From the NCBI RefSeq assembly GCF_001293685.1, contig NZ_BCAG01000003.1, positions 496,001 through 560,000 of the forward strand: DNA of 64,000 bases, read 5' to 3'. The notes under the pieces are model-generated. The model was given only the letters and a program-made list of their open reading frames with translations, was not told where the DNA came from and did not search any database. Shown piece by piece: positions 1-64,000 of this stretch. The position numbers and the translations under genes were made by a program. The DNA comes from Desulfatitalea tepidiphila (GTDB lineage: Bacteria; Desulfobacterota; Desulfobacteria; Desulfobacterales; Desulfosarcinaceae). Position 1 is the first letter of the stretch. Each line of letters opens with the position of its first letter.

Positions 1-23
1 ACTTCTCGCTTTTTTATTTTTCG

Positions 24-75
24 TTGACAGATACGAGTGGCGTCAATATATGAACAAATAATCATATGTTCATAT
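24..75 (+). promoter_or_regulatory. Promoter and ArsR/SmtB-type operator of the metal-efflux operon
   Basis: A TTGACA -35 box (24-29) and a TATATG -10 box (47-52) are separated by 17 bases. The -10 box overlaps a perfect 9-base inverted repeat, ATATGAACA (48-56) and TGTTCATAT (67-75), with a 10-base spacer. This TGAACA-N-TGTTCA symmetry is the known operator type of SmtB/CadC/ZiaR repressors. The position over the -10 and start region predicts autorepression by the downstream ArsR protein, relieved by metal. Confidence 0.75.
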
Positions 76-97
76 GTTTTGAAAAAGGAGCCCACCC

Positions 98-472
98 ATG
101 TCCGTCCGACACATTTCTTCCGACGTCGATGTCTGCGAAACCAACTGTATTCATGCCGACATCGTCGCACATGTGGCCCGCAATCTACCCCACGGCCGGT
201 GGTTCGATCCCCTGGCCGATTTTTTCAAGCTCTTTGGCGACGGCACGCGGATTCGGATTCTCTGGGCGCTCAGCGAATCGGAGATGTGCGTGTGTGATTT
301 GTGCGCATTGTTGAGCATGCAGCAATCGGCCGTCTCCCACCAATTGAAGAATTTGAAACAGTCCACGGTGGTGAAATCGCGCCGCGAGGGAAAAATCGTC
401 TACTACTCCCTGGACGACGATCACATCCGCCGCCTCTTGGACCTCGGGATGGCGCATCTCCAGGAGTCGTAA
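98..472 (+). CDS. ArsR/SmtB-family metal-responsive repressor (CadC-like)
   Basis: This is a 124-residue winged-helix repressor. The helix-turn-helix is seen in the stretch ending QQSAVSHQLKNLK, after the family signature CVCDLC, where the Cys pair at the alpha3 helix is typical of soft-metal sensing (As, Cd, Pb or Zn). An extra N-terminal pair, CETNC, resembles the N-terminal thiolates of CadC-type sensors. The start is supported by GAAAAAGGAG eight bases upstream. It lies 10 bases before a P1B ATPase gene, so it most likely represses that operon through the inverted repeat upstream. The exact metal cannot be read from sequence, but the partner pump points to Cd/Pb/Zn. Confidence 0.9.
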   Translation: MSVRHISSDVDVCETNCIHADIVAHVARNLPHGRWFDPLADFFKLFGDGTRIRILWALSESEMCVCDLCALLSMQQSAVSHQLKNLKQSTVVKSRREGKIVYYSLDDDHIRRLLDLGMAHLQES

Positions 473-482
473 CAGGGAGTCG

Positions 483-2642
483 ATGGGACACATGGAAACG
501 GCAGGCATTGAAAAATATCGGATCGATCACCTCGATTGCGCCGCTTGCGCGGCCCGGATCGAAGCGCGAATCCGGCAACTGGAAGGCGTGGCGTATGCCG
601 CCATAGATTTTGCGACCCAGACGTTGCGAGTCCAAACGGATGATATGGAAAACGTCGTGGCGCACGTGCGCGCCATCGAACCTTCCATCGAATTGACACC
701 GATGGCCCAATTGGCCGGAAGCGAGACGGCCGGAAAAGCACACTCGGATTATCCCATCGGCAGAGAGCTCGCCATCCTCTGCGCCTCGGTGTTGTTTTTC
801 GCCGGTGCGCTTCTCATCGAATATCGTTTCTCAGATCACACCCTGGCCGCTTTTTTCCTGCCGTTCGTCATGGCGGCCTACTTTCTGGCCGGCTGGAATG
901 TCTTCGCCGCCGCATGGCGCACCCTGCGCCGGGGCGGATTCTTTGATGAGAACCTGCTCATGGTCATCGCCACCGGCGGCGCCATGGCCATCTCCGCCTA
1001 TGACGAGGCCGTGGCGGTGATGCTGTTCTATAAAGTGGGAGAAATGCTTCAGTCCATGGCCGTGTCCGGTTCGCGACGGTCCATCCGGGCGCTTTTAGAC
1101 GCCAAGCCCGACAGGGCCTGGCTGCAAACCGAAGAGGGGCTGCGGCAACTATCCCCGGAAGCGGTACCCGTGGGCGCGTCCATCGTGGTGCGTCCAGGAG
1201 AGAAGATTCCATTGGACGGCAAGGTGATCGAGGGGCGTTCTTTGGTGGACAGCGCCGCCTTGACGGGCGAATCCGTGCCTTTATCCGTGGGGGTGGGAGA
1301 TGAGGTACTGGCAGGCCAGATCTGCCAAACCGGTGCACTGACCCTGAAGGTCGTGCGTCCGTTTGCCAGCTCGTCCATCGCCAAAGTGATGACCCTGGTG
1401 GAAGACGCCACGGCGCGCAAGGCGAAAACCGAACGGTTCATCACCACCTTCGCCCGATACTACACGCCGGCCGTGGTGGTGTCGGCGGCCGCTATTGCCG
1501 CGATTCCTCCGCTGTTGACCGGGGATGCCTTTACCGTCTGGCTCTATCGTGCCCTGGTGTTGCTGGTGATCTCGTGCCCATGCGCCCTGGTGGTGAGCAT
1601 TCCCCTGGGCTATTTTGGTGGCATCGGTCGCGCTTCGCGGCGCGGTATCCTGGTCAAAGGCGCCAATTTTCTCGATTCCCTGGCAGCAGTGACACAGGTG
1701 GTGTTCGATAAAACCGGGACCCTCACCCAAGGCGTGTTCGCCATCAGGGAGGTGGTGAGCCTGAACGGTTATTCCCGGTCGCAGTTGCTGGAGATGGCCG
1801 CTGCGGCCGAATGCCGTTCCAACCACCCCATCGCCGGGGCCATTGTGGCTGCCTATGAAAAGAGCGGCGGGCGCATCGCATCCCTGGCGTCCGCCGAACA
1901 TGCCGAACAGCCGGGCAGGGGAGTGATCGCAACATTTAAGAACAGACGGGTCCTGGTCGGAAGCGACACCTTGATGCACCAACATGCCATCGCTCACCCC
2001 CGGTGTGAATGGGGGGCAACCGTCGCACATATCGCGGTGGACGGTACCTATGCCGGCTACATCGTCATCGGCGATGAATTGAAACCGGATGCCGCCGAAG
2101 CCGTCCTGGATTTAAAAAAGATAGGGGTCGAGCATGTGGGTATGCTGACCGGCGACAATGGGTATGTAGCAGAGGCGGTGGCGCGTCGTCTTCGGCTCGA
2201 CAGCTTCCGTGGGGGGTTGCTCCCCGAAGACAAAGTGGAGGCCTTGGAGCGAATCCAACGGCAGCACCGCGGTCATGGGAAGATGGCGTATGTGGGGGAC
2301 GGCATCAACGATGCGCCGGTCATCGCCAGGGCCGATGTGGGAGTGGCCATGGGGGCACTGGGCGCTGATGCCGCCGTAGAGACAGCTGATGTTGTACTGA
2401 TGACCGATTCGCCCCGGAAAATGGCAGAAGCCCTTTCCATTGCCCGATTGACGCGTCGAATCGTGTGGCAGAACATCGTTCTGGTTTTTGTCGTGAAGGC
2501 GATTTTTTTGGGCTTTGGCGCCGCGGGACTGGCATCCATGTGGGAGGCGGTGTTTGCCGACGTGGGTACGGCCTTGTTGGCGGTGGCCAATTCGGCGCGT
2601 ATCGTTGGAAAAAGGCCGCACTCGACACCGATGGGTGTCTGA
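483..2642 (+). CDS. cadA: P1B-2-type Zn/Cd/Pb-exporting ATPase
   Basis: This 719-residue P-type ATPase pumps divalent soft metal out of the cytoplasm. Domains in order: an N-terminal HMA metal-binding domain with DCAAC at residues 18-22; paired membrane helices; an actuator domain with TGES; the transmembrane metal motif CPC near residues 365-367; phosphorylation motif DKTGTLT starting near D409; an SNHP (HP-motif) nucleotide-binding site; and the hinge GDGINDAP. The last helices carry VVKA and DVG, the Lys and Asp-x-Gly combination typical of Zn/Cd/Pb (P1B-2) rather than Cu pumps. Two in-frame ATGs (483 and 492) follow the AGGGAG at 474-479, so the start is uncertain by three codons. It is co-transcribed with the ArsR gene. 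Confidence 0.93.
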   Translation: MGHMETAGIEKYRIDHLDCAACAARIEARIRQLEGVAYAAIDFATQTLRVQTDDMENVVAHVRAIEPSIELTPMAQLAGSETAGKAHSDYPIGRELAILCASVLFFAGALLIEYRFSDHTLAAFFLPFVMAAYFLAGWNVFAAAWRTLRRGGFFDENLLMVIATGGAMAISAYDEAVAVMLFYKVGEMLQSMAVSGSRRSIRALLDAKPDRAWLQTEEGLRQLSPEAVPVGASIVVRPGEKIPLDGKVIEGRSLVDSAALTGESVPLSVGVGDEVLAGQICQTGALTLKVVRPFASSSIAKVMTLVEDATARKAKTERFITTFARYYTPAVVVSAAAIAAIPPLLTGDAFTVWLYRALVLLVISCPCALVVSIPLGYFGGIGRASRRGILVKGANFLDSLAAVTQVVFDKTGTLTQGVFAIREVVSLNGYSRSQLLEMAAAAECRSNHPIAGAIVAAYEKSGGRIASLASAEHAEQPGRGVIATFKNRRVLVGSDTLMHQHAIAHPRCEWGATVAHIAVDGTYAGYIVIGDELKPDAAEAVLDLKKIGVEHVGMLTGDNGYVAEAVARRLRLDSFRGGLLPEDKVEALERIQRQHRGHGKMAYVGDGINDAPVIARADVGVAMGALGADAAVETADVVLMTDSPRKMAEALSIARLTRRIVWQNIVLVFVVKAIFLGFGAAGLASMWEAVFADVGTALLAVANSARIVGKRPHSTPMGV

Positions 2643-2660
2643 CAAGAAACCACCGATCGA

Positions 2661-2703
2661 AAAAAGCGCCATGCCCCGGACCAGAGGTGTCATGGCGCTT
2701 TTT
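2661..2703. terminator. Bidirectional intrinsic terminator
   Basis: A perfect 13-base stem, AAAAAGCGCCATG (2661-2673) and CATGGCGCTTTTT (2691-2703), has an A-run on one side and a T-run on the other. It sits between the convergent ATPase gene (ending 2642) and cold-shock gene (ending 2716), so it can terminate transcription in both directions. Confidence 0.85.
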
Positions 2704-2715
2704 CAGGTTGAAGCT

Positions 2716-2916
2716 TTAAGCCCTTTTAACGTTTTTGGCTTCCGGACCGCGTGTGCTCTCCTCGACTTCGAAGATGACTTGCTCCCCTTCATTCAGGGTT
2801 TTGTAGCCATCCATGGTAATGGATGAAAAATGCACGAAAATGTCGCGACCACCCTCTTCGTTAATGAAGCCATACCCCTTTTTGTTGTTGAACCATTTCA
2901 CCGTACCGTTTGCCAA
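2716..2916 (-). CDS. Cold-shock domain protein (CspA family), TTG start
   Basis: This 66-residue protein is a single cold-shock domain binding single-stranded RNA or DNA. RNP1 is seen as KGYGFI and RNP2 as DIFVHF, and the start [10 protein letters not shown] is the family N-terminus. The first codon is TTG, not ATG: the reverse strand reads AGGAGG, eight bases, then TTG GCA AAC, and no ATG is available at this position in the family alignment. The mRNA probably has a leader of about 95 nucleotides (see the -10 box at 3016-3021), as is usual for cold-shock genes. The gene is monocistronic and ends at a bidirectional terminator. Confidence 0.93.
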
Positions 2917-3015
2917 AGCTCTTTCCTCCTGTGTCGTTACGTTCCTACTCCAAAAAGGCTACCACCCCCGATGTTACCCAGTAAGTTGAATAGAGCCTAT
3001 AAAAACATAGATATC

Positions 3016-3021
3016 ATTATA
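3016..3021 (-). promoter_or_regulatory. Probable -10 box for the cold-shock gene
   Basis: The reverse strand reads TATAAT here, a consensus -10. No convincing -35 is seen 17 bases upstream (CTAAAA), so the assignment rests on the -10 box and on an A/T-rich leader of about 95 bases before the TTG start. Confidence 0.4.
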
Positions 3022-3095
3022 GTCTGAGTAACATTCATTTTTAGAATAAGCGATGGCTGTCCGATAGGTCAAGAAAAAACATTTGGCCTATCACT

Positions 3096-4085
3096 TCAAG
3101 GATTTGAACCGTGCCGAACGATAGTTGCCTGTCGCTTGAGCGCAGCGACATATTTTTGGGCCGCTGCATTCTCTTTGTTGCGCCTCAGGGTGCGCTCGAT
3201 TTTTTCCCGGGCATCCCTGTAGCTTTCGGTCGCAGCGGGCTGGCGATCGATCATCTGAATCAGATGATAGCCGAACCGTGTGGTGACGACGTCGCTGATT
3301 TGACCGGGGTCCAGTTTGGCGACGGCTGAGGCGAAGTCGCTTACCATCTGGTCAAGGGAAAGGTATCCCAGGTCGCCTCCCCGGGCTTTGCTTGGGCAAT
3401 CGGAATAATCGAGGGCCAGGACGGCGAGCTTCTCACCCGCTTCAATCCGCCGCTGAAGCGTTTGAATGGTATTCAATGCGGCCTCTTGATCGTCCTTGTT
3501 TTGCAGGTCATTCACCGCGACCAGAATATGGCGTACCCTGATTTTTTCACCCCTATCGAAGAGGGCGGCGTTCTTGCGATAAAATGCCTGGATTTCGGCC
3601 TCACTGACACTTATGGTTCGCAATGCTTCACGTCGTAACAATCGTCGAACGATCAGCCCTTTGCGAATACGCTCTTCGAGTTCTGCCTGATTCAGGCCGC
3701 TATTATCGAGATAGGTTTTTAAGGCCGATCTACTTCCCAGTTGATCCTGCAACTCCTTGAGGGTGGCGTCGATCCATTGGGATCGGATCTGGATATTTTT
3801 CTCCTGGGCATGCTGGTAGAGTAGTTCGCGTTCGATGAGATTTTCGATGAACTGGCTGCGCAAGCCATCGAGCTGCCGATCGGACAAGGGCCGATTCCGC
3901 AGGATCATTTCAGCACGCAGTTGGCCGATTTCCCGGGCCAGATCTTTTGGGTAGATCGCCGTGTCGTTGACGGTGGCCAGGGCGGGTGCCGAGGCGCGGT
4001 GGTTTTCCGAAAAGCAGAGCGGCGTATGGATCAGGGAGAACAACAAAATTGTAAGGGTCAATAACCCCAAACGAAAGTTGGTCAT
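3096..4085 (-). CDS. Periplasmic peptidyl-prolyl isomerase, SurA/PpiC type
   Basis: This is a 329-residue chaperone/isomerase for exported proteins. A hydrophobic signal segment (GLLTLTILLFSLI, about residues 7-19) precedes a SurA-like N-terminal helical region and one PpiC parvulin domain at about residues 183-290, with RVRHILVAV, GGDLGYLS and TRFGYHLIQM. Only one rotamase domain is present, unlike E. coli SurA with two. The start at 4085 is chosen because GAGG lies about 10 bases upstream and the signal peptide begins there; an ATG at 4118 would overlap the upstream gene. It is the last gene of a long minus-strand run. Whether the substrate is outer-membrane protein in general is inference from the family. 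Confidence 0.85.
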   Translation of the reverse strand: MTNFRLGLLTLTILLFSLIHTPLCFSENHRASAPALATVNDTAIYPKDLAREIGQLRAEMILRNRPLSDRQLDGLRSQFIENLIERELLYQHAQEKNIQIRSQWIDATLKELQDQLGSRSALKTYLDNSGLNQAELEERIRKGLIVRRLLRREALRTISVSEAEIQAFYRKNAALFDRGEKIRVRHILVAVNDLQNKDDQEAALNTIQTLQRRIEAGEKLAVLALDYSDCPSKARGGDLGYLSLDQMVSDFASAVAKLDPGQISDVVTTRFGYHLIQMIDRQPAATESYRDAREKIERTLRRNKENAAAQKYVAALKRQATIVRHGSNP

Positions 4086-4098
4086 GGCAGCCTCGATA

Positions 4099-4743
4099 TC
4101 AGAACCCCAGTGCTTCATTGATTAAAACGACGCTCGTAGGGGTCAACACGGGTTGACGATGCAAGATGGTCGTGATGCGACAGATACGTTGAGGCGAATG
4201 GCAATCCGTACAAATGCCGGTTTCCGCACACGGTGTCTTCATGTTGAGGCTTTTGGCGCGCATGGGGCCTGCCACTTGACGCACCCGCTGCAGCGCACCC
4301 GCAAGATCGTCCGCCACTTTATTCATGCCGGCCACGATGATCACTCGGCAAGGGCCGAACGCCATGGCGCTGGTTCTGTTCCCGGCGCCGTCGACGTTGA
4401 CGATCTCACCGGTCAGTGAGATGGCATTGGCGCTGCAAAAGAAGCAGTCACAGGTCAATTGGGACTTGCGGATGGCCAACGTATCCTGGGGCGAAAGATT
4501 CGGCTGCCAGTGGTCGAACACGGTTTTTCCCCGCGCGCTGAGATGCTCCACCAGGCCGAGTCGCCGCACACTGTCCGATCCACCGAAACCAAAACTCTGA
4601 TACGGTTCGATTATGGAGAGAATCAGGTCGGTGCCGGCCTGCGTGTCCGCCACCCAGTGGGCGTCGAAGCCATTCTTTTTCAGGTTTTCCACACACCGCT
4701 GGCCGCGCTGTTCCCAGAGCCACGTTTCGTAGGATGACTGCAT
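4099..4743 (-). CDS. LUD-domain (DUF162, LutC/YkgG-type) protein
   Basis: This protein of about 214 residues belongs to the LUD family. Supporting stretches are GFGGSDSVRRLGL and DCFFCSANAISLTGEIVNVD followed by GNRTSAMAFGP, the sugar-phosphate-isomerase-like fold segments typical of the family. LutC is part of lactate oxidation complexes, but stand-alone LUD proteins like this are common in anaerobes and their role is unknown; no LutA or LutB neighbour is present. The C-terminus has extra cysteines (CAETGICTDCHSPQRIC) that could bind metal. The start at 4743 has AAGGAG upstream; an earlier ATG at 4779 lacks a ribosome-binding site. It is followed after 13 bases by the PpiC gene. Confidence 0.75.
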   Translation of the reverse strand: MQSSYETWLWEQRGQRCVENLKKNGFDAHWVADTQAGTDLILSIIEPYQSFGFGGSDSVRRLGLVEHLSARGKTVFDHWQPNLSPQDTLAIRKSQLTCDCFFCSANAISLTGEIVNVDGAGNRTSAMAFGPCRVIIVAGMNKVADDLAGALQRVRQVAGPMRAKSLNMKTPCAETGICTDCHSPQRICRITTILHRQPVLTPTSVVLINEALGF

Positions 4744-4826
4744 TGTTTCCCCTTCTCCTTGTTGATGACCCCAATTCAATCCACCGCCTCGTCGAACTTA
4801 GCCTGCAGTCTCAACTTTTGTCAATG

Positions 4827-6119
4827 TCAGCATTTTTCAGAACAACAGGGCAGGCAGTCGCCTATCAGGTTGTGCAGTTTCTGTCGCAACACTTTGTATG
4901 AATAGTAGTGGCTTCCAATTTCGTAATTGTGCGCCACCATTTGCTTCTCGAAATCTGGGTCACGAAGTACTCGTTTGGCCAATTGAACGGCTTTTTTGGT
5001 CACGTAACCGTCGATTTCGATGACTTCGAACCCTTTTGGGCGGATATCAGTGGCATAGATCGAGTAGTTGTTCACCAGAATGGGTCTGCGAAAGTAAATG
5101 GCTTCCAGAAAAGCGTTGCCGAAGCCTTCGAAATTGGAAGGGTAGGTCACCAGGTCGGCGAAAGGATAGATGTCCTCCAGGGTGTATATCTTGCGACCGT
5201 CTTGGGTGGTGCCGCGTTTGTCGTTGATGATATCCGATACGAAGAGGGTGTCGACACCAAGCATTTGGGAGTATTCCCAGACCCTTCTTTCGTAATCGTG
5301 GCCTTCGTCACCGGAAGCGTGCGAGATGACCAGCTTGGCCCGTGCGCCGAGTCGTTTCACGAACTCGATGGCATGCTCGATCCCCTTGCGCTTGACCACG
5401 CGGGTCGGCTGCAGAATTAGCAGTTCCCATTTTTTCAGTCCCAGGGCGTGGCGGACATCCTGGGAATATTCATCCGGCGGCGGTGGCGGGTTCTCAAAGT
5501 CCATGACATTGGGGATGATCGTCGATGAGATGCCCGTACGCAGTGCGAGTTGATTGGCCCCCGATGAATTGATGGTGACATGAGAGATACTGGGCAGTTG
5601 CGGTGGAAAAGCCATGCTCAGGTATTCCCACACCGCATTGACCGAGAATGCTTGCCGCTCCCAGACAAAATCGTGGTGATGGGCGATGGTTTTGAGGCCG
5701 GTCTCGGAAATGACTTCGGTCAGTGCGATGCCCAGCGGCAGGTTGAGTGGGATCGTCAAGCAGTTTTCGGCGACCAGCAGGTCTATCTCGAATTGTTCGA
5801 TGAAGCGGTAGAGGTGGTCTTTGAGATGGTGTTTGATCTTCTGGATTTTTTCGGTGACTTTTCGTTCACGCAAACGGGCGCCAAAGCATTGATTATAGAT
5901 ATGTTTGATATCGGGATGCTGAAAATGGGCTTCGGCGACCGTGTAGCTGTGCGCCGGATCTCGATCGATCTCTCCGCCAAAATAGAACGGGGCAATGCCG
6001 TAGGATTCGATGATCCGGGCCCATTTCTCGGCCTCCAGGGAGACGCCGTCGGTCCCAGCAAATCGGGTGGAAATAAACCCCGCACGGTGATTGCGTTGGC
6101 ATTGGGTGCAATAGGCCAT
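4827..6119 (-). CDS. GT4-family retaining glycosyltransferase
   Basis: This is a 430-residue GT-B glycosyltransferase. The N-terminal Rossmann half begins after a short Cys-containing lead with FISTRFAGTDGVSLEAEKW, and the C-terminal half has ILQPTRVVKRKGIEHAIEF and the donor-binding Glu-x7-Glu region YPSNFEGFGNAFLEAIYF. The overall look resembles enzymes annotated as mannosylglucosylglycerate synthases (compatible-solute synthesis), but that is a memory-based comparison and donor and acceptor cannot be fixed from sequence. A Cys-rich end (CLPCCSEKC) and N-terminal CTQCQ are unusual for GT4. It lies 12 bases after the PilZ gene in the same direction. Confidence 0.8.
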   Translation of the reverse strand: MAYCTQCQRNHRAGFISTRFAGTDGVSLEAEKWARIIESYGIAPFYFGGEIDRDPAHSYTVAEAHFQHPDIKHIYNQCFGARLRERKVTEKIQKIKHHLKDHLYRFIEQFEIDLLVAENCLTIPLNLPLGIALTEVISETGLKTIAHHHDFVWERQAFSVNAVWEYLSMAFPPQLPSISHVTINSSGANQLALRTGISSTIIPNVMDFENPPPPPDEYSQDVRHALGLKKWELLILQPTRVVKRKGIEHAIEFVKRLGARAKLVISHASGDEGHDYERRVWEYSQMLGVDTLFVSDIINDKRGTTQDGRKIYTLEDIYPFADLVTYPSNFEGFGNAFLEAIYFRRPILVNNYSIYATDIRPKGFEVIEIDGYVTKKAVQLAKRVLRDPDFEKQMVAHNYEIGSHYYSYKVLRQKLHNLIGDCLPCCSEKC

Positions 6120-6131
6120 GGTTCCAACACA

Positions 6132-6626
6132 TTACGACATCAGATAGAAGCCCAGGGCAGGCTCGTCCCCTTGATTCGGGGCAAAAGAGGTGCCGACGAG
6201 ATTTTTATGAACGTTGCGCACAACCACACTTCGGTTGATCAGGGTTCGGCGCTTGTCGTCGAGGTGAAATTCGACCCGGATCGTGTCGCCGATGTCAAAA
6301 TTCCGTTCGACATTCAGCTTGAGTTTGACACCGGTGCTAGAGATATCGACCACGCGCATGTTGCCTTTGTCCACATCGCCGTTCTCGAGGCGGCAGAAGT
6401 AGACGCCGGCCAAGTTGGTGGCTTTCCGGTACTGACGCCTCTTTTCAAGGGAGACTTTGAAACGGTGACCACAGTTGCAGGTGCAATTGACGGTGATTTT
6501 TTTGTTGATGGATGCAAACTTGGAGACATCGGCGGTGGTCACATTGCCGCATTGGGGACAGACAAAGGTGGCGGTGTTGTTGCTGGTAATGAAGACCTTT
6601 TCAATCATGCGGAAAAGCCCGATCAT
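6132..6626 (-). CDS. PilZ-domain protein with N-terminal zinc ribbon
   Basis: This 164-residue protein has two parts. Residues about 20-60 carry CPQC and CTCNCGH, a probable zinc ribbon. The C-terminal PilZ domain has RRQYRK and, further on, DISSTGVKL; together these match the RxxxR and D/NxSxxG motifs that bind cyclic di-GMP. It is probably a cytoplasmic c-di-GMP receptor; the target is unknown. The start overlaps the stop of the RseC-like gene as ATGA, so translation is probably coupled. Confidence 0.85.
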   Translation of the reverse strand: MIGLFRMIEKVFITSNNTATFVCPQCGNVTTADVSKFASINKKITVNCTCNCGHRFKVSLEKRRQYRKATNLAGVYFCRLENGDVDKGNMRVVDISSTGVKLKLNVERNFDIGDTIRVEFHLDDKRRTLINRSVVVRNVHKNLVGTSFAPNQGDEPALGFYLMS

Positions 6627-7126
6627 GTGTTAGGGGTTTGAGAAGGACACCCGGTCGCCTCCATGTCGGTTGGATGGAGAGCGCCGTTTCTCAGTATCCG
6701 TTTGATTTTCGGTTGATACGCTTCCTTATGGGCCATACGGCGCCCCTTGATGCGTATGACCACCAGCGCAACTCCAAAGAACACAAATGCAACTATAGCG
6801 GATGCGACCGATGGGTGCAAGCCCAGTCCCGTCGCCATCCGGTCGCCGAGGAAACCACCGGCGATCATGCAAAGAATCGGGAAGAGGTAGAGCAGGAAAG
6901 TGGCTTTGAGCATGGCGCCCGTGGCGATCACCAGCTGGATCTGATCTCCGACCTTTGCACCTGCGAGGTTGATGGCTTCGACCTCTTGTGGCGCTCCACC
7001 GGCACCCGGATTGCAGCTGTCGCGCGAAGCGCAGTGTTCACATGCGCTGGAGCGCGAGGTTCTCACCCAGGCGGTGGCGGGACCGTGGGCCCCGATTCGA
7101 ACGACGACGCCTTCTTCAATAGCCAT
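6623..7126 (-). CDS. RseC/MucC-like membrane protein (SoxR-reducing system family)
   Basis: This 167-residue protein has an N-terminal soluble part with Cys residues in CEHCASRDSC, then two hydrophobic segments (LKATFLLYLFPILCMIAGGFL and VASAIVAFVFFGVALVVI). This is the architecture of RseC, which accompanies Rnf-type electron-transfer genes in many bacteria. Its position directly after an RnfB-containing fusion fits that association and suggests a redox or assembly role for the complex upstream. An in-frame TTG six bases earlier is possible, but ATG at 7126 gives the normal family start. Confidence 0.75.
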   Translation of the reverse strand: MAIEEGVVVRIGAHGPATAWVRTSRSSACEHCASRDSCNPGAGGAPQEVEAINLAGAKVGDQIQLVIATGAMLKATFLLYLFPILCMIAGGFLGDRMATGLGLHPSVASAIVAFVFFGVALVVIRIKGRRMAHKEAYQPKIKRILRNGALHPTDMEATGCPSQTPNT

Positions 7127-7218
7127 TGGCAATATCCCACGAGTATTTCGGGTGGATTCCCTCTGACTCGGTTGTGTTGAATCTTTTTCGTCTATCTGTT
7201 TGTCAGGCTGCCGGGAGG

Positions 7219-9276
7219 TTATCGGCCTGCCGCACCCTCACGAAGGAGGACTTTTTCTTTTTTGTCTTTCAAATAGCAGATCAGACCACATTGCAGGCAG
7301 CGATCTGCCTCGTGCTTGGCCATCTCGGCCGTGAATCCCTTCTCCAATTCCTGGCCGAGCGCCGTTTGGGCCGGGCTGGCCAGCGGCATGATCTGACGCA
7401 CCTGGTGCGACACACCGGCCACGTGATCCACGTTCTGGACCAGGGTTTCCGGCGTCACCACGTTGTCGGAGACTTCCAGGGGCAGATGATACAGGCTGAG
7501 GTGAATCGATACCGCTGCCCGGCGGCCGGCTGCAATGGCCTTGATAGCCGCTTGAAAGTCGGTCAGGTTGTCACCCCTGGACATCAATCCGGTTTCATGG
7601 TGGAAGGCAGGCTGTTTGTATGGCGGCAGGGCCTCCCATGATGCGGCGGCCGGCGCTGCGCCTTCCCTGTCTTCCCCGGATGCCGTGACCGGCACGAAGA
7701 TCAGTTCGGGAATACGCCCGGATGCAAATACCAGGTGATCGACCTGCACGATGTCTGTGGCGCCACTGTCCAGATCGGTCAATTCAACCGCCTTGAGCGT
7801 ATGACCCTCCCCATAAAGGCGGCTGATGCCCTTGTCAACGGTGATGGCAATCTCTTCGGGATCGATGTCGCTCATGGCCGCTTCGCGTACCAGCAGGGTG
7901 ATGCGGCTGGCCCCCAATTGCTTGCATCGATCGATCAATGCCGGTGACAGGTTGGGGTTGCCCACAATCATAACGTGGCCAGTGAGCGCAATCCGGGGAT
8001 AATCGTCCCGGCCGGCCTTAGCGACATCGATGAGCAGATGGCATCCCGGGGCAGGGCTCACTTCGCCTTTACCATGGGTTCGGGCCAGCCGGCTGTCCCA
8101 TCCGCCGACCGCCAGAAAAACGGCCTGATATCCCTCGGCCAGCAGGTCGGTCACCGACACATCCCGGCCGAGCATCTTGCCGGTCTCGGTTTTGACGCCC
8201 ATCTGCTCGATGCCTTCGATGTCCCAATCCAATACGCTGTCCGGAAGACGGTATTTGGCAATGGCGGTTCTCAACAGCCCGCCCAGTTTGGGCTGGGCCT
8301 CGAAGACCGTAGTGGTGTGGCCCAGGCGGGTGGTGAAGAAGGCGGCCGACAACCCCTGCACACCTCCGCCGATCACGGCCACGCGACGGCCGGTTTCCGG
8401 TGCCTTGAAAGGTTGTACGTGGGTGCCCCGCGCCATTTCCTGGTCGGCGGCATAGCGTTTCAGGAAGTTGATGGCCACCGGTTCATCCACGTATTGGCGC
8501 CGGCAGTCGTTTTCACAGGGGCGCGGACAGATGCGGCCGATCACCGTGGGAAAGGGATTGCGCTCCTTGATGATCTGAACGGACCGATCGGTGTCGCCGT
8601 CGGCGATGGCTTTGATGTAGGCGCTGATGTTGATGCCGGCCGGACAGGCGCGTTGACAGGGGGTGGTGCACTCTTCGGTGGTGTACTCCCTGAGAATGCG
8701 CCGGGTGACCGATGATAGGGTAATGATATGCTTGGGGCAGGCGCGCTCACAAGTGCCGCAACCGGTGCAACGGCTTTCGTTGACGATGGGCAGCCCCTTG
8801 GGGCCCATGACGATGGCGTTGAACGGGCAGACCCGTGCGCAGGTGCCGAGACCGAGACATCCGATGGTGCAGACTTTCATGCCGCCATTGAGCAGGGCCG
8901 CGGCACGGCAATCGTTCAAGCCGTCGTAAACGTATTTGGTGTCCGCGTCGGCGACGCCGTAGGTGCAGCCGGGCAGGGCGATATCCGGCTCCTTCGCCTC
9001 TACGCTCACGCCCAGAATCGCGGCGATGGCCTGGGCGGTTTCCGGACCGGCAGCTACGCACGAGTTGGGTGCCGATTTGCCGGCCACGATCGCCTCGGCG
9101 TTGGCCGTACAACCCGGGTAGCCGCATCCACCACAGTTCGCACCGGGCAACGCGGCCTCGACCTCTAATATTTTAGGGTCCACGTAAACATAGAAGATCT
9201 TCGAAGCTATGGCCAGGCCGATGCCCACCACCAGCCCCAAACCGCCCATCAGCACGATCGCTATTCCCATTCCCAT
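7219..9276 (-). CDS. RnfB-GltD fusion: membrane-anchored iron-sulfur flavoprotein
   Basis: This 685-residue protein joins two known modules. The first is RnfB-like: a transmembrane helix (residues about 3-25), the Rnf/Nqr cluster motif CGGCGYPGC (48-56), and two ferredoxin-type clusters (136-150, CTIGCLGLGTCARVC; 170-180, CTGCGTCERAC). The second is a GltD/NfnB-like NAD(P)H-dependent flavoprotein: its Fe-S region (203-258), the FAD motif VAVIGGGVQG near 299, a degenerate second dinucleotide site (GNPNLS near 440), and a final CLQCGLIC. The start has AGAGGAG upstream. It follows the NuoF-like gene by 14 bases and probably forms a complex with NuoF/NuoE-like subunits, related in plan to Sporomusa-type Stn transhydrogenase. 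Direction of electron flow is inference. Confidence 0.88.
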   Translation of the reverse strand: MGMGIAIVLMGGLGLVVGIGLAIASKIFYVYVDPKILEVEAALPGANCGGCGYPGCTANAEAIVAGKSAPNSCVAAGPETAQAIAAILGVSVEAKEPDIALPGCTYGVADADTKYVYDGLNDCRAAALLNGGMKVCTIGCLGLGTCARVCPFNAIVMGPKGLPIVNESRCTGCGTCERACPKHIITLSSVTRRILREYTTEECTTPCQRACPAGINISAYIKAIADGDTDRSVQIIKERNPFPTVIGRICPRPCENDCRRQYVDEPVAINFLKRYAADQEMARGTHVQPFKAPETGRRVAVIGGGVQGLSAAFFTTRLGHTTTVFEAQPKLGGLLRTAIAKYRLPDSVLDWDIEGIEQMGVKTETGKMLGRDVSVTDLLAEGYQAVFLAVGGWDSRLARTHGKGEVSPAPGCHLLIDVAKAGRDDYPRIALTGHVMIVGNPNLSPALIDRCKQLGASRITLLVREAAMSDIDPEEIAITVDKGISRLYGEGHTLKAVELTDLDSGATDIVQVDHLVFASGRIPELIFVPVTASGEDREGAAPAAASWEALPPYKQPAFHHETGLMSRGDNLTDFQAAIKAIAAGRRAAVSIHLSLYHLPLEVSDNVVTPETLVQNVDHVAGVSHQVRQIMPLASPAQTALGQELEKGFTAEMAKHEADRCLQCGLICYLKDKKEKVLLREGAAGR

Positions 9277-9290
9277 CGGACTCTTCTCCT

Positions 9291-11138
9291 CTACATGATG
9301 GCGCCAAACTTACATTTATCATAGCAGGTCAGGCACTTGATACATTTTTCTTTGTCGATGCGAGCGACCTGCTTTTTCTCCCAAACGATGGCTTCAACAG
9401 GGCAGGAGCGGGCACACAGGCCACAGCGGGTGCACAGTTCGGGATCGATTTCGAATTTGAGCAAAGCGACGCATCGCTTGGCCGGACAGCGGCGCTCATA
9501 AATGTGGGCCTCGTATTCGTCGCGGAAATATCGCAAGGTGGAGAGGACCGGATTGGGGCCGGTCTGGCCCAATCCGCACAAGGCGGTTTCACGGATGACC
9601 CCGCAAAGCTCCTCCATGGTGTCGATATCTTCGGGCTCACCCCTCCCCTCGGTGATCTTTTTCAGCAATTCGAGCAGTCGGCGTGTCCCTTCCCGGCAGG
9701 GGGTGCATTTGCCGCAGGATTCTTCCTGGATAAATTCCATGAAAAAGCGCGCCATATCGACCATGCAGGTTTTTTCGTCCATGACGATGACGCCGCCGGA
9801 TCCCATGATGGCGCCGACCTTGGCGATCTCCTCGTAGTCCACCGGCGTATCGAGAAGATTCGCAGGGATACAGCCGCCGGAAGGGCCGCCGAGTTGTACG
9901 GCCTTGAATTTACGATTCTTGGGGATACCGCCGCCGATATCGAAAATCAGTTTGCGCAGGGTGGTGCCCATGGGAACTTCCACCAGGCCGATGTTGTTGA
10001 CATCTCCGGACAGGGCAAAAACCTTTGTTCCCTTGCTCCTTTCGGTCCCCACCGACGCGTACCAGTCTCCCCCCTTCAGAATGATCTGGGGGATGTTGCA
10101 GAGGGTCTCTACGTTGTTGAGGATCGTGGGCTTTTCCCAGAGGCCCTTGTGAGCCGGGAACGGCGGTCGCGGCCGCGGCATGCCGCGACGTCCCTCGATG
10201 GAACGCATCAAGGCCGTCTCCTCACCGCAGACGAAAGCCCCGGCGCCCTGGTAAATGTCGATGTCGAAGTCGAACCCGGCGCCCAGGATGTCTTCGCCCA
10301 GCAACCCCCGCTCTTTGGCCTGGGAGATGGCGATCTGCAGCCGCTTGATGGCCAGCGGATATTCGGTGCGCGCGTAGATATACCCCTTATGGGCGTTGAT
10401 CGCCTTGGCGGCGATGATCATGCCTTCCAGTACCGAGTGGGGATCGGCCTCCAGGATGCTGCGATCCATGAATGCACCCGGGTCCCCTTCGTCGGCATTG
10501 CACAGAACGTATTTGATCTCACCCGGACTCTTGCGGGCGAAGTCCCATTTGAGTCCAGTGGGAAAACCGGCGCCCCCGCGGCCGCGCATGCCGGACCGTT
10601 TGACCTCCTCGACGATATCCTCGGGTGTCATCTCCTTCAGCGCACGCGCCGCTCCCAGGTAACCGTCCCGGGCGATGTAGTCGACGATGGATTCGGGATC
10701 GATCAGCCCTTTGTTGCGCAATGCCCGGGGCATCTGATGGGCGAAAAAGGGAATTTCGGTCTGGGCCTCGATGTGCTTTTTGGTGGTCGGGTCCTTATAA
10801 AGCAGCTTTTCCACCGGCTTCCCGCCGATGAGGTGTTCCTGAATGATGGTGGGGATGTCCTCGGCGGCGATTTTCTGGTAGAAGATGTCGCCCGGGTGAA
10901 CCACCATGATGGGGCCCATGGCGCAGAATCCATTGCATCCGGTCTCTACGACCTCGACCTTGTCCTGAAGTTGCTTGGCGGCCAGTTCGTCGAGCAATGC
11001 CTCTTTGACCTTAATGCTGCCGGTGGCGTGGCATCCCGTGCCGCCGCAAATCAGCAGGTAGGTTTTATCCGAGAAGGCCATCCGGTCTGCATGTGCGGCT
11101 TTGATCGATTGAAGATCGTCCAAGGTGAATTTCGGCAT
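9291..11138 (-). CDS. NuoF/HydB-like NADH-binding FMN iron-sulfur subunit
   Basis: This 615-residue protein has the layout of HydB of bifurcating hydrogenases: an N-terminal thioredoxin-like [2Fe-2S] domain (LICGGTGCHATG), the NADH/FMN domain with GRGGAGFPTGLKW and ADEGDPGAFMDRS, the [4Fe-4S] motif SCGKCTPCREGTRRL, and a C-terminal two-cluster ferredoxin (CTRCGLCARSC, CIKCLTCYDKC). It should oxidise NADH or reduce NAD+ and pass electrons to partner clusters. No HydA hydrogenase is nearby; the third subunit is instead the RnfB-GltD fusion. The start at 11138 has AAGGAA upstream; a longer frame to 11210 would overlap the DRTGG gene. Confidence 0.92.
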   Translation of the reverse strand: MPKFTLDDLQSIKAAHADRMAFSDKTYLLICGGTGCHATGSIKVKEALLDELAAKQLQDKVEVVETGCNGFCAMGPIMVVHPGDIFYQKIAAEDIPTIIQEHLIGGKPVEKLLYKDPTTKKHIEAQTEIPFFAHQMPRALRNKGLIDPESIVDYIARDGYLGAARALKEMTPEDIVEEVKRSGMRGRGGAGFPTGLKWDFARKSPGEIKYVLCNADEGDPGAFMDRSILEADPHSVLEGMIIAAKAINAHKGYIYARTEYPLAIKRLQIAISQAKERGLLGEDILGAGFDFDIDIYQGAGAFVCGEETALMRSIEGRRGMPRPRPPFPAHKGLWEKPTILNNVETLCNIPQIILKGGDWYASVGTERSKGTKVFALSGDVNNIGLVEVPMGTTLRKLIFDIGGGIPKNRKFKAVQLGGPSGGCIPANLLDTPVDYEEIAKVGAIMGSGGVIVMDEKTCMVDMARFFMEFIQEESCGKCTPCREGTRRLLELLKKITEGRGEPEDIDTMEELCGVIRETALCGLGQTGPNPVLSTLRYFRDEYEAHIYERRCPAKRCVALLKFEIDPELCTRCGLCARSCPVEAIVWEKKQVARIDKEKCIKCLTCYDKCKFGAIM

Positions 11139-11178
11139 GACGTTTTTCCTTCGGCTTAACGATCGATAGTGTGATCCG

Positions 11179-11532
11179 TTACCACGATCCGTCCAATCCT
11201 CTGATGCCATTTATATAAAGTCGGCCACAGGCCACGAACAGGGAGTAGTCGGTCAACATCAGGGGGATGTTGTACGTGCGGGCCAGATCGATGACTTCCT
11301 GGGCGGGCTTTTTTTTGCGCACGATGACGACGGCACAGACCTGAGCGATTCGGGCGGTCTGGATGACCTGGGGCGTGGTGACGCCTGTGAGCAGGACACA
11401 ATCCTTGGCTGCCGCCGCTAGCACATCATCCATCAGATCCGCCGCGCCGCCGCCCATGATGACGCGATCCATCTGGTCCTCACCGACCAGGATCCTGGCT
11501 TTGAGAATGTCTTGAAGTTCGCTGATTTTCAT
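11179..11532 (-). CDS. DRTGG-domain protein
   Basis: This is a 117-residue small protein. The segment VIMGGGAADLMDDVL with CVLLTGVTTPQVIQTA and IPLMLTDYSLF matches DRTGG-domain proteins that sit in HydABC and related NuoEF-type operons of anaerobes. Its biochemical role is unknown; assembly or regulation of the flavin complex is possible. It is placed between the NuoE-like and NuoF-like genes (46 and 40 bases away), which supports a function with that complex. A GGGGCG lies about 10 bases upstream of the ATG. Confidence 0.8.
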   Translation of the reverse strand: MKISELQDILKARILVGEDQMDRVIMGGGAADLMDDVLAAAAKDCVLLTGVTTPQVIQTARIAQVCAVVIVRKKKPAQEVIDLARTYNIPLMLTDYSLFVACGRLYINGIRGLDGSW

Positions 11533-11578
11533 ATATGCGCCCCTATGAACGAATCCTTTTTTGAATGTCTTGCGGGGG

Positions 11579-12073
11579 TTATTGGTATTTTTCGAGAATA
11601 TCGATGACTTTATCCGAGCTTATAGCGCCGTGGGTGTCGTGGTCCACCACCATGACCGGTGCCAGGCCACATGCGCCCAGGCAACGCACCCCCTGCAGCG
11701 AGAACCGCCGATCCTCGGTCGTCCCACCCTCCTTGACCTTGTAGTGGTTTTCGACGCGGGTCAGGACCTCTTTTATGCCCTTCACATAGCAGGCCGTTCC
11801 CAGGCACAGCTTGATGGTGTGACGGCCCTTGGGCGTCATGGAAAAGAGGGCATAAAACGACGCCACGCCATAGACTTCGCTGCTGGGCAGGTTCATCCCC
11901 CGGCCGATATAGTCGAGCAGTTCAACGGGTAAATACCCCACGATATCCTGACATTCCCGGAGCACCGTGATGATCGAGCCGGGAACGGATCGATGGATTT
12001 GGATCGATCGGTCGAGTTGGGGCCACATCTCTTCTGTCACGTCGGGGTGATCAGGGTGTCCGAGCGCGTTCAT
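11579..12073 (-). CDS. NuoE/HydC-like [2Fe-2S] subunit
   Basis: This 164-residue thioredoxin-fold protein binds a [2Fe-2S] cluster with four cysteines seen in CLGTACYVKG and CLGACGLAP. The helical N-terminal part (SIITVLRECQDIVGYLP) is typical of the 24-kDa subunit of complex I and of HydC. GAGGAG lies eight bases before the ATG. It is the first gene of the minus-strand run, followed by the DRTGG and NuoF-like genes. With NuoF it should form the NAD(H)-reactive half of the complex. Confidence 0.92.
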   Translation of the reverse strand: MNALGHPDHPDVTEEMWPQLDRSIQIHRSVPGSIITVLRECQDIVGYLPVELLDYIGRGMNLPSSEVYGVASFYALFSMTPKGRHTIKLCLGTACYVKGIKEVLTRVENHYKVKEGGTTEDRRFSLQGVRCLGACGLAPVMVVDHDTHGAISSDKVIDILEKYQ

Positions 12074-12306
12074 ACTTTTCTCCTCAGTGGATATGCCTTG
12101 CAGGAACCAGGCTTCGGAATCGGTGACGGTACACTGAAATAGCCGCCATAGGGAAATCTTTTTTCAGACCGGCAACATTTCATAAACCTTGGAAAAAGTC
12201 AATTAGACCAGGGACAAAAAGATCGATTAAAACGCCGGCGGCCAGGTGTTTATTTCGTCATGGGTGCACGGGTCGCCGGTGCGGCACGGCAACGTTTCGC
12301 CAGCAG

Positions 12307-12599
12307 CTCTGACTGAGCTTGATTCACCCTGACGGGCGTGCTTCCCATAAGTTTTTTGGAAAAAAATTCGCATAGCAACGGAGACGGCAGACGTGGTGGG
12401 GCAGGTGGCCAGGGCCACATACGCCTGCGGTCAATAGTGCCGGTTGAATGCAAACGGCGGACGAGCGGCCCAGACTGTTTGAGCGCAGCGAGTTTCTGGG
12501 CCGCCCGCCGTGCATGTTACCGGCACTTGACCGCTTGGCGTGTGGCATCGGTCACATGTCCCATCCACGACGGGTTTAATGAATAGCATCGGGTTAGAA
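12307..12599 (-). repeat. Interspersed ~294-bp MITE-like element, copy A
   Basis: This is the first of six copies of one intergenic element (others at 21.5, 27.2, 33.0, 36.6 and 53.6 kb). It is in reverse orientation relative to copies C, D and F. The right end GGGTTAGAA and the left end CTCTGACTGAG are degenerate forms of the terminal inverted repeat TTCTAACTGAA. The core has the shared hairpin arms around CTGTTTGAGCGCAGCGAG. The element lies between the divergent NuoE-like operon and the phosphorylase operon. Confidence 0.85.
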
Positions 12600-12622
12600 T
12601 CGCCGCCGTTTCGCACACCGGG

Positions 12623-12651
12623 TTGACGTTCGGCGGTCGCTGGCATATACA
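12623..12651 (+). promoter_or_regulatory. Promoter of the nucleoside salvage operon
   Basis: TTGACG (12623-12628) and TATACA (12646-12651) are separated by exactly 17 bases. It lies just outside repeat copy A, about 135 bases before the phosphorylase start. No operator was recognised in the leader. Confidence 0.6.
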
Positions 12652-12787
12652 ACATCTTCGCCGCAGGGGTAGCGGTTGTACACCACACGATAAGTCGCAT
12701 ACAGACGATGGCAGGCGGTGTTTCAGGCGCTGCCGAAAACCGACACCCGGGACGTTCGCCGGGTTTACCCGGGTATCCAAAGAAAAG

Positions 12788-13648
12788 ATGAATACAACAG
12801 CACCATACGGTTTGAAAGAGGTCAACGAGGCCGTCGCAGCCTTAAGGGGGCGAATGGTTTCAGCGCCTTTGACCGCCATTCTAGCCGGTACCGGTCTGGG
12901 CGATATGGTCGACGCCTGCGAGGTGAACGCGCGCATCGCGTATGGAGAGATTCCCCATTTTCCTGCCTCGACGGTGGAATCCCATGCCGGCTACCTAGTT
13001 TTCGGTGCACTGAACGGGCAGCCGGTGGCCATTCTTCAGGGGAGATGTCACCTTTACGAGGGATATGGACCACGGACCGTCACCTTCCCCATCCGGGTGT
13101 TGCACTCCCTTGGCGTTAAAAACTTAGTGATTACAAATGCTTCCGGTGGACTGAACCCTGAATTCGCCGCAGGCGACATCATGGTCATCGCCGACCATAT
13201 CAATCTGACCGGCGAAAACCCTCTGGTCGGGCCGAATGAAGAGGCGTGGGGCGGGCGATTTCCTGACATGACGGCCGCCTATGACCCCGCCTTGCGCCAA
13301 TGGGCCCTGGAAGAGAGGGATCGGAAAGCCGGCCGATTGCGGGAAGGCGTCTATGTCGGTTTAAAGGGGCCTTCGCTCGAAACCCCCGCGGAGATGCGTT
13401 TCCTCAGAACGATCGGCGCCGACGCCGTCGGTTTTTCCACGGTCATGGAGTGTATCGCAGCCGTGCACGGCGGCATGCGCGTGCTGGGGCTTTCCACTAT
13501 CACCAACACCTGCCGACCCGACGAACCGGCGCCCGCCCAACTGGAAGAGATCATTGCCGTGGCGCGGGATGCGGCCCCGCGACTGGCGGCCATCATCGCC
13601 GCTGTGATCGGCCGACTTTCCGAAGCCGATCCCGACGCCGGTCGATAG
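12788..13648 (+). CDS. Purine nucleoside phosphorylase family; probably 6-oxopurine (inosine/methylthioinosine) specific
   Basis: This 286-residue trimeric-type PNP/MTAP family enzyme cleaves a purine nucleoside with phosphate. Seen are ILAGTGLG, the phosphate-binding RCHLYEGY, ITNASGGL, and GPSLETPAEM with ITNTC. The Glu in LETPAE and the Asn in ITN correspond to the residues that recognise 6-oxopurines in PNP; MTA phosphorylases have Ser and Asp there. It therefore should act on inosine, guanosine or methylthioinosine rather than MTA. Adjacent MTA/SAH deaminases and MtnA make methylthioinosine a likely physiological substrate (inference). The start at 12788 is chosen by family length; the ribosome-binding site is weak. 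Confidence 0.85.
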   Translation: MNTTAPYGLKEVNEAVAALRGRMVSAPLTAILAGTGLGDMVDACEVNARIAYGEIPHFPASTVESHAGYLVFGALNGQPVAILQGRCHLYEGYGPRTVTFPIRVLHSLGVKNLVITNASGGLNPEFAAGDIMVIADHINLTGENPLVGPNEEAWGGRFPDMTAAYDPALRQWALEERDRKAGRLREGVYVGLKGPSLETPAEMRFLRTIGADAVGFSTVMECIAAVHGGMRVLGLSTITNTCRPDEPAPAQLEEIIAVARDAAPRLAAIIAAVIGRLSEADPDAGR

Positions 13649-13659
13649 AGGATGGTGGA

Positions 13660-14991
13660 ATGCATCGGGACGACAACCCCCTGAAGCCTGACCTGGATCT
13701 GCTGATCTATAACGGAACGGTGATCTGCATGGATGCGGGCGACACGCGCATCGAAGCAGGTGCCGTGGCTGTGACCGGGGATACCATCACGGCGGTCGGA
13801 CCGCGCGGCGCGTTCGATCCCGGCGGGGCCAAACGATGCATCGATGCCCGGGGCGGTTTGATTCTGCCGGGATTGATCAACACCCATACCCATGCCGCCA
13901 TGGCGCTTTTCAGGGGACTGGCCGATGACCTGCCCCTGATGACCTGGCTCAACGACCATATTTTCCCGGCCGAAGCGAGACTGACCCGGGAAATGGTCGG
14001 GATCGGCACCCGGCTGGCTTGTGCCGAGATGATCCGGTCGGGCACCACCTGTTTTTGCGACATGTACCTGTACGAGGAGGCCGTGGCCGAGGCGGCGCGC
14101 GCATGCGGGATGCGGGCGGTGGTCGGCGAGGTGCTCTATGACTTTCCCTCGCCGAACTACGGCCCCATCGAAAAAGGCTTCGAATATACGGTCCGTATGT
14201 TCGAACGCTGGGCCGGGGACCCGCTGATCCGCATCGCCGTCGAGCCCCATTCGCCTTATCTCTGTGCCCCGGCCCTGCTCGAGCAGGCCGACCGCCTGGC
14301 GCGGGATCACCATGCGCCGCTGGTGATCCATCTGTCCGAGACCCGCCACGAAGTGGATCAGATCAAGGCCGCCTATGGGACCACACCGGTGGCGCACCTC
14401 GATCGTTTAGGCCTGTTGGGTCCCCATGTGGTGGCGTGTCATGCCGTGGTCCTGACGCCGGAGGACATCGACTTGCTCACCCGACATGATGTGAAGGTAT
14501 CGCATAACCCGGAGAGCAACATGAAGCTGGCCTCCGGTATCGCGCCGGTGCCCGAGCTCCTCGCGGCCGGGGTGTGCGTGGGGCTGGGGACCGACGGCTG
14601 CGCCAGCAACAACACCCTGGATCTCTTCACGGAAATGGATATGGCCGCCAAGCTGCAAAAGGTTCGGCGGTTGGACCCCGCCGTGATGGACGCCGCCACC
14701 GTGCTGCGCATGGCCACCACCGATGCGGCCAGGGTGCTTGGGTTGGGACGGTTGATCGGCAGCCTCGAGGTGGGCAAGAAGGCCGATCTGATCGTAGTGG
14801 ATACGGCCAAACCCCATTTGACCCCCATGTATGACCCGGTTTCCCACCTGGTCTACGCCGTGCGGGGGAGCGATGTGCGTCACAGCGTGATCGACGGGAG
14901 GGTCGTGATGGAAGAAAGGGCGCTCCAGACCATCGAAGAGGCCGGGCTGCTGGCAGACGTCAGGCAACAGGCCGCCGTCATCGCGCGGTGA
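13660..14991 (+). CDS. mtaD: MTA/SAH deaminase (ATZ/TRZ amidohydrolase), first paralogue
   Basis: This 443-residue metal-dependent amidohydrolase probably deaminates 5'-methylthioadenosine and S-adenosylhomocysteine to the inosine forms. Metal and catalytic motifs are HTHAAMALFRGLADD, the Glu/His region VEPHSPYLC, IHLSETRHEV, CHAVVL and GLGTDGCASNN. GAGGATGGTGGA precedes the ATG. It follows the phosphorylase gene by 11 bases, so the product of this enzyme is likely the substrate of the phosphorylase. Other substrates of the ATZ/TRZ family cannot be ruled out. Confidence 0.85.
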   Translation: MHRDDNPLKPDLDLLIYNGTVICMDAGDTRIEAGAVAVTGDTITAVGPRGAFDPGGAKRCIDARGGLILPGLINTHTHAAMALFRGLADDLPLMTWLNDHIFPAEARLTREMVGIGTRLACAEMIRSGTTCFCDMYLYEEAVAEAARACGMRAVVGEVLYDFPSPNYGPIEKGFEYTVRMFERWAGDPLIRIAVEPHSPYLCAPALLEQADRLARDHHAPLVIHLSETRHEVDQIKAAYGTTPVAHLDRLGLLGPHVVACHAVVLTPEDIDLLTRHDVKVSHNPESNMKLASGIAPVPELLAAGVCVGLGTDGCASNNTLDLFTEMDMAAKLQKVRRLDPAVMDAATVLRMATTDAARVLGLGRLIGSLEVGKKADLIVVDTAKPHLTPMYDPVSHLVYAVRGSDVRHSVIDGRVVMEERALQTIEEAGLLADVRQQAAVIAR

Positions 14992-15042
14992 CCTGCCGCG
15001 AACCATACTCGATGCGTCCCTGTTTGTTGCCCGCGAAAAAAA

Positions 15043-15195
15043 TGATGGTCCTGTAAAAAGTCGCTGTCAGACGGCGCCGTAAGAAGTTCAAGATCAAGGT
15101 GCGCGAAATTCCGTGTCCTGAGGCGTACTTGTCGTACGCCGCAAGGGCGACGGGATGAGCGCAACGCAGATATTGGGCTTTTTACGGTGACGTCA
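15043..15195 (+). repeat. Second interspersed repeat family (~152 bp), copy 1
   Basis: This 153-bp element has a near-identical copy at 30729-30880. Ends are imperfect inverted repeats: TGATGG..TGTAAAAAG on the left and CTTTTTACGGTGACGTCA on the right. The core holds GGCGTAC-TTGTC-GTACGCC, a 7-base-stem hairpin, in both copies. It fills the gap between the two deaminase paralogues. A short open frame inside the element is shared by both copies but has no coding features. Confidence 0.85.
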
Positions 15196-15218
15196 AATAT
15201 GAACCGGAATCGAATAGA

Positions 15219-16541
15219 GTGAGATACGACACGATCCTATATAATGGTACCGTCATCACCGTGGATGCGGCCTTTGACGTCTACCAGCGCGGCGCAGTAG
15301 CCATCGCGGACGGCCGGATCCGGAAGGTGTGGCAGCCCCAGGCGGGCGAGCCGCTCCCATCGGCCGGCGAGACGATCGATGCCTGCGGCGGCATCGTAAT
15401 GCCCGGCCTCGTCAACCTGCACACCCATCTGCCCATGTCCCTGTTCCGCGGGCTGGCCGATGATCTGCCGCTCCAGCAGTGGCTCAACGACTACATTTTC
15501 CCGGCCGAAGCCGGCCACATCGATCCGGTCTCGGTCCGGTTGGGCGCACGGCTCTCCTGCGCCGAGATGCTGCTGGGCGGAACGACGACCTGCTGCGACG
15601 GCTACTTTCTCGCCGATGACGTCGCCGCGTCCGTGGCCGCCATGGGGATGCGGGCCGTGGTCGGGCAGGGTGTCATCGATTTTCCGGCACCCGGCGTTCC
15701 CGATCCGTCGCGCAACATCGACGTGGCCAGGGATTTCGCTCGAAAGTGGTCCGGCCGATCGGAATTGGTGCAGCCGGCCATCTTTTGCCACGCCCCGTAT
15801 ACCTGTTCGGACCAGACCCTGATCAAAGCCAAGGAGACGGCCGAGTCGCTGGGGGTGCTCTTTCAGATCCATGCCGCCGAAACCCGCAGTGAATTGGATC
15901 AGATGCAGGCATCCCGGGGCTGCAGCGTGGTGTCCCATCTCCACGGCCTGGGCATTTTGAATGCCAGGACCCTACTGGTCCATGCCATCTGGGTGGCTGC
16001 GCGTGACATCGAACTGATCGCGGCCTGCGGGGCACCCATCGCCCATTGCCCGGAAAGCAACATGAAATTGGGGTCGGGCGTGGCGCCGGTTCCCGATTTC
16101 CTCGAGGCCGGCATCACCGTGGGCATCGGCACCGACGGGTGCGCCAGCAACAATGACCTGGACCTGTGGGGAGAGATGGATACCCTGGCCAAGCTGCACA
16201 AGGTGCAGCGGCTCGATCCCACGGTCATGGACGCGGCCACGGTGGTGCGCATGGCCACCATGGGTGGGGCCGCAGCGCTGGGCCTGGCCGATGACATCGG
16301 CTCCATCGAGCCCGGAAAACAGGCGGACCTTATCGTCATCGACGTCGATCAGCCGCATCTCGCCCCCATCTATCATCCGGCCTCGCACCTGGTGTATGCG
16401 GTTCGGGCGGGCGACGTGCGCCACGTGATGGTCGGCGGGAAGTGGGCGGTCCGGGAGCGGCGCTTGGCTGGCTTCGATCTGGACGGGCTGCTGGCGGAAG
16501 GGGTCCGATTTGCGGAAAAGGTAAAAAATATTAAAGTATGA
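15219..16541 (+). CDS. MTA/SAH deaminase (ATZ/TRZ amidohydrolase), second paralogue
   Basis: This 440-residue enzyme is parallel to the preceding deaminase throughout: HTHLPMSLFRGLADDLPL, CHAPYTCSD, IHAAETRSEL, HCPESNMKLGSGVAPVPDF and GIGTDGCASNN. Like it, it should remove the 6-amino group of an adenosine derivative; the two may split MTA and SAH, or adenosine, between them. The start is a GTG at 15219 (product begins MRYDTILYNG), with only a weak ribosome-binding site. The upstream ATG at 15199 is out of frame and closes after seven codons. The 3' end runs into the 8-bp tandem repeat. Confidence 0.85.
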   Translation: MRYDTILYNGTVITVDAAFDVYQRGAVAIADGRIRKVWQPQAGEPLPSAGETIDACGGIVMPGLVNLHTHLPMSLFRGLADDLPLQQWLNDYIFPAEAGHIDPVSVRLGARLSCAEMLLGGTTTCCDGYFLADDVAASVAAMGMRAVVGQGVIDFPAPGVPDPSRNIDVARDFARKWSGRSELVQPAIFCHAPYTCSDQTLIKAKETAESLGVLFQIHAAETRSELDQMQASRGCSVVSHLHGLGILNARTLLVHAIWVAARDIELIAACGAPIAHCPESNMKLGSGVAPVPDFLEAGITVGIGTDGCASNNDLDLWGEMDTLAKLHKVQRLDPTVMDAATVVRMATMGGAAALGLADDIGSIEPGKQADLIVIDVDQPHLAPIYHPASHLVYAVRAGDVRHVMVGGKWAVRERRLAGFDLDGLLAEGVRFAEKVKNIKV

Positions 16542-16602
16542 AAGTAAGAAAGTACGAAAGTAAGAACGTAAGAAGATGTGAAAGTGTGAAAGTAAGCAAG
16601 TG
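16533..16602 (+). repeat. 8-bp tandem repeat GAAAGTAN, about 8 units
   Basis: Successive units such as GAAAGTAA, GAAAGTAC, GAAAGTAA, GAACGTAA, GAAGATGT, GAAAGTGT and GAAAGTAA run between the second deaminase and the adenine deaminase gene. The repeat begins at or just inside the stop codon of the upstream gene. A shorter array of the same unit is at 49800-49840. Confidence 0.85.
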
Positions 16603-16620
16603 ATGGAACGGGGGCGATTG

Positions 16621-18351
16621 ATGGATGCAATGGATATCCAACGCCTGCTGGAGGCGGCTCGCGGGGATCGGCCGGTGGACCTACTGATACGCAATGCCCG
16701 GTGGGTGAATGTGTTCAATGGCGAGATCATGGAGACACCCATAGCCGTTGCCGGAGGATACATCGTTGGCTGGGGGGATCACGCGGCCGAAAGGGTGCTC
16801 GATCTGGACGGGCGTTATGTGTCGCCGGGATTTATCGATGCCCACGTTCACATCGAAAGCGCCATGGTCGGGCCGTTCGGGTTTGCCGCCGCCGTGGTGC
16901 CCCATGGGACCACCAGCGTGGTGGCCGATCCCCATGAAATCGCCAATGTGCTGGGAACGGAAGGCATCGCCTATATGGTCGATTGCGGGGAACAGAGCCT
17001 GCTCAACATCTATTTTGCCTTGCCCTCGTGCGTGCCGGCCACCGGCATGGAGAGTTCGGGGGCGGTCCTGGATGCATCGGCCCTCAAGCCCTGGGTTTCC
17101 CATCCACGCATCGTGGCACTGGCCGAGATGATGAACTTTCCGGGGGTGATCCATGGCGATACCGATGTGCTGGCCAAGATCGGTCAGATGCACACGGCCG
17201 GCAAACCGGTGGACGGCCACAGCCCGGGGTTGAGCGGGGCCGGTCTGCACGCCTACCTGCTGCCCGGCATCGCCAGTGACCACGAGTGCACCTCCCTGGC
17301 GGAAGCCCGCGAAAAACTCGATGCCGGCATGCACATCATGATTCGGGAGGGCACCGGCGCCCGCAATCTCGATGCCCTTCTGCCGCTCATCACCGCGCGC
17401 ACAGCACGCCGGTTGATGTGGTGCACCGACGACCGCCATCCCCACGACCTTCTCGGCGAAGGCGGCATCGACAGCATGGTGCGACGGGCGGTCAAGGCCG
17501 GCATCGATCCCGTGTGTGCCATCCAAATGGCCACCTTGAACCCGGCGGAATACTTTCGTCTGGATGCAGTGGGGGCCATTGCGCCGGGGCGCCGGGCCGA
17601 CCTGATCGTCATGGAAAATATCGAGGATCCCGTGGTGCAGCAGGTTTACATCGGGGGACGGCAGGTGGCCGTTGACGGCCGCATGGTGGTCGACAGCAGC
17701 GGGCCGGCGATCACACCGCCTCCGGCATCCATGCATGTGGCCCTGGATCGTCTCGACTTTGCGGTGGCCGCCAGGGGGCGGCGGGTAAGGGCCATTGAGA
17801 CGGTGCCCGATCAGATCGTCACGCGCAGCGCCATCGCCGAGGCCCGCATCGTGAACGGCCGGGCGTTGTCCGACCCGTCGCGCGATCTGCTGAAGATCGC
17901 CGTGGTCGAGCGCCATCACGCCACCGGGCGCACCGGGGTCGGATTCGTTCGCGGGTTCGGCCTGGGGCGCGGCGCCTTGGCCGCCACCGTGGCTCACGAT
18001 TCCCACAACATCGTGGCGGTGGGCGTCGAAGACGGCGACCTGGCGGCGGCCGCGCGGGCGCTGGTCGACATGGGCGGCGGCCTGGTGGCCGTGGACCAGG
18101 GGCGCGTGATCGCCTCGCTGCCCCTTCCCATTGCCGGGCTGATGTCCGATCAGCCTGCGGACCGGGTATGCGCGGGACTCGACGAGCTTTTGGCCGCCGC
18201 GCGTCATCTGGGGTCGCGCCTGGCCGATCCGTTCATGACCCTCAGTTTCATGGCCCTGCCGGTGATCCCGGCGCTGAAGATCACCGATATGGGACTGGTG
18301 GACGTGGATCGGTTCAAACAGGTCCCCCTGTTCGTCGAGGATGAGGTATGA
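16621..18351 (+). CDS. ade: Adenine deaminase
   Basis: This 576-residue amidohydrolase converts adenine to hypoxanthine and ammonia. The metal-site region DAHVHIESAMVGP and the following TTSVVADPHEIANV are diagnostic of bacterial Ade, with DGHSPGLSG and CTDDRHPHDL further along and the usual C-terminal domain. ATG at 16621 is preferred because GGGGGCG lies just upstream; a GTG at 16600 is in frame. It sits after two deaminases and before mtnA, so the cluster handles both nucleoside and base deamination in purine salvage. Confidence 0.93.
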   Translation: MDAMDIQRLLEAARGDRPVDLLIRNARWVNVFNGEIMETPIAVAGGYIVGWGDHAAERVLDLDGRYVSPGFIDAHVHIESAMVGPFGFAAAVVPHGTTSVVADPHEIANVLGTEGIAYMVDCGEQSLLNIYFALPSCVPATGMESSGAVLDASALKPWVSHPRIVALAEMMNFPGVIHGDTDVLAKIGQMHTAGKPVDGHSPGLSGAGLHAYLLPGIASDHECTSLAEAREKLDAGMHIMIREGTGARNLDALLPLITARTARRLMWCTDDRHPHDLLGEGGIDSMVRRAVKAGIDPVCAIQMATLNPAEYFRLDAVGAIAPGRRADLIVMENIEDPVVQQVYIGGRQVAVDGRMVVDSSGPAITPPPASMHVALDRLDFAVAARGRRVRAIETVPDQIVTRSAIAEARIVNGRALSDPSRDLLKIAVVERHHATGRTGVGFVRGFGLGRGALAATVAHDSHNIVAVGVEDGDLAAAARALVDMGGGLVAVDQGRVIASLPLPIAGLMSDQPADRVCAGLDELLAAARHLGSRLADPFMTLSFMALPVIPALKITDMGLVDVDRFKQVPLFVEDEV

Positions 18352-18382
18352 TGCGGTTGACATTAACAGAAAGGTCGAAGCC

Positions 18383-19492
18383 ATGAATGTGGATGGCCAA
18401 CCGATGCGCCCCATATGGCTGGATGCCGATGGAACGACGATCAAGGTGATTGACCAGCGCCGGCTGCCCCACTCGCTGGAGATTCTCTCCATCTCCACCG
18501 TGGATCAGGTGGTCGACGCCATTCGCGAGATGGTGGTGCGCGGAGCGCCGTTGATCGGGGCCACCGGTGCCTACGGCGTGCTGGTCGCGCTGCTCAACTC
18601 CCGGAACGACGCCGATTTTCTCGACATGTGCCGCCGCGTCAAGGATGCCCGTCCGACCGCCGTCAATCTGGCCTGGGCCGTGGAGCGCACGGTGGCCGTC
18701 GTCATGAGAGGCGCTGCGCGGGCGGACCGAGTGGCGTTGGCACGGCAGGAGGCGACGGCCATCGCCGAGGAGGAGGCCGATCGCTGCCGCCGCATCGGAG
18801 AGCACGGGGCGGCGTTGGTCGAAAATCTCAGTCAGGCAAAAGGGGGGCGGACGGTCCACATCCTCACCCATTGCAACGCCGGGTGGCTGGCCTGTGTCGA
18901 GTGGGGCACGGCCACGGCGCCGATCTACGTGGCCCACGAGAAGGGAGTCGATCTGCATGTGTGGGTGGACGAAACCCGCCCCTTGAACCAGGGGGCGCGC
19001 CTGACCGCCTGGGAGCTGGGCAAGGCAGGGATTCGACATACCGTGATTGCCGACAATGCCGGCGGCCACCTCATGCAGCATGGCCTGGTGGACATGGTCA
19101 TCGTGGGCACCGATCGCACCACCTGCACCGGCGATGTGGCCAACAAGATCGGGACCTACCTGAAGGCCCTGGCCGCCAGGGACAACGGCGTGCCCTTTTA
19201 TGTGGCGCTGCCCTCCTCGACCTTCGACTGGCAGTTGCGCGACGGCATCGCCCAGATCCCCATCGAGGACCGGTCGGCGGACGAGGTGCGCTACGTGCAG
19301 GGATTGACCCCCCACGGGGTGGGGCAGGTTCTGGTGCCGCCCGAAGCGAGTCCGGCCGCCAATCCGGCTTTTGATGTGACACCGGCCCGGCTGGTGACCG
19401 GCTTTATCACCGAGCGGGGCGTTTGCGCGGCCAATGAAGCCGCCATACTGGCCTTGTTCCCCGAAAAAAAACAGGAGTCGTCCGTTGCTTAA
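18383..19492 (+). CDS. mtnA: S-methyl-5-thioribose-1-phosphate isomerase
   Basis: This 369-residue enzyme isomerises methylthioribose-1-phosphate to methylthioribulose-1-phosphate in methylthioadenosine salvage. It is related to eIF2B subunits. Family segments seen: MVVRGAPLIGATGAYG, HILTHCNAGWLAC, VDETRPLNQGARLTAWEL and the catalytic region VGTDRTTCTGDVANKIGTY with Cys and Asp. ATG at 18383 has GAAAGG upstream and gives the family N-terminus; an ATG at 18341 would add 14 residues and overlap ade by 11 bases. The substrate would be supplied by the phosphorylase at the head of the operon. No mtnB, mtnC or aldolase gene is in the window. Confidence 0.93.
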   Translation: MNVDGQPMRPIWLDADGTTIKVIDQRRLPHSLEILSISTVDQVVDAIREMVVRGAPLIGATGAYGVLVALLNSRNDADFLDMCRRVKDARPTAVNLAWAVERTVAVVMRGAARADRVALARQEATAIAEEEADRCRRIGEHGAALVENLSQAKGGRTVHILTHCNAGWLACVEWGTATAPIYVAHEKGVDLHVWVDETRPLNQGARLTAWELGKAGIRHTVIADNAGGHLMQHGLVDMVIVGTDRTTCTGDVANKIGTYLKALAARDNGVPFYVALPSSTFDWQLRDGIAQIPIEDRSADEVRYVQGLTPHGVGQVLVPPEASPAANPAFDVTPARLVTGFITERGVCAANEAAILALFPEKKQESSVA

Positions 19493-19515
19493 GACACTTT
19501 CGCTGATCCAGTGGG

Positions 19516-20031
19516 ATGATGCCGATGCCCGTTGAACTGACAGAGCTGGAAAAAAAGGTGATTGCTTGGATTCAGGGGGATCTGCCCGTCGTGGCACGTC
19601 CCTATGCCGAAATTGCGGCGGCGCTGGGTGAAACGGAGGAACGGCTGCTCGAAATCCTGCGGGACCTGGTGGACAGGGGGATCATCCGCCGTTTCGGCGC
19701 CACCCTGCGCCATCAGAAATCGGGCTTCCAGGCCAACGCCATGGCGGCCTGGCAGGTCGAGGAGGCGCGCATCGACACCGTGGGGCGGATAATGGCCGGT
19801 TTCAAGGCCGTATCGCACTGCTACCGCCGTGACCCTACCGATCAGTGGCCCTACAATTTGTACACCATGATCCATGGCAAGGATGAAGAGGAGTGCCGGC
19901 GTACGGCCCGGAAGATGGCGGCCAAGGCCGATGTGCATGACTATCGGTTGCTTTTCAGCCGACGGGAATTGAAGAAGACCTCGATGCAATATTTTTCCGA
20001 TGCCGCTTCCGGCGAGTCCCCCATCGAATAG
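19516..20031 (+). CDS. ahbB: Siroheme decarboxylase beta subunit
   Basis: This 171-residue Lrp/AsnC-fold protein acts in the alternative (siroheme) heme pathway of sulfate reducers and archaea, where AhbA/AhbB decarboxylate siroheme to 12,18-didecarboxysiroheme. The AhbB signatures RRFGATLRHQKSGF, VSHCYRRDP, WPYNLYTMIHG and FSRRELKKTSMQYF are all present. The usual partner ahbA and the radical SAM genes ahbC and ahbD are not in the window; the following radical SAM gene is of a different class. It is 23 bases after mtnA, so co-transcription is likely even though the pathways differ. Confidence 0.9.
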   Translation: MMPMPVELTELEKKVIAWIQGDLPVVARPYAEIAAALGETEERLLEILRDLVDRGIIRRFGATLRHQKSGFQANAMAAWQVEEARIDTVGRIMAGFKAVSHCYRRDPTDQWPYNLYTMIHGKDEEECRRTARKMAAKADVHDYRLLFSRRELKKTSMQYFSDAASGESPIE

Positions 20032-20076
20032 GCCGTCAGTCCGCACCTCCGAAGCTGCTGGAAAAGGCGACTCACA

Positions 20077-21417
20077 TTGCTATCCCACCCACCTCATGTA
20101 CTTCTGGTCAATCCTTGGATCCACGATTTCGCCGCCTATGACTTCTGGGCCAAACCGTATGGCCTGTTGCGTCTCGGGGCGATTTTGAGACACCACGGCG
20201 TGCGCGTCTCCTACATCGATTGCCTGGATCGATTTCACCCCGGCATGCCGGCGGCCGATCCCCGGGCGCGCCATGGACGGGGACCCTACCTGAAAACCCC
20301 CATTTCAAAGCCTGCCGGCCTGGCGGACATCCGGCGCACTTACAGCCGGTACGGCATCCTGCCCGAATGGCTTCGCGCCGACCTGCAGGCATTGCCATCG
20401 GCCCCCGACCTCATTTTGGTCACCTCCGGCATGACCTACTGGTATCCCGGCCTGTTCGAGACGATTGCTCTCTTGAAGGCGCATTGGCCGGGTACGCCGC
20501 TGGTGCTGGGCGGCATATACGCCCGGTTGTGCGCGGACCATGCCCGTGGCCATTCGGGTGCCGATCGAGTGGTCACCGACGACGGCCGATCCCTGTTCGA
20601 TCTCTTACGGCGCTACACTGGTTTCGAAATCGACGCCCCACCGGACATGGCGGATTTGGATGCGCTGCCCTATCCGGCCTTCGATCTCCAACACCGGATC
20701 GGCTACATTCCGGTGCTGACCGTTCATGGCTGCCCTTTCGATTGCGCCTATTGCGCCTCGCGTTTTCTGGCGCCGGCCGTGCGCCGCCGTTCGCCCGAAG
20801 CGGTGATCGCGGAGATCGCCTACTGGCAGGACCGGCACGGCGTTTCGGATGTCGTTTTTTACGACGACGCCCTCTTGGTCGATGCACCCCACCACGCCGC
20901 GCCCATGCTGGAAGGCATCGTGCGCTCCGGTCGCAGGCTGTTTTTTCACACCCCCAATGCGGTCCACATCCGCGAAATCGATGGCGAAACGGCTCGCTTG
21001 ATGTTTCGGGCCGGTTTTCACACCCTGCGCCTCGGCCTGGAGACCACGGCTTTTGAAAAGCGGGGCAATCTGGATCACAAAGTGACGGCGTCGGAGTTTC
21101 ATCGCGCGGTGGGCCACCTCAAATCGGCAGGGTTCGAGGCCGGCCGGATCGGGGCCTACCTGCTCGTCGGGCTCCCGGGTCAGTCGGTCGCTTCCGTGGT
21201 CCATTCCATCGAAGTGGTCAAGGCGGTCGGCATCACGCCGGTCTTGGCCCATTACACCCCGATCCCCCACACGCGCCTGTGGTGCGAGGCGGTCGCTCAC
21301 TCCCGGTACGACCTGGCGGCCGATCCCATTTATTGCAACAATGCGATATTCCCCTGCCAGCGGGAGGATTTCTCCTGGCAGACCCTGTCTCGGCTCAAGC
21401 AGTTGATCCAGGCCTGA
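20077..21417 (+). CDS. B12-binding-type radical SAM protein
   Basis: This 446-residue protein has an N-terminal cobalamin-binding-like region (HVLLVNPW, LVTSGMTYWYPGLFETI, PLVLGGIYARL) and a radical SAM domain with CPFDCAYC binding the [4Fe-4S] cluster. No conserved Asp-x-His-x-x-Gly cobalamin ligand motif is obvious, so cobalamin binding is uncertain. The C-terminus has a short Cys pair (YCNNAIFPC). The start is TTG at 20077, supported by GGAAAAGG upstream and lack of an in-frame ATG. It is 45 bases after ahbB. The substrate is unknown; AhbC and AhbD lack this N-terminal domain. Confidence 0.8.
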   Translation: MLSHPPHVLLVNPWIHDFAAYDFWAKPYGLLRLGAILRHHGVRVSYIDCLDRFHPGMPAADPRARHGRGPYLKTPISKPAGLADIRRTYSRYGILPEWLRADLQALPSAPDLILVTSGMTYWYPGLFETIALLKAHWPGTPLVLGGIYARLCADHARGHSGADRVVTDDGRSLFDLLRRYTGFEIDAPPDMADLDALPYPAFDLQHRIGYIPVLTVHGCPFDCAYCASRFLAPAVRRRSPEAVIAEIAYWQDRHGVSDVVFYDDALLVDAPHHAAPMLEGIVRSGRRLFFHTPNAVHIREIDGETARLMFRAGFHTLRLGLETTAFEKRGNLDHKVTASEFHRAVGHLKSAGFEAGRIGAYLLVGLPGQSVASVVHSIEVVKAVGITPVLAHYTPIPHTRLWCEAVAHSRYDLAADPIYCNNAIFPCQREDFSWQTLSRLKQLIQA

Positions 21418-21481
21418 GACGGGACGGCACAGAAGCGCTGCATATCCCTATCGGAGGCATCGCCAAAGGATATGGCGGGCC

Positions 21482-21689
21482 GCGGGTGGGACAGGTGGCC
21501 AAGGGACACGTGGGACATGCGGGTTAGTGTCGCTTGAATGCAAACGGTGGACAAGCGGCCCAGACTGTTTGAGCGCAGCGAGTTTCTGGGCCGCCCGCCG
21601 TGCATGTTACCGGTACTTGACTGCTTGGCGTGTGGCATCGGTCACCTGTCCCATCCGCGCCGGGTTTAATGAATAGCCTTCAGTGAAGA
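21482..21689 (-). repeat. Interspersed MITE-like element, copy B (left part lost or diverged)
   Basis: Clear similarity starts at GCGGGTGGGACAGGTGGCC and runs through the central hairpin to the right end TTCAGTGAAGA (21679-21689), a degenerate terminal repeat. The left roughly 80 bases seen in other copies are replaced by unrelated or strongly diverged sequence (21418-21481). It sits between two radical SAM genes. Confidence 0.8.
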
Positions 21690-21838
21690 TCGCCGATCCG
21701 GCAAAAGAGGGTTTTTTAATCCAACGGGTTGGCTTATAATCCCTTCGGCCGGTATTGTGGTGATTGCTCCGAGGGTTTGCCAGGCCGATTCCCTCCTTTT
21801 GAGTTGGGCTTCGATACAGTGACAGACGAGGTATTGCC

Positions 21839-23437
21839 ATGGCGCTGGATGCCGTGATTGTTGCCGACTATGGTTCGGAGAGCTTTTCCGGAACCAACCC
21901 GCTTAAATTGCATATCGGTGGCCGCTTGGCCGATATTCAAACGGTGATGAACGTGGTGCAACACCACGGCCGCCTCTCCCCGCCGATTGTCGGCGAAGGG
22001 CGCCTGAGCTGGTCATCGGCACCCAAACTCAACGGCATTTATCTGGTCAGCTATTTGGCCCGTCAGGGGTTGGATGTGGCCGTCGTCGACGACTTTTCAG
22101 CAGACAAGGAGAAGATGCGACGGCTGTTGGCAGAAGCACCGCAGGCCGTGGTCATTTCCACCACCTTCATTACCCGAAAGCAGCTCCTGGTCGAGATGGT
22201 GCGAGAGATACGCCTCCTTTCTGATGATGTGAAGATCATCATCGGGGGGCCGTTCGTTTATACCTCCTACCTCATCTATCAACGGTCCCTTGCGGAGGCA
22301 GGCTACCTTCCCGAGGAAGCAGGCCACGATTTTCTTTTCATCGAAAATGACGGGCAGCCCGAAGCGGACCTGTTCATCGTGGCATCCCAGGGCGAGGATA
22401 TTCTATCTCGGGCCCTCAGGCGGATCAAGCGGCACGAAGATATCGGCGGTTTGCCCAATACGGCGATTTTCAAGGATGGCGCGTTTGCCTTCGGCGTGCG
22501 ATCCGATGCCGTCATCCTCCAGAATCATTCCATCGACTGGGAGAGGCTGCCCGATGAGGTGTTCAGGTCCGGGGTCGTGCCGCTCCAGGCCAGCAGCGGC
22601 TGTCCGTACCATTGCGCATTCTGCAATTTCGTCAAAGACCGGCGCCTCACCGCCGTCAAACCGTTGGAGCAATTGCTGACCGAGATGCGGCAGGTGCGGG
22701 CGCGCGGCGCGCGGTATGTGTGGTTCGTGGACGACAACTTCCGACTGGGTAAGGGGGACCTGGAAGCGGTGTGCGAACGGCTGATCCGGGAAGACCTGGG
22801 CCTTCGATGGATGACCTTCATCCGCGCGAGCACCCTGGACCCGGTGGACCCCGATCTTCTTCGACGGGCCGGTTGCGTGGAGGTGCAGCTGGGGCTCGAA
22901 TCCGCCGATCCCCAAGTCCTGCGCAACATGAACAAGCGCGCCACGCCCGAACTTTATGACCGCGTGCTGCCCAAGCTGCTTTCCAGCGGCATCAACTGCT
23001 CCTGCTATCTGATTTTCGGGTTTCCCGGGGAGACGGACGAATCGGCCCGGCGGACCATGGATTTCATGCGTCGACACGAGGCCGCCCGACACCCGGGGTG
23101 CCTCAGCTGGTCGATCTTTCCCTTTTTGCTTACACCGCTCAGTCCCGTCTATGAGAAGGAGGCCCGGGCCGCTTATGATCTGTCCGGTTACATGAAGACA
23201 TGGCGTCATGCCACCATGAATAACGAACAGGCCATGGGTTATGTAATCCGGGCATTTTTAGAAATTGAACATTCGGGAGCGATCTACAGGGATGACAATC
23301 AGGATCTGCTCAACGGCCTCGACCCACATCGCCGCAAATGCTTCATCAGCGTGCGCCACGCGCTGTCCAAAGCGGCCATGCAAACGGAACTTACGCTGGA
23401 GGCGCTTCAAAATGCGTTCCAGCCGCTCTTTGAATGA
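21839..23437 (+). CDS. B12-binding-type radical SAM protein (second)
   Basis: This 532-residue protein has a Rossmann-like N-terminal region (LNGIYLVSYLARQGLDVAVV, VVISTTF, VKIIIGGPFVYTSYL), then the radical SAM cluster motif CPYHCAFC followed by the TIM-barrel segments YVWFVDDNFRLGKGDLEAV and VEVQLGLESADPQVL. It is in the same broad class as the gene at 20077 but not a close copy. GACGAGG precedes the ATG. It stands alone between repeat copy B and a convergent gene; the substrate is unknown. Confidence 0.82.
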   Translation: MALDAVIVADYGSESFSGTNPLKLHIGGRLADIQTVMNVVQHHGRLSPPIVGEGRLSWSSAPKLNGIYLVSYLARQGLDVAVVDDFSADKEKMRRLLAEAPQAVVISTTFITRKQLLVEMVREIRLLSDDVKIIIGGPFVYTSYLIYQRSLAEAGYLPEEAGHDFLFIENDGQPEADLFIVASQGEDILSRALRRIKRHEDIGGLPNTAIFKDGAFAFGVRSDAVILQNHSIDWERLPDEVFRSGVVPLQASSGCPYHCAFCNFVKDRRLTAVKPLEQLLTEMRQVRARGARYVWFVDDNFRLGKGDLEAVCERLIREDLGLRWMTFIRASTLDPVDPDLLRRAGCVEVQLGLESADPQVLRNMNKRATPELYDRVLPKLLSSGINCSCYLIFGFPGETDESARRTMDFMRRHEAARHPGCLSWSIFPFLLTPLSPVYEKEARAAYDLSGYMKTWRHATMNNEQAMGYVIRAFLEIEHSGAIYRDDNQDLLNGLDPHRRKCFISVRHALSKAAMQTELTLEALQNAFQPLFE

Positions 23438-23508
23438 TAAGTCCCGTGGCGGATCAAGTTTTTCAGGCAACGCCGGTATCGGAAAGATTGCCCATTTGTG
23501 GATGGTCC

Positions 23509-26088
23509 CTAAAACAGGACCTGGATGCTTTTCAGGCGCGCCACCATATCTGACAGCTTCTGGGCCAACTGCTTTGTGAACACTTGGGCTGTGGGCGTTT
23601 GTTCAGGGTCGAAACCGTCGGCCACCCCTGCCACGCGCAGATTCACCGGTACGCCGTTGACCTGCAGCGGCATGGAGTGAAGCACCCGAAGCACTCGGGC
23701 CAAAGCCTTCTTGGCTTCTTCTTCCGGCGCCATGGGCAGAAGCGCCACGATCTTGTTTTTCCCGATCTGGCCGATATAGTCCATGGCGCGAAAAGTGGTG
23801 GAGAGTTTGTCCAGCGCCGCTTCCAATACGGCTTCATTGGTGATTTGGCCATTGGCGGCTTTGTGCTGCGGCTTGGCCGATACAAACGAAAAGGCGAGGG
23901 CCGACAATGGCGAGGCGTAACGTTCGGCCCTGGCGATCTCTTTTTCCAGGATGAACATGATCTCCTCGGAGGTCAACACCCCTTCGGGCAATTCATCGCC
24001 CTCCGCAGTCTCCCTTCGCTTCTTCTTCAAATGGATGATCGCTTCATAAATTTGGCTGAAGTTGTTTTCCTCGATTTCGCCGTCTTCGACCTTGAGACGA
24101 ATCTCCTGCAGGACCTCCACCAGCTCGTCGTCTTCGCCCACGTTGTGCTCCAGGGTTTGCAGCACGCTCAGTTGCTTGACCGGCGCCTCGGCGGCTTTTT
24201 GACCGGCCTGCATCTGCAACCACTGCACACGCATGTTGTCGAGGGCTGATTCCATTTTGGCATTAAGACGCGCCTCCATTCGGGAAAGCACATCGGCATT
24301 GACGTTCATCTCTCCCAGCTTTTTAAGAATCGATGACTCGACACTGCCCAGCACCTGTCTGACATGGGCGTCGCCGTCCACTTCACCGGACTCGGCTGCA
24401 TCCTTGGCCATTTTCTGTCCTAAATGCTCCACGTACTCCACCAGGATGTCTGCCAACAGATTCTCGTCGCCGCCACCTTTGCGCAGTTCCGACGCCAGGT
24501 AGATCAGTTCGGCGGCCTGGGTGGGGTTGCGCTTGATCTCTTCAATCAGGCCGTCGCCATCCAGTCCGATACTTTCGGAACTCTCCTCGAGTATCCTGGA
24601 GAGTTCGTCGCTTTGCAGTTCGTTGCGTAGTTCGTGCAGCAGATTGAGGTATTCGGCCATGGGCATGCCGGCTTCCAGCAACGTTTTGCGGATCTTGGGC
24701 AGCAGGCGGCGCAATTCGGCGGCCTCGGGAATCATACGCCGGATGATATGAGCGAACCGCTGGATACTGATCTGACCCTCCCGATATTCCTCCTTGATCA
24801 GTTCGAGCAGGACCTGGTCGGCCAGCTCGTTTGCTTTTTGGATGATGGCCGCCTCGTTGGCATAGGCGATGCCGAGCGCTTTCTGGGCCTGGATGCCCTC
24901 GAGCAGCTGCTTTTTCATGTCGAAAATGGCCTGGGCCAGATCGGAAAGACCAACTTCGCCTTCCCCATGGAGGTGTCGCTCCACCTCTTCGTGCATCAGT
25001 TCGAGTTGATGCAACAGCATGGGACCGGGTTGCTTACTGGCGCCATCTTGAGCGTTTGCCGCGCTTCCGGGTGAACCGGCGCCGGCCGTTTCCGGCCCGG
25101 CTTCCGCTCCGGTTTCGGCATCGGAATGGGCGCCGCCCCCGCCCCGCACGTTGGCAGCGGCGGATGGCACCGCGCCCAGCGCCGCGATCGTCGCCCCGTC
25201 GCTTCGGCCGCTCGCAGCCCCCTGCGCACCGCCGGAAAGATTCTGGCCGGCAGGCCGGCCGCTTCCCAGTGAGGCGTCCACCAGCGTGTCGGCCTCTTCT
25301 CCCGAAAGGGTGTCATCGGCATTGCCATCGACTGCTGCGCCTGTGCCCGCAGTCGCGCCATGCACCGGTGCGCCTCCCTCCTGGGCCGCGACGTCGCCGC
25401 TGATCACGGCCCCACCTCCGGCTCTGGCCTGAAACTCTTGCGAGGCGGCCAAATCCGCTTCGATCAGCTGTTTTGAAAAGGCTCCCGGGTTGGCCATCAG
25501 GTTCGTGATGCTGAGGGTCTTGGCAAACTCCTCGGACAAGACACTCTCCAGCAAGGTGTCCATGAACCGTTTGCGGGTCTCCTGATCGTCCGAGTCGAGC
25601 AACGGCGTGACCTTTTTCAGCGCATCGCGGGAAACCACCTGATCGTCTTCGGTCACTTTTTTAAAGATCACGTGGTTGATCTTGATATTGAAGACGCCCT
25701 TTTTGATCAGGGTCTCTTTCGCGGCATCGATATCGGTGATCTGAGGAAGCGACGATGCGAGCTGTGAAAAGAGGGTCAGTTCGCTCTCGGTGACCCCTTT
25801 TTCAAATGAGATGGATTGAATCCCCACTTTTTTGAACAGGGCCGCGACGCGGTTGACGTTGATGCGCGGATCCAGGGGTTCCTCATCGATAAAAAACTGT
25901 CCCCGATTGAGTATGAAGACCAGCGGCGAGATATGATCGAGCAGCCGTGTGGCCGTGACGAAGACATCGGCGACCGATTGTTTGATCAGCGGATGGGTGG
26001 ATTGATACATGAGCGTGCGGTTAAGCAACAGGGCGAACGAGCGTCCGAAGTAACCCAATTTGATCTTCAAGTTGGCGATATGCTCCAT
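23509..26088 (-). CDS. Large signalling protein ending in a degenerate GGDEF-like domain
   Basis: This is a protein of about 859 residues. The first 200 residues are an unrecognised conserved-looking domain (IKLGYFGRSFALLLNRTLMY, FVTATRLLDHISPLVFILNR). Residues about 210-345 form a Gly/Ala/Ser-rich low-complexity linker. A long helical part follows, and the last 170 residues match the diguanylate-cyclase fold (MFILEKEIARAERYASPLS, MDYIGQIGKNKIVALLP). The GGDEF motif is replaced by IGKNK, so cyclase activity is not expected; it may bind a partner or nucleotide. The start is set by AAGGAAG upstream of ATG 26088, 13 bases after the kinase gene, so the two are co-transcribed and probably work together. 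Confidence 0.75.
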   Translation of the reverse strand: MEHIANLKIKLGYFGRSFALLLNRTLMYQSTHPLIKQSVADVFVTATRLLDHISPLVFILNRGQFFIDEEPLDPRINVNRVAALFKKVGIQSISFEKGVTESELTLFSQLASSLPQITDIDAAKETLIKKGVFNIKINHVIFKKVTEDDQVVSRDALKKVTPLLDSDDQETRKRFMDTLLESVLSEEFAKTLSITNLMANPGAFSKQLIEADLAASQEFQARAGGGAVISGDVAAQEGGAPVHGATAGTGAAVDGNADDTLSGEEADTLVDASLGSGRPAGQNLSGGAQGAASGRSDGATIAALGAVPSAAANVRGGGGAHSDAETGAEAGPETAGAGSPGSAANAQDGASKQPGPMLLHQLELMHEEVERHLHGEGEVGLSDLAQAIFDMKKQLLEGIQAQKALGIAYANEAAIIQKANELADQVLLELIKEEYREGQISIQRFAHIIRRMIPEAAELRRLLPKIRKTLLEAGMPMAEYLNLLHELRNELQSDELSRILEESSESIGLDGDGLIEEIKRNPTQAAELIYLASELRKGGGDENLLADILVEYVEHLGQKMAKDAAESGEVDGDAHVRQVLGSVESSILKKLGEMNVNADVLSRMEARLNAKMESALDNMRVQWLQMQAGQKAAEAPVKQLSVLQTLEHNVGEDDELVEVLQEIRLKVEDGEIEENNFSQIYEAIIHLKKKRRETAEGDELPEGVLTSEEIMFILEKEIARAERYASPLSALAFSFVSAKPQHKAANGQITNEAVLEAALDKLSTTFRAMDYIGQIGKNKIVALLPMAPEEEAKKALARVLRVLHSMPLQVNGVPVNLRVAGVADGFDPEQTPTAQVFTKQLAQKLSDMVARLKSIQVLF

Positions 26089-26101
26089 CGTCGCTTCCTT
26101 T

Positions 26102-27001
26102 TCAAGTTTGGGATGGCCTGTTGGCGAGCCAGTTTTCCAGAGCCTCGGCAAAATCCCGGCAGGAGGAGTAGCGCCGTTCCGGGTCGTAGGCGACCGCCCG
26201 CAGCACGACGTCGTCCAGTTCCTTGTCGGCCTGCGGATTGACCTGAGAGGGCGTCTTGCTGAAAATCCGGTCCTGCAGGCGCAATTTTATTTTAAGCAGT
26301 TTGACGGCCGAATCATAAGGGGGGTATGGCAGGCCGCCGCAAAGCATCTCCAGTAACATGACGCCGGTGGCATACACATCCGCCCTGCCGTCGACGACGC
26401 CTGAAATGATCTGCTCGGGCGCCATATAGGTGGGGGTGCCGACCATGATGCGATGATCGTCATCCGAGCCTCCGTAGGAGCGCGCCACGCCGAAGTCGGT
26501 GATGATCGGACGTTTGGAGTGGCTTTCGATCAGGATGTTGCGCGGCTTGATGTCGCGATGCACCACACCGAGGCGGTTGGCGTAATCCAGGGCATCCAAC
26601 ACCTTGAGAACGATTTTAAGGGAGGTCTGGACCGGAATCATCCGTTTGGAGGGCAGCACGTTACGCCGTGCCTGGCGGATGTAATAGGCCAAGGATTGCC
26701 CCTTGATCAACTGCATGGTGAAATAGAGAAAATCTTCTGTTTCCCCCACTTCGTAGACCGGAATGATGCTGGGGTGCGAGAGGAACGCGGCCGCCTCGGC
26801 CTCCTGCTGGAAAAGCTCCGCGATCCTGGGTGTCATCAACGCCTTGGGCAGGATCTTTACGGCGATCTGGCGTTTCAACGATTTCTGGAAGGCCACGAAG
26901 ACCACGGACATGGCGCCGCGATCGAGTTGTTTCAGCAATCGGCTGGTGCCGACCGTCTGCCCCACCAGATGGTCGAAATTCATTGTTCGGATGGAAGCCA
27001 T
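26102..27001 (-). CDS. Hanks-type serine/threonine protein kinase
   Basis: This 299-residue protein is essentially one kinase domain. Seen are a Gly-poor P-loop (LDRGAMSVVF), the ATP-anchoring Lys in IAVKILPK, the catalytic loop VVHRDIKPRN, DFG in ITDFGVAR, and APE in TYMAPEQI. No transmembrane or sensory domain follows, so it is cytosolic. The likely substrate or partner is the downstream degenerate GGDEF-like protein, 13 bases away. The ATG at 27001 is chosen by GGAGACC upstream and the family start; upstream in-frame ATGs exist to 27082. Confidence 0.9.
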   Translation of the reverse strand: MASIRTMNFDHLVGQTVGTSRLLKQLDRGAMSVVFVAFQKSLKRQIAVKILPKALMTPRIAELFQQEAEAAAFLSHPSIIPVYEVGETEDFLYFTMQLIKGQSLAYYIRQARRNVLPSKRMIPVQTSLKIVLKVLDALDYANRLGVVHRDIKPRNILIESHSKRPIITDFGVARSYGGSDDDHRIMVGTPTYMAPEQIISGVVDGRADVYATGVMLLEMLCGGLPYPPYDSAVKLLKIKLRLQDRIFSKTPSQVNPQADKELDDVVLRAVAYDPERRYSSCRDFAEALENWLANRPSQT

Positions 27002-27166
27002 ACGCAGGTCTCCGCGCCGTTCGCAGGGCCGCTGCCGCTGCGCTTGTTTTTGCATCACATGCGAGGCCGAAAAGGTCCCCACCTTTCTTATCGGCCAGGA
27101 TGAGTGAAACCTAAAATAGCAACAAGACCTTTGTATCGTCCATCATTTTTGACGGCAACCAGCGAA

Positions 27167-27460
27167 TCCAACTGAATGCAATGCATTAGACCCGACCCGG
27201 GTGGAGCAGGTGGCCGATGCCACACGCCAAGCGGTCAAGTGCCGGTAGAATGCACGGCGGGCGGCCCGGAAACTCGCTGCGCTCAAACAGTCTGGGCCGC
27301 TTGTCCGCCGTTTGCATTTAACTGGCCCTAAGACCGCTGGCTCACGTGGCCCTGGCCACCCGCCCCACCCGGGCCTTTAATAGCTGATGCCATCCGAATT
27401 TTTATCTCGAACAGCGCCTGTAAAGCATTCCCTTCAGGGCGAATCACATTCAATAAGAAT
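27167..27460 (+). repeat. Interspersed ~294-bp MITE-like element, copy C
   Basis: This is a full-length copy in forward orientation. Terminal repeats are TCCAACTGAATGC (27167-27179) and ATTCAATAAGAAT (27448-27460). Between them are the nested hairpin arms and the shared core CTCGCTGCGCTCAAACAG. It separates the divergent kinase gene from the small Cys-rich gene and polA. Confidence 0.88.
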
Positions 27461-27513
27461 TGCTGACCGGCCACAACTTATACGAGGTGATCATTTTTAT
27501 GGGGGCGGGGCGG

Positions 27514-27798
27514 TTATTGGTTTCCGAATCCGTTCAAGTCGCCGCAGTCCGGGCATTGCCAGGTGATGCCGTTGCAAGACATACCCCAGAGGTTTTCCTG
27601 CATGCACGCCTGACAGATTTCGAATCCGCATCTGCAGCGCCAGCAAAAAGGAAAGGTCTGACCACAGCAGTGACATGTTTGTTCGGCCGGCCTCCGCCAG
27701 CGGCCTTTGCGGGGGGAAGGTTTGGAGGTGCCTGTTTTTTCCATTTCGATCGGTATCGTATCAGATCCATCATGCCGGTGAACCACTGGATGCACCAT
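27514..27798 (-). CDS. Small Cys-rich (zinc-ribbon-like) protein
   Basis: This predicted protein of up to 94 residues ends in a dense cysteine region: CHCCG, then FCWRCRCGFEICQAC, WGMSCNGITWQCPDCG. The spacing suggests two or three zinc-binding knuckles, and the regular CxxC pattern is unlikely by chance on a non-coding strand. The function is unknown. The start is uncertain: ATG 27798 has ACAAGG upstream, ATG 27744 gives a shorter product without a clear ribosome-binding site. It is divergent from polA, whose start lies 184 bases away. Confidence 0.5.
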   Translation of the reverse strand: MVHPVVHRHDGSDTIPIEMEKTGTSKPSPRKGRWRRPAEQTCHCCGQTFPFCWRCRCGFEICQACMQENLWGMSCNGITWQCPDCGDLNGFGNQ

Positions 27799-27981
27799 GC
27801 GTGCGCCTTGTCGTTTCCCGGTATCCATGTTAGTAAAGCGCAACCGCCGGATGTCGCAAGAGACACCCGGTCCGGCCACAGGCCTGAAGAAGACGCGAAG
27901 CTAACGCAGTTGGATCACACTGTCAAGCAGCGCGCATGCGGTCAGCCAGCATACCCAAGACTTCCAACGTGCGAGAAAATC

Positions 27982-30693
27982 ATGGCTTCTGAAGCTACAC
28001 CGTCAACCGCCGGCGGCACGGCCCGACCCTGTATCTACCTGATCGATGGCAGCGCCTATGTCTACCGCGCATTTCACGCACTGCGTGATCTGGCCAACTC
28101 CGAGGGGTTGCCCACCAATGCCGTTTTCGGTTTTACCCGTATGCTGATCAAACTGATCCAGGAGCGCCAGCCCCAATACATGGCGATGTTTTTCGATGCC
28201 AAGGGGCCGACCTTCCGCCACGAGATCTATCCCGAATACAAGGCCAACCGGCCGCCCATGGCCGACGAGCTGGTCGTTCAACTGCCCTATATCAAAGAGG
28301 TCACCGCCGGCTTCAACATCCCGGTGATCGAGATGACAGGGTACGAAGCCGACGACCTGATCGGTACCTATGCCCGGTTGGCCGAAGCCGCCGGCTGCGA
28401 TGTGGTGATGGTGACCGGCGATAAGGATTTCATGCAGCTGGTCAGCGACCACGTGTCGATCTGGGATCCCATGAAGGACAAGGTGATCGATCGGGACGGC
28501 ATCGTGAAAGAGTTTGGGCTTGAACCGATGCAGATGATCGACGTGATGGGGCTCTCCGGCGATACCGCCGACAACATTCCCGGGGTGCCGGGCATCGGCC
28601 CCAAGACGGCCGTGACCCTGATTGGGGAGTTCGGCAGCATGCAGGCCCTCTATGAGCGCATCGACGAGGTTAAGGCCGCCAAGCAGCGCGAGAAGCTTGT
28701 GGCCAACAAGGAACAGGCCCTGCTCAGCCGGGAATTGGTCACCATCCATCAGACCATTCCCCTGGAGCTCGATCTGCAGCAGTTTGCGGTGCAACCGCCC
28801 GATGACAAGGTGTTGGGCGGCTTGTTCCAGAAGCTGGAGTTCAGACAGCTGCAGCACGAATTTCAGAAGGGCCGGACCGGGCCGAAAACCGACTACCGCA
28901 GCATTCTCGACCGTGAGGCGCTCCAGGATTTGGTGCATCGTTTGAGCGGCTGCAAACGTTTCGCCATCGATACCGAAACCACTTCCCAGAATCCCCTGGA
29001 GGCCGTGTTGGTCGGTATTTCGGTCGCGCTCGAGCCCCATCGTGCCTACTATATTCCCGTCGGGCATCGCTACGTCGGCGTGCCCGAGCAGCTCAAAAGA
29101 GACGTCGTGCTCGAAAGCCTCCGGCCGGTGCTGACCGATCCGCGGGTCGACAAGATCGGGCAAAACATCAAATACGACTGGATCGTGCTGAAGCGGCACG
29201 GCGTCGATCTGGCGGGGGTGCGCTTCGATACCATGCTGGCCTCCTATCTGCTCAATCCCGCCAAGCGTTCCCACGGCCTCGACCAGATCGCCCTCGATTT
29301 CCTGGATCACAAGAACATCAGCTATACCGATGTGACCGGCACGGGCAAAGCAGCAGTGACATTCGACCAGGTGACGTTGAAGCAGGCAATTCCCTATGCC
29401 TGCGAAGATGCCGACATCACTTTGCGGGCCTATGAGGTGTTGCGCCCCCAGTTGGAGGAGTTGGGGTTGATGCCCCTGCTCGATCAGGTGGAGATGCCCC
29501 TGGTACCGGTGCTGATGGCCATGGAGATCACCGGCATCCGCATCGACCAGGAGAAACTGCACGAGTTGTCCAAGATGCTGCAACACCAGCTCCAGAAGGT
29601 GGAGGGCGATATCTACGCCATGGCCGGCGAGAGTTTCAATATCAACTCTTCCCAGCAGCTGGGGCGTATCCTGTTCGAAAAGTTGGGCCTGCCCACAGTC
29701 AAAAAAACCAAGAAGAAAACAGGCTACTCCACCGACGTGGAGGTGCTGACCAAGCTGGCGGAACAGCATGAACTGCCGGCCCTGCTCCTGCGGCATCGCA
29801 GCCTCTCCAAGCTGAAATCGACCTATGTGGATGCCCTGCTCGACCAGGTGGATCCGGCCACCGGCCGCATTCACACCTCGTTCAACCAGACCGTGGCCGC
29901 CACCGGCCGCCTGAGCAGCTCGGATCCCAATCTGCAGAATATTCCCATCCGCACCGAAGAGGGGCGGGAGATCCGCAAGGCATTCGTGGCACGGCCCGAC
30001 TGGTACCTGCTCTCGGCCGATTACTCCCAGATCGAATTACGCATCCTGGCCCACTATGCCGACGATCCCATCCTCATCCAATCCTTCCAGCGCGACGAGG
30101 ATATCCATGCCCGCACGGCCAGCGAGGTGTTTGAAACGCCGCTGGATGCCGTACCAGCCGAACTGCGCCGGCAGGCCAAGGCCATCAATTTCGGCATCAT
30201 GTACGGCATGAGCGCCTATGGTCTTTCAAGGGAGCTGGGCATCAGCCCAAAGATGGCCCAGACCTACATCGATCACTACTTCGAGCGTTACAGCGGCATC
30301 AAGGCTTACATGGAGCGCACCATCGCCGAGGCGCGCGAGACCCGGCGCATCAGCACGCTGTCGGGCCGCATCCGCCTGCTGCCCGATATCAACAGCAGCA
30401 ACAACAATCTGCGCCAGTTCGCCGAACGCATGGCCATCAACACGCCCATCCAGGGCACCGCCGCCGATATGATCAAAATGGCCATGATCCGCATTCACGA
30501 TGCGCTGAGGGAGAAAAAGCTGGAGACCGTCATGTTGCTTTCGGTGCACGACGAGGTGGTGTTTGAAGTGCCGCCCGGGGAGTTGGCCACCATCGAGCAG
30601 CTGGTGCCCGAGATCATGGAGAACGTCATGGCCCTCAAGGTGCCGTTGAAGGTGAACGTGGCCTGGGGACGCAACTGGGCGGAAGCCCATTGA
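27982..30693 (+). CDS. polA: DNA polymerase I
   Basis: This 903-residue protein has three domains. The 5'-3' exonuclease is at residues 10-300 (YLIDGSAYVYRAFHAL, GYEADDLIGTYA, TGDKDFMQLV). The 3'-5' exonuclease keeps its first carboxylates (AIDTETTSQNP) and IGQNIKYDW, so proofreading may be active. The polymerase domain has TGRLSSSDPNLQNIP, SADYSQIELRILAH and LLSVHDEVVFEVP. The start is ATG 27982 in AAAATCATGGCTTCT; the frame stays open upstream but without coding features. It acts in repair and Okazaki fragment processing. No operon partner is evident. Confidence 0.96.
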   Translation: MASEATPSTAGGTARPCIYLIDGSAYVYRAFHALRDLANSEGLPTNAVFGFTRMLIKLIQERQPQYMAMFFDAKGPTFRHEIYPEYKANRPPMADELVVQLPYIKEVTAGFNIPVIEMTGYEADDLIGTYARLAEAAGCDVVMVTGDKDFMQLVSDHVSIWDPMKDKVIDRDGIVKEFGLEPMQMIDVMGLSGDTADNIPGVPGIGPKTAVTLIGEFGSMQALYERIDEVKAAKQREKLVANKEQALLSRELVTIHQTIPLELDLQQFAVQPPDDKVLGGLFQKLEFRQLQHEFQKGRTGPKTDYRSILDREALQDLVHRLSGCKRFAIDTETTSQNPLEAVLVGISVALEPHRAYYIPVGHRYVGVPEQLKRDVVLESLRPVLTDPRVDKIGQNIKYDWIVLKRHGVDLAGVRFDTMLASYLLNPAKRSHGLDQIALDFLDHKNISYTDVTGTGKAAVTFDQVTLKQAIPYACEDADITLRAYEVLRPQLEELGLMPLLDQVEMPLVPVLMAMEITGIRIDQEKLHELSKMLQHQLQKVEGDIYAMAGESFNINSSQQLGRILFEKLGLPTVKKTKKKTGYSTDVEVLTKLAEQHELPALLLRHRSLSKLKSTYVDALLDQVDPATGRIHTSFNQTVAATGRLSSSDPNLQNIPIRTEEGREIRKAFVARPDWYLLSADYSQIELRILAHYADDPILIQSFQRDEDIHARTASEVFETPLDAVPAELRRQAKAINFGIMYGMSAYGLSRELGISPKMAQTYIDHYFERYSGIKAYMERTIAEARETRRISTLSGRIRLLPDINSSNNNLRQFAERMAINTPIQGTAADMIKMAMIRIHDALREKKLETVMLLSVHDEVVFEVPPGELATIEQLVPEIMENVMALKVPLKVNVAWGRNWAEAH

Positions 30694-30728
30694 CGCATGC
30701 CGGTCCAGCTTGCGAGGCGTTTTAATTT

Positions 30729-30880
30729 TGACGGCCATGTAAAAGTCGTTGTAGGACGGCGGCGTAAGAGATCCAAGATCAAGGCGCGCGAAATTCCGTG
30801 TCCTGAGGCGTACTTGTCGTACGCCGCAAGGACGACGGGACGAGTGCAACGCAGATATTGGGCTTCTTACGGTGTCGTCA
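30729..30880 (+). repeat. Second interspersed repeat family (~152 bp), copy 2
   Basis: This is the other copy of the element at 15043-15195, in the same orientation. Ends read TGACGGCCATGTAAAAG and CTTCTTACGGTGTCGTCA. The middle 60 bases, including the GGCGTAC-TTGTC-GTACGCC hairpin, are almost identical to copy 1. It lies between polA and the SppA-like gene. Confidence 0.85.
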
Positions 30881-30964
30881 ATTTCGGATGTCTTGCATGA
30901 ACTGGATTAAATTCTTATCGTATGGATCCACACGAGTGTGTGGAGAAAATGGAGGTCGGGCCTT

Positions 30965-31954
30965 ATGAACAAAACGACTGTCACACTGTTGGCAACACTG
31001 GCCGCTTTGGTCTTCGCGGCCGTCGGCTGCTCCATGCCCAGGGTCACCCTTTTCGGTGACCAGGCCGAGCCGCTTAAAGAGTTCACCCTGCAAGGCACGG
31101 CACAGGGCAAGGTGCTGGTGCTGCCCGTTGAAGGTACCATTTCGGATAAATCCAAGAAGCAATTCGTTCGCACCCAGCCGAGCATGCTGCAGCAGACGGT
31201 TGCTTATCTGAGGCGCGCCGAGAAGGACCCCGAGATCAAGGCGGTGTTGATCAAGGTCAATTCACCCGGCGGAACCGTTACGGCCAGCGATATTCTCTAC
31301 CATGAAATCAGCGCTTACAAGCAGCGCACGGGAGCCAAGGTCGTGGTCGCCATGATGAATGTGGCCGCTTCAGGGGCGTATTACATCTCGCTGCCGGCCG
31401 ACCATATCCTGGCCCATCCCACCACCGTGACCGGCTCCGTCGGGGTGATCTTCATGCGGCCCGGCGTCAGCGGGCTGATGGAAAAAGCCGGGCTTTCGGT
31501 GGAGGTGAACACCTCCGGGGAGCAGAAGGATATGGGCACCCCGTTTCGACCTCCCACGGAGAAAGAGACGGCCATTTTCCAGGAGTTGACCGATGAAATG
31601 GCCGAACGCTTTCTCTCCCTGGTGGTCAAACACCGCAATTTGACGCCTGCCCAGCGCGAACAGATCGCTACTGCGCGGGTCTACCTGGCACCCCAGGCGC
31701 AAACGCTGGGTCTGGTGGACCAGATTGGTTACCTGGACGATGCGGTGCGCAAAGCCAAAGAGATCGCAGGTCTGCCCGCGGATGCGCGGGTGGTCACCTA
31801 TCGCCGTTACGAAGTGCAGGACGATACCATCTACAACCCCAACATTGTATATCCAGGAGCCGATATCGAATCCATGTTGCCGCTGCTGTCACCGCTGTCG
31901 GCAGCCGGCGAGGCTGATTTCTGCTATATCTGGCCGGCGGCGCTGGCGCGTTGA
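30965..31954 (+). CDS. sppA: SppA-like signal peptide peptidase (S49), lipoprotein
   Basis: This 329-residue serine protease is exported and lipid-anchored: after MNKTTVTLLATLAALVFA the lipobox ends AVGC. The S49 fold is seen in VLVLPVEGTISD, IKAVLIKVNSPGGTVTASD (with SPGG), and NVAASGAYYIS with the catalytic Ser. It is of the single-domain short type rather than the 67-kDa E. coli SppA. ATG at 30965 has GGAGGTCGGG upstream. It degrades cleaved signal peptides in the family; the precise role of a lipoprotein form is inferred. Confidence 0.88.
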   Translation: MNKTTVTLLATLAALVFAAVGCSMPRVTLFGDQAEPLKEFTLQGTAQGKVLVLPVEGTISDKSKKQFVRTQPSMLQQTVAYLRRAEKDPEIKAVLIKVNSPGGTVTASDILYHEISAYKQRTGAKVVVAMMNVAASGAYYISLPADHILAHPTTVTGSVGVIFMRPGVSGLMEKAGLSVEVNTSGEQKDMGTPFRPPTEKETAIFQELTDEMAERFLSLVVKHRNLTPAQREQIATARVYLAPQAQTLGLVDQIGYLDDAVRKAKEIAGLPADARVVTYRRYEVQDDTIYNPNIVYPGADIESMLPLLSPLSAAGEADFCYIWPAALAR

Positions 31955-32001
31955 ACCGCGCTAAAACCGCCGGGAATCCACTGTATACCCCCAATTGCTT
32001 C

Positions 32002-32024
32002 GGGGCGGGCGCTGTGCCCGCCCC
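32002..32024 (+). terminator. GC-rich hairpin after sppA
   Basis: A perfect 9-base stem, GGGGCGGGC and GCCCGCCCC, has a GCTGT loop, 48 bases after the sppA stop. No T-run follows, so it may be a pausing or 3'-protecting hairpin rather than a classic intrinsic terminator. Confidence 0.45.
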
Positions 32025-32219
32025 AGCTTCGCGCCTGTTCATAGCCCCGTACGCGATCCATGCTAAAGTTCGCCCCCCTATACGGCGATATCCTTATTGG
32101 CAGACCGTCAGGCAGCAGGCGCCTTCTTCACTCCGACACCACTTGAATCGACTGGCTTCCCGCAACCTGAAGTCCCGCTGTGGCTGCCCTGAAATAACTT
32201 TGCCAAGGGAGAAATAGAC

Positions 32220-33035
32220 ATGGAAATCAACATGCCCGCGATGTCTACCGCCGCATCGGGCACCCGGAGTGACCTGGATGCTTATCTGGGCGCATTTCGG
32301 GCCGAGCAAACCAAGGTCGCCGCGGTGAGCACCAGCCGACAGATGGAGGTTCAACTGACGACCCGGGAAGGCGACCGGGTCACCATTTCGCTGGATGCCA
32401 GGAGTGCAGCCCTGTACGGCGCCTATTCCACTGTCGCTGCGGACGAAAACGGTGCAGCTTATCAGAAGCATGAGCTTTCGGCATCGCTTTACGAGCGGGA
32501 GATGACCTTCACGGTGGAAGGCGATTTGAACCGGGAGGAGCGGCGGGACATCTTCAAGGCGCTTAAAACCTTGGACCGCATGATGCATCAGTTCAGCGAA
32601 GGCCATTTGAAACCGGTCCTGGCCGGCGCCGGAAAACTGCAGAGGCTGGATACCCTGGCCGGTCTCGATGCCACCCTGTCCATTGAAAAGCAGGTGCTCG
32701 TGGCCGAGCAGACTCGGATCGCCGCCGTGTCCGGCGCCCTCGGGGCAGACGCTTCCGCGGCCCAGGTGCCGCTCGAGGATGCGGGAACCGTCGATCAGGA
32801 TTCGGTATCGCCGCTACTCGCGGCGGCCGATGCAATGGCCGAGAAAATGGCCCGAACGGTGGCGGAAACACCGGCGCCGAAGGACCGCCTGATGTCGTTC
32901 GTTGAACAGCTCATGGCGGATTACCGGGAGCAGATGGCCCATTTCGACCCCATGGGCGCCGACGTCGTCGATCGTATGACCGGCCGTCTCCACGATGCCC
33001 TGGCGCGGTTCAGCGGCGCGGCCAAGGGGTTCTAA
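32220..33035 (+). CDS. Unrecognised protein, stop codon supplied by a repeat element
   Basis: This 271-residue soluble protein has no recognised domain, signal peptide or membrane segment. Composition is Ala-rich and helical; the segment FTVEGDLNREERRDIFKALK is the most conserved-looking part. AAGGGAGAAATAGAC precedes the ATG, a good ribosome-binding site. The last codons read AAG GGG TTC TAA, and TTCTAA is the first six bases of repeat copy D, so the stop codon belongs to the element. The original C-terminus may have been longer or different. Confidence is in it being a gene, not in function. Confidence 0.75.
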   Translation: MEINMPAMSTAASGTRSDLDAYLGAFRAEQTKVAAVSTSRQMEVQLTTREGDRVTISLDARSAALYGAYSTVAADENGAAYQKHELSASLYEREMTFTVEGDLNREERRDIFKALKTLDRMMHQFSEGHLKPVLAGAGKLQRLDTLAGLDATLSIEKQVLVAEQTRIAAVSGALGADASAAQVPLEDAGTVDQDSVSPLLAAADAMAEKMARTVAETPAPKDRLMSFVEQLMADYREQMAHFDPMGADVVDRMTGRLHDALARFSGAAKGF

Positions 33036-33324
33036 CTGAACTTGATCCATTAAACCCGGCGTGGGTGGAACAGGTGGCCGATGCCACACGCCAAGCGGTC
33101 AAGTGCCGGTAACATGCACGGCGGGCGGCCCAGAAACTCGCTGCGCTCAAACAGTCTGGGCCGCTTGTCCGCCGTTTGCATTCAACCGGCACTAGTGACC
33201 GCAGGCTCACGTGGCCCTGGCCACCTGCCCCACCCACGCCTGCCATGTCCGTTGCGATGCGAATTTTGTTATCAAAAAACTTTTGGAAGGCGCACCCTTC
33301 AAGGTCAATCGCATTCAGTTAGAA
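33030..33324 (+). repeat. Interspersed ~294-bp MITE-like element, copy D (best preserved ends)
   Basis: This copy has perfect 11-base terminal inverted repeats: TTCTAACTGAA (33030-33040) and TTCAGTTAGAA (33314-33324). Inside, GCGGTCAAGTGCCGGT pairs with ACCGGCACTAGTGACCGC, and GGCGGGCGGCCCAGA with TCTGGGCCGCTTGTCCGCC. The left end overlaps the stop codon of the preceding gene. Confidence 0.9.
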
Positions 33325-33378
33325 TTGCTGGGAGCGGCCCACCGGTCCACCGCCGACATGGCCTGATGCCGCTGGGGT

Positions 33379-33576
33379 TCACGGCTTTTGGGCGCTGCCG
33401 CTCGCTGTGGCCTCGGCGCCGCTCTCTTTCGCTCTGACGGTGTCATCAATGGCATCGTATATGATCTTGAACGTCTCGCCAAAATTGCTGGGCGACAGTC
33501 TACCGACTTCGATGAATTTCACCGCGATTTCCTTGCTGGCCCGCAGGACTTGGGATTGTATCGACTCTTTTGACAT
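33379..33576 (-). CDS. Small conserved-looking hypothetical protein
   Basis: This 65-residue protein begins MSKESIQSQVLRASKEIAV and continues KFIEVGRLSPSNFGETF, predicted mostly helical, with an Ala/Ser/Gly tail. It resembles small cytosolic proteins seen in Desulfobacterota genomes, but I cannot name a family. The ribosome-binding site is weak (AGCGAG). It is on the strand opposite its neighbours, between repeat copy D and the effector candidate. Confidence 0.5.
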   Translation of the reverse strand: MSKESIQSQVLRASKEIAVKFIEVGRLSPSNFGETFKIIYDAIDDTVRAKESGAEATASGSAQKP

Positions 33577-33937
33577 TTTGTGGCTCGCTTTTTATATGTA
33601 ATGATTTTGGTTTGTTAACAGCTGTCGGCATGCATGTCAAGCATTGCTGCAGGAAACCGGGTAATGAACTGGGGGTTTGAAAAATGGGTTGACAGGATTG
33701 TATTCCCGAGTGCATATGTCCCCCCGACATTTTCAAGTGCAGTTCAGCACCATTTCTGTATGCCGGCCATTCAGGCCCGCAAAATAGACGCATCCCGTCC
33801 AGCGGATGATCCAATAACCCGAACACCTTTTACCCTGCGTGAAGTCGTTGTCCTCCAGTCGGTCTATCACGCGCCCGCCTGGCAAGTGAACGTGAATGCC
33901 GTTTTCATCGCTCCTGTGCAGGCTTGCTGCCCGGAAC
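33577..33937. other. Gene-free stretch upstream of the lipase-like gene
   Basis: These 361 bases are less GC-rich than the flanks at the left end and carry no gene I can support; several overlapping open frames on both strands lack recognisable features. A TTGACA at 33689-33694 with CATATG 18 bases further may be a promoter for the effector gene. A decayed gene fragment is possible but not shown. Confidence 0.4.
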
Positions 33938-35596
33938 ATGGAACGAGGTTTAAAAGAGATAGAAAGCCTTTGGAATATGCCCGCAGAACGCATCCACCGT
34001 ATCGACATCGGCTGGCAGGACCTGTTCAAGCCGATCTTGGGACTCAAGACCGCACCGGAAAATGATCCATTGATCAATCAGATCGCCATCCGCAAGGAGA
34101 CCCTGCCCATCATCCTGGTTCCCGGCATCATGGGCAGCCGTCTCAAAAGGGCCTCCGGCGGAGACAAGACGTGGGACCCGGACGCCAACTGGTTTATGCT
34201 GAGCCGGTTCGGCCTGCCCCATGTTGATGCCAAAGACCGTAAAAACATGCTGGTGGGAGAATCCTCTCATCGAACCGGCCACCTGTCCGTCGATCCGGAC
34301 AACGCCGAAGTGCCCGAACCGGGAAGAGATCGCGGATGGGGCACGGTGGCCTGGCAGCATTACGGCAGCCTGCTCGGCGCCCTGGCCGGCCACGAGTGGC
34401 CCACGACTTTGGATGTCTGCTTCGACCTTCCGGTGTACGCCTTCGGCTACAACTGGACCGATTCCAGCCACGCCTCGGGCCGGGCCCTGGCGGACTACAT
34501 CGACCGGGTGATCGATGAACAGGGCCGGATCCAGCCCTGCCGGCAGGTGATCCTGGTGACCCACTCCATGGGCGGGCTGGTGGCCCGCTCGGCCTGCAAG
34601 CTGCACGGCGCCGAATCCAAAGTGCTGGGGGTGCTGCACGGCGCCCAGCCCGCCTTCGGGGCCCCGGCCGCCTACCAGCGCATCAAGCACGGGTTCCGGG
34701 AGCTGGACGGCTCGCTGTGGGACTGGCTGTGCCATCCGATCCGCAAGATCTCCGACACGCTCACCGAACGGGTGCTGGGCGACGAAGGCCCTGAGGTGAC
34801 CCTGCTCATGGCCCACATGCCCGGCGGCCTGGAGCTGCTGCCCACCCGGGCGTACCGCACCAACGAGGGCCGCGCCGAGTGGCTGCACTACCGGGGCCGC
34901 CACGGCCACAGCCTCGATCTGCCCCGCCGGGGCGATCCCTACGATGAGATCTATTGCGCCAAAGAGGCCCCCTTTCGCTTGATCGATCCCCGGTGGCTGG
35001 GAGCCACTTCGGCTGGAGAATATGATCAGATGAAAGCAGGGCAATGGGGCGACTATATTGAAAACCTCAAGGTAGCAAAACAATTCCATGTCAGTCTCGG
35101 ACACTACAGTCATCCCGAAACCTACCAGTTTTACGGTACGGCGCTCGAGACCCCAGATCGCATCGAAATCGGCTGCCAGAAGTTTTCCGGCCGGCAGCTG
35201 TTCGACCTTCAGTATCTGGAGGGCAAGCACTTTTTCGAGTTCCGCGACGCGCACAACCAGGTGATCGACACCGATCGCGATATGTATCTGGACGATCCGG
35301 CGGCCTTCGAGATCCCCAACCGCTGGCACACCGAATCGATCTGGGCTTACGCGGTATCGCCGCCCACAGGCTCGGGCGACGGCACGGTGCCCGACGCATC
35401 GGGCCGTGCCCTGGCCGCCCGCCCCAGTTTTTACGACAAGGGCCCCAACGGCACGGTGTCGATCGACGCCGACGATGAAAACGACCATGCCCGAACCCAC
35501 GACCGGATCTTTAACACGGCGACGGCCCGGCACATCACGATAAAGGTGATTGAAAACCTATGCAAAGCCAAGATCAGACGCGAAACCGGCGCATGA
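33938..35596 (+). CDS. LCAT-like alpha/beta hydrolase, candidate T6SS lipase effector (Tle)
   Basis: This protein of about 552 residues is a lipase-like hydrolase. Seen are the oxyanion region IILVPGIMGSRLKR, the nucleophile elbow VTHSMGGLVAR (Ser in THSMG), MPGGLELLPTRAYR, and SGDGTVPDASGRAL with a candidate acidic residue; NDHARTHD may supply the His. No signal peptide is seen. The next gene overlaps it by four bases and encodes a Tli4-like lipoprotein, the known immunity family for phospholipase effectors of type VI secretion. The call as effector is therefore from context. No PAAR, VgrG or Hcp gene is in the window. The start could be 33938 or 33977. Confidence 0.7.
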   Translation: MERGLKEIESLWNMPAERIHRIDIGWQDLFKPILGLKTAPENDPLINQIAIRKETLPIILVPGIMGSRLKRASGGDKTWDPDANWFMLSRFGLPHVDAKDRKNMLVGESSHRTGHLSVDPDNAEVPEPGRDRGWGTVAWQHYGSLLGALAGHEWPTTLDVCFDLPVYAFGYNWTDSSHASGRALADYIDRVIDEQGRIQPCRQVILVTHSMGGLVARSACKLHGAESKVLGVLHGAQPAFGAPAAYQRIKHGFRELDGSLWDWLCHPIRKISDTLTERVLGDEGPEVTLLMAHMPGGLELLPTRAYRTNEGRAEWLHYRGRHGHSLDLPRRGDPYDEIYCAKEAPFRLIDPRWLGATSAGEYDQMKAGQWGDYIENLKVAKQFHVSLGHYSHPETYQFYGTALETPDRIEIGCQKFSGRQLFDLQYLEGKHFFEFRDAHNQVIDTDRDMYLDDPAAFEIPNRWHTESIWAYAVSPPTGSGDGTVPDASGRALAARPSFYDKGPNGTVSIDADDENDHARTHDRIFNTATARHITIKVIENLCKAKIRRETGA

Positions 35597-36591
35597 GCCG
35601 CATCTTTTGCAGATGGGCGGCCGCCCTGGCAACAGTTGCCATCATGGCCGGCTGCGCCCCAACGAACAGGAACCAACCCATGCACCGTTTCAACGAACCT
35701 ACCCGCACCTGCGGCGTCGGCCGCTTTGTCGTCGACATCCCCGCCGCCATGACTTTTGCCGGCGGCTACAGCATGCGCACGTTCGATTTGAAGGAAACCG
35801 TCTGGGATACAAACCATGCCCAAGAGCAGCCAGAAAACCTTTGGAATGAAATAATTGCCGAAATTCAAAAATTGCCTTTTCCTGAAGGCATCCCCAACGC
35901 CCTCTTGGAAGCCAAGCAAATCGACGACATCGGAAACGGCCTACGTTTTGCGTTTTCTCACAAAGATGCGCTTCGACCGAAAAGAGGTTATCTGGACGCA
36001 CTGCTGATCACGGACACCACAGGTCTTTGGATTGCGGGCTTTGGGAAGGCGACCGGTAAAGACTTCATGTATCGAAAGTCCACCGACATAGCCCGGGCCT
36101 ACCGTGCCCCGGAAAAGCGCTTCGACCGTGCCGCGGTCATCGACGGCCGCGATGCCTTTTACCTGCGCTACGGTGCCGTCGATCTGCCCTTCGAGTATAA
36201 AGAGAGCGTGGATATCGTCTTCAGGAAACACCCCCTGGACAAGCAATTGGTGTTGACCATCAACACCCGGGTGGTGGACAGGGTCAACCCTGTGGGTATG
36301 CTGGAAGGGCTGGCAGCGGCGCTGGCGGCCAACATTGCCCCCGGGGTCGAGGTCGAGAAGATCCGGACTCGAAAACGCACGGTCGCCGGATTGGCCGGCG
36401 AAGAGATGATTCTGAAAGGGACCGAACGAGGGAAAACGATGTTGAATTTCCAATGGTACTACCCTGGCCAGGCCAACGACAGCCTCCATCCCAGAATGCT
36501 GTTGATCATGGATGCGAACGATGGAGGGGTAGAAGATAAAATAGACCTCTGGGATGCGATCCTGGACTCCCTCCGTCCCGCCGGCCGATAG
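35593..36591 (+). CDS. Tli4-family immunity-like lipoprotein
   Basis: This 332-residue exported lipoprotein starts MSRIFCRWAAALATVAIMAGC with a lipobox ending at Cys, so it should be anchored in the periplasm. The region TCGVGRFVVDIPAAMTF resembles the N-terminal segment of Tli4 immunity proteins (CxGRFxxDxP), and IPNALLEAKQIDD and AGLAGEEMIL fit the rest of that family. ATG overlaps the effector stop as ATGA (35593-35596), typical of toxin-immunity coupling. It should block the hydrolase in the periplasm. The family call is from memory of motifs and needs a profile search. Confidence 0.65.
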   Translation: MSRIFCRWAAALATVAIMAGCAPTNRNQPMHRFNEPTRTCGVGRFVVDIPAAMTFAGGYSMRTFDLKETVWDTNHAQEQPENLWNEIIAEIQKLPFPEGIPNALLEAKQIDDIGNGLRFAFSHKDALRPKRGYLDALLITDTTGLWIAGFGKATGKDFMYRKSTDIARAYRAPEKRFDRAAVIDGRDAFYLRYGAVDLPFEYKESVDIVFRKHPLDKQLVLTINTRVVDRVNPVGMLEGLAAALAANIAPGVEVEKIRTRKRTVAGLAGEEMILKGTERGKTMLNFQWYYPGQANDSLHPRMLLIMDANDGGVEDKIDLWDAILDSLRPAGR

Positions 36592-36599
36592 TATGGGTC

Positions 36600-36864
36600 A
36601 CCGGCCGCGCCAAAATTTTTTATATAAAAATTCGCATGGCAACGGACATGGCAGGCGTGGGTGGAGCAGGTGGCCAGGGCCACGTACGCCTGCGGTCCTA
36701 GTGCCGCTCGAATGCAAACGGCGGACAAGCGGCCCAGACTGTTTGAGCGCAGCGAGTTTCTGGGCCGCCCGCCGTGCATTCTTAGCGGCACTTGACCGCT
36801 TGGCGTGTGGCATCGGCCACCTGTTCCACCCACGCCGGGTTCAATGAATAGCATTCAGTTAGAA
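36600..36864 (-). repeat. Interspersed MITE-like element, copy E (left end eroded)
   Basis: The right terminal repeat TTCAGTTAGAA (36854-36864) is intact. The left about 30-40 bases are not recognisable, similarity beginning at the A/T-rich AAAATTTTTTATATAAAAATT. It is in reverse orientation, between the immunity-like gene (stop 36591) and queF. Confidence 0.85.
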
Positions 36865-36887
36865 CCGCCGCTTCCCTGGATCTCTGT

Positions 36888-36916
36888 TTGACAGGGATTC
36901 CGAAATTCTCTATGTT
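36888..36916 (+). promoter_or_regulatory. Probable queF promoter
   Basis: TTGACA (36888-36893) and TATGTT (36911-36916) are 17 bases apart, just outside repeat copy E and about 45 bases before the queF ATG. No preQ1 riboswitch aptamer was recognised in the short leader. Confidence 0.55.
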
Positions 36917-36961
36917 CTTTGAATTTCAAAATCTAATCGCATTTTTGGAGTTGACCGGCTC

Positions 36962-37372
36962 ATGACAGACCAGACCCGGCACAAGGTGCCCTACGCCATC
37001 GAACCCATCGCCTCGGTGCGTTCCGATTTGCTCGAACCCATCGATTATGCTTACAAAGGGCGTCGAGAGATCACCGTGACCATTCATCAACCGGAGTTCA
37101 CTTCCGTGTGTCCCATGACCGGTCTGCCGGATTTCGGCACCATCACCATCAAATATTGCCCTTCGGAAAAGATCATCGAACTCAAATCGCTGAAGTTTTA
37201 TCTGCTGCAATATCGTAATGTGGGCATATTTTACGAGCACGTCGTGAATCACATCCTCGACGACCTGGCGGGGGCACTCAAGCCCCGATGGATGGAGGTC
37301 CACGGTGCCTTTTCGGCCAGAGGGGGCATCACCACCGAAGTGGTGGCCGCGTATCCCGCGAACCAAAAATAA
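36962..37372 (+). CDS. queF: NADPH-dependent preQ0 reductase (type I QueF)
   Basis: This 136-residue T-fold enzyme reduces 7-cyano-7-deazaguanine to preQ1 in queuosine tRNA modification. The catalytic Cys is in EFTSVCPMTGLPDFG, followed by the NADPH-binding QueF motif ELKSLKFYLLQYRN. The length fits the short unimodular class. TTTTTGGAGTTGACCGGCTC precedes the ATG. It is 37 bases before a lipoprotein gene in the same direction; no other queuosine gene is near. Confidence 0.95.
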   Translation: MTDQTRHKVPYAIEPIASVRSDLLEPIDYAYKGRREITVTIHQPEFTSVCPMTGLPDFGTITIKYCPSEKIIELKSLKFYLLQYRNVGIFYEHVVNHILDDLAGALKPRWMEVHGAFSARGGITTEVVAAYPANQK

Positions 37373-37409
37373 TGGATCAACACTAAGGGTGGATCGGAGA
37401 TCAGGGAGA

Positions 37410-38336
37410 ATGCGCAAACCTCTCGTTCTGTTGTTTTTAGCTTTTCTGGCCCTCTGTTTCCTGAATGCCTGCGCCAAGGACCGGTACCAACGCGTCGAGT
37501 CGCGCAAGAGCTTTTTCGAGACCGATGTGGATCATCGCGCCTATGTGAAAAAGGCCTTCGTCGTATTGAATCATGGCGCGGCTACCCCCTTCGGCCCGGC
37601 GATCGATACCCTTTTTCTCCAATCTCTGGTCGAAACGATCGACGACGAGGTCGACCATTTTGTCGCGGTTTCGCCTCACAGCGCAGGGTCGGCAGATGCC
37701 TTGAAATCCCAGGATCTCTTTTCCACGCCCGCCCAAATCTTCGATATGGCAAAGGCGGCCCGCATGCAGGGCTATCACTATCTGATGGACGCCGGCGTAT
37801 GGCAAATCGAGCCGACCCTGAAAAAGACCGGGACCTGGATCTTCCGCAAGGAGCGCGGCTACCTTCATCTCGTCACGGCCCTGGATGTTTACGATGTCTT
37901 TACGGCGGCCAAACTGCTCAGCCTGGTGGAAGAGAGTACCGTCAAGATCAGCCTGAATGCCTACGAATCCCTCGTGGCGGGATTGCAGGACGGCCTGGAG
38001 ATCGTCGAGGAGGAACTCGTCGAACATGCTGTGCGATTGGGCGAGCAGGCGGCCGAAGCCATCGATGGGGCACCATGGATGGCCGTGGTTTCGGCCGTTG
38101 AAAGCGAACAGGTGACCCTGGCCGCCGACGGTGCGTCGGGTTTGAAGGTCGGCCACCGGTTGACCGTGTATGAAGGCCGCCGCTTCGTCACCGGGCCGGA
38201 CGGGGCGAGGTTTATTGCGCCCGGCTACCAACTGGGCCGTATCCGAATTACGGGTATCGAATCGGACCAGATCCGCGCGACAATGGAAACGCCGGCCGAT
38301 ATTAAACCCGGCGACATCGCGACGGCGGCAGAGTAG
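37410..38336 (+). CDS. Predicted lipoprotein with FlgT-C/CsgG-like C-terminal region
   Basis: This 308-residue protein has the signal MRKPLVLLFLAFLALCF and lipobox LNAC. The C-terminal 70 residues (GASGLKVGHRLTVYEGRRF and QLGRIRITGIESDQI) look like the small beta-barrel found at the end of FlgT-type and CsgG-associated proteins, which is a weak match by eye. The middle part is unrecognised. CAGGGAGA precedes ATG 37410. It precedes an AAA/VWA gene pair, but the 190-base gap makes a shared operon uncertain. Confidence 0.7.
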   Translation: MRKPLVLLFLAFLALCFLNACAKDRYQRVESRKSFFETDVDHRAYVKKAFVVLNHGAATPFGPAIDTLFLQSLVETIDDEVDHFVAVSPHSAGSADALKSQDLFSTPAQIFDMAKAARMQGYHYLMDAGVWQIEPTLKKTGTWIFRKERGYLHLVTALDVYDVFTAAKLLSLVEESTVKISLNAYESLVAGLQDGLEIVEEELVEHAVRLGEQAAEAIDGAPWMAVVSAVESEQVTLAADGASGLKVGHRLTVYEGRRFVTGPDGARFIAPGYQLGRIRITGIESDQIRATMETPADIKPGDIATAAE

Positions 38337-38525
38337 AAAGCGTCCGTCCACAAACGACCCATTGGCCTCGTATCGGCGTCGCGCTAAAAATGTAATCCTC
38401 GACATATCAATTCAAAGAGCCTTCCGTCACATCCAGCCATTGTGATATAAAATGGTGCATTTCATATAGGCTGTTGCACCTAAATGGTCGCAACCCGCCG
38501 CCCCATCATTATTTAAGGAGTCATC

Positions 38526-39926
38526 ATGCCCCAGGACAAACCCGCTACCTTCGGGGAGCTCAAACACATCGTCCCGCGTCTGCCCAACATCCGCCAGGAG
38601 ATGCGAGGCAACCTCATCCGTAAACTCAAAAACAGGGAGCGCCTCTTTCCGGATATGATCGGTTATGACGACACCGTGATGCCCGCCTTGATCAACGCGA
38701 TCCTCTGCGGACACAACATTATTTTTCTCGGTGAACGGGGTCAGGGAAAAAGCCGTATGATCCGGCGCATGATCGATTTTTTGGACGAAGAGATGCCCGC
38801 CGTGGCGGGCTGCCCCATTCATGACGACCCCTTCCATCCCATCTGCAGCGCATGCCGTCAGCGCAAGGCCGAGTTGGGCGACGCGCTGCCCATCACTTAC
38901 ATTCCCCGGGATCGCCGCCTGGTGGAGAAATTGGCCACCTCGGACGTGAGCACGGCCGATCTGATCGGTGAGGTGGACCCGATCAAAATCGCCAGAGGCC
39001 GAACGCTGGACGACGAATCGGCCATCCATTTCGGCCTGGTTCCCAGGGCCCATCGAGGGATCTTCGCCATCAACGAGCTGCCCGACCTGGCCGAAAAGAT
39101 CCAGGTCGCCTTTTTCAATATCATGGAAGAGAGCGATTTCCAGATCAAGGGATTCCCGGTCCGCCTGCCCCTGGACATTTTCATCGTGGCCACGGCCAAT
39201 CCGGAAGACTATACCAACCGAGGACGCATCATCACCCCGTTGAAGGATCGCTTCGATGCCCAGATTCGCACCCATTACCCACGGAAGCGGCAGCACGAAA
39301 TCGAGATCATGGCACAGGAGGCGCGCGGGCTTTCGGTCGACGGCATAGATGTCCAAGTGCCTGATTTCATGAAGGAGATACTAGCTGAAATCACATTTCA
39401 AGCGCGCGCCAGTTCCGACATCAACCAGCATTCGGGCGTCAGTTGCCGGGTCTCCATACGCAGTTACGAGGCGGTCTTGGGCAGTGCCGTACGACGTTGC
39501 CTGGAGTTGGACGAGAAATTGGCCGTACCCAGGATCACCGATATCGACATGACCTTTCCCGCCATTTCCGGAAAGATCGAGCTGGAATATCAGGTGCCGG
39601 ACGGCAGCGGTGACGATATCGTGGCGGATCTGGCCCGGCGGGCGATCAAGAACGTGTTCGACGGCTATTTTCAGTTGGAAGGATTGACCGGGATCATCGA
39701 CGCCTTCGAAAAGGGCATGAGCGTGGAGATATCCCGCTTTCAGCCGTCGGACGCCTATCTCGACGGCTTGAAATTCATCCCGGGGATGCAGGCGGCCGTC
39801 GAGCGGCTGACCGGCCTCGACAGCGCCCCGCGGGTCGCCGCGGCCCTCGAATTCGTGTTGGAAGGACTTCACCTGTCCAACAAGCTCAATCGTGAAGCCC
39901 TGGAAAACGGAGTGCGTTACAAATGA
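38526..39926 (+). CDS. MoxR/ChlI-like AAA ATPase
   Basis: This 466-residue ATPase has Walker A GERGQGKS at residues 69-76, a Walker B-like region GIFAINELP, sensor 1 FIVATANPEDY, and an Arg finger region after PLKDRFDAQI. It resembles the magnesium-chelatase I/MoxR group. A Cys/His-rich insert, CPIHDDPFHPICSAC (residues about 96-110), suggests a metal knuckle. The next gene encodes a VWA protein and overlaps by four bases (ATGA), the usual MoxR-VWA pairing that remodels or activates client proteins. The client is unknown; no chlorophyll or B12 chelatase genes are near. Confidence 0.85.
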   Translation: MPQDKPATFGELKHIVPRLPNIRQEMRGNLIRKLKNRERLFPDMIGYDDTVMPALINAILCGHNIIFLGERGQGKSRMIRRMIDFLDEEMPAVAGCPIHDDPFHPICSACRQRKAELGDALPITYIPRDRRLVEKLATSDVSTADLIGEVDPIKIARGRTLDDESAIHFGLVPRAHRGIFAINELPDLAEKIQVAFFNIMEESDFQIKGFPVRLPLDIFIVATANPEDYTNRGRIITPLKDRFDAQIRTHYPRKRQHEIEIMAQEARGLSVDGIDVQVPDFMKEILAEITFQARASSDINQHSGVSCRVSIRSYEAVLGSAVRRCLELDEKLAVPRITDIDMTFPAISGKIELEYQVPDGSGDDIVADLARRAIKNVFDGYFQLEGLTGIIDAFEKGMSVEISRFQPSDAYLDGLKFIPGMQAAVERLTGLDSAPRVAAALEFVLEGLHLSNKLNREALENGVRYK

Positions 39927-41512
39927 AGTTTTGGCGTTACAGCCGCTGGGACGGCACCCAGCCACCGTTCGACCATCGCAGGAAAGAGATGATCGACCAC
40001 TTCATGGAAAACATCATGAAGGGCATGTCGCCCGGCACGTCGCTGGCACAGATGCTTTGGGAGGGGTTTCCCCTGGCGGGCATGGACTTCCGGGTCATGG
40101 GGCTCGAAGAGATGGTCGCGGCCCTGGAGGAGCAAAAGGACGATCTGTTTTCGACCTACACTCTGGAGAAGATTTTCGAACAGCCCATGGAAGATTTCAG
40201 GTTTCTTCTCCAGAACGAAGCAATGAAGAGGAGAGAGATCGACGCCAAGCCCCCGCCCTCCTATGATTCGCTGCCGCCCGGCCTCCTGGAAAAGCTGCAC
40301 AGCTTGAAAGCCTTCGATTTTATTGACGATGAGAGCAGGCGAATGCACGATGCCTGGCAAACGAGACGGCAGGATATTCGCGACCTCTATGACTTTTACA
40401 GCGAATATGCCGATCGCTTTTACGGGGAGCAGGAACTGGATTTCGATAAGGCCCTGGCACTCATGCGGCAATTCCAGGAATTGGACCGGCTCCAGCGGAA
40501 GCTCTTGAGCGGCCGGCTCGAAGCGATCGATCCCGAACAACTGCGGCGAATGCTCGGTGACGATGCCCAGACCTCCTTCAACATCTTGCTGCAGCTGCCC
40601 CCCACCCTCTCCGGGGAAGGGCTGGTGCAGGGAGCGGGCGGACGACTGGAGATGACACCGAGAGGCTTGCGACGATTGGGCGAAAGTGCCTTCGGTCGAT
40701 TATTTTACCCTATTCAGAAGGATCGGCGGGGAGAGCATCAGGGCCATGCCCCCCAAACCGGGGATCTGCTTCCCGATTCCTCCCATGCCTATCGATATGG
40801 TGATCGATTTGACCTGGATTTGACCCGAACCCTTTTACAATCCATACCGCGGGGCGCGACACCGGCAGGGGCCATCGCACTGGACCCCGACGGGTTTTTC
40901 GTGCGCGAACGGGAGCAGCTGGTGACCACGACCACCGTGGTGTTGCTCGATCTTTCCTGGTCCATGTCGCGCGACGGCCGATTCGAGGCCGCAAAGAAGG
41001 TGGCCCTGGCGCTGGATCACTACATTCGTTCCCGGTTTCCCAAGGACAAGGTGCACACCATCGGTTTTTCTACGGAAGCGGTGGAGCTCAAGGGGCGCGA
41101 GCTCGCCATGGCGGTATGGGATGCCTACCGGCCCTTCACCAATCTGCAGGGGGCCCTCCAACTGGCCATGCAGCTGATCAAGCGCAGCGGCAACCGCAAC
41201 AACCGCGTGCTGGTCATCACCGATGGCCAGCCGACCGCCTACTATGTCCATGACGAGCTGCATGTGGAGTTTCCAGAGACGATCAACGGCCTGAGCCGCA
41301 ACGCCTGCATGGCGACCCTGGCCGAAGTGCGGCGCGTCACGGCCCAGGGCATGCACATCGACACCTTCATGCTGGACGACAGTCCGGTCTTGTTGGAATT
41401 TACCCGCGAAATGGCCCGCATCAACAAGGGTCGGGCCGTGCTCTGCCGGCCGGGCAAGCTGGGCGAACTGATTCTGGTCGAAGAGATCAAACGCAGGGGA
41501 GGGCGCACTTAG
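39923..41512 (+). CDS. VWA-domain protein partner of the AAA ATPase
   Basis: This 529-residue protein is helical and charged for the first 330 residues, then has a von Willebrand A domain with the MIDAS motif DLSWSMS, followed by FTNLQGALQLAM and VLVITDGQPT. It has no signal or membrane segment, so it acts in the cytoplasm. It overlaps the AAA gene as ATGA, so translation is coupled and the two proteins likely bind each other, as known for MoxR-VWA and ChlI-ChlD pairs. Confidence 0.87.
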   Translation: MKFWRYSRWDGTQPPFDHRRKEMIDHFMENIMKGMSPGTSLAQMLWEGFPLAGMDFRVMGLEEMVAALEEQKDDLFSTYTLEKIFEQPMEDFRFLLQNEAMKRREIDAKPPPSYDSLPPGLLEKLHSLKAFDFIDDESRRMHDAWQTRRQDIRDLYDFYSEYADRFYGEQELDFDKALALMRQFQELDRLQRKLLSGRLEAIDPEQLRRMLGDDAQTSFNILLQLPPTLSGEGLVQGAGGRLEMTPRGLRRLGESAFGRLFYPIQKDRRGEHQGHAPQTGDLLPDSSHAYRYGDRFDLDLTRTLLQSIPRGATPAGAIALDPDGFFVREREQLVTTTTVVLLDLSWSMSRDGRFEAAKKVALALDHYIRSRFPKDKVHTIGFSTEAVELKGRELAMAVWDAYRPFTNLQGALQLAMQLIKRSGNRNNRVLVITDGQPTAYYVHDELHVEFPETINGLSRNACMATLAEVRRVTAQGMHIDTFMLDDSPVLLEFTREMARINKGRAVLCRPGKLGELILVEEIKRRGGRT

Positions 41513-41682
41513 GAGCCCCGGACCTCCCTTCGTAAATTTCGTGACCCGGTCAATGCGGATTCGACATCCTTGTTTGAGAAACTCCTTGCAAAAAGTGAGG
41601 GGTCTCTCAAATAAAGTGCCAAAATGAAATTTCCCGCCTTGATGTCTGCTCTTGGATCCTATATAGAGGCTTGTCTGGTTTC

Positions 41683-41735
41683 GGCACCCTTTGGTGCCTC
41701 CAAGCACGAGTCCGAGTGATCCCCCGAGTGCTTGG
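41683..41735 (+). promoter_or_regulatory. Two consecutive hairpins upstream of the Kor operon
   Basis: GGCACC-CTTT-GGTGCC (41683-41698) is followed at once by an 8-base stem CCAAGCAC (41700-41707) and GTGCTTGG (41728-41735), then TTTCCTTTC. They may terminate readthrough from the VWA gene or form a leader structure for the ferredoxin gene that starts 57 bases later. No known riboswitch class was recognised. Confidence 0.45.
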
Positions 41736-41791
41736 TTTCCTTTCATAGCAGAACAACACCAGCCAGCGTGTCGCCGGTACGGGAGTGGAAA

Positions 41792-42070
41792 ATGGATTTT
41801 TGGCGCGTGCCTCTGGATGCGGGAAGCATCAACGTATCGCAAGGCGTGGTTCACATCATCGAGGATCGCTGCAAAGGCTGTGGGTATTGTATCGAATTTT
41901 GCCCGCGCAACGTTCTGGCATTTTCCGAACGGTTCAATAAAAAGGGCTACCATCCGCCGGAACTCGTGCAACCGGAGGGGTGTGTCAATTGCCATTACTG
42001 TGAAATCATCTGTCCGGAATTCGCCATCTTTTCGGTGGCCGTCGAAGCCGTCGACGGACGGACCGGATAG
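41792..42070 (+). CDS. korD: 2-oxoacid:ferredoxin oxidoreductase delta subunit (two-cluster ferredoxin)
   Basis: This 92-residue protein carries two [4Fe-4S] motifs, CKGCGYCIEFCP and CVNCHYCEIICP. It is the electron-transferring subunit of the enzyme encoded just downstream. CGGGAGTGGAAA precedes ATG 41792. The 164-base gap to korA holds no other gene. Electrons from 2-oxoacid decarboxylation would leave through these clusters to ferredoxin or directly to the adjacent Hdr-type proteins. Confidence 0.9.
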   Translation: MDFWRVPLDAGSINVSQGVVHIIEDRCKGCGYCIEFCPRNVLAFSERFNKKGYHPPELVQPEGCVNCHYCEIICPEFAIFSVAVEAVDGRTG

Positions 42071-42234
42071 CCCCTTGCTTCCCCAATATGCGCCGAGCAT
42101 GAGCCAGCGCTCCGCCTCCGAAATCGAGGCAGGCCTTTAACCGGTTCAATGCGGCGGCCAGGCGGGGGCGAAGCGAAACGCATCGGTTTTGGGCGGCTTT
42201 GTAAATACTTTTTGTACGCAATGACGAGAGACCT

Positions 42235-43380
42235 ATGAAACCAGCTGTACTTACCGGAGAGCATTACATGACGGGCGACGTGGCCTGTGCCGAAGGCGCC
42301 ATGGCGGCCGGTTGCCGATTTTTCGGCGGCTACCCGATCACACCGGCCACGGAGATCGCCGAACACATGTCCGGCCGGCTGCCCGATGTGGGCGGCACCT
42401 TCATCCAGATGGAGGACGAGATCGCGGCCATGGCATCGGTGCTCGGCGCGGCCTGGTCGGGATGCAAGAGCATGACCGCCACATCGGGGCCGGGTTTCAG
42501 CCTGATGATGGAAAACATCGGGCTGGGCGTCTGCACCGAAACCCCCTGCGTGGTGGTCAATGTGCAGCGCGGTGGGCCCTCCACCGGCCTTCCCACCATG
42601 GGGGCCCAGGCCGACATGATGCAGGCGCGCTGGGGTTCCCACGGCGACTACGAGATCATCGCCCTGGCCCCCTGTTCGGCCCAGGAGATTTTCTATCAGA
42701 CCATCACCGCGTTCAACCTGAGCGAGCGCTACCGCACACCGGTGTTCATCATGACCGATGAGATGATCGGCCACATGAGCGAGAAGGTGATTATCCCGCC
42801 GGCCGATCAGATCACGACCGAATGGCGGCCCAAACCCAAGGGTCGCAAGGATCGTTTCCTGCTCTTCAAGCCCGACGCGAACGGTGTGGCGCCCATGCCG
42901 GCGGCCGGCGATGGCTACAATGTCCACGTCACCGGATTGACCCACGACGAAAAGGGCTATCCCGTGATGTCGGTGGAGGCCCAAGAGGAGATGATGGCGC
43001 GCATCAAGCGCAAGATCCTGGGCAACCGCGACGACATCATCATGACCGAGGCGCATGGCCTGGATGACGCCGACATCGTGCTGGTGTCCTATGGCATTTC
43101 GGCCCGCACCAGCATGGCCGCCATGCAGCAGGCGCGGGTCCAGGGCCTCAAGGTCGGCCTGCTGCGGCTGATCACGGTCTGGCCCTTTGCCGAAGATCTT
43201 ATTCAGCGGTTGGCCGAAAGGGTCAAGGGATTCGTGACCGTCGAAGTGAACCTGGGGCAGATTCACCTGGAAGTGCTGCGCGCCGCCGCCGGCAGGGCGC
43301 CCTGTCACCTGGTCGGCCATTCGGGGGGTACCATCATCTCGCCGGACCAGGTGTTGGCCAAGATAAAGGAGGTGTTCTGA
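42235..43380 (+). CDS. korA: 2-oxoacid:ferredoxin oxidoreductase alpha subunit
   Basis: This 381-residue subunit has the pyrimidine-binding pattern GDVACAEGAMAAGCRFFGGYP followed by ITPATEIAEHM, and the active-site stretch SMTATSGPGFSLMMENIG. It is KorA-like in length and lacks the fused gamma domain. Substrate (2-oxoglutarate or branched/aromatic 2-oxoacids) cannot be decided by eye. The start has only GAGAG nearby. The stop overlaps the korB start by one base (TGATG), so translation is coupled. Confidence 0.9.
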   Translation: MKPAVLTGEHYMTGDVACAEGAMAAGCRFFGGYPITPATEIAEHMSGRLPDVGGTFIQMEDEIAAMASVLGAAWSGCKSMTATSGPGFSLMMENIGLGVCTETPCVVVNVQRGGPSTGLPTMGAQADMMQARWGSHGDYEIIALAPCSAQEIFYQTITAFNLSERYRTPVFIMTDEMIGHMSEKVIIPPADQITTEWRPKPKGRKDRFLLFKPDANGVAPMPAAGDGYNVHVTGLTHDEKGYPVMSVEAQEEMMARIKRKILGNRDDIIMTEAHGLDDADIVLVSYGISARTSMAAMQQARVQGLKVGLLRLITVWPFAEDLIQRLAERVKGFVTVEVNLGQIHLEVLRAAAGRAPCHLVGHSGGTIISPDQVLAKIKEVF

Positions 43381-44225
43381 TGTCCGCCACCGCCCAAGCA
43401 TCTGTCATGGCTCCGCCGGAGCATCCCCTCGAGGACCTGATCCGTTCGGACCGTATCCCCCACATCTGGTGCCCGGGCTGCGGCATCGGTACGGCCTTTG
43501 CGGCGTGTCTCACGGCCATGAAGGCCAGCGGCATCGATCTGCAGAAAACCTGCATGGTTTCGGGAATCGGCTGTTCGGGCCGGGCCGCCGGCTACGTGAA
43601 GCTCGATTCGTTTCACACCACCCACGGCCGGGCCATTCCATTCGCCACCGGACTGAAGCTCGGTAACCCGGAACTCAACGTGGTGGTCTTCAGCGGCGAC
43701 GGCGATCTGTTCGCCATCGGCGGTAACCATTTCATCCATGCCGCCCGGCGCAACATGGACCTGACGGTCATCTGCCTCAACAACCTCAACTACGGCATGA
43801 CCGGCGGCCAGGTGGCGGCCACCACCCCGCATCTGGCGCGCACCACCACCACCCCGGTGGGCAATCCCGAATCCCCGTTCAATCTGCCCCTGCTGGCCTG
43901 GGCTTCGGGGGCGACCTACGTGGCCCGCTGGACCGTGCTGCATACGCGCGAGCTGACCGATTGCATCAAAAAGGCGATCACCAAGAGCGGTTTTTCCTTT
44001 ATCGAGGTATTGGGGCCCTGCCCGGTCAACTATGGACGGCGCAACCGGGAAAAGCCCCTCGAAACCCTCAAGCTCTACCGTGATCAGACCATTATCCGGA
44101 ATAACGCCGATCCCGGCGATCTGGAGGTGGATTTCACCAAGAAGGTGGTGCTGGGTGAATTCGTGGACAAGGAGCGGGCCACCTGTATCGAAAACTACGA
44201 CCGAACCTGCCGCCCGGCATTATGA
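43380..44225 (+). CDS. korB: 2-oxoacid:ferredoxin oxidoreductase beta subunit (TPP-binding)
   Basis: This 281-residue subunit binds thiamine diphosphate and a [4Fe-4S] cluster. Seen are WCPGCGIGTAFAAC, SGIGCSGRAAGYV, the TPP motif FSGDGDLFAIGGNHFIHAAR and NLNYGMTGGQ. HTTHGRAIPFATGLKL is typical of the family. It follows korA with a one-base overlap and precedes the gamma subunit by 28 bases. Confidence 0.92.
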   Translation: MSATAQASVMAPPEHPLEDLIRSDRIPHIWCPGCGIGTAFAACLTAMKASGIDLQKTCMVSGIGCSGRAAGYVKLDSFHTTHGRAIPFATGLKLGNPELNVVVFSGDGDLFAIGGNHFIHAARRNMDLTVICLNNLNYGMTGGQVAATTPHLARTTTTPVGNPESPFNLPLLAWASGATYVARWTVLHTRELTDCIKKAITKSGFSFIEVLGPCPVNYGRRNREKPLETLKLYRDQTIIRNNADPGDLEVDFTKKVVLGEFVDKERATCIENYDRTCRPAL

Positions 44226-44253
44226 TCCGGTTCGCCGCAGCGAGGAGTTGACG

Positions 44254-44829
44254 ATGTACAAACAGATCACGATAACCGGTTTCGGTGGCCAGGGGGTGAT
44301 CCTGGCCGGCCGCATCATGGGCGAGGCGGCCGCCATCCTGGACCACCTGGAGAGCACCCTGGTGCAATCCTATGGGCCCGAGTCGCGCGGCGGCGCCTGC
44401 AGTGCCCAGGTGACCATTGCCGATGGACCGATCTATTTCCCCTACATTCAGAACCCCGATATCCTGGTGTGCCTCTCCCAGTCGGGCTACGACAAGCACG
44501 CGGCCACACTCAAAAAGGACGGTGTGTTGATCGTCGAGCAGGACCTGGTCAAGCCCGAAGGCGGGCGGGACTATTTCGCCGTGCCATGCACCCGGTTCGC
44601 CGAAGAGTTGGGCAACAAGATGATGGCCAATATCATCATGGTTGGATTTTTCACGGCCATCACCGGTGCCATTTCATTGGAGGCCGCCCGCGCTACCGTG
44701 GAGAAATCGGTGCCCAAGGCCACCATCGAGAAGAACGTCAAGGCCTTTGAACGCGGCTGGGAGTATGCCCAGGCCACCCTCAAGGGGCGGCGCGAAAAAG
44801 CCGCGGGACGGATAGGAGTCGTGGCATGA
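44254..44829 (+). CDS. korC: 2-oxoacid:ferredoxin oxidoreductase gamma subunit
   Basis: This 191-residue subunit starts ITITGFGGQGVILAGRIM and continues with SYGPESRGGACSAQV, the standard gamma-subunit signatures that form part of the CoA-binding region. GAGGAGTTGACG precedes ATG 44254. Its stop overlaps the start of the next flavoprotein gene as ATGA, which ties the Kor enzyme and the flavoprotein into one translational unit. Confidence 0.92.
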   Translation: MYKQITITGFGGQGVILAGRIMGEAAAILDHLESTLVQSYGPESRGGACSAQVTIADGPIYFPYIQNPDILVCLSQSGYDKHAATLKKDGVLIVEQDLVKPEGGRDYFAVPCTRFAEELGNKMMANIIMVGFFTAITGAISLEAARATVEKSVPKATIEKNVKAFERGWEYAQATLKGRREKAAGRIGVVA

Positions 44830-47800
44830 AACATCCCAAGAACAGGTTGCACAGCGTGGTGATTCTCGGTGCCACCCCGGCCGGCGTGGCGGCGGCCAAC
44901 AAGCTGGGCGAGCTGGGAGTTCCCATCACCCTGGTCGATGTAGACGCCGATCTGGATCGGAAGCTGGCCGCCGAGACCTATCGTCTCGAATCCGGGGTCC
45001 CGTTCAATTATGCCCATCGTCCCGGCCTGATTCGCATCCTGCGCAATGCCAATATCCGCTGCGCCATGCCGGCCCGTGTCCGTTCGGTCAAGCACAGCCA
45101 GCAAGGTTTTCGGGTACAGATCGATCTGCAGCCGACTTACGTGGATGCGGAGCGCTGCACCCTCTGTGGCCGATGCGTCGAACAATGCCCGGTATGCGGG
45201 CCCGACGGCCACCGCCCCATCCAGATGGAAGGCCGGACGGCCCTGCCGGGTCGGGTGGTCATCGACAAGCGGCGCGAACCTTTGTGCCAGGCCAACTGCC
45301 CGCTGGGCGTCAATGTCCAGGGCTACATGGCCCTGACCGCGGCCGGGCGTTACCAGGAAGCCCTGGACCTGATCCGGCAGGACAACGTGCTGCCCGGCAT
45401 TTGCGGACGCGTTTGCACCCATCCCTGCGAGGCCGCCTGCCGGCGCAGCGAAAAAGACGGCGCCCTGGCCATCCGCGACATCAAGCGTTTCGTGGCCGAC
45501 CGGGCCGCCGACCGCAGCGAAACGCTTCCCGAAGCCAGATGGCACGGAGACGGCCCGCCCGTCGCCGTGGTCGGATCCGGTCCGGCCGGTTTGGCCGCGG
45601 CCGCAGATCTGGCCCGTCAGGGATGCGCGGTGACGGTCTATGAGCGGGAAAAAGAGGCGGGCGGACTGCTGCGCTACGGCATCGGTCCCCACCGACTGCC
45701 GCGGGAGATACTGGACGCCGAGCTGGCCGCCATCGCGGCCGAAGGCGTGCGTTTCGTCACCGGTCACGAGGTGACCTTGCCCGAGGGGCTGGTCGAGTTG
45801 AGCCAAAGCCACCGGGCCGTGATCGTCACCACCGGCTCGTGGCTCGACCGCCGCCTGGGGGTCGAGGGCGAGTCTCTCGAGGGGGTGCAGGGGTGCCTCT
45901 CCTTTTTAACTCGCTACTATCGCGGGAAGGCCGGCGACGTCGGCGGCCGGGTGGCCGTTATCGGCGACGGCAATGCCGCCTTTGACCTGGCCCGGGTGCT
46001 CAACCGCATCGGCGCCCGGGTGACCATCATGTCGTGGTTCGGCCGGGAAGAGATTCCCGCAGACAGCGACGAGGTCGAGGCAGCCCTCCAGGAGGGAATC
46101 GACATCCAGGATCGTTGCCAGGTAGTGGGTTTTGCCGGTCGCAACGGGCGGTTCGAAGCGTTGCAGATCCGGGCCACCCGGCCGGGGGCAGCTGACGCCA
46201 ACGGCATCGCCTGGCCCGAGATCGTTCCAGAGAGTGCGGTGGTGGAACAGCCCTTTGACCGGGCCTTCGTGGCCATCGGTCAAGGCGGTGCCTACCGCGT
46301 CACCGGCGCCACCGCCGGCTGGCAAATTAGCGACCGGGGGCTGCTCGTGACCGATGCATCGGGGCAGAGCGGCCTTTCCGGTGTTTATGCGGCCGGCGAT
46401 GCCGTTGCCGGGGCCACATCCGTCGTGCATGCCATGGCCGCCGGCCGCCGGGTGGCCCGGCAGGTGATCCAGGAGCTGCACCTGAAAAGCAATGGCACTG
46501 CCTGCAAACAGATCCATCCCATCCGACCCACGGGACGGGATTTCGATCCGATTCCCGACGATCTGCCGCTCCAGCCGAGAACCGTCATGCCGGAGTTGCC
46601 CCCGTCCCGACGCCGGGCCAATTTCAGTGAGGTGGCCATGGGGTTCGACGAGCGGCTGGCGGAGGCCGAAGCCGGTCGTTGTCTGCAATGCGGCAGCTGC
46701 GCCCAGTGTCTGGCGTGCCTGCCGGTTTGCGAGGCCAACCAGGCTATCCGGCATGACGATCAGATGGAAACCATCCTGGAGAATGCCGGCGTGTTGATCG
46801 TAGCGGACCCTGACCTGGCGCCGGGTATCCGCGGCGACGATGTGATTCGGGCCTACGGACCGCCGGCGGCCAAAAGCGACGTCCACGCCATGATGCTGCG
46901 CGGTTTTTCAGCCGCGGCGCGGGCCATGGTGCTGCTCCAGCAGAATGGCATGCGCATGAAGGGGCAGGGCATCACCTTCGCACCGCCCGATGCCGGCCTG
47001 GACCGCCATGTCCGCATCGGCGTCTTCGCATGCCGATGCAACGATTCCCTCGGCTGGCTGCCCGAGATGGACGCCTGTTTGAAAAGACTGGGTGACCAAC
47101 CGGACGTCGTTTACACCGAAGTGCTGGCCTCGGCCTGCACGCCCGAGGGTATTCAGCGCATGGTCGACAGCGTCCGTGACCGGGGCCTCACCCGACTGGT
47201 GGTGGCCTCTTGCGTCTGCTGTCCGCTCAATTTCGTCTGCAGCGCCTGCACCGATCAGCGCAGCCGGCTCAAACGGGGGCTGTTCGAAGGTACGGGGATC
47301 AGCCGTTCCATGGTGCAGACTTTGAACCTGCGCGGCGAAGTCCTCCGGCACGCGGCGAGTGACGCTGAGCTGGCCGTGCGCCTGTTCGAAGGCATTATGG
47401 CGCGCAGCGTCGGCCGTGCGCGCAAGCTGCTGCCTTTTCCGGCCCCGGCACGCAGTTACAATTTTACCACCGCGGTCATCGGGCAGACCGAAGCGGCCCG
47501 CTATGCGGCGCTGACCCTGGCCCAGGCCGGTTTCGAGGTGCTGATGTTCGGATCGGCGCGTCATCCTCTCGGCGAGTCACCGGACCATCCGAACGTTTTC
47601 GCTTTTGAAGGATCGACCGCCCATGCGGTGAGTGGCACCATCGGAAATTTCCAGATCCATGCCATGTTTGGCGACGCCCCGCGCACCTTCACCGTGGGCG
47701 GCGTCATATTGGGAGAAAAATCCCGCAGCATCGCCATTTATCGTCCCCATGCCGACCTTCCCGGCATGAAGGTGCAGGCCGGCATGCAAAAAGCCGGTTT

Positions 47801-48209
47801 GCCGGGTATCCCCTACATGTACCCCTGCGGCACCTCCATATCGGGGCTTTTTCTCGCCGATCCGCCCGGGATCCAGATTTCCAAGCGGACCAAGGGCGAA
47901 GCGGCGGCGGTTCTCACGGCGGCGGCCATGCCCCGGGGACCGCGTCAGAGCCGGGGCTTTTCGGTGGTGATCGATGCCGCCCTCTGCCGCGGCTGCGGCC
48001 GCTGTCTGAAGGCATGTCCCTATCAGGCGGTCAACCTCAAGCCCAACGGCGATATCGGATTCACCGCAGTGGTGGACGAGGCCCTGTGCAAGGGCTGCGG
48101 TAACTGCATATCGGTCTGCCCATCCAACGCGGCCGATAGTCCTTTTCGCGATCAGGTCTACCTGGAGCAGACCCTGGAAGAGTTGCTGGTCTCCAGCAGC
48201 AGGAGTTGA
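44826..48209 (+). CDS. Large GltD/HdrA-like iron-sulfur flavoprotein
   Basis: This 1127-residue fusion has, in order: a Rossmann-like start (VVILGATPAGVAAANKLGEL, residues 11-30); a ferredoxin motif CTLCGRCVEQC (111-121); GltD-type Fe-S region (154-205, CQANCPLGV, CGRVCTHPCEAAC); FAD motif VAVVGSGPAGLAAA (about 247); NADPH motif VAVIGDGNAAF (about 376); GVYAAGDAVAG; a Cys cluster CLQCGSCAQCLAC; an HdrA N-terminal-like domain (IGVFACRCNDSLGWLP with CSACTDQRS); and a two-cluster ferredoxin tail (CRGCGRCLKAC, CKGCGNCISVC). It should bind NAD(P)H, FAD and several clusters, and link Kor to the Hdr proteins downstream. Start is coupled to korC by ATGA. Function is inferred from modules and neighbours. 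Confidence 0.85.
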   Translation: MKHPKNRLHSVVILGATPAGVAAANKLGELGVPITLVDVDADLDRKLAAETYRLESGVPFNYAHRPGLIRILRNANIRCAMPARVRSVKHSQQGFRVQIDLQPTYVDAERCTLCGRCVEQCPVCGPDGHRPIQMEGRTALPGRVVIDKRREPLCQANCPLGVNVQGYMALTAAGRYQEALDLIRQDNVLPGICGRVCTHPCEAACRRSEKDGALAIRDIKRFVADRAADRSETLPEARWHGDGPPVAVVGSGPAGLAAAADLARQGCAVTVYEREKEAGGLLRYGIGPHRLPREILDAELAAIAAEGVRFVTGHEVTLPEGLVELSQSHRAVIVTTGSWLDRRLGVEGESLEGVQGCLSFLTRYYRGKAGDVGGRVAVIGDGNAAFDLARVLNRIGARVTIMSWFGREEIPADSDEVEAALQEGIDIQDRCQVVGFAGRNGRFEALQIRATRPGAADANGIAWPEIVPESAVVEQPFDRAFVAIGQGGAYRVTGATAGWQISDRGLLVTDASGQSGLSGVYAAGDAVAGATSVVHAMAAGRRVARQVIQELHLKSNGTACKQIHPIRPTGRDFDPIPDDLPLQPRTVMPELPPSRRRANFSEVAMGFDERLAEAEAGRCLQCGSCAQCLACLPVCEANQAIRHDDQMETILENAGVLIVADPDLAPGIRGDDVIRAYGPPAAKSDVHAMMLRGFSAAARAMVLLQQNGMRMKGQGITFAPPDAGLDRHVRIGVFACRCNDSLGWLPEMDACLKRLGDQPDVVYTEVLASACTPEGIQRMVDSVRDRGLTRLVVASCVCCPLNFVCSACTDQRSRLKRGLFEGTGISRSMVQTLNLRGEVLRHAASDAELAVRLFEGIMARSVGRARKLLPFPAPARSYNFTTAVIGQTEAARYAALTLAQAGFEVLMFGSARHPLGESPDHPNVFAFEGSTAHAVSGTIGNFQIHAMFGDAPRTFTVGGVILGEKSRSIAIYRPHADLPGMKVQAGMQKAGLPGIPYMYPCGTSISGLFLADPPGIQISKRTKGEAAAVLTAAAMPRGPRQSRGFSVVIDAALCRGCGRCLKACPYQAVNLKPNGDIGFTAVVDEALCKGCGNCISVCPSNAADSPFRDQVYLEQTLEELLVSSSRS

Positions 48210-48212
48210 TGC

Positions 48213-49799
48213 ATGCCGACCGAGTTTAAAATCGTTTTGTTTTTGTGCAGCTGGGGGCCCCACGCAGCCTTTCAGCGCCTGCAGGACCAGCGGGCGGATA
48301 TTCCCCCGGAGATCAAGATGGTCCGCATCCCATGCAGCGGCCGAATCAGCAAGGCATTGCTGTTCAAGCCGTTTGAAATGGGGGCCGACGGTGTCATCCT
48401 GGTGGGCTGCGCGCCCGGGGCCTGCCGGTACGGCACGGGAACCGAGACGGCCGCCGAGAACACCGAGGATACGCGCCGGATCCTGGACCTGATCGGGTTG
48501 GACGGCGAAAGGGTGCAACTGGGCAATTTTCAGCCCGATGCCGCGGATGATCTTCTGGCCTTTCTCAAGGCGTTTGCGGCCCGCATACGCGAACTGGGGA
48601 AAAGCCCGGTTCGGACTCAGGCGGGCCGGGATCGGTTTACAAGCGAACCGGAGACGGTCGAGGCCATCGTGGCCCGGCACGATGTGTTTGCCTGTCAGGA
48701 CTGCGGCAAATGCACGTCGGCCTGCTCTCTGGCCCTGGCCGGAAAGCCTTTCTCGCCGCGTTATGTGGCCGCCGAGATCATCGCCGGGCATGCCGACCGG
48801 CCCGACGTGCGGGAGTCGGTGAACGCCTGTTTAACTTGCGGCGTCTGCTACGAGCGCTGTCCTTCGGCCGTCAATTTCCCGGAATTCATCAAGGACATGC
48901 GCGCCTATTATCACGAGCGCGACGTATCGGCCGCTCCGGCCCACGGCGGTTTTTTCCAGAGCATGATGCGCGCCATGACCTCCGAACCCCTGGTGCCGAG
49001 GCGCTGGACGCACCTGCCGGAGAGCATTCGCACAAACCCGAAGAGCCGGGTGCTGTTCTTCGGCGGCTGCGCGTCCTACTTCGACATCTTCTTTCATAAA
49101 TTCCTCGCCGTACAGACCGAACGCATCGTCGAAGACAGCCTCAGGCTGCTCAACTTCTTCGATGTGGAACCGGCCCTGATGAGCGACGAGCGGTGCTGCG
49201 GGCACGATCTGCTCTGGTCCGGCGACCGCGAGAATTTTCTTCGCCTGGCCCGGATCAATGCCGACGCCATCGCGGCAACCGGCGCCGAAGAGATCATCAC
49301 GGCTTGTCCCGAATGCTGTCACACCCTCGGCACCGAATACGCGCGTTACGGCATCGAATTGTCGGTGAAGGTGACCCACATGCACGCTTTCCTGGAACGG
49401 GAGATCGGCAAGGGAGCCGTGGCGTTCAAGGCCCCCCAGGGCCGCATGGCCTTTCAGGATGCCTGCCGCCAGAGCCGTTTCGATGGCCAGGCCGATTTGC
49501 CCCGAAAATTGCTCAAACATCTGTGCGCGGATACCACCGATGCGCTGGACGACGACGGGGCGCCGACGCCGTGCTGCGGCAACAGCGCCTGGATCGGTTG
49601 TGATGCCTTCAGCAAACACTTCCAGGTCCAGCGTCTGCAACGGGTGTGTCAAAGCGGTACCACCAACCTGATCACGGCCTGCCCGAAATGCCAGATCCAC
49701 CTGCGCTGTGCCATGGAGGACGTGCTGCGCGGCGACGACCTGAAAGTGGAGACGATGGATCTGGTGAGTGCCATCGCCAGGTCGATTTATTGGGCATGA
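48213..49799 (+). CDS. MvhD-HdrC-HdrB-like fusion
   Basis: This 528-residue protein joins an N-terminal MvhD/FrhD-like domain (VRIPCSGRISKALL, GADGVILVGC) that carries electrons to HdrA, an HdrC-like two-cluster ferredoxin (CQDCGKCTSAC, CLTCGVCYERC), and an HdrB-like part with two Cys-Cys-Gly type sequences (DERCCGHDLLW with ACPECCHTLG; CCGNSAW with ACPKCQIHLRC) that can hold noncubane clusters acting on disulfides or quinones. The start is three bases after the preceding stop, with GGAG upstream. In methanogens the equivalent modules reduce heterodisulfide; the acceptor here is unknown. Confidence 0.88.
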   Translation: MPTEFKIVLFLCSWGPHAAFQRLQDQRADIPPEIKMVRIPCSGRISKALLFKPFEMGADGVILVGCAPGACRYGTGTETAAENTEDTRRILDLIGLDGERVQLGNFQPDAADDLLAFLKAFAARIRELGKSPVRTQAGRDRFTSEPETVEAIVARHDVFACQDCGKCTSACSLALAGKPFSPRYVAAEIIAGHADRPDVRESVNACLTCGVCYERCPSAVNFPEFIKDMRAYYHERDVSAAPAHGGFFQSMMRAMTSEPLVPRRWTHLPESIRTNPKSRVLFFGGCASYFDIFFHKFLAVQTERIVEDSLRLLNFFDVEPALMSDERCCGHDLLWSGDRENFLRLARINADAIAATGAEEIITACPECCHTLGTEYARYGIELSVKVTHMHAFLEREIGKGAVAFKAPQGRMAFQDACRQSRFDGQADLPRKLLKHLCADTTDALDDDGAPTPCCGNSAWIGCDAFSKHFQVQRLQRVCQSGTTNLITACPKCQIHLRCAMEDVLRGDDLKVETMDLVSAIARSIYWA

Positions 49800-49840
49800 A
49801 AAAAAGTAGGAAAGTATGAAAGTACGAAAGTATGAAAGCA
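49800..49840 (+). repeat. 8-bp tandem repeat GAAAGTAN, short array
   Basis: The array reads GTAG, then GAAAGTAT, GAAAGTAC, GAAAGTAT and GAAAGCAG, the same unit as at 16533-16602. It starts right at the stop codon of the MvhD-HdrCB gene and lies before hdrA. Confidence 0.8.
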
Positions 49841-49925
49841 GGGATGTGGCAGAGCAGCAAGGCAGAACGGTATGAATGAGGGAAGATTCAGGTATTCTGC
49901 CGAATTTCTAAAATAGGAAATGATC

Positions 49926-52358
49926 ATGACAACATCGACTGTTTTATCTGTGCCAGGCGTGCTGCCGTCCGCTGACAGTGAGGTGCGCATCGGGGTGTAT
50001 GTCTGCCACTGCGGCATGAACATCGCCCAGACCGTAGATTGCGACGGGGTGGCCGAGGCCATGGTCAATCTGCCCGATGTGGTGGTGGCCAAAGGCATCG
50101 GGTATGCCTGCAGCGAGCCGGGACAGCGCGAAATCCGCGAGGACATCGCCACCCACGGGCTGAATCGCATCGTGGTGGGATCCTGTTCGCCCCGATTGCA
50201 CGAGCCCACCTTCCGGCAGATGCTGATCGCCGCCGGCCTCAACCCCTATCTCCTGGAGATGGCCAATCTGCGCGAGCAGTGCAGCTGGGTGCACATGAAG
50301 ACCCCCGAGGCCGCCACGGCCAAGGCCCACGATCTGGTCAAGATGGCGGTGGCCCGGGCCCGAAGGCTTCAATCGCTGACCGACCCCATGCTGCCCATGA
50401 CCCAGAGGGCGCTGGTGATCGGCGGCGGCGTGGCCGGTATCCAGGCGGCCCTGGACATGGCCGACAACGGATACGAGGTGGTGATGGTCGAACGCCAACC
50501 GTCCATCGGCGGCGTGATGGCCCAACTGGACAAGACCTTCCCCACCATGGATTGCTCGATCTGAATTCTCGGTCCCAAGATGACGGATGCCGGTCGGCAT
50601 CCCCGGATCAAGATCCACACGCTGAGCGAAGTGGTGGACGTCAAGGGCAACGTGGGCAGTTTCGAGGTGAAAATCGTCAAAAAGGCCCGCTACGTGGACG
50701 AAAAGGCCTGCACCGCGTGCGGTGAATGTGCCAAGGTGTGCCCGGTGGTGCGGCCGGACGAGTTCAACATGGGTCTATCGTCGCGCCATGCCATCTACTC
50801 GCCGTTTCCCCAGGCCGTACCGTCGGCCTATGTCCTCAATCCCGGCGAGTGTCTGGGCAACAACCCGGTGGTGTGCAGCAAATGCCTGGACGCCTGCGAG
50901 AAGAAGTGTATCGATTTTCACATGTCCGACGAGACCATCGCCGAGCGCGTGGGGACCATCGTGGTGGCCACCGGTCTGACACCCCATGACCCGCGGGCGC
51001 TGGATGAATACGGCTACACGCGCTTTGAAAACGTGCTGACCAGCCTGGAGTTCGAGCGCCTGGTCAATGCCGGCGGCCCCACCCAAGGCCACCTGGTGCG
51101 GCCCTCGGATCGCAAACGGCCGCGATCGGTGGCCTTCATACAATGCGTGGGGTCGCGGTCGGCCCGCCGCGGCAAATCATACTGTTCCAACATCTGCTGC
51201 ATGAATACAATCAAGAGCACCCTGGTACTCAAGGAGCACTACCCGGACATGGACATCAAGGTATTCTACATCGATATCCGTGCCTTCGGCAAAGGTTTCG
51301 AGGACCTGTACACCCGCAGCCGGCGGGCGGGGGTGCACTACGTTCGCGGACTGCCCGGACATGTGGAAGAACTGTCCGACGGGCGGCTGCGCGTGGCCGT
51401 GGAAAACACGGCCGGGTCGTCCCTGGATTTCTACGACCTGGATATGCTGGTGCTGGCCGTGGGCATCGAACCGGCCGCCGGAACCCACAGGCTTCAGGAG
51501 ATGATGGGGCTTCAGCTCTCGCCGGACGGCTTTTTCCTCGAGGCGCACCCCAAGCTGCAGCCGGTGGATGCCGCCACGCGCGGCGTTTTCTACGCCGGAT
51601 GCGCCGAAGGGCCAAAAGATATCAAGGAGAGTGTTACTCAGGCTTCGGCGGCCGCGGCGCGGGCCATCCGCCTCATGCAATCCAGCCAGATCCGCGCCGA
51701 GGCCATTACTTCGGAAGTGATCACCGAGCAGTGCAAGGCGTGCGGCAAATGTGCCGAAGTGTGTCCGTACAACGCCATTACCGTGGATCCCAAGAAGAAG
51801 ATTCCGGCCAAGATCGCCACTGCCGCCTGCACCGGCTGTGGGACCTGTGCGGCCGAGTGCCCCTTCGGGGCCATCGTCATGAATCACTTTACCGACCGCC
51901 AGATCTACGACCAGATCGACGCCCTGCTCGACGACCGGCCGGCGGATAAAATTCTCACCTTTGCCTGCAACTGGTGCTCTTACGCCGGGGCCGATTACGC
52001 CGGCGTGTCCAGGTTGCAGTATCCGCCCAACGCGCGCCTGATCCGCACCATGTGCTCGGGGCGGGTCGACGAGGATTTCATCTGGTACGCATTCAAAAAA
52101 GGGGTGCCGGTGGTCCTGGTGAGCGGCTGCCACATCGGCGATTGTCATTACATCGACGCCAACCATTGGACGGTCAAGCGGGTCGAACGGGTGCGCAAGA
52201 AGATGGAAAAGCGCGGCCTGCGAACTGATCGTCTGCAACTGGAGTGGATCAGCGCCGCCGAAGGCATCCGTTTCGCGGAAGTCATGACGCGCATGGAGCA
52301 GTTGCGGCAATCGGTATCTGAAAAAGAGATCGCCGAAACCATAGCCCTATTGAGTTGA
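49926..52358 (+). CDS. hdrA: HdrA-MvhD fusion, predicted selenoprotein (UGA at 50562-50564 read as Sec)
   Basis: This is an 810-residue FAD iron-sulfur protein, the core of flavin-based electron bifurcation in Hdr complexes. In-frame TGA at residue 213 lies in DKTFPTMDCSI-U-ILGPKM, the position where HdrA has Cys or selenocysteine, and the same frame continues for almost 600 residues with full HdrA features. Before it: CHCG and GSCSPRLHEPTF, and FAD motif VIGGGVAGIQ (164-173). After it: CTACGECAKVC, GLTPHDP, FIQCVGSRS, NICCMNTIKS, CKACGKCAEVC, CTGCGTCAAEC, then a C-terminal MvhD domain (ACNWCSYAGAD, MCSGRVDED, GCHIGDCHY). ATG 49926 is preferred to 49920 by AGGA spacing. Its 3' end overlaps the convergent cyclase gene by 12 bases. 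Confidence 0.92.
50585..50602 (+). promoter_or_regulatory. Candidate bacterial SECIS hairpin for hdrA
   Basis: A perfect 7-base stem, GGATGCC (50585-50591) and GGCATCC (50596-50602), closes a GGTC tetraloop. The loop starts 28 bases after the TGA, within the known range for SelB-binding elements, and GGUC is the loop of the E. coli fdhF SECIS. It lies within the hdrA reading frame. Confidence 0.7.
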
Positions 52359-53384
52359 ATTTGTTCTGGTCAGGCCGTGGCCGATGCGGAAGACCCGGAT
52401 CGGTCGGTCCAGGCCTTTGACAGCGGTATCGGGCAGTGCCTCGATGTCGTTGGTTCCATCCAGTTGCGCGGCCGTGGCGGCATCCACCAAAATTTCGCCG
52501 CTACGGGCCAGCCCCTGCAAGCGGGCGGCGATGTTGACGGCCATGCCCACGCAGGTGAACTCCTTTTTGCGCATGGATCCCATGATGCCCGAAAAGACTT
52601 TTCCGCTGGCGATGCCGATCCCGGTCTGCAGGCGCAGATGGGGATGGCCGATATACTTCCCATCGATTTCGGCGGCCTTGCGCTGCATGTCGATGGCCGT
52701 ACTCACGGCCCGACGGGCGTCGTCCGGCCGGGCCACCGGCGCACCGAAAACGACCATCATGCTGTCTCCGATATGTTTGTCCAAGGTACCTTGATGCTGG
52801 TAGGCGATGTCGCCCAGGGGGGTGAAGTAGTCGCCGTTGAGAAATTCGACCAGTGCTTCCGGCGACACGTGCTGGGACATGGCCGTGAAGTTCCGGATGT
52901 CCGAGAATAAAATGGTGACATCCTGGAGACGGGGGGTCAGCGAAAGAGGGGACCTGTTGATCTCTTCGTAGATCTGCTCGGAGACGAACTGGCGCAGGTG
53001 CTTGCGAACCCAGATGTCGCGGATCTTGGCGCGCAGCTCCACGTTATCGAAGGGTTTGGTCAGGAAGCCGTCGATGCCGCAGTTGGTCGCTTCGATGGCC
53101 GCCTCCATGGTGGCATAGCCGGTCAGGATGATGCGGGTGATCTCAGGATTGATGCCCCCGATGATCTTCAGGGTCTCCAGGCCGTCGATGCCCGGCATTT
53201 TGAAATCCGAGACCACCGTCACGATCTCTTCCACATGATTCTCGACCACCCCGATGCCTTCGCGTCCGTCGCCGGCCGTGTAGATGTGGTAGGGTTCGCG
53301 CTTCAGGGCGCGTTGCACCGAGCGGCGAACCCCTTCTTCGTCATCGATGAATAGAATACTCTGGGCTGAATTCCGGATGTCCAT
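52347..53384 (-). CDS. Response regulator with class III adenylate/guanylate cyclase domain
   Basis: This 345-residue protein has an N-terminal receiver domain (ILFIDDEEGVRRSVQ, phospho-acceptor Asp in VVSDFKMPGIDG, Lys in LTKPF) and a C-terminal cyclase homology domain with VTILFSDIRNFTAMS and HIGDSMMVVFGAP, which hold the metal Asp residues, plus AVNIAARLQ. It should make cyclic AMP or GMP in response to phosphorylation by an unlinked histidine kinase. GAGGAA precedes the ATG. The gene faces hdrA and overlaps its end by 12 bases. Confidence 0.9.
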   Translation of the reverse strand: MDIRNSAQSILFIDDEEGVRRSVQRALKREPYHIYTAGDGREGIGVVENHVEEIVTVVSDFKMPGIDGLETLKIIGGINPEITRIILTGYATMEAAIEATNCGIDGFLTKPFDNVELRAKIRDIWVRKHLRQFVSEQIYEEINRSPLSLTPRLQDVTILFSDIRNFTAMSQHVSPEALVEFLNGDYFTPLGDIAYQHQGTLDKHIGDSMMVVFGAPVARPDDARRAVSTAIDMQRKAAEIDGKYIGHPHLRLQTGIGIASGKVFSGIMGSMRKKEFTCVGMAVNIAARLQGLARSGEILVDAATAAQLDGTNDIEALPDTAVKGLDRPIRVFRIGHGLTRTNSTQ

Positions 53385-53647
53385 TTTTATTCCTCGGGTG
53401 TTGGATACTCAACGTCAGACCGGATGAAGTATCTGAAGTACTTTAGAACGGCGTGATGTCGTCAGCGACCGGAACGAGCACCTGCAGGTGTCGATTTGTC
53501 ATCGGCGTGCTGAATTCTACAAGGCACAATATGAGGCAGAATCAAGCGTAAGAAATGAACAGCGTACGATTCTATTGTGCGAGATGTGTGTCGGCCTGAT
53601 ATCATATCTATTCATACCTGGCAATACTTCTTTTATCAAAACATTGG

Positions 53648-53942
53648 TTCTAATTGAATGCTGTTCATTAAACCCGGCGTGGGTGGAACAGGTGGCCGAT
53701 GCCACACGCCAAGCGGTCAAGTGCCAGTAAAATGCACGGCGGGCGGCCCAGAAACTCGCTGCGCTCAAACAGTCTGGGCCGCTTGTCCGCCGTTTGCATT
53801 CAACCGGCACTATTGACCACAGGCGTATGTGGCCCTGGCCACCTGCCCCACCCACGCCTGCCATGTCCGTTGCCATGCGAATTTTTTATCAAACACCTTT
53901 TGGAAAGGATGCTCTTCAGGGTGAATCACATTCAATGAGAAT
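53648..53942 (+). repeat. Interspersed ~294-bp MITE-like element, copy F
   Basis: This is a full-length forward copy. Ends are TTCTAATTGAATG (53648-53660) and CATTCAATGAGAAT (53929-53942), with the same internal hairpin arms and core as copy D. The right end stops nine bases from the end of the dus gene. The 263 bases between the cyclase start and this element hold nothing else recognised. Confidence 0.9.
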
Positions 53943-53951
53943 AGCCACAGT

Positions 53952-54980
53952 TCAGAAATTTTCGGACGACAAGACTTCGCTTTGAAAATCGGCGATGATT
54001 TGCATGGCCTGTGCCCGGCTTTCGATCCGGCGGATGGCATGGCGAAATTCCCTGGCACCGGGCAATCCTCTGGCGAACCAGCCGAGTTGGCTGCGAAGCA
54101 TGAAGCAGGCCCACGCTTCGCCGAAGCATGCCACCGTGGATTCCACGTAGCGGATCATCACTTCGAAGCGTTCCCACAGGGCAGGGGCGGCGGGCGGCCG
54201 TCCGGCGAGTAATGCCCGGGTCTGGGTGAAGATGAACGGATCGCCGATGGCGGCGCGGCCGATCATCACGGCATCGCATCCGGTTTCGTCGATCATCCGG
54301 GCCGCGTCCCCGGCGCACGTGATGTCGCCGTTGCCCACCACGGGCAGGGAGGTCGCCGCCTTGATCCTGGCGATCAAAGACCAGTCGGCGCGGCCGGAAA
54401 ACCCCTGGCGGGCGGTTCGGGGGTGTACGGTGATGGCGTCCACGCCGCAATCCCTGGCGATCTGCGCCAGAAGCAGGGCCTGATCCCCGGAAGGCTCCCA
54501 CCCGCTGCGGATCTTGATGGTCAGGGGTACATCGATGGCGGCCCGCACGGCCTGCAGGAGTCATGCGGTGGCGTTTGGATCGCGCATCAATGCCACGCCC
54601 GATCCGCTCTTGAGTATTTTTTTGACCGCACAGCCGCAGTTGATGTCCACCAGGTCGGCCCCGGCCGCTTGCGCCTGGCGGGCGGCTTCGGCCATGATGG
54701 CCGCATCGCTGCCGAAAATCTGGACCGAGAGCGGCTTTTCTTCCGGGCGGCTGGCGAGCATGCGCTTCGTTTTTTCAGAACCCTTCACCAGCCCCATGGC
54801 ACTGATCATTTCCGAGCAGACCAGGGCGCATCCGGCCGCTTTGGCCATCAGGCGCATAGGCAGGTGGGAGATTCCGGCCAGGGGTGCGAAAATCGTGGGG
54901 TTGTCCAGGACGATGCCGCCGATGCGGGGACGGAGAGGACGGGGCATGGCCGCGGTCGCCTCTCTGGCTCGGTCATCCAT
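53952..54980 (-). pseudogene. dus: tRNA-dihydrouridine synthase gene interrupted by an in-frame TGA
   Basis: Two open stretches in one frame make a full Dus/DusB protein. The 5' part has PTIFAPLAGISHLPMRLMA, SVQIFGSDA and DINCGCAVKKI with the catalytic Cys. The 3' part, after TGA (complement of 54561-54563), has LTIKIRSGW, ITVHPRTARQGFSG, VVGNGDI and VMIGRAAIGDPFIF. The stop falls between DPNATA and LLQAVRAAI, a variable position; a single change from CGA (Arg) would explain it. No frameshift is needed. It may be a recent nonsense mutation, a sequencing error, or a gene still read through at low level. The start at 54980 overlaps the DUF1848 stop by eight bases. Confidence 0.8.
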
Positions 54981-55887
54981 TGGCGTTGTCCGGTTCCGGC
55001 AGTGTCTTATGCCGGTCGCCGGCCGTGTCGCTGGCCGGATTGGCATAGCAGAACAGACAATCGTGATAACAGGGGTGCAATCGGTAGCTGCCGATATCCC
55101 GGGAATGCCGGCACCCGCACCCGGCCGCCACCCGCTGGCCGGTGTCGTGTTTCAGGGTCACGTCCGGACCGTACAGGTCGGCCAGGCGGTGGTTGGGGAT
55201 GCACGCCGCACCCGCCACGTTGACACCGGTCGGCATGGCGGCCAGCACCTCTTTTTCACAGCAGAGCATCAACTGGATCTCCAGCTTTTCCAGGCGCCCC
55301 GTCATGGACACGATCTGATCGACCTTGCGGGACAACGGCGGGTCGTACAGGCTCAGGCCTGACGCAGAGGTGCGCCGGACGACCTTGCGATACAAATCCA
55401 CGAAGCTGGTGATGCAGATGCTTACACCGGCCCCGGCGGCGCGCTCGGCGATGTCGAAAAACCGGTCCAGGTTATCGCCCTCCCGGCCGTCGTCGGTTAT
55501 GAAATAGCAGATGGGATCGAAACGCCACTGAATGGTCCGGGCTCCGAACAGATCGGCCAGGCGCTCGATCTGGGCCAACCGGTCGCTCAATGGCGGCACC
55601 CCGGGTTCCAGGATCGGGTGGGGGGAGTTGATCGTGAAATTGAAGAAGAGATGGTATCCTTTTTGGATCAATGCTTGTCCATACTCACCGTCGATAAAGG
55701 GGTCGAAATTTTTGGACCAGAAGACGATGCTGTGCACCTGATCGGCGGCGGCCGGTACCCGCACCGGTGCGGCGCCGTATGGATGGGGGACTTCGAACAC
55801 CCCCTTTTCGATCTGGGCCATGAACCAGGGCATGTAAAAGGCGGGAATATCTGTGCGGCGCGAAGCGGATAAAACGATCCGGTGCAT
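54973..55887 (-). CDS. DUF1848 family protein with C-terminal Cys cluster
   Basis: This 304-residue protein begins RIVLSASRRTDIPAFYMPWF and has IVFWSKNFDPFI, hallmarks of DUF1848. The C-terminal GCGCRHSRDIGSYRL, then CYHDCLFCYAN, includes a CxxxCxxC motif like that of radical SAM enzymes but placed at the C-terminus. Its function is not established; a radical SAM-like or Fe-S role is often guessed. It starts directly at the stop of the preceding small gene and overlaps the dus start, so these three form an operon. Confidence 0.85.
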   Translation of the reverse strand: MHRIVLSASRRTDIPAFYMPWFMAQIEKGVFEVPHPYGAAPVRVPAAADQVHSIVFWSKNFDPFIDGEYGQALIQKGYHLFFNFTINSPHPILEPGVPPLSDRLAQIERLADLFGARTIQWRFDPICYFITDDGREGDNLDRFFDIAERAAGAGVSICITSFVDLYRKVVRRTSASGLSLYDPPLSRKVDQIVSMTGRLEKLEIQLMLCCEKEVLAAMPTGVNVAGAACIPNHRLADLYGPDVTLKHDTGQRVAAGCGCRHSRDIGSYRLHPCYHDCLFCYANPASDTAGDRHKTLPEPDNANG

Positions 55888-56211
55888 CTATTTCTTTTTG
55901 AGGTCGGCCAGGGAGATCACCTTGCCTTTTTCACCCCCGGCCTCCTTTTCGGATTGTCCCACGGGTTTTTCCCTCGATTCCGGACTTTTTACCCGTTCCA
56001 GGCGCATGGGCTTGCCCTCCATGGTAAAGGTTTCGCCCTCGATATAGACGTCTCTGAGGATCCAGGTGACCACCATCAACGGAACTTGGAGCAGCAGCAA
56101 CTTGACATGGTACCAACCCCGTTTCACATCCGGTTCGATGGCTTCGACGCGGGCAAACGCCTGGGGTTTATCTTCAATATAAATCAATACGATATCATTT
56201 ACATCCGTCAT
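55888..56211 (-). CDS. Small unrecognised protein, first gene of the dus operon
   Basis: This 107-residue protein begins MTDVNDIVLIYIEDKPQAFA and continues RVEAIEPDVKRGWYHVKLL, predicted beta-rich, with a charged C-terminal tail (SEKEAGGEKGKVISLADLKKK). No domain is recognised. AGAGGCG lies upstream of ATG 56211; a longer frame reaches 56313 without a better site. The next gene starts right after its stop codon. Confidence 0.7.
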   Translation of the reverse strand: MTDVNDIVLIYIEDKPQAFARVEAIEPDVKRGWYHVKLLLLQVPLMVVTWILRDVYIEGETFTMEGKPMRLERVKSPESREKPVGQSEKEAGGEKGKVISLADLKKK

Positions 56212-56320
56212 GATTGGGCGCCTCTGCGGTGGTCGGTCCGGGATGATCCCATAAGTGATCGGCATGATGTCATAAAGCCCTTTTATTGTAAAGAGACAGC
56301 CGTGTGATGGCATTTATCCC

Positions 56321-56366
56321 TTGACATGGATTTGTCTGTTCTGCTAACTGAATGAACGTTCATTCA
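56321..56366 (+). promoter_or_regulatory. fadN promoter region with FadR-like palindrome
   Basis: A TTGACA (56321-56326) lies 22 bases before a perfect 18-base palindrome, TGAATGAACGTTCATTCA (56349-56366). The half-sites TGAATGA and TCATTCA are those of the TetR-family FadR operator of Bacillus (TGAATGA-N4-TCATTCA). The -10 box is not clear (near 56344), but the palindrome would lie over the start region and block transcription when acyl-CoA is low. Confidence 0.65.
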
Positions 56367-56501
56367 TAATTGGTGTCCATCCATACATGATACCTTCTGT
56401 GGATGGACAGCACGTGGTTCTTGATGTGCATAACCTACGACGCCGGGGTATCAAAGGCATCTTACCGGCGAACAAACCGCATTTGGGTATTAGGAGGGAT
56501 C

Positions 56502-58907
56502 ATGACAAGGAAAATCAGGAAAGCGGCGGTCATCGGGTCCGGTGTGATGGGCGGAGGCATTGCGGCCCTTTTGGCCAGTGCCGGAATCAAGACACTTTTG
56601 CTCGATATCGTTCCGTTCGATCTCAAAGAGGAAGAAAAAAAGGACCCCAAGGCACGCAATCGCATCGTCACAGCCGGTTTGCAGGGTATTCAGAAGGCCA
56701 GGCCGGCGGCCCTGATGCACCCGAGCGACATCAATCTGATCTCGATCGGCAACACGGAAGATGATTTCGACAAGTTGGCCGATTGCGACTGGATCGTGGA
56801 GGTGGTCGTCGAGAACCTCAAAATCAAACAACAGCTTCTCAAGCGCATCGAGCCGGTGCGCAAAAAAGGCGCCATCGTTTCCTCAAACACCTCCGGTATC
56901 CCCCTTAAGGCCATGAGCGAAGGGTTGAGCGATGATTTCAAACAGCACTTCCTCGGAACCCATTTTTTCAACCCGGTGCGTTACATGAAGTTGCTGGAGA
57001 TCATCCCCGGCGAGCAGACGCTTCCCGAAGTCTTGACATTCATGGCCGATTTTGGTGAACGCAAATTGGGCAAGGGCATTGTCTGGGCCAAGGATACGCC
57101 CAATTTCGTGGGCAACCGCATCGGTGTGCACGGCTCGACCCGCACCATGCAGATCATGCTCGAAGAGGGACTGACCATTCCCGAAGTCGACGCGCTGTTC
57201 GGGCCGGCAATGGGACGCCCCAAGACCGGCGTTTTCAAGACCACCGATCTCGTGGGCCTGGACATTGCCGCCCATGTGTCCAAAAATACCTACGAGCTGG
57301 TGACCGATGACGAAGCCCGCGACGCGTTCGTCCTGCCCGAATTCGTCCAGAAGATGCTCGACAAAAAGATGCTGGGCAACAAGACCAAGGGCGGGTTCTA
57401 CAAGACCGATCTGACCCCGGAATGGAAAAAGATCCGCAAGGTGCTGGACCTCAACACCTTCGAATACAAAGAGTATGACAAACCCGACTTCCCCTGCCTG
57501 ACGGCCGCCAAGAAGGCCAAGACCGATGAAGAGAAGATCCAGGCCATGGTGTTCGGCGACGACAAGGGTGCCAGGTTCGTCTGGCGGGTGACGGCAGAAG
57601 GGTTGATTTACGCCGCCAACCGGATTCCCGAAATTGCCGACACCATCGTGGAAATCGACAACGCCATGCGCTGGGGCTACGGCATGGATCGCGGGCCGTT
57701 CGAAGTGTGGGACCTGCTCGGCGTCGCCCGCGTGGTCGAACGCATGGAAAAAGATGGATTGGTGGTGCCGGCCAAGGTCAAGGAGATGCTCGCCGCCGGA
57801 AACACCTCTTTCTATAAGGTCGAAAAGGGACAACGCTTCTTCTACGACTTTGTCACCAAGAGCTACAAACCCATCGTCACCAGCGACACCGTGATCTCCC
57901 TTGCCATGCTCAAAGCGGCCAAGGGCGTGGTGCTGGGCAACGCGTCGGCCTCGTTGATCGATCTGGGCGACGGCGTTTTTTGCGCCGAGTTCCACACCAA
58001 GATGAATGCGCTCAACGACCAGATCGCGGAGTTCCTGGAACAAGCGCACGACTATGTGGATGCCAACGGCGTCGGCATGGTCATCGGCAACCAGGCCGGC
58101 GGCATGCCCGGGGCCTTTTCGGCCGGCGCGGACCTGGTCCAGGTCAAGGAGGCGGCCGCCCAGGGTTTGTTCGATGACATCGAAAAGGCGGTCAAGCGTC
58201 TTCAGGATGTGATTCAGCGCGAACGTTACAGCTGCTATCCGGTCGTGGCGGCGCCGTTCGGCCTGGCCTTGGGCGGTGGTTGCGAGATCTGCCTGGGCGC
58301 GGATCGGATCGTGGCCCATTCGGAGCTTTACATGGGATTGGTCGAGGTCGGCGTCGGCCTGCTGCCCGGCGGCACCGGTTGTCACGCCCTGTGGCGCAAG
58401 GTGATCGAGAACATTCCGGCATCGGTGCCTGATTACGAATTGACCAAATTCTTTATTCCCGTTTTCCAGGCCATCGCCATGGCCCAGGTCTCCACATCGG
58501 CGGCCGAAGCCCGTGCCAGGGGCTTCCTTGGTCCCAAGGACCGCGTCGTCTTCAACCGCGATCATTTGATCGGCGAGGCGAAAAAGGAAGTGCTGCGCAT
58601 GGCCGACGACGGCTACACCCCGCCGGTGAAACGGCCGTTGCGGGTGTTGGGCGAAGCGGCCTTCGGCATCGCCAACGCCGAACTGCTCAACATGACCAAT
58701 GCCGGTTACGCAAGCGAGTATGACGCCTATCTGGCCAGCCGCATCGCCTTCGCCATCGGCGGGGGGCAGAGTCGGACCGGGAGCCTGATGAGCGAAGATT
58801 CCATGCTGGCCCTGGAGCGGAAGACCTTCGTCGACCTGCTGAAACAAGAGAAGACCATTGCCAGGATCGAACATATGCTCAAGACAGGCAAGCCGTTGCG
58901 CAACTAA
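56502..58907 (+). CDS. fadN: 3-hydroxyacyl-CoA dehydrogenase / enoyl-CoA hydratase (FadN type)
   Basis: This 801-residue bifunctional beta-oxidation enzyme has the NAD-binding dehydrogenase first (AAVIGSGVMGGGIAALLASAG, SSNTSGIPL, GTHFFNPVRYMKLLEII, KDTPNFVGNRIG) and the crotonase-fold hydratase last (GGMPGAFSAGADL, APFGLALGGGCEICLGADR, GLVEVGVGLLPGGTG). This order is that of Bacillus FadN, the reverse of FadB/FadJ. TAGGAGGGATC precedes ATG 56502. The thiolase follows after 56 bases, so the operon covers the last three steps of beta-oxidation. Control by the upstream FadR-like site is inferred. Confidence 0.93.
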   Translation: MTRKIRKAAVIGSGVMGGGIAALLASAGIKTLLLDIVPFDLKEEEKKDPKARNRIVTAGLQGIQKARPAALMHPSDINLISIGNTEDDFDKLADCDWIVEVVVENLKIKQQLLKRIEPVRKKGAIVSSNTSGIPLKAMSEGLSDDFKQHFLGTHFFNPVRYMKLLEIIPGEQTLPEVLTFMADFGERKLGKGIVWAKDTPNFVGNRIGVHGSTRTMQIMLEEGLTIPEVDALFGPAMGRPKTGVFKTTDLVGLDIAAHVSKNTYELVTDDEARDAFVLPEFVQKMLDKKMLGNKTKGGFYKTDLTPEWKKIRKVLDLNTFEYKEYDKPDFPCLTAAKKAKTDEEKIQAMVFGDDKGARFVWRVTAEGLIYAANRIPEIADTIVEIDNAMRWGYGMDRGPFEVWDLLGVARVVERMEKDGLVVPAKVKEMLAAGNTSFYKVEKGQRFFYDFVTKSYKPIVTSDTVISLAMLKAAKGVVLGNASASLIDLGDGVFCAEFHTKMNALNDQIAEFLEQAHDYVDANGVGMVIGNQAGGMPGAFSAGADLVQVKEAAAQGLFDDIEKAVKRLQDVIQRERYSCYPVVAAPFGLALGGGCEICLGADRIVAHSELYMGLVEVGVGLLPGGTGCHALWRKVIENIPASVPDYELTKFFIPVFQAIAMAQVSTSAAEARARGFLGPKDRVVFNRDHLIGEAKKEVLRMADDGYTPPVKRPLRVLGEAAFGIANAELLNMTNAGYASEYDAYLASRIAFAIGGGQSRTGSLMSEDSMLALERKTFVDLLKQEKTIARIEHMLKTGKPLRN

Positions 58908-58963
58908 CACATTAGCGAAAGCATACCCATTAAAATAACCCAACCTATTTGTGGAGGGATATC

Positions 58964-60148
58964 ATGAGAGAAGCATATATTGTCAGTGCCGTCCGCACGC
59001 CGGGATGCAAGCGGGCCAAAGGCGCTCTGAAAGATACACTGCCCCTGGATCTTATTTCTTTTATTCTGAAAAGCGCGGTGGAAAAAGTGCCGCAGCTCGA
59101 TGCCAACGATATCGACGACGTGATGATCGGCTGCGCCTTTCCGGAAGCCGAGCAGGGACTGAATATCGGGCGAAATGGGGCCAAGCTCGCCGGTTTTCCC
59201 GATAAGGTCTCCGGCGCCACGGTCAACCGGTTTTGCGCCTCCGGCCTGGAAGCCATTGCGGACAGCGCCATGCGCATCATGGCGGGCTGGTCGGATGTCA
59301 CCATCGGCGGAGGTATCGAATCGATGACCTACGTGCCCATGGGCGGCAACATGCCGAGGCCCTATCCGGATCTGGAAAAAAGAGAGATCGATCTGTTCGT
59401 CTCCATGGGCATCACGGCCGAAAATGTGGCCAATCGCTACAACATCACCCGCCAGATGCAGGACGAGTTTGCTTATCAATCCCAGATGAAGGCCGCCGCT
59501 GCCCAGAAAGAGGGGCGTTTTACCGAGATCGTCCCCACGCCGGCCACCAAGTTCGTGCTCCAGAAGGATGGGACCTACAAGCGCGAAACTTTTATTCAGG
59601 ACTTCGACGACGGCGTGCGGGCTGAAACGACCCTCGAAGGCCTGGCCAAGTTGCGTCCGGCTTTTGCGCTGACCGGCTCGGTCACAGCCGGTAACTCCTC
59701 CCAGACCACCGACGGCGCGGCCGCCACGGTGCTGATGAGCGGCGAAAAGGTCAAGGAACTGGGCATCAAACCCCTGGCCAAACTGAAATGCTACACCACC
59801 GTGGGCTGCCGGTCGGACGAAATGGGGGTGGGTCCCCGATATGCCATTCCCAAGCTGCTCAAATTGGCCGGCATGACCATTGACGACATCGGTGTCTGGG
59901 AGATCAACGAGGCCTTTGCCTCCCAGGCGCTGTATTCCATCCGCGAACTGGGCCTGGAAAAGTATATGGACCGCATCAATCTCAATGGCGGCGCCATCGC
60001 CTTGGGCCATCCGTTGGGCTGCACCGGCGCCAAGCTGTGTGCCACTTTGATCGCCAATATGCAGCGCACCGGCGCCAGGTTCGGCGTCGAGTCCATGTGC
60101 ATCGGCGGCGGCATGGGTGCCGCGGCCCTGTTCGAACTCTGCGACTAA
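58964..60148 (+). CDS. fadA: Acetyl-CoA acyltransferase (thiolase)
   Basis: This 394-residue thiolase cleaves 3-ketoacyl-CoA. Active-site elements are NRFCASGLEAI (acyl-accepting Cys), NEAFASQAL (Asn/Glu), and GHPLGCTGAKL (His and proton-relay Cys). GTGGAGGGATATC precedes ATG 58964. It works with fadN just upstream and is followed by a strong terminator. Confidence 0.95.
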   Translation: MREAYIVSAVRTPGCKRAKGALKDTLPLDLISFILKSAVEKVPQLDANDIDDVMIGCAFPEAEQGLNIGRNGAKLAGFPDKVSGATVNRFCASGLEAIADSAMRIMAGWSDVTIGGGIESMTYVPMGGNMPRPYPDLEKREIDLFVSMGITAENVANRYNITRQMQDEFAYQSQMKAAAAQKEGRFTEIVPTPATKFVLQKDGTYKRETFIQDFDDGVRAETTLEGLAKLRPAFALTGSVTAGNSSQTTDGAAATVLMSGEKVKELGIKPLAKLKCYTTVGCRSDEMGVGPRYAIPKLLKLAGMTIDDIGVWEINEAFASQALYSIRELGLEKYMDRINLNGGAIALGHPLGCTGAKLCATLIANMQRTGARFGVESMCIGGGMGAAALFELCD

Positions 60149-60202
60149 CCCCTTCCGTTCCTCACGAAAGGGTTTCGTTGACCTGAAGTCCTTCCTTAAA
60201 AG

Positions 60203-60236
60203 ACCGAAGCTGCCGAGAGGTGGCTTCGGTTTTTTT
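60203..60236 (+). terminator. Intrinsic terminator after fadA
   Basis: An 8-base stem, ACCGAAGC (60203-60210) and GCTTCGGT (60223-60230), is followed by TTTTTT (60231-60236), 54 bases after the fadA stop. The T-run just touches the stop codon of the convergent gene at 60235. Confidence 0.85.
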
Positions 60237-60840
60237 ATGGGGAGGGGGAAAGCACGACCAACCGTATCCAACCCTCGGGCCAGGCGACAGCAGGCAGCCG
60301 ATCGGGCGGAAGGGATTGGCCGTTCCAGACCACGCTATCTATGGCGGCCAGGGCCGAAGGCGATAGCTGCGCGAAGTGGCGGGCGAGGGACGGGCCTTTG
60401 AGCCATATTCCCTGCTGCAGAAGCATTGGGCCCAACTCTTTGGCCACCATATTGAACAGTTTCAGGGTCACCATGGTGTCGTGGTGTCCGGCTTCCAGGC
60501 GGTCGGTGGGCCGTTGCGATATGTCTTTGCGGAAGACGGCCAGCAGGCCGCCTTTGCGCAAGGTGGCGCCCATCAGGCCGGGCATGGCCGCAGAGAGGGC
60601 CACGGTGGCATGTTCCGTCACACGGATATCTTCCGGGCGATCCACGGTGCGCCCGTCGACGAAGATCGTCTGCACCCGCTGGTCGAGATAACCGGGGGTA
60701 ATGCCGATCCGGCCGCAGAGCAGTTCGATCAGCGGCATGCCGACCTGGGCCGGTATCCCCACACCCGATCCAAAGAGGGCTGAGGATAAGAGGCCTTGCG
60801 GCTGGCCCGTGGTGATGACGAGGGATGCGGTGGTTGTCAT
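60235..60840 (-). CDS. Unrecognised AOR-associated protein
   Basis: This 201-residue protein begins MTTTASLVITTGQPQGLLSS. The segment FVDGRTVDRPEDIRV and VALSAAMPGLMGATLRKGG suggest a conserved fold but no family that I can name, and there are no Cys clusters. It starts 68 bases after the AOR gene in the same direction, so a role with that enzyme (assembly or regulation) is possible. The ribosome-binding site is weak. Confidence 0.7.
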   Translation of the reverse strand: MTTTASLVITTGQPQGLLSSALFGSGVGIPAQVGMPLIELLCGRIGITPGYLDQRVQTIFVDGRTVDRPEDIRVTEHATVALSAAMPGLMGATLRKGGLLAVFRKDISQRPTDRLEAGHHDTMVTLKLFNMVAKELGPMLLQQGIWLKGPSLARHFAQLSPSALAAIDSVVWNGQSLPPDRLPAVAWPEGWIRLVVLSPSP

Positions 60841-60908
60841 GGCGGCAAAATCAAACGGGGCGCCGGGTTGCGGCGCCCCGCGGTTATTGGCGGTTGACGG
60901 GGAAGGGA

Positions 60909-62651
60909 TTAAAAGTTGAATACCTCATCGAGTTCCTTGTCGCTCACATCGAAGGTCACATTGTGGGGCGGCAAGGCCTCTTTGAGCAAGTAATCCGGCA
61001 GGCGATCGTGTGCCTTGGTCAAACCGGCGGCCGCGTTGAAATCCCGTTCCTGTTTGAGGATGGTTTTGCCCAGGGCGGTCACGTCGTCGGCCGTCAGGTT
61101 CGCTCCCGTGAAACCGTTGATCAGGTCGATCAGGGACTGGAAGGTTTCCGGCTGATCCAGAATAGCAAACGCGATGAACAGACACATGCCGGTGGCATCG
61201 ATGGCGGCGGTCGCAATCTGCAGATTCCGGGACAGTTCGATCTGACCCTTGGGGCTGAGAGGATCCACGCTGCCGCCCACGCCCAGCAGGTTGGCCGTCA
61301 CCGCGTAACCGGCGGTATGATCCGCACCCATGGTCGTCGTCGCATAGGTCACACCCATTCCTTTGACGGCCCGGGGATCGTAAGCGGGCATGGACTGGCC
61401 TTTGACCACCGGCACGCGCTCGATGCCGAACACCCTGCCGGTGACCGCGGCGCCGCTGCCCAGGATTCGGCCCAAAGGAGTGCCTTTGCCGACCTCTTCC
61501 AGGAGTCGGATGGCCCCCTCGGCATCGCCGAATTTGGCCAGGCCCGCGTCCATCGCCACGGCGATGGTGGCCCCCATTTCGATGGTGTCCAGGCCGAAGT
61601 CGTCATCCATGCGGTCGATCCTGGCGATGGCGTCCAGGTCGTCGATGCCGCAGTTGCCGCCGTGGGCCCATACGGTTTCGTACTCCGGCTGCTTGCTTAC
61701 GAAGCGGCCGTTTTTGTCGTAGAAGGTTCCCGAGCACCGGATGACACATCCGCGATGGCACCCGTGGGTGGCCGATCCCTCGCCGCCCCGGCTGTTTTCC
61801 AGTTCGGCCTGGGCTTCGCCGCTGATTTTGGCGGCGCCTTCGAACTGGCCGGTTTTGAAGTTGCGCGTCGGGTAGGCGCCGGCCTCGTTGACCACATTGG
61901 TCAGCACGTTGGTGCCGTAGGCCGGCAGCCCCTGGCCGGTGACCGGATGTTTGCGCAGACCGGCCACGAATTCCTTGTTGGCAGCCTTGAATTTTTCTGG
62001 GTCTTTGGGGGTGCGCATCGACGTGCCGGCATCATCGATGACGATGACCTTGATTCCCTTGGATCCCATGACCGCACCCACACCGCCCCGGCCCGCATGG
62101 CGTGTCGGACGCTGCTCCATGTCGGTAAAGGCCACGGAAGCGGCGCTCAGTTTCATCTCGCCGGCCTGGCCGATGGAGATGCAGCTTACCTTTTCTCCGA
62201 ACTCGGCCTTGATCTTGTCGACCAGGTCGTAGTTGCCGAGCATCTTGAGGCTGTTGTCCGCCTGGATGGTCGCGCCGTGCTTGTTGATCACCACTTTGTA
62301 GAGCGTGTCGTCCTTGGGGGCGCCTTCGAGGATGATCGCCGCATAGCCCAACCGGGCAATCATCTGGGATGGCTGGCCGCCCGAATTGGCCTCTTTGATG
62401 CCACCGGTCAAGGGGCTTTTGCAGCCCACGGAGATTCTGCCCGACATGGCCGCTGCCGATCCGCTGAGCAGGCCGGGCGCAATGACCAGTTTGTTGTCGG
62501 TGCTGAGCGCATGGCAGGTGGGGGGCACTTCCTTGGCCACGACGGTCGATGTCATGGCGCGTCCGCCCAACCCGGCGTAGGGTCCGAGGGGTTCGGTTTT
62601 GATCTCCGGACCGGCGCTGCCACTCATGTTGATACGTAAGATTTTGTCCAT
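60909..62651 (-). CDS. aor: Tungsten-containing aldehyde:ferredoxin oxidoreductase family enzyme
   Basis: This 580-residue enzyme of the AOR family oxidises aldehydes to acids with ferredoxin in the best-known members. N-terminal tungstopterin-binding features are KILRINMSG, GGRAMTSTVV and HAGRGGVGAVMGSKGIK; the Fe-S cluster motif is CHRGCVIRC with a further Cys in GMCLF. The spacing Cx3Cx3C differs from the Cx2Cx3C of Pyrococcus AOR. GGGAGG precedes ATG 62651. Substrate is unknown; in this organism it may act on aldehydes from fermentation or aromatic breakdown. It is followed by a gene of unknown function. Confidence 0.9.
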   Translation of the reverse strand: MDKILRINMSGSAGPEIKTEPLGPYAGLGGRAMTSTVVAKEVPPTCHALSTDNKLVIAPGLLSGSAAAMSGRISVGCKSPLTGGIKEANSGGQPSQMIARLGYAAIILEGAPKDDTLYKVVINKHGATIQADNSLKMLGNYDLVDKIKAEFGEKVSCISIGQAGEMKLSAASVAFTDMEQRPTRHAGRGGVGAVMGSKGIKVIVIDDAGTSMRTPKDPEKFKAANKEFVAGLRKHPVTGQGLPAYGTNVLTNVVNEAGAYPTRNFKTGQFEGAAKISGEAQAELENSRGGEGSATHGCHRGCVIRCSGTFYDKNGRFVSKQPEYETVWAHGGNCGIDDLDAIARIDRMDDDFGLDTIEMGATIAVAMDAGLAKFGDAEGAIRLLEEVGKGTPLGRILGSGAAVTGRVFGIERVPVVKGQSMPAYDPRAVKGMGVTYATTTMGADHTAGYAVTANLLGVGGSVDPLSPKGQIELSRNLQIATAAIDATGMCLFIAFAILDQPETFQSLIDLINGFTGANLTADDVTALGKTILKQERDFNAAAGLTKAHDRLPDYLLKEALPPHNVTFDVSDKELDEVFNF

Positions 62652-62766
62652 GCCAAGCCTCCCGTTAAGATTGGTATTGGTTAAGCCGAACAATCATAAG
62701 GCATCTAAGATACAATAGGGGTCTCTGGGAAAAGTGATCCTGTTAATAGGTTTAATTTAACATGTA

Positions 62767-62793
62767 ATTATGGGTAATCATCGGTATTGTCAA
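62767..62793 (-). promoter_or_regulatory. Candidate aor promoter
   Basis: On the minus strand TTGACA (complement of 62788-62793) and CATAAT (complement of 62767-62772) are 15 bases apart, a little short, about 110 bases before the aor start. The surrounding A/T-rich stretch supports a promoter. Confidence 0.45.
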
Positions 62794-63003
62794 GCAGAAC
62801 CGGGAGCGACAGCATCTCGCGTAAGGGAACGTTCGGCGGGTGTCATGAACCGGGTGTCGGGTATGGAAAGGGGCTTCGATAAAGGACGGGATGACGACCT
62901 GAGAAGATGACAAAAAAACCAGAAGCGACATTCGGCACCTTTCGGGGGTTCGACGGCCCAAAAGGCGTTTGGCCGGATGCGGAGGTGGGGTGGAGCGAGA
63001 AGA

Positions 63004-63043
63004 CCACTGGGCAGACGCTCAGGTGACGCCGCCTGTCCAGTGG
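63004..63043 (-). terminator. Hairpin after serC
   Basis: CCACTGGGCAG (63004-63014) pairs with CTGTCCAGTGG (63033-63043), ten of eleven bases. It lies 37 bases after the serC stop. Only a weak T-rich stretch follows on the minus strand, so termination strength is uncertain. Confidence 0.5.
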
Positions 63044-63079
63044 GTGATGGCGCGTGAGAAAAGCGAAGGCGATGAACGA

Positions 63080-64000
63080 TCAGCCGTTGCTCTTTTCGAA
63101 TTGTTTCATGAAATCGACCAGGGCTTCCACCGCTTTCAGTGGGGTCGGATTGTAGATCGATGCCCGGCAGCCGCCCACCGATCGGTGCCCCTTGAGTCCG
63201 CCCAGGTCGTTTTTCAGGGCTTCGGCCACGAATTTTTTCTCCAGCTCTTCGCTGGGCAGCCGGAAGGTCACGTTCATCCGGGAGCGGCTGTCCGCATCCG
63301 CGGTGCCTTTATAAAAGCCGCTCTGGTCGATATAGCCATAGAGCAGATCGGCTTTCTGCTGGTTGATCCGGGCCATGCTGTCGAGACCGCCGATTGTCTC
63401 CTCCAGCCATTTGAGGACCAATTGAACGGTGTACACGGAAAAGCAGGGCGGCGTGTTGAACATGGAGTTCTTTTCGGCATGGGTGGAGTACTTGAGCATG
63501 GTCGGCAAATTTGCCGGTTCCAGCTTGAGCAGGTCATCGCGCGCTACCACCAGGCAGACGCCGGCCGGCCCCATGTTCTTCTGGGCACCGGCGTAGATCA
63601 GGCCGAAACGGCTGGCGTCGAAAGGCCGCGAAAAGATGTCCGAGGACATATCGGCCACCAGGGGAACCTTGCCGGTGTCGGGCATCTCGGCCCACTGGGT
63701 TCCCTTGATGGTATTGTTGGTGGTGATGTGAACGTAGGTCGCATCAGGGGTGAACTGGATATTTTTGGGAATGTAGGCAAAGTTTCGATCTTCCGAACTG
63801 GCCACGACATTGACCTTTTTCCCCAGGATCTTGGCTTCTTTGATCGCCTTGGTGGACCAGGTGCCCGTGTTGACATAGTCTGCGCTGCGGCCGTCGGCGA
63901 GAAAGTTCATCGGAATCATGCAAAACTGCATGCTGGCCCCGCCCTGCAAAAACATCACCTGATAGCGGTCGTCCAGCTTGAGCAGGCGTTTCACCCGGGC
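63080..64000 (-). CDS. serC: Phosphoserine aminotransferase, N-terminus beyond window
   Basis: This is the C-terminal roughly 300 residues of SerC, which makes 3-phosphoserine from 3-phosphohydroxypyruvate and glutamate with PLP. Seen are VMFLQGGASMQF, TGTWSTKAIKEA, VADMSSDIFSRPFD and YAGAQKNMGPAG with the PLP-binding Lys, then FNTPPCFSVYTVQLVLKWL and GHRSVGGCRASIYN at the end. The frame is open to the window edge and about 50 residues of the usual 360 are missing, so the real start lies outside. Confidence 0.93.
   Translation of the reverse strand, partial: ARVKRLLKLDDRYQVMFLQGGASMQFCMIPMNFLADGRSADYVNTGTWSTKAIKEAKILGKKVNVVASSEDRNFAYIPKNIQFTPDATYVHITTNNTIKGTQWAEMPDTGKVPLVADMSSDIFSRPFDASRFGLIYAGAQKNMGPAGVCLVVARDDLLKLEPANLPTMLKYSTHAEKNSMFNTPPCFSVYTVQLVLKWLEETIGGLDSMARINQQKADLLYGYIDQSGFYKGTADADSRSRMNVTFRLPSEELEKKFVAEALKNDLGGLKGHRSVGGCRASIYNPTPLKAVEALVDFMKQFEKSNG

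What the first reader, a model, noticed from the sequence alone, without database searches (positions are those of the whole stretch)
41792..52358. Seven-gene Kor-flavoprotein-Hdr cluster: a candidate complex coupling 2-oxoacid oxidation to flavin-based electron bifurcation
KorD, KorA, KorB and KorC are followed, with ATGA or few-base junctions, by a 1127-residue GltD/HdrA-like protein, an MvhD-HdrC-HdrB fusion and a Sec-type HdrA-MvhD. Two proteins with HdrA-like domains plus a GltD NAD(P)H module in one translational run is unusual. The layout suggests that low-potential electrons from 2-oxoacid decarboxylation and electrons at NAD(P)H potential meet on HdrA flavin and go to an HdrB-type acceptor, in either direction.
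Basis: partly seen in the sequence, partly recalled or inferred. Interest (0 to 1): 0.75.

Follow-up and report, generated by a model that had tools for sequence, protein, structure and literature searches.

The report
Conserved seven-gene Kor–Hdr redox cluster
Some sulfate-reducing bacteria and their kin carry a fixed block of seven genes that probably builds one enzyme joining 2-oxoacid chemistry to an electron-splitting selenium flavoprotein, which would let cells share out electrons of very different energy without a membrane.

Summary
The seven genes are real and in the stated order, though only three of six junctions are tight. The block is a conserved unit: the best 80 related loci (of 280 found) keep the order, 49 showing all seven genes; so do 14 of 14 distant loci (HdrL near 30% identity). 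No flanking gene family recurs in more than 6 loci. The block's Kor is a separate lineage; the genome has two other KorDABC sets without Hdr genes beside them. HdrA2 is a selenoprotein in every copy checked, with a covarying SECIS hairpin. The 1127-residue HdrL-type protein holds a GltD module nearest StnC/NfnL in fold, has the StnC-type lysine, and lacks the HdrA flavin-site segment: probably an NAD(P)H input, not a second bifurcating flavin. HdrA2 keeps that segment. Best reading: a soluble complex in which NAD(P)H, a disulfide-type HdrB partner and a 2-oxoacid/acyl-CoA couple exchange electrons at the HdrA2 flavin. Complex formation, substrate, HdrB partner and direction are inferred. In the papers seen the Kor–Hdr unit is not described; parts of the locus are noted in Desulfococcus multivorans. 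New variant of a known kind.

The parts
41792..42070 (+). korD, 92 aa dicluster ferredoxin subunit; N-terminal tail MDFWRVPLD (41792-41818)
   Evidence: W4 R5 P7 D9 G18 invariant in 66 of 66 block-linked KorD aligned (window, 53 of the 54 named loci with KorD, 12 distant loci), absent in 8 stand-alone KorD
42235..43380 (+). korA, 381 aa, POR_N/PFOR_II, YPITP motif
   Evidence: NF006412 565.3 bits, cut-off 411
43380..44225 (+). korB, 281 aa, TPP-binding subunit
44254..44829 (+). korC, 191 aa, POR gamma domain
44826..48209 (+). HdrL-type protein, 1127 aa: split HdrA-like parts around a GltD/NfnL/StnC-like NAD(P)H-FAD module, HdrA N-domain, two C-terminal [4Fe-4S] motifs
45267..46727 (+). GltD/StnC-like module, residues 148-634
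47004..47435 (+). HdrA N-terminal domain within HdrL, residues 727-870, Cys 736, 738, 771, 796 kept in 60 of 60
48213..49799 (+). MvhD-HdrC-HdrB fusion, 528 aa; both CCG motifs complete
49920..52358 (+). hdrA2-mvhD, 812 aa, selenocysteine at residue 215
   Evidence: (NF040770 1186.3 bits, cut-off 1100)
50562..50564 (+). TGA read as selenocysteine; aligns with Cys197 of 5ODC HdrA
50585..50602 (+). SECIS hairpin GGAUGCC-GGUC-GGCAUCC, starting 20 nt after the TGA
   Evidence: 79 of 100 loci scanned match, inner pair C-G 32, U-A 32, U-G 14, G-A 1; fold

Best explanation
The block encodes one soluble, reversible complex. HdrL takes or gives hydride at NAD(P)H through a StnC-like, non-bifurcating FAD and passes single electrons over its clusters and an MvhD [2Fe-2S] domain to the FAD of HdrA2, the bifurcation site. 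From there one electron goes over HdrC to HdrB (high-potential branch, a disulfide or a similar partner) and one over the HdrA ferredoxin domain to KorD and the KorAB thiamine centre (low-potential branch, 2-oxoacid/acyl-CoA + CO2), without free ferredoxin. HdrA2 and HdrL pair as an unequal HdrA dimer, with the HdrA2 selenocysteine as the cross-subunit ligand of the HdrL N-domain cluster. Shown: genes, conservation, UGA/SECIS, motifs, predicted folds. Inferred: complex, electron path, dimer, direction, 2-oxoacid (2-oxoglutarate most likely), HdrB partner.
Against: No biochemical data. One MAG (G047) has KorDAB on a contig that goes on without KorC/HdrL, HdrL being on another contig; repeated sequence lies at the break. 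One distant locus (L238) has kinase and response-regulator genes between HdrCB and HdrA2; another (L237) has such a kinase behind HdrCB and ends before any HdrA2. The KorD tail may not be special: a WRxxRP element is recalled in PorD proteins. The best fold match of the HdrCB part is EtfD, not HdrB. HdrL has extra N-domain cysteines (798, 799, 805, 808) that could replace a ligand from HdrA2. 120 bp and a weak terminator-like site stand before hdrA2.
Confidence: 0.6

Rival explanations
1. Co-regulated but separate enzymes: an ordinary Kor reduces free ferredoxin and a separate HdrL-HdrABC enzyme re-oxidises it with NAD(P) and a disulfide; the link is metabolic, not physical.
For: KorDABC alone forms a complete 2-oxoglutarate oxidoreductase in 8ys5 (H. 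pylori origin recalled) and stands alone elsewhere in this genome; HdrA2B2C2 of M. acetivorans works with ferredoxin (PMC5296606, passages).
Against: Strict gene order over large distances and a distinct Kor lineage and KorD tail.
Confidence: 0.25
2. The HdrCB part works with electron-transferring flavoprotein (EtfD-like), not a disulfide: high-potential electrons of acyl-CoA dehydrogenation and low-potential 2-oxoacid electrons confurcate to NAD(P)H.
Against: Both CCG motifs complete as in HdrB; no ETF gene in the unit; no widely shared flanking gene.
Confidence: 0.12
3. The GltD-type FAD in HdrL is itself the bifurcating flavin, as in NfnAB, and HdrA2 only relays.
Against: Lys at the NfnL Glu position in 60 of 60; cluster motif as in StnC, whose FAD is non-bifurcating.
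Confidence: 0.05

Closest known systems
HdrA2B2C2 of Methanosarcina acetivorans (PMC5296606, passages)
   Same: HdrA fused to MvhD, HdrB/HdrC partners; HdrA2 passes NF040770
   Different: No Kor or HdrL is part of it; donors F420H2 and ferredoxin, acceptor CoM-S-S-CoB; HdrB and HdrC fused to a second MvhD here; Sec in HdrA here
Hdr-formylmethanofuran dehydrogenase supercomplexes of methanogens (7bkb, title; PMC11656701, passages)
   Same: Hdr bifurcation feeding a CO2-converting enzyme through a bound ferredoxin subunit
   Different: Kor in place of formylmethanofuran dehydrogenase, NAD(P)H module in place of H2/formate; analogy, not shown
MetFV-HdrABC-MvhD and FlxABCD-HdrABC (PMC5736913, PMC10553843, passages)
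   Same: HdrA(BC) with a pathway enzyme or NADH module
   Different: Neither is described with Kor or an HdrL in the passages seen
HdrL1-3 of Desulfobacterium autotrophicum HRM2 (PMC2702500, passages)
   Same: HdrA/GltD fusion, mvhD nearby, Sec proteins
   Different: Loci described there hold dsrABC, fdh and other hdr genes; no Kor link in the passages seen; paralogues of this kind have open frames from about 1130 to 1550 aa and differ from the block's HdrL past residue 660
Desulfococcus multivorans hdrA1 locus (PMC5109826, passages)
   Different: Kor neighbours not mentioned ('kor' 0 hits in the main text)
StnABC/NfnABC transhydrogenases (PMC10482914, passages)
   Same: GltD module as NAD(P)H input to a separate bifurcating module
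   Different: HydBC-type, not HdrA-type, bifurcation

Membership tests
HdrABC(2) bifurcating heterodisulfide reductase | HdrA with FAD-proximal [4Fe-4S] ligands, two C-terminal clusters, MvhD domain | tested here: met
   alignment to 5odc_A over residues 21-672, NF040770 above cut-off, FlpD
HdrABC(2) bifurcating heterodisulfide reductase | HdrC two [4Fe-4S] motifs and HdrB two complete CCG motifs | tested here: met
   14 of 14 rows; 44-row alignment: all invariant but Cys368, which is at 90% or more
HdrABC(2) bifurcating heterodisulfide reductase | disulfide reduction coupled to low-potential electron transfer | not testable with these tools
   needs protein
2-oxoacid:acceptor oxidoreductase (Kor/Oor) | KorABCD subunits, YPITP motif, TPP domain | tested here: met
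2-oxoacid:acceptor oxidoreductase (Kor/Oor) | 2-oxoglutarate as substrate | tested here: inconclusive
   KorB has Arg and KorA Leu at the StOFOR Lys49 and Asp468 positions by alignment; cut-offs of the 2-oxoglutarate-specific models not reached by any of the four subunits
NfnAB-type bifurcating GltD flavin | Glu-ligated proximal cluster | tested here: not met
   Lys220 in 60 of 60 at that position; which NfnL residue is the ligand is inferred and the alignment
Phenylglyoxylate:NAD oxidoreductase (Pad) | PadG/PadI/PadE family scores | tested here: not met
   67.7/49.7/56.8 bits against cut-offs 700/700/300
HdrL (HRM2 type) | HdrA and GltD parts in one protein next to mvhD | tested here: met
   MvhD domain in the next gene
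Selenoprotein | conserved in-frame UGA, SECIS, tRNA-Sec in genome | tested here: met
   (73.4 bits, gathering score 47)

The most novel reading that the evidence does not exclude
A 2-oxoacid synthase driven by HdrA-type electron bifurcation: NAD(P)H electrons are split at a flavin in an unequal HdrA2-HdrL dimer bridged by selenocysteine, the low-potential electron being channelled through KorD straight to reductive carboxylation of an acyl-CoA, the other to a disulfide. It would be the bacterial counterpart of the methanogen Hdr-formylmethanofuran dehydrogenase supercomplex, fixing CO2 without free ferredoxin.
Probability: 0.3. Interest if true: 0.88.

Novelty: new variant of a known kind. Interest (0 to 1): 0.72.

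Why it matters
Partners known so far for HdrA modules are hydrogenase, formate dehydrogenase, Flx/NADH and MetF (recalled and from passages seen). A Kor-linked one would place the lowest-potential step of central carbon metabolism directly on a bifurcating flavin in a widespread anaerobe group, offer a route to CO2 fixation by reductive carboxylation at NAD(P)H cost, and explain some of the many unexplained Hdr genes of sulfate reducers. A cultured host (Desulfococcus multivorans) makes it testable now.

Tried and rejected
Gene order by chance or a local quirk: rejected. Sequencing error or pseudogene at the TGA: rejected. Conserved metabolic neighbours that would name the substrate: none shared by more than 6 loci among 381 flanking open frames. 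Substrate from StOFOR pocket residues: inconclusive. Single-sequence RNA fold of the SECIS region: not more stable than shuffles (z -0.80), so the case rests on conservation. Distance correlation of the six larger genes over 53 loci (r 0.59-0.88) was not used: relatedness alone gives this. Plasmid search gave matches to the GltD part only in the ten rows shown of 168, none of 168 covering 80%. Missing genes in 31 of 80 loci lie at contig ends, but in L113 (836 bases free) and L071, L073, L114 (about 480-530 bases) part of the next gene should have fitted and was not detected; not resolved. Citrate synthase (two) and DsrC (one) in the genome do not settle direction. Fold search of HdrL lists one HdrA-like chain (6tjr_A) because the GltD module fills the list; HdrA kinship rests on sequence. 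Distribution outside the phylum was not tested; of 280 relatives only the best 80 were returned. KorD of L059 (cut), L056 and L237 were not in the KorD alignment.
Full report
What is there. The window (own genome 5.61 Mb, C3:496001-560000) holds KorD, KorA, KorB, KorC, a 1127-residue HdrA/GltD protein, an MvhD-HdrC-HdrB fusion and an HdrA-MvhD protein, all on the plus strand from 41792 to 52358. Pfam and NCBIfam agree. The closest named relative locus is from a Desulfatitalea MAG (97% over the HdrL C-terminal part); that the window is Desulfatitalea, a sulfate reducer, is inferred. Junctions are less tight than stated: 164, 28 and 120 bp separate KorD-KorA, KorB-KorC and fusion-HdrA2; the three others overlap or lie 3 bp apart.

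It is one unit. tblastn of the seven proteins on 20 stretches from 19 relatives showed the full order in 15, the full order with a split fusion in one (G045), and contig-cut remnants in four. A scan of the GTDB-species collection gave 280 relatives of the HdrL C-terminal part, of which the best 80 were returned: all 80 keep the order as far as they reach, 49 with all seven genes, 31 cut at contig ends (four unresolved cases are named under Tried and rejected). Named isolates with all seven genes include Desulfatitalea alkaliphila, Desulfatibacillum alkenivorans, Desulfocicer vacuolatum, Desulfoferrobacter suflitae, Desulforhabdus sp. TSK and Desulfobulbus alkaliphilus. In an even sample of the phylum 34 of 297 genomes have it: 20 close (E at most 1.5e-217) and 14 distant (E 4.9e-83 to 3.4e-73); in the order, 51 of 194. 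All 14 distant loci keep the order (11 with all seven genes, three starting inside the block at a contig edge), the fusion matching in two pieces in 10 of 14. Flanking open frames (381, from the upstream flanks of 54 and downstream flanks of 67 of the 80 loci) share no family in more than 6 loci, so the unit is these seven genes and, as far as seen, no more.

The Kor is dedicated. In 60 genomes (own and 59 relatives) a KorA of 61% identity or more occurs in 23 (G026 in two pieces; next best full-length 49%), the same 23 in which an HdrL match reaches past the GltD part or a read locus shows the HdrL (G048, G057). One exception to linkage: in MAG G047 KorDAB lies mid-contig without KorC behind it, next to repeated sequence, and HdrL is on another contig; rearrangement or assembly fault was not resolved. 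A second KorA near 45% is found in many of these genomes, with or without the block. In the own genome it belongs to a complete KorDABC at C3 near 256 kb, and a third set lies near 2.36 Mb; neither has Hdr genes in the stretches read (13 and 7 kb), nor have three stand-alone sets of relatives. In a 42-row KorA tree the block's types I and II and the stand-alone forms separate (3 label changes, least possible 2; branch II + seven stand-alone against the rest 97/95); two stand-alone rows are long and badly placed. Block-linked KorD proteins carry an N-terminal tail MxFWRxPLD: W4, R5, P7, D9 and G18 are invariant in 66 of 66 aligned (window, 53 of 54 named loci with KorD, 12 distant) and absent from 8 stand-alone ones; the 8ys5 delta subunit aligns only behind the tail. 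It could be a docking tail, but a WRxxRP element is recalled in PorD proteins, so this is a lead only.

HdrA2 is a selenoprotein in every copy checked. The in-frame codon is TGA in 17 of 17 loci, in 62 of 62 of the named loci that span it and in 22 of 22 loci including the 14 distant ones; the sets overlap in genomes. Twenty bases behind it lies a stem with a GGUC loop; 79 of 100 loci scanned match, the inner pair being C-G 32, U-A 32, U-G 14 and G-A once; the 21 misses include loci without or with a cut HdrA2 and were not all examined. tRNA-Sec is present. The residue aligns with Cys197 of the 5ODC HdrA (position counted by me). Chadwick et al. (PMC9012536, passages) state that Cys197 of one HdrA ligates the N-domain cluster of the other and that tandem HdrA genes of ANME archaea have complementary N-domain and Cys197.

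Mechanism and direction. With recalled potentials (2-oxoglutarate about -520 mV, NADH -320 mV, disulfides about -140 to -280 mV) the three-way reaction lies near equilibrium, so either direction is possible. [quoted passage not shown] Those substrates yield acyl-CoA, not 2-oxoacids, which fits reductive carboxylation or confurcation and fits plain 2-oxoglutarate catabolism less well.

Known or new. Ten full-text searches (open-licence PMC only, aimed at the formylmethanofuran complex) and passages of ten papers showed HdrL, HdrA2 and other Hdr couplings but no Kor-Hdr unit; the other listed papers were seen as titles and abstracts only. The D. multivorans paper names hdrA1, mvhD1 and a pyridine nucleotide oxidoreductase together, without Kor. 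Reviews behind subscription (for example Appel et al. 2021, seen only as a reference) could not be read. Hence: new variant of a known kind.

Noticed in passing
L238 16289-18545; L237 1-1011 (minus): In L238 a GAF-domain histidine kinase and a response regulator sit between HdrCB and HdrA2; L237 has a like kinase behind HdrCB at the contig end. Hints at signal control of the block.
   Followed up: partly
window 33896-36591: Alpha/beta hydrolase gene overlapping a gene with a Tli4_C immunity domain: candidate effector-immunity pair.
   Followed up: no
window 38526-41512: MoxR-like AAA gene and VWA/CoxE-like gene, overlapping by 4 bases, just upstream of KorD; no upstream family is widely shared by the related loci.
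   Followed up: no
window 52347-53384: Response regulator-adenylate/guanylate cyclase fusion on the minus strand whose 3' end overlaps the end of hdrA2 by 12 bases.
   Followed up: no
window 56403-58907: FadB-like 3-hydroxyacyl-CoA dehydrogenase/enoyl-CoA hydratase fusion.
   Followed up: no
G000 and relatives: Many HdrL paralogues with open frames from about 1130 to 1550 aa, several with one in-frame TGA.
   Followed up: no
L240 8812-9060: Repeated short sequence at the point where the block is broken in MAG G047.
   Followed up: partly
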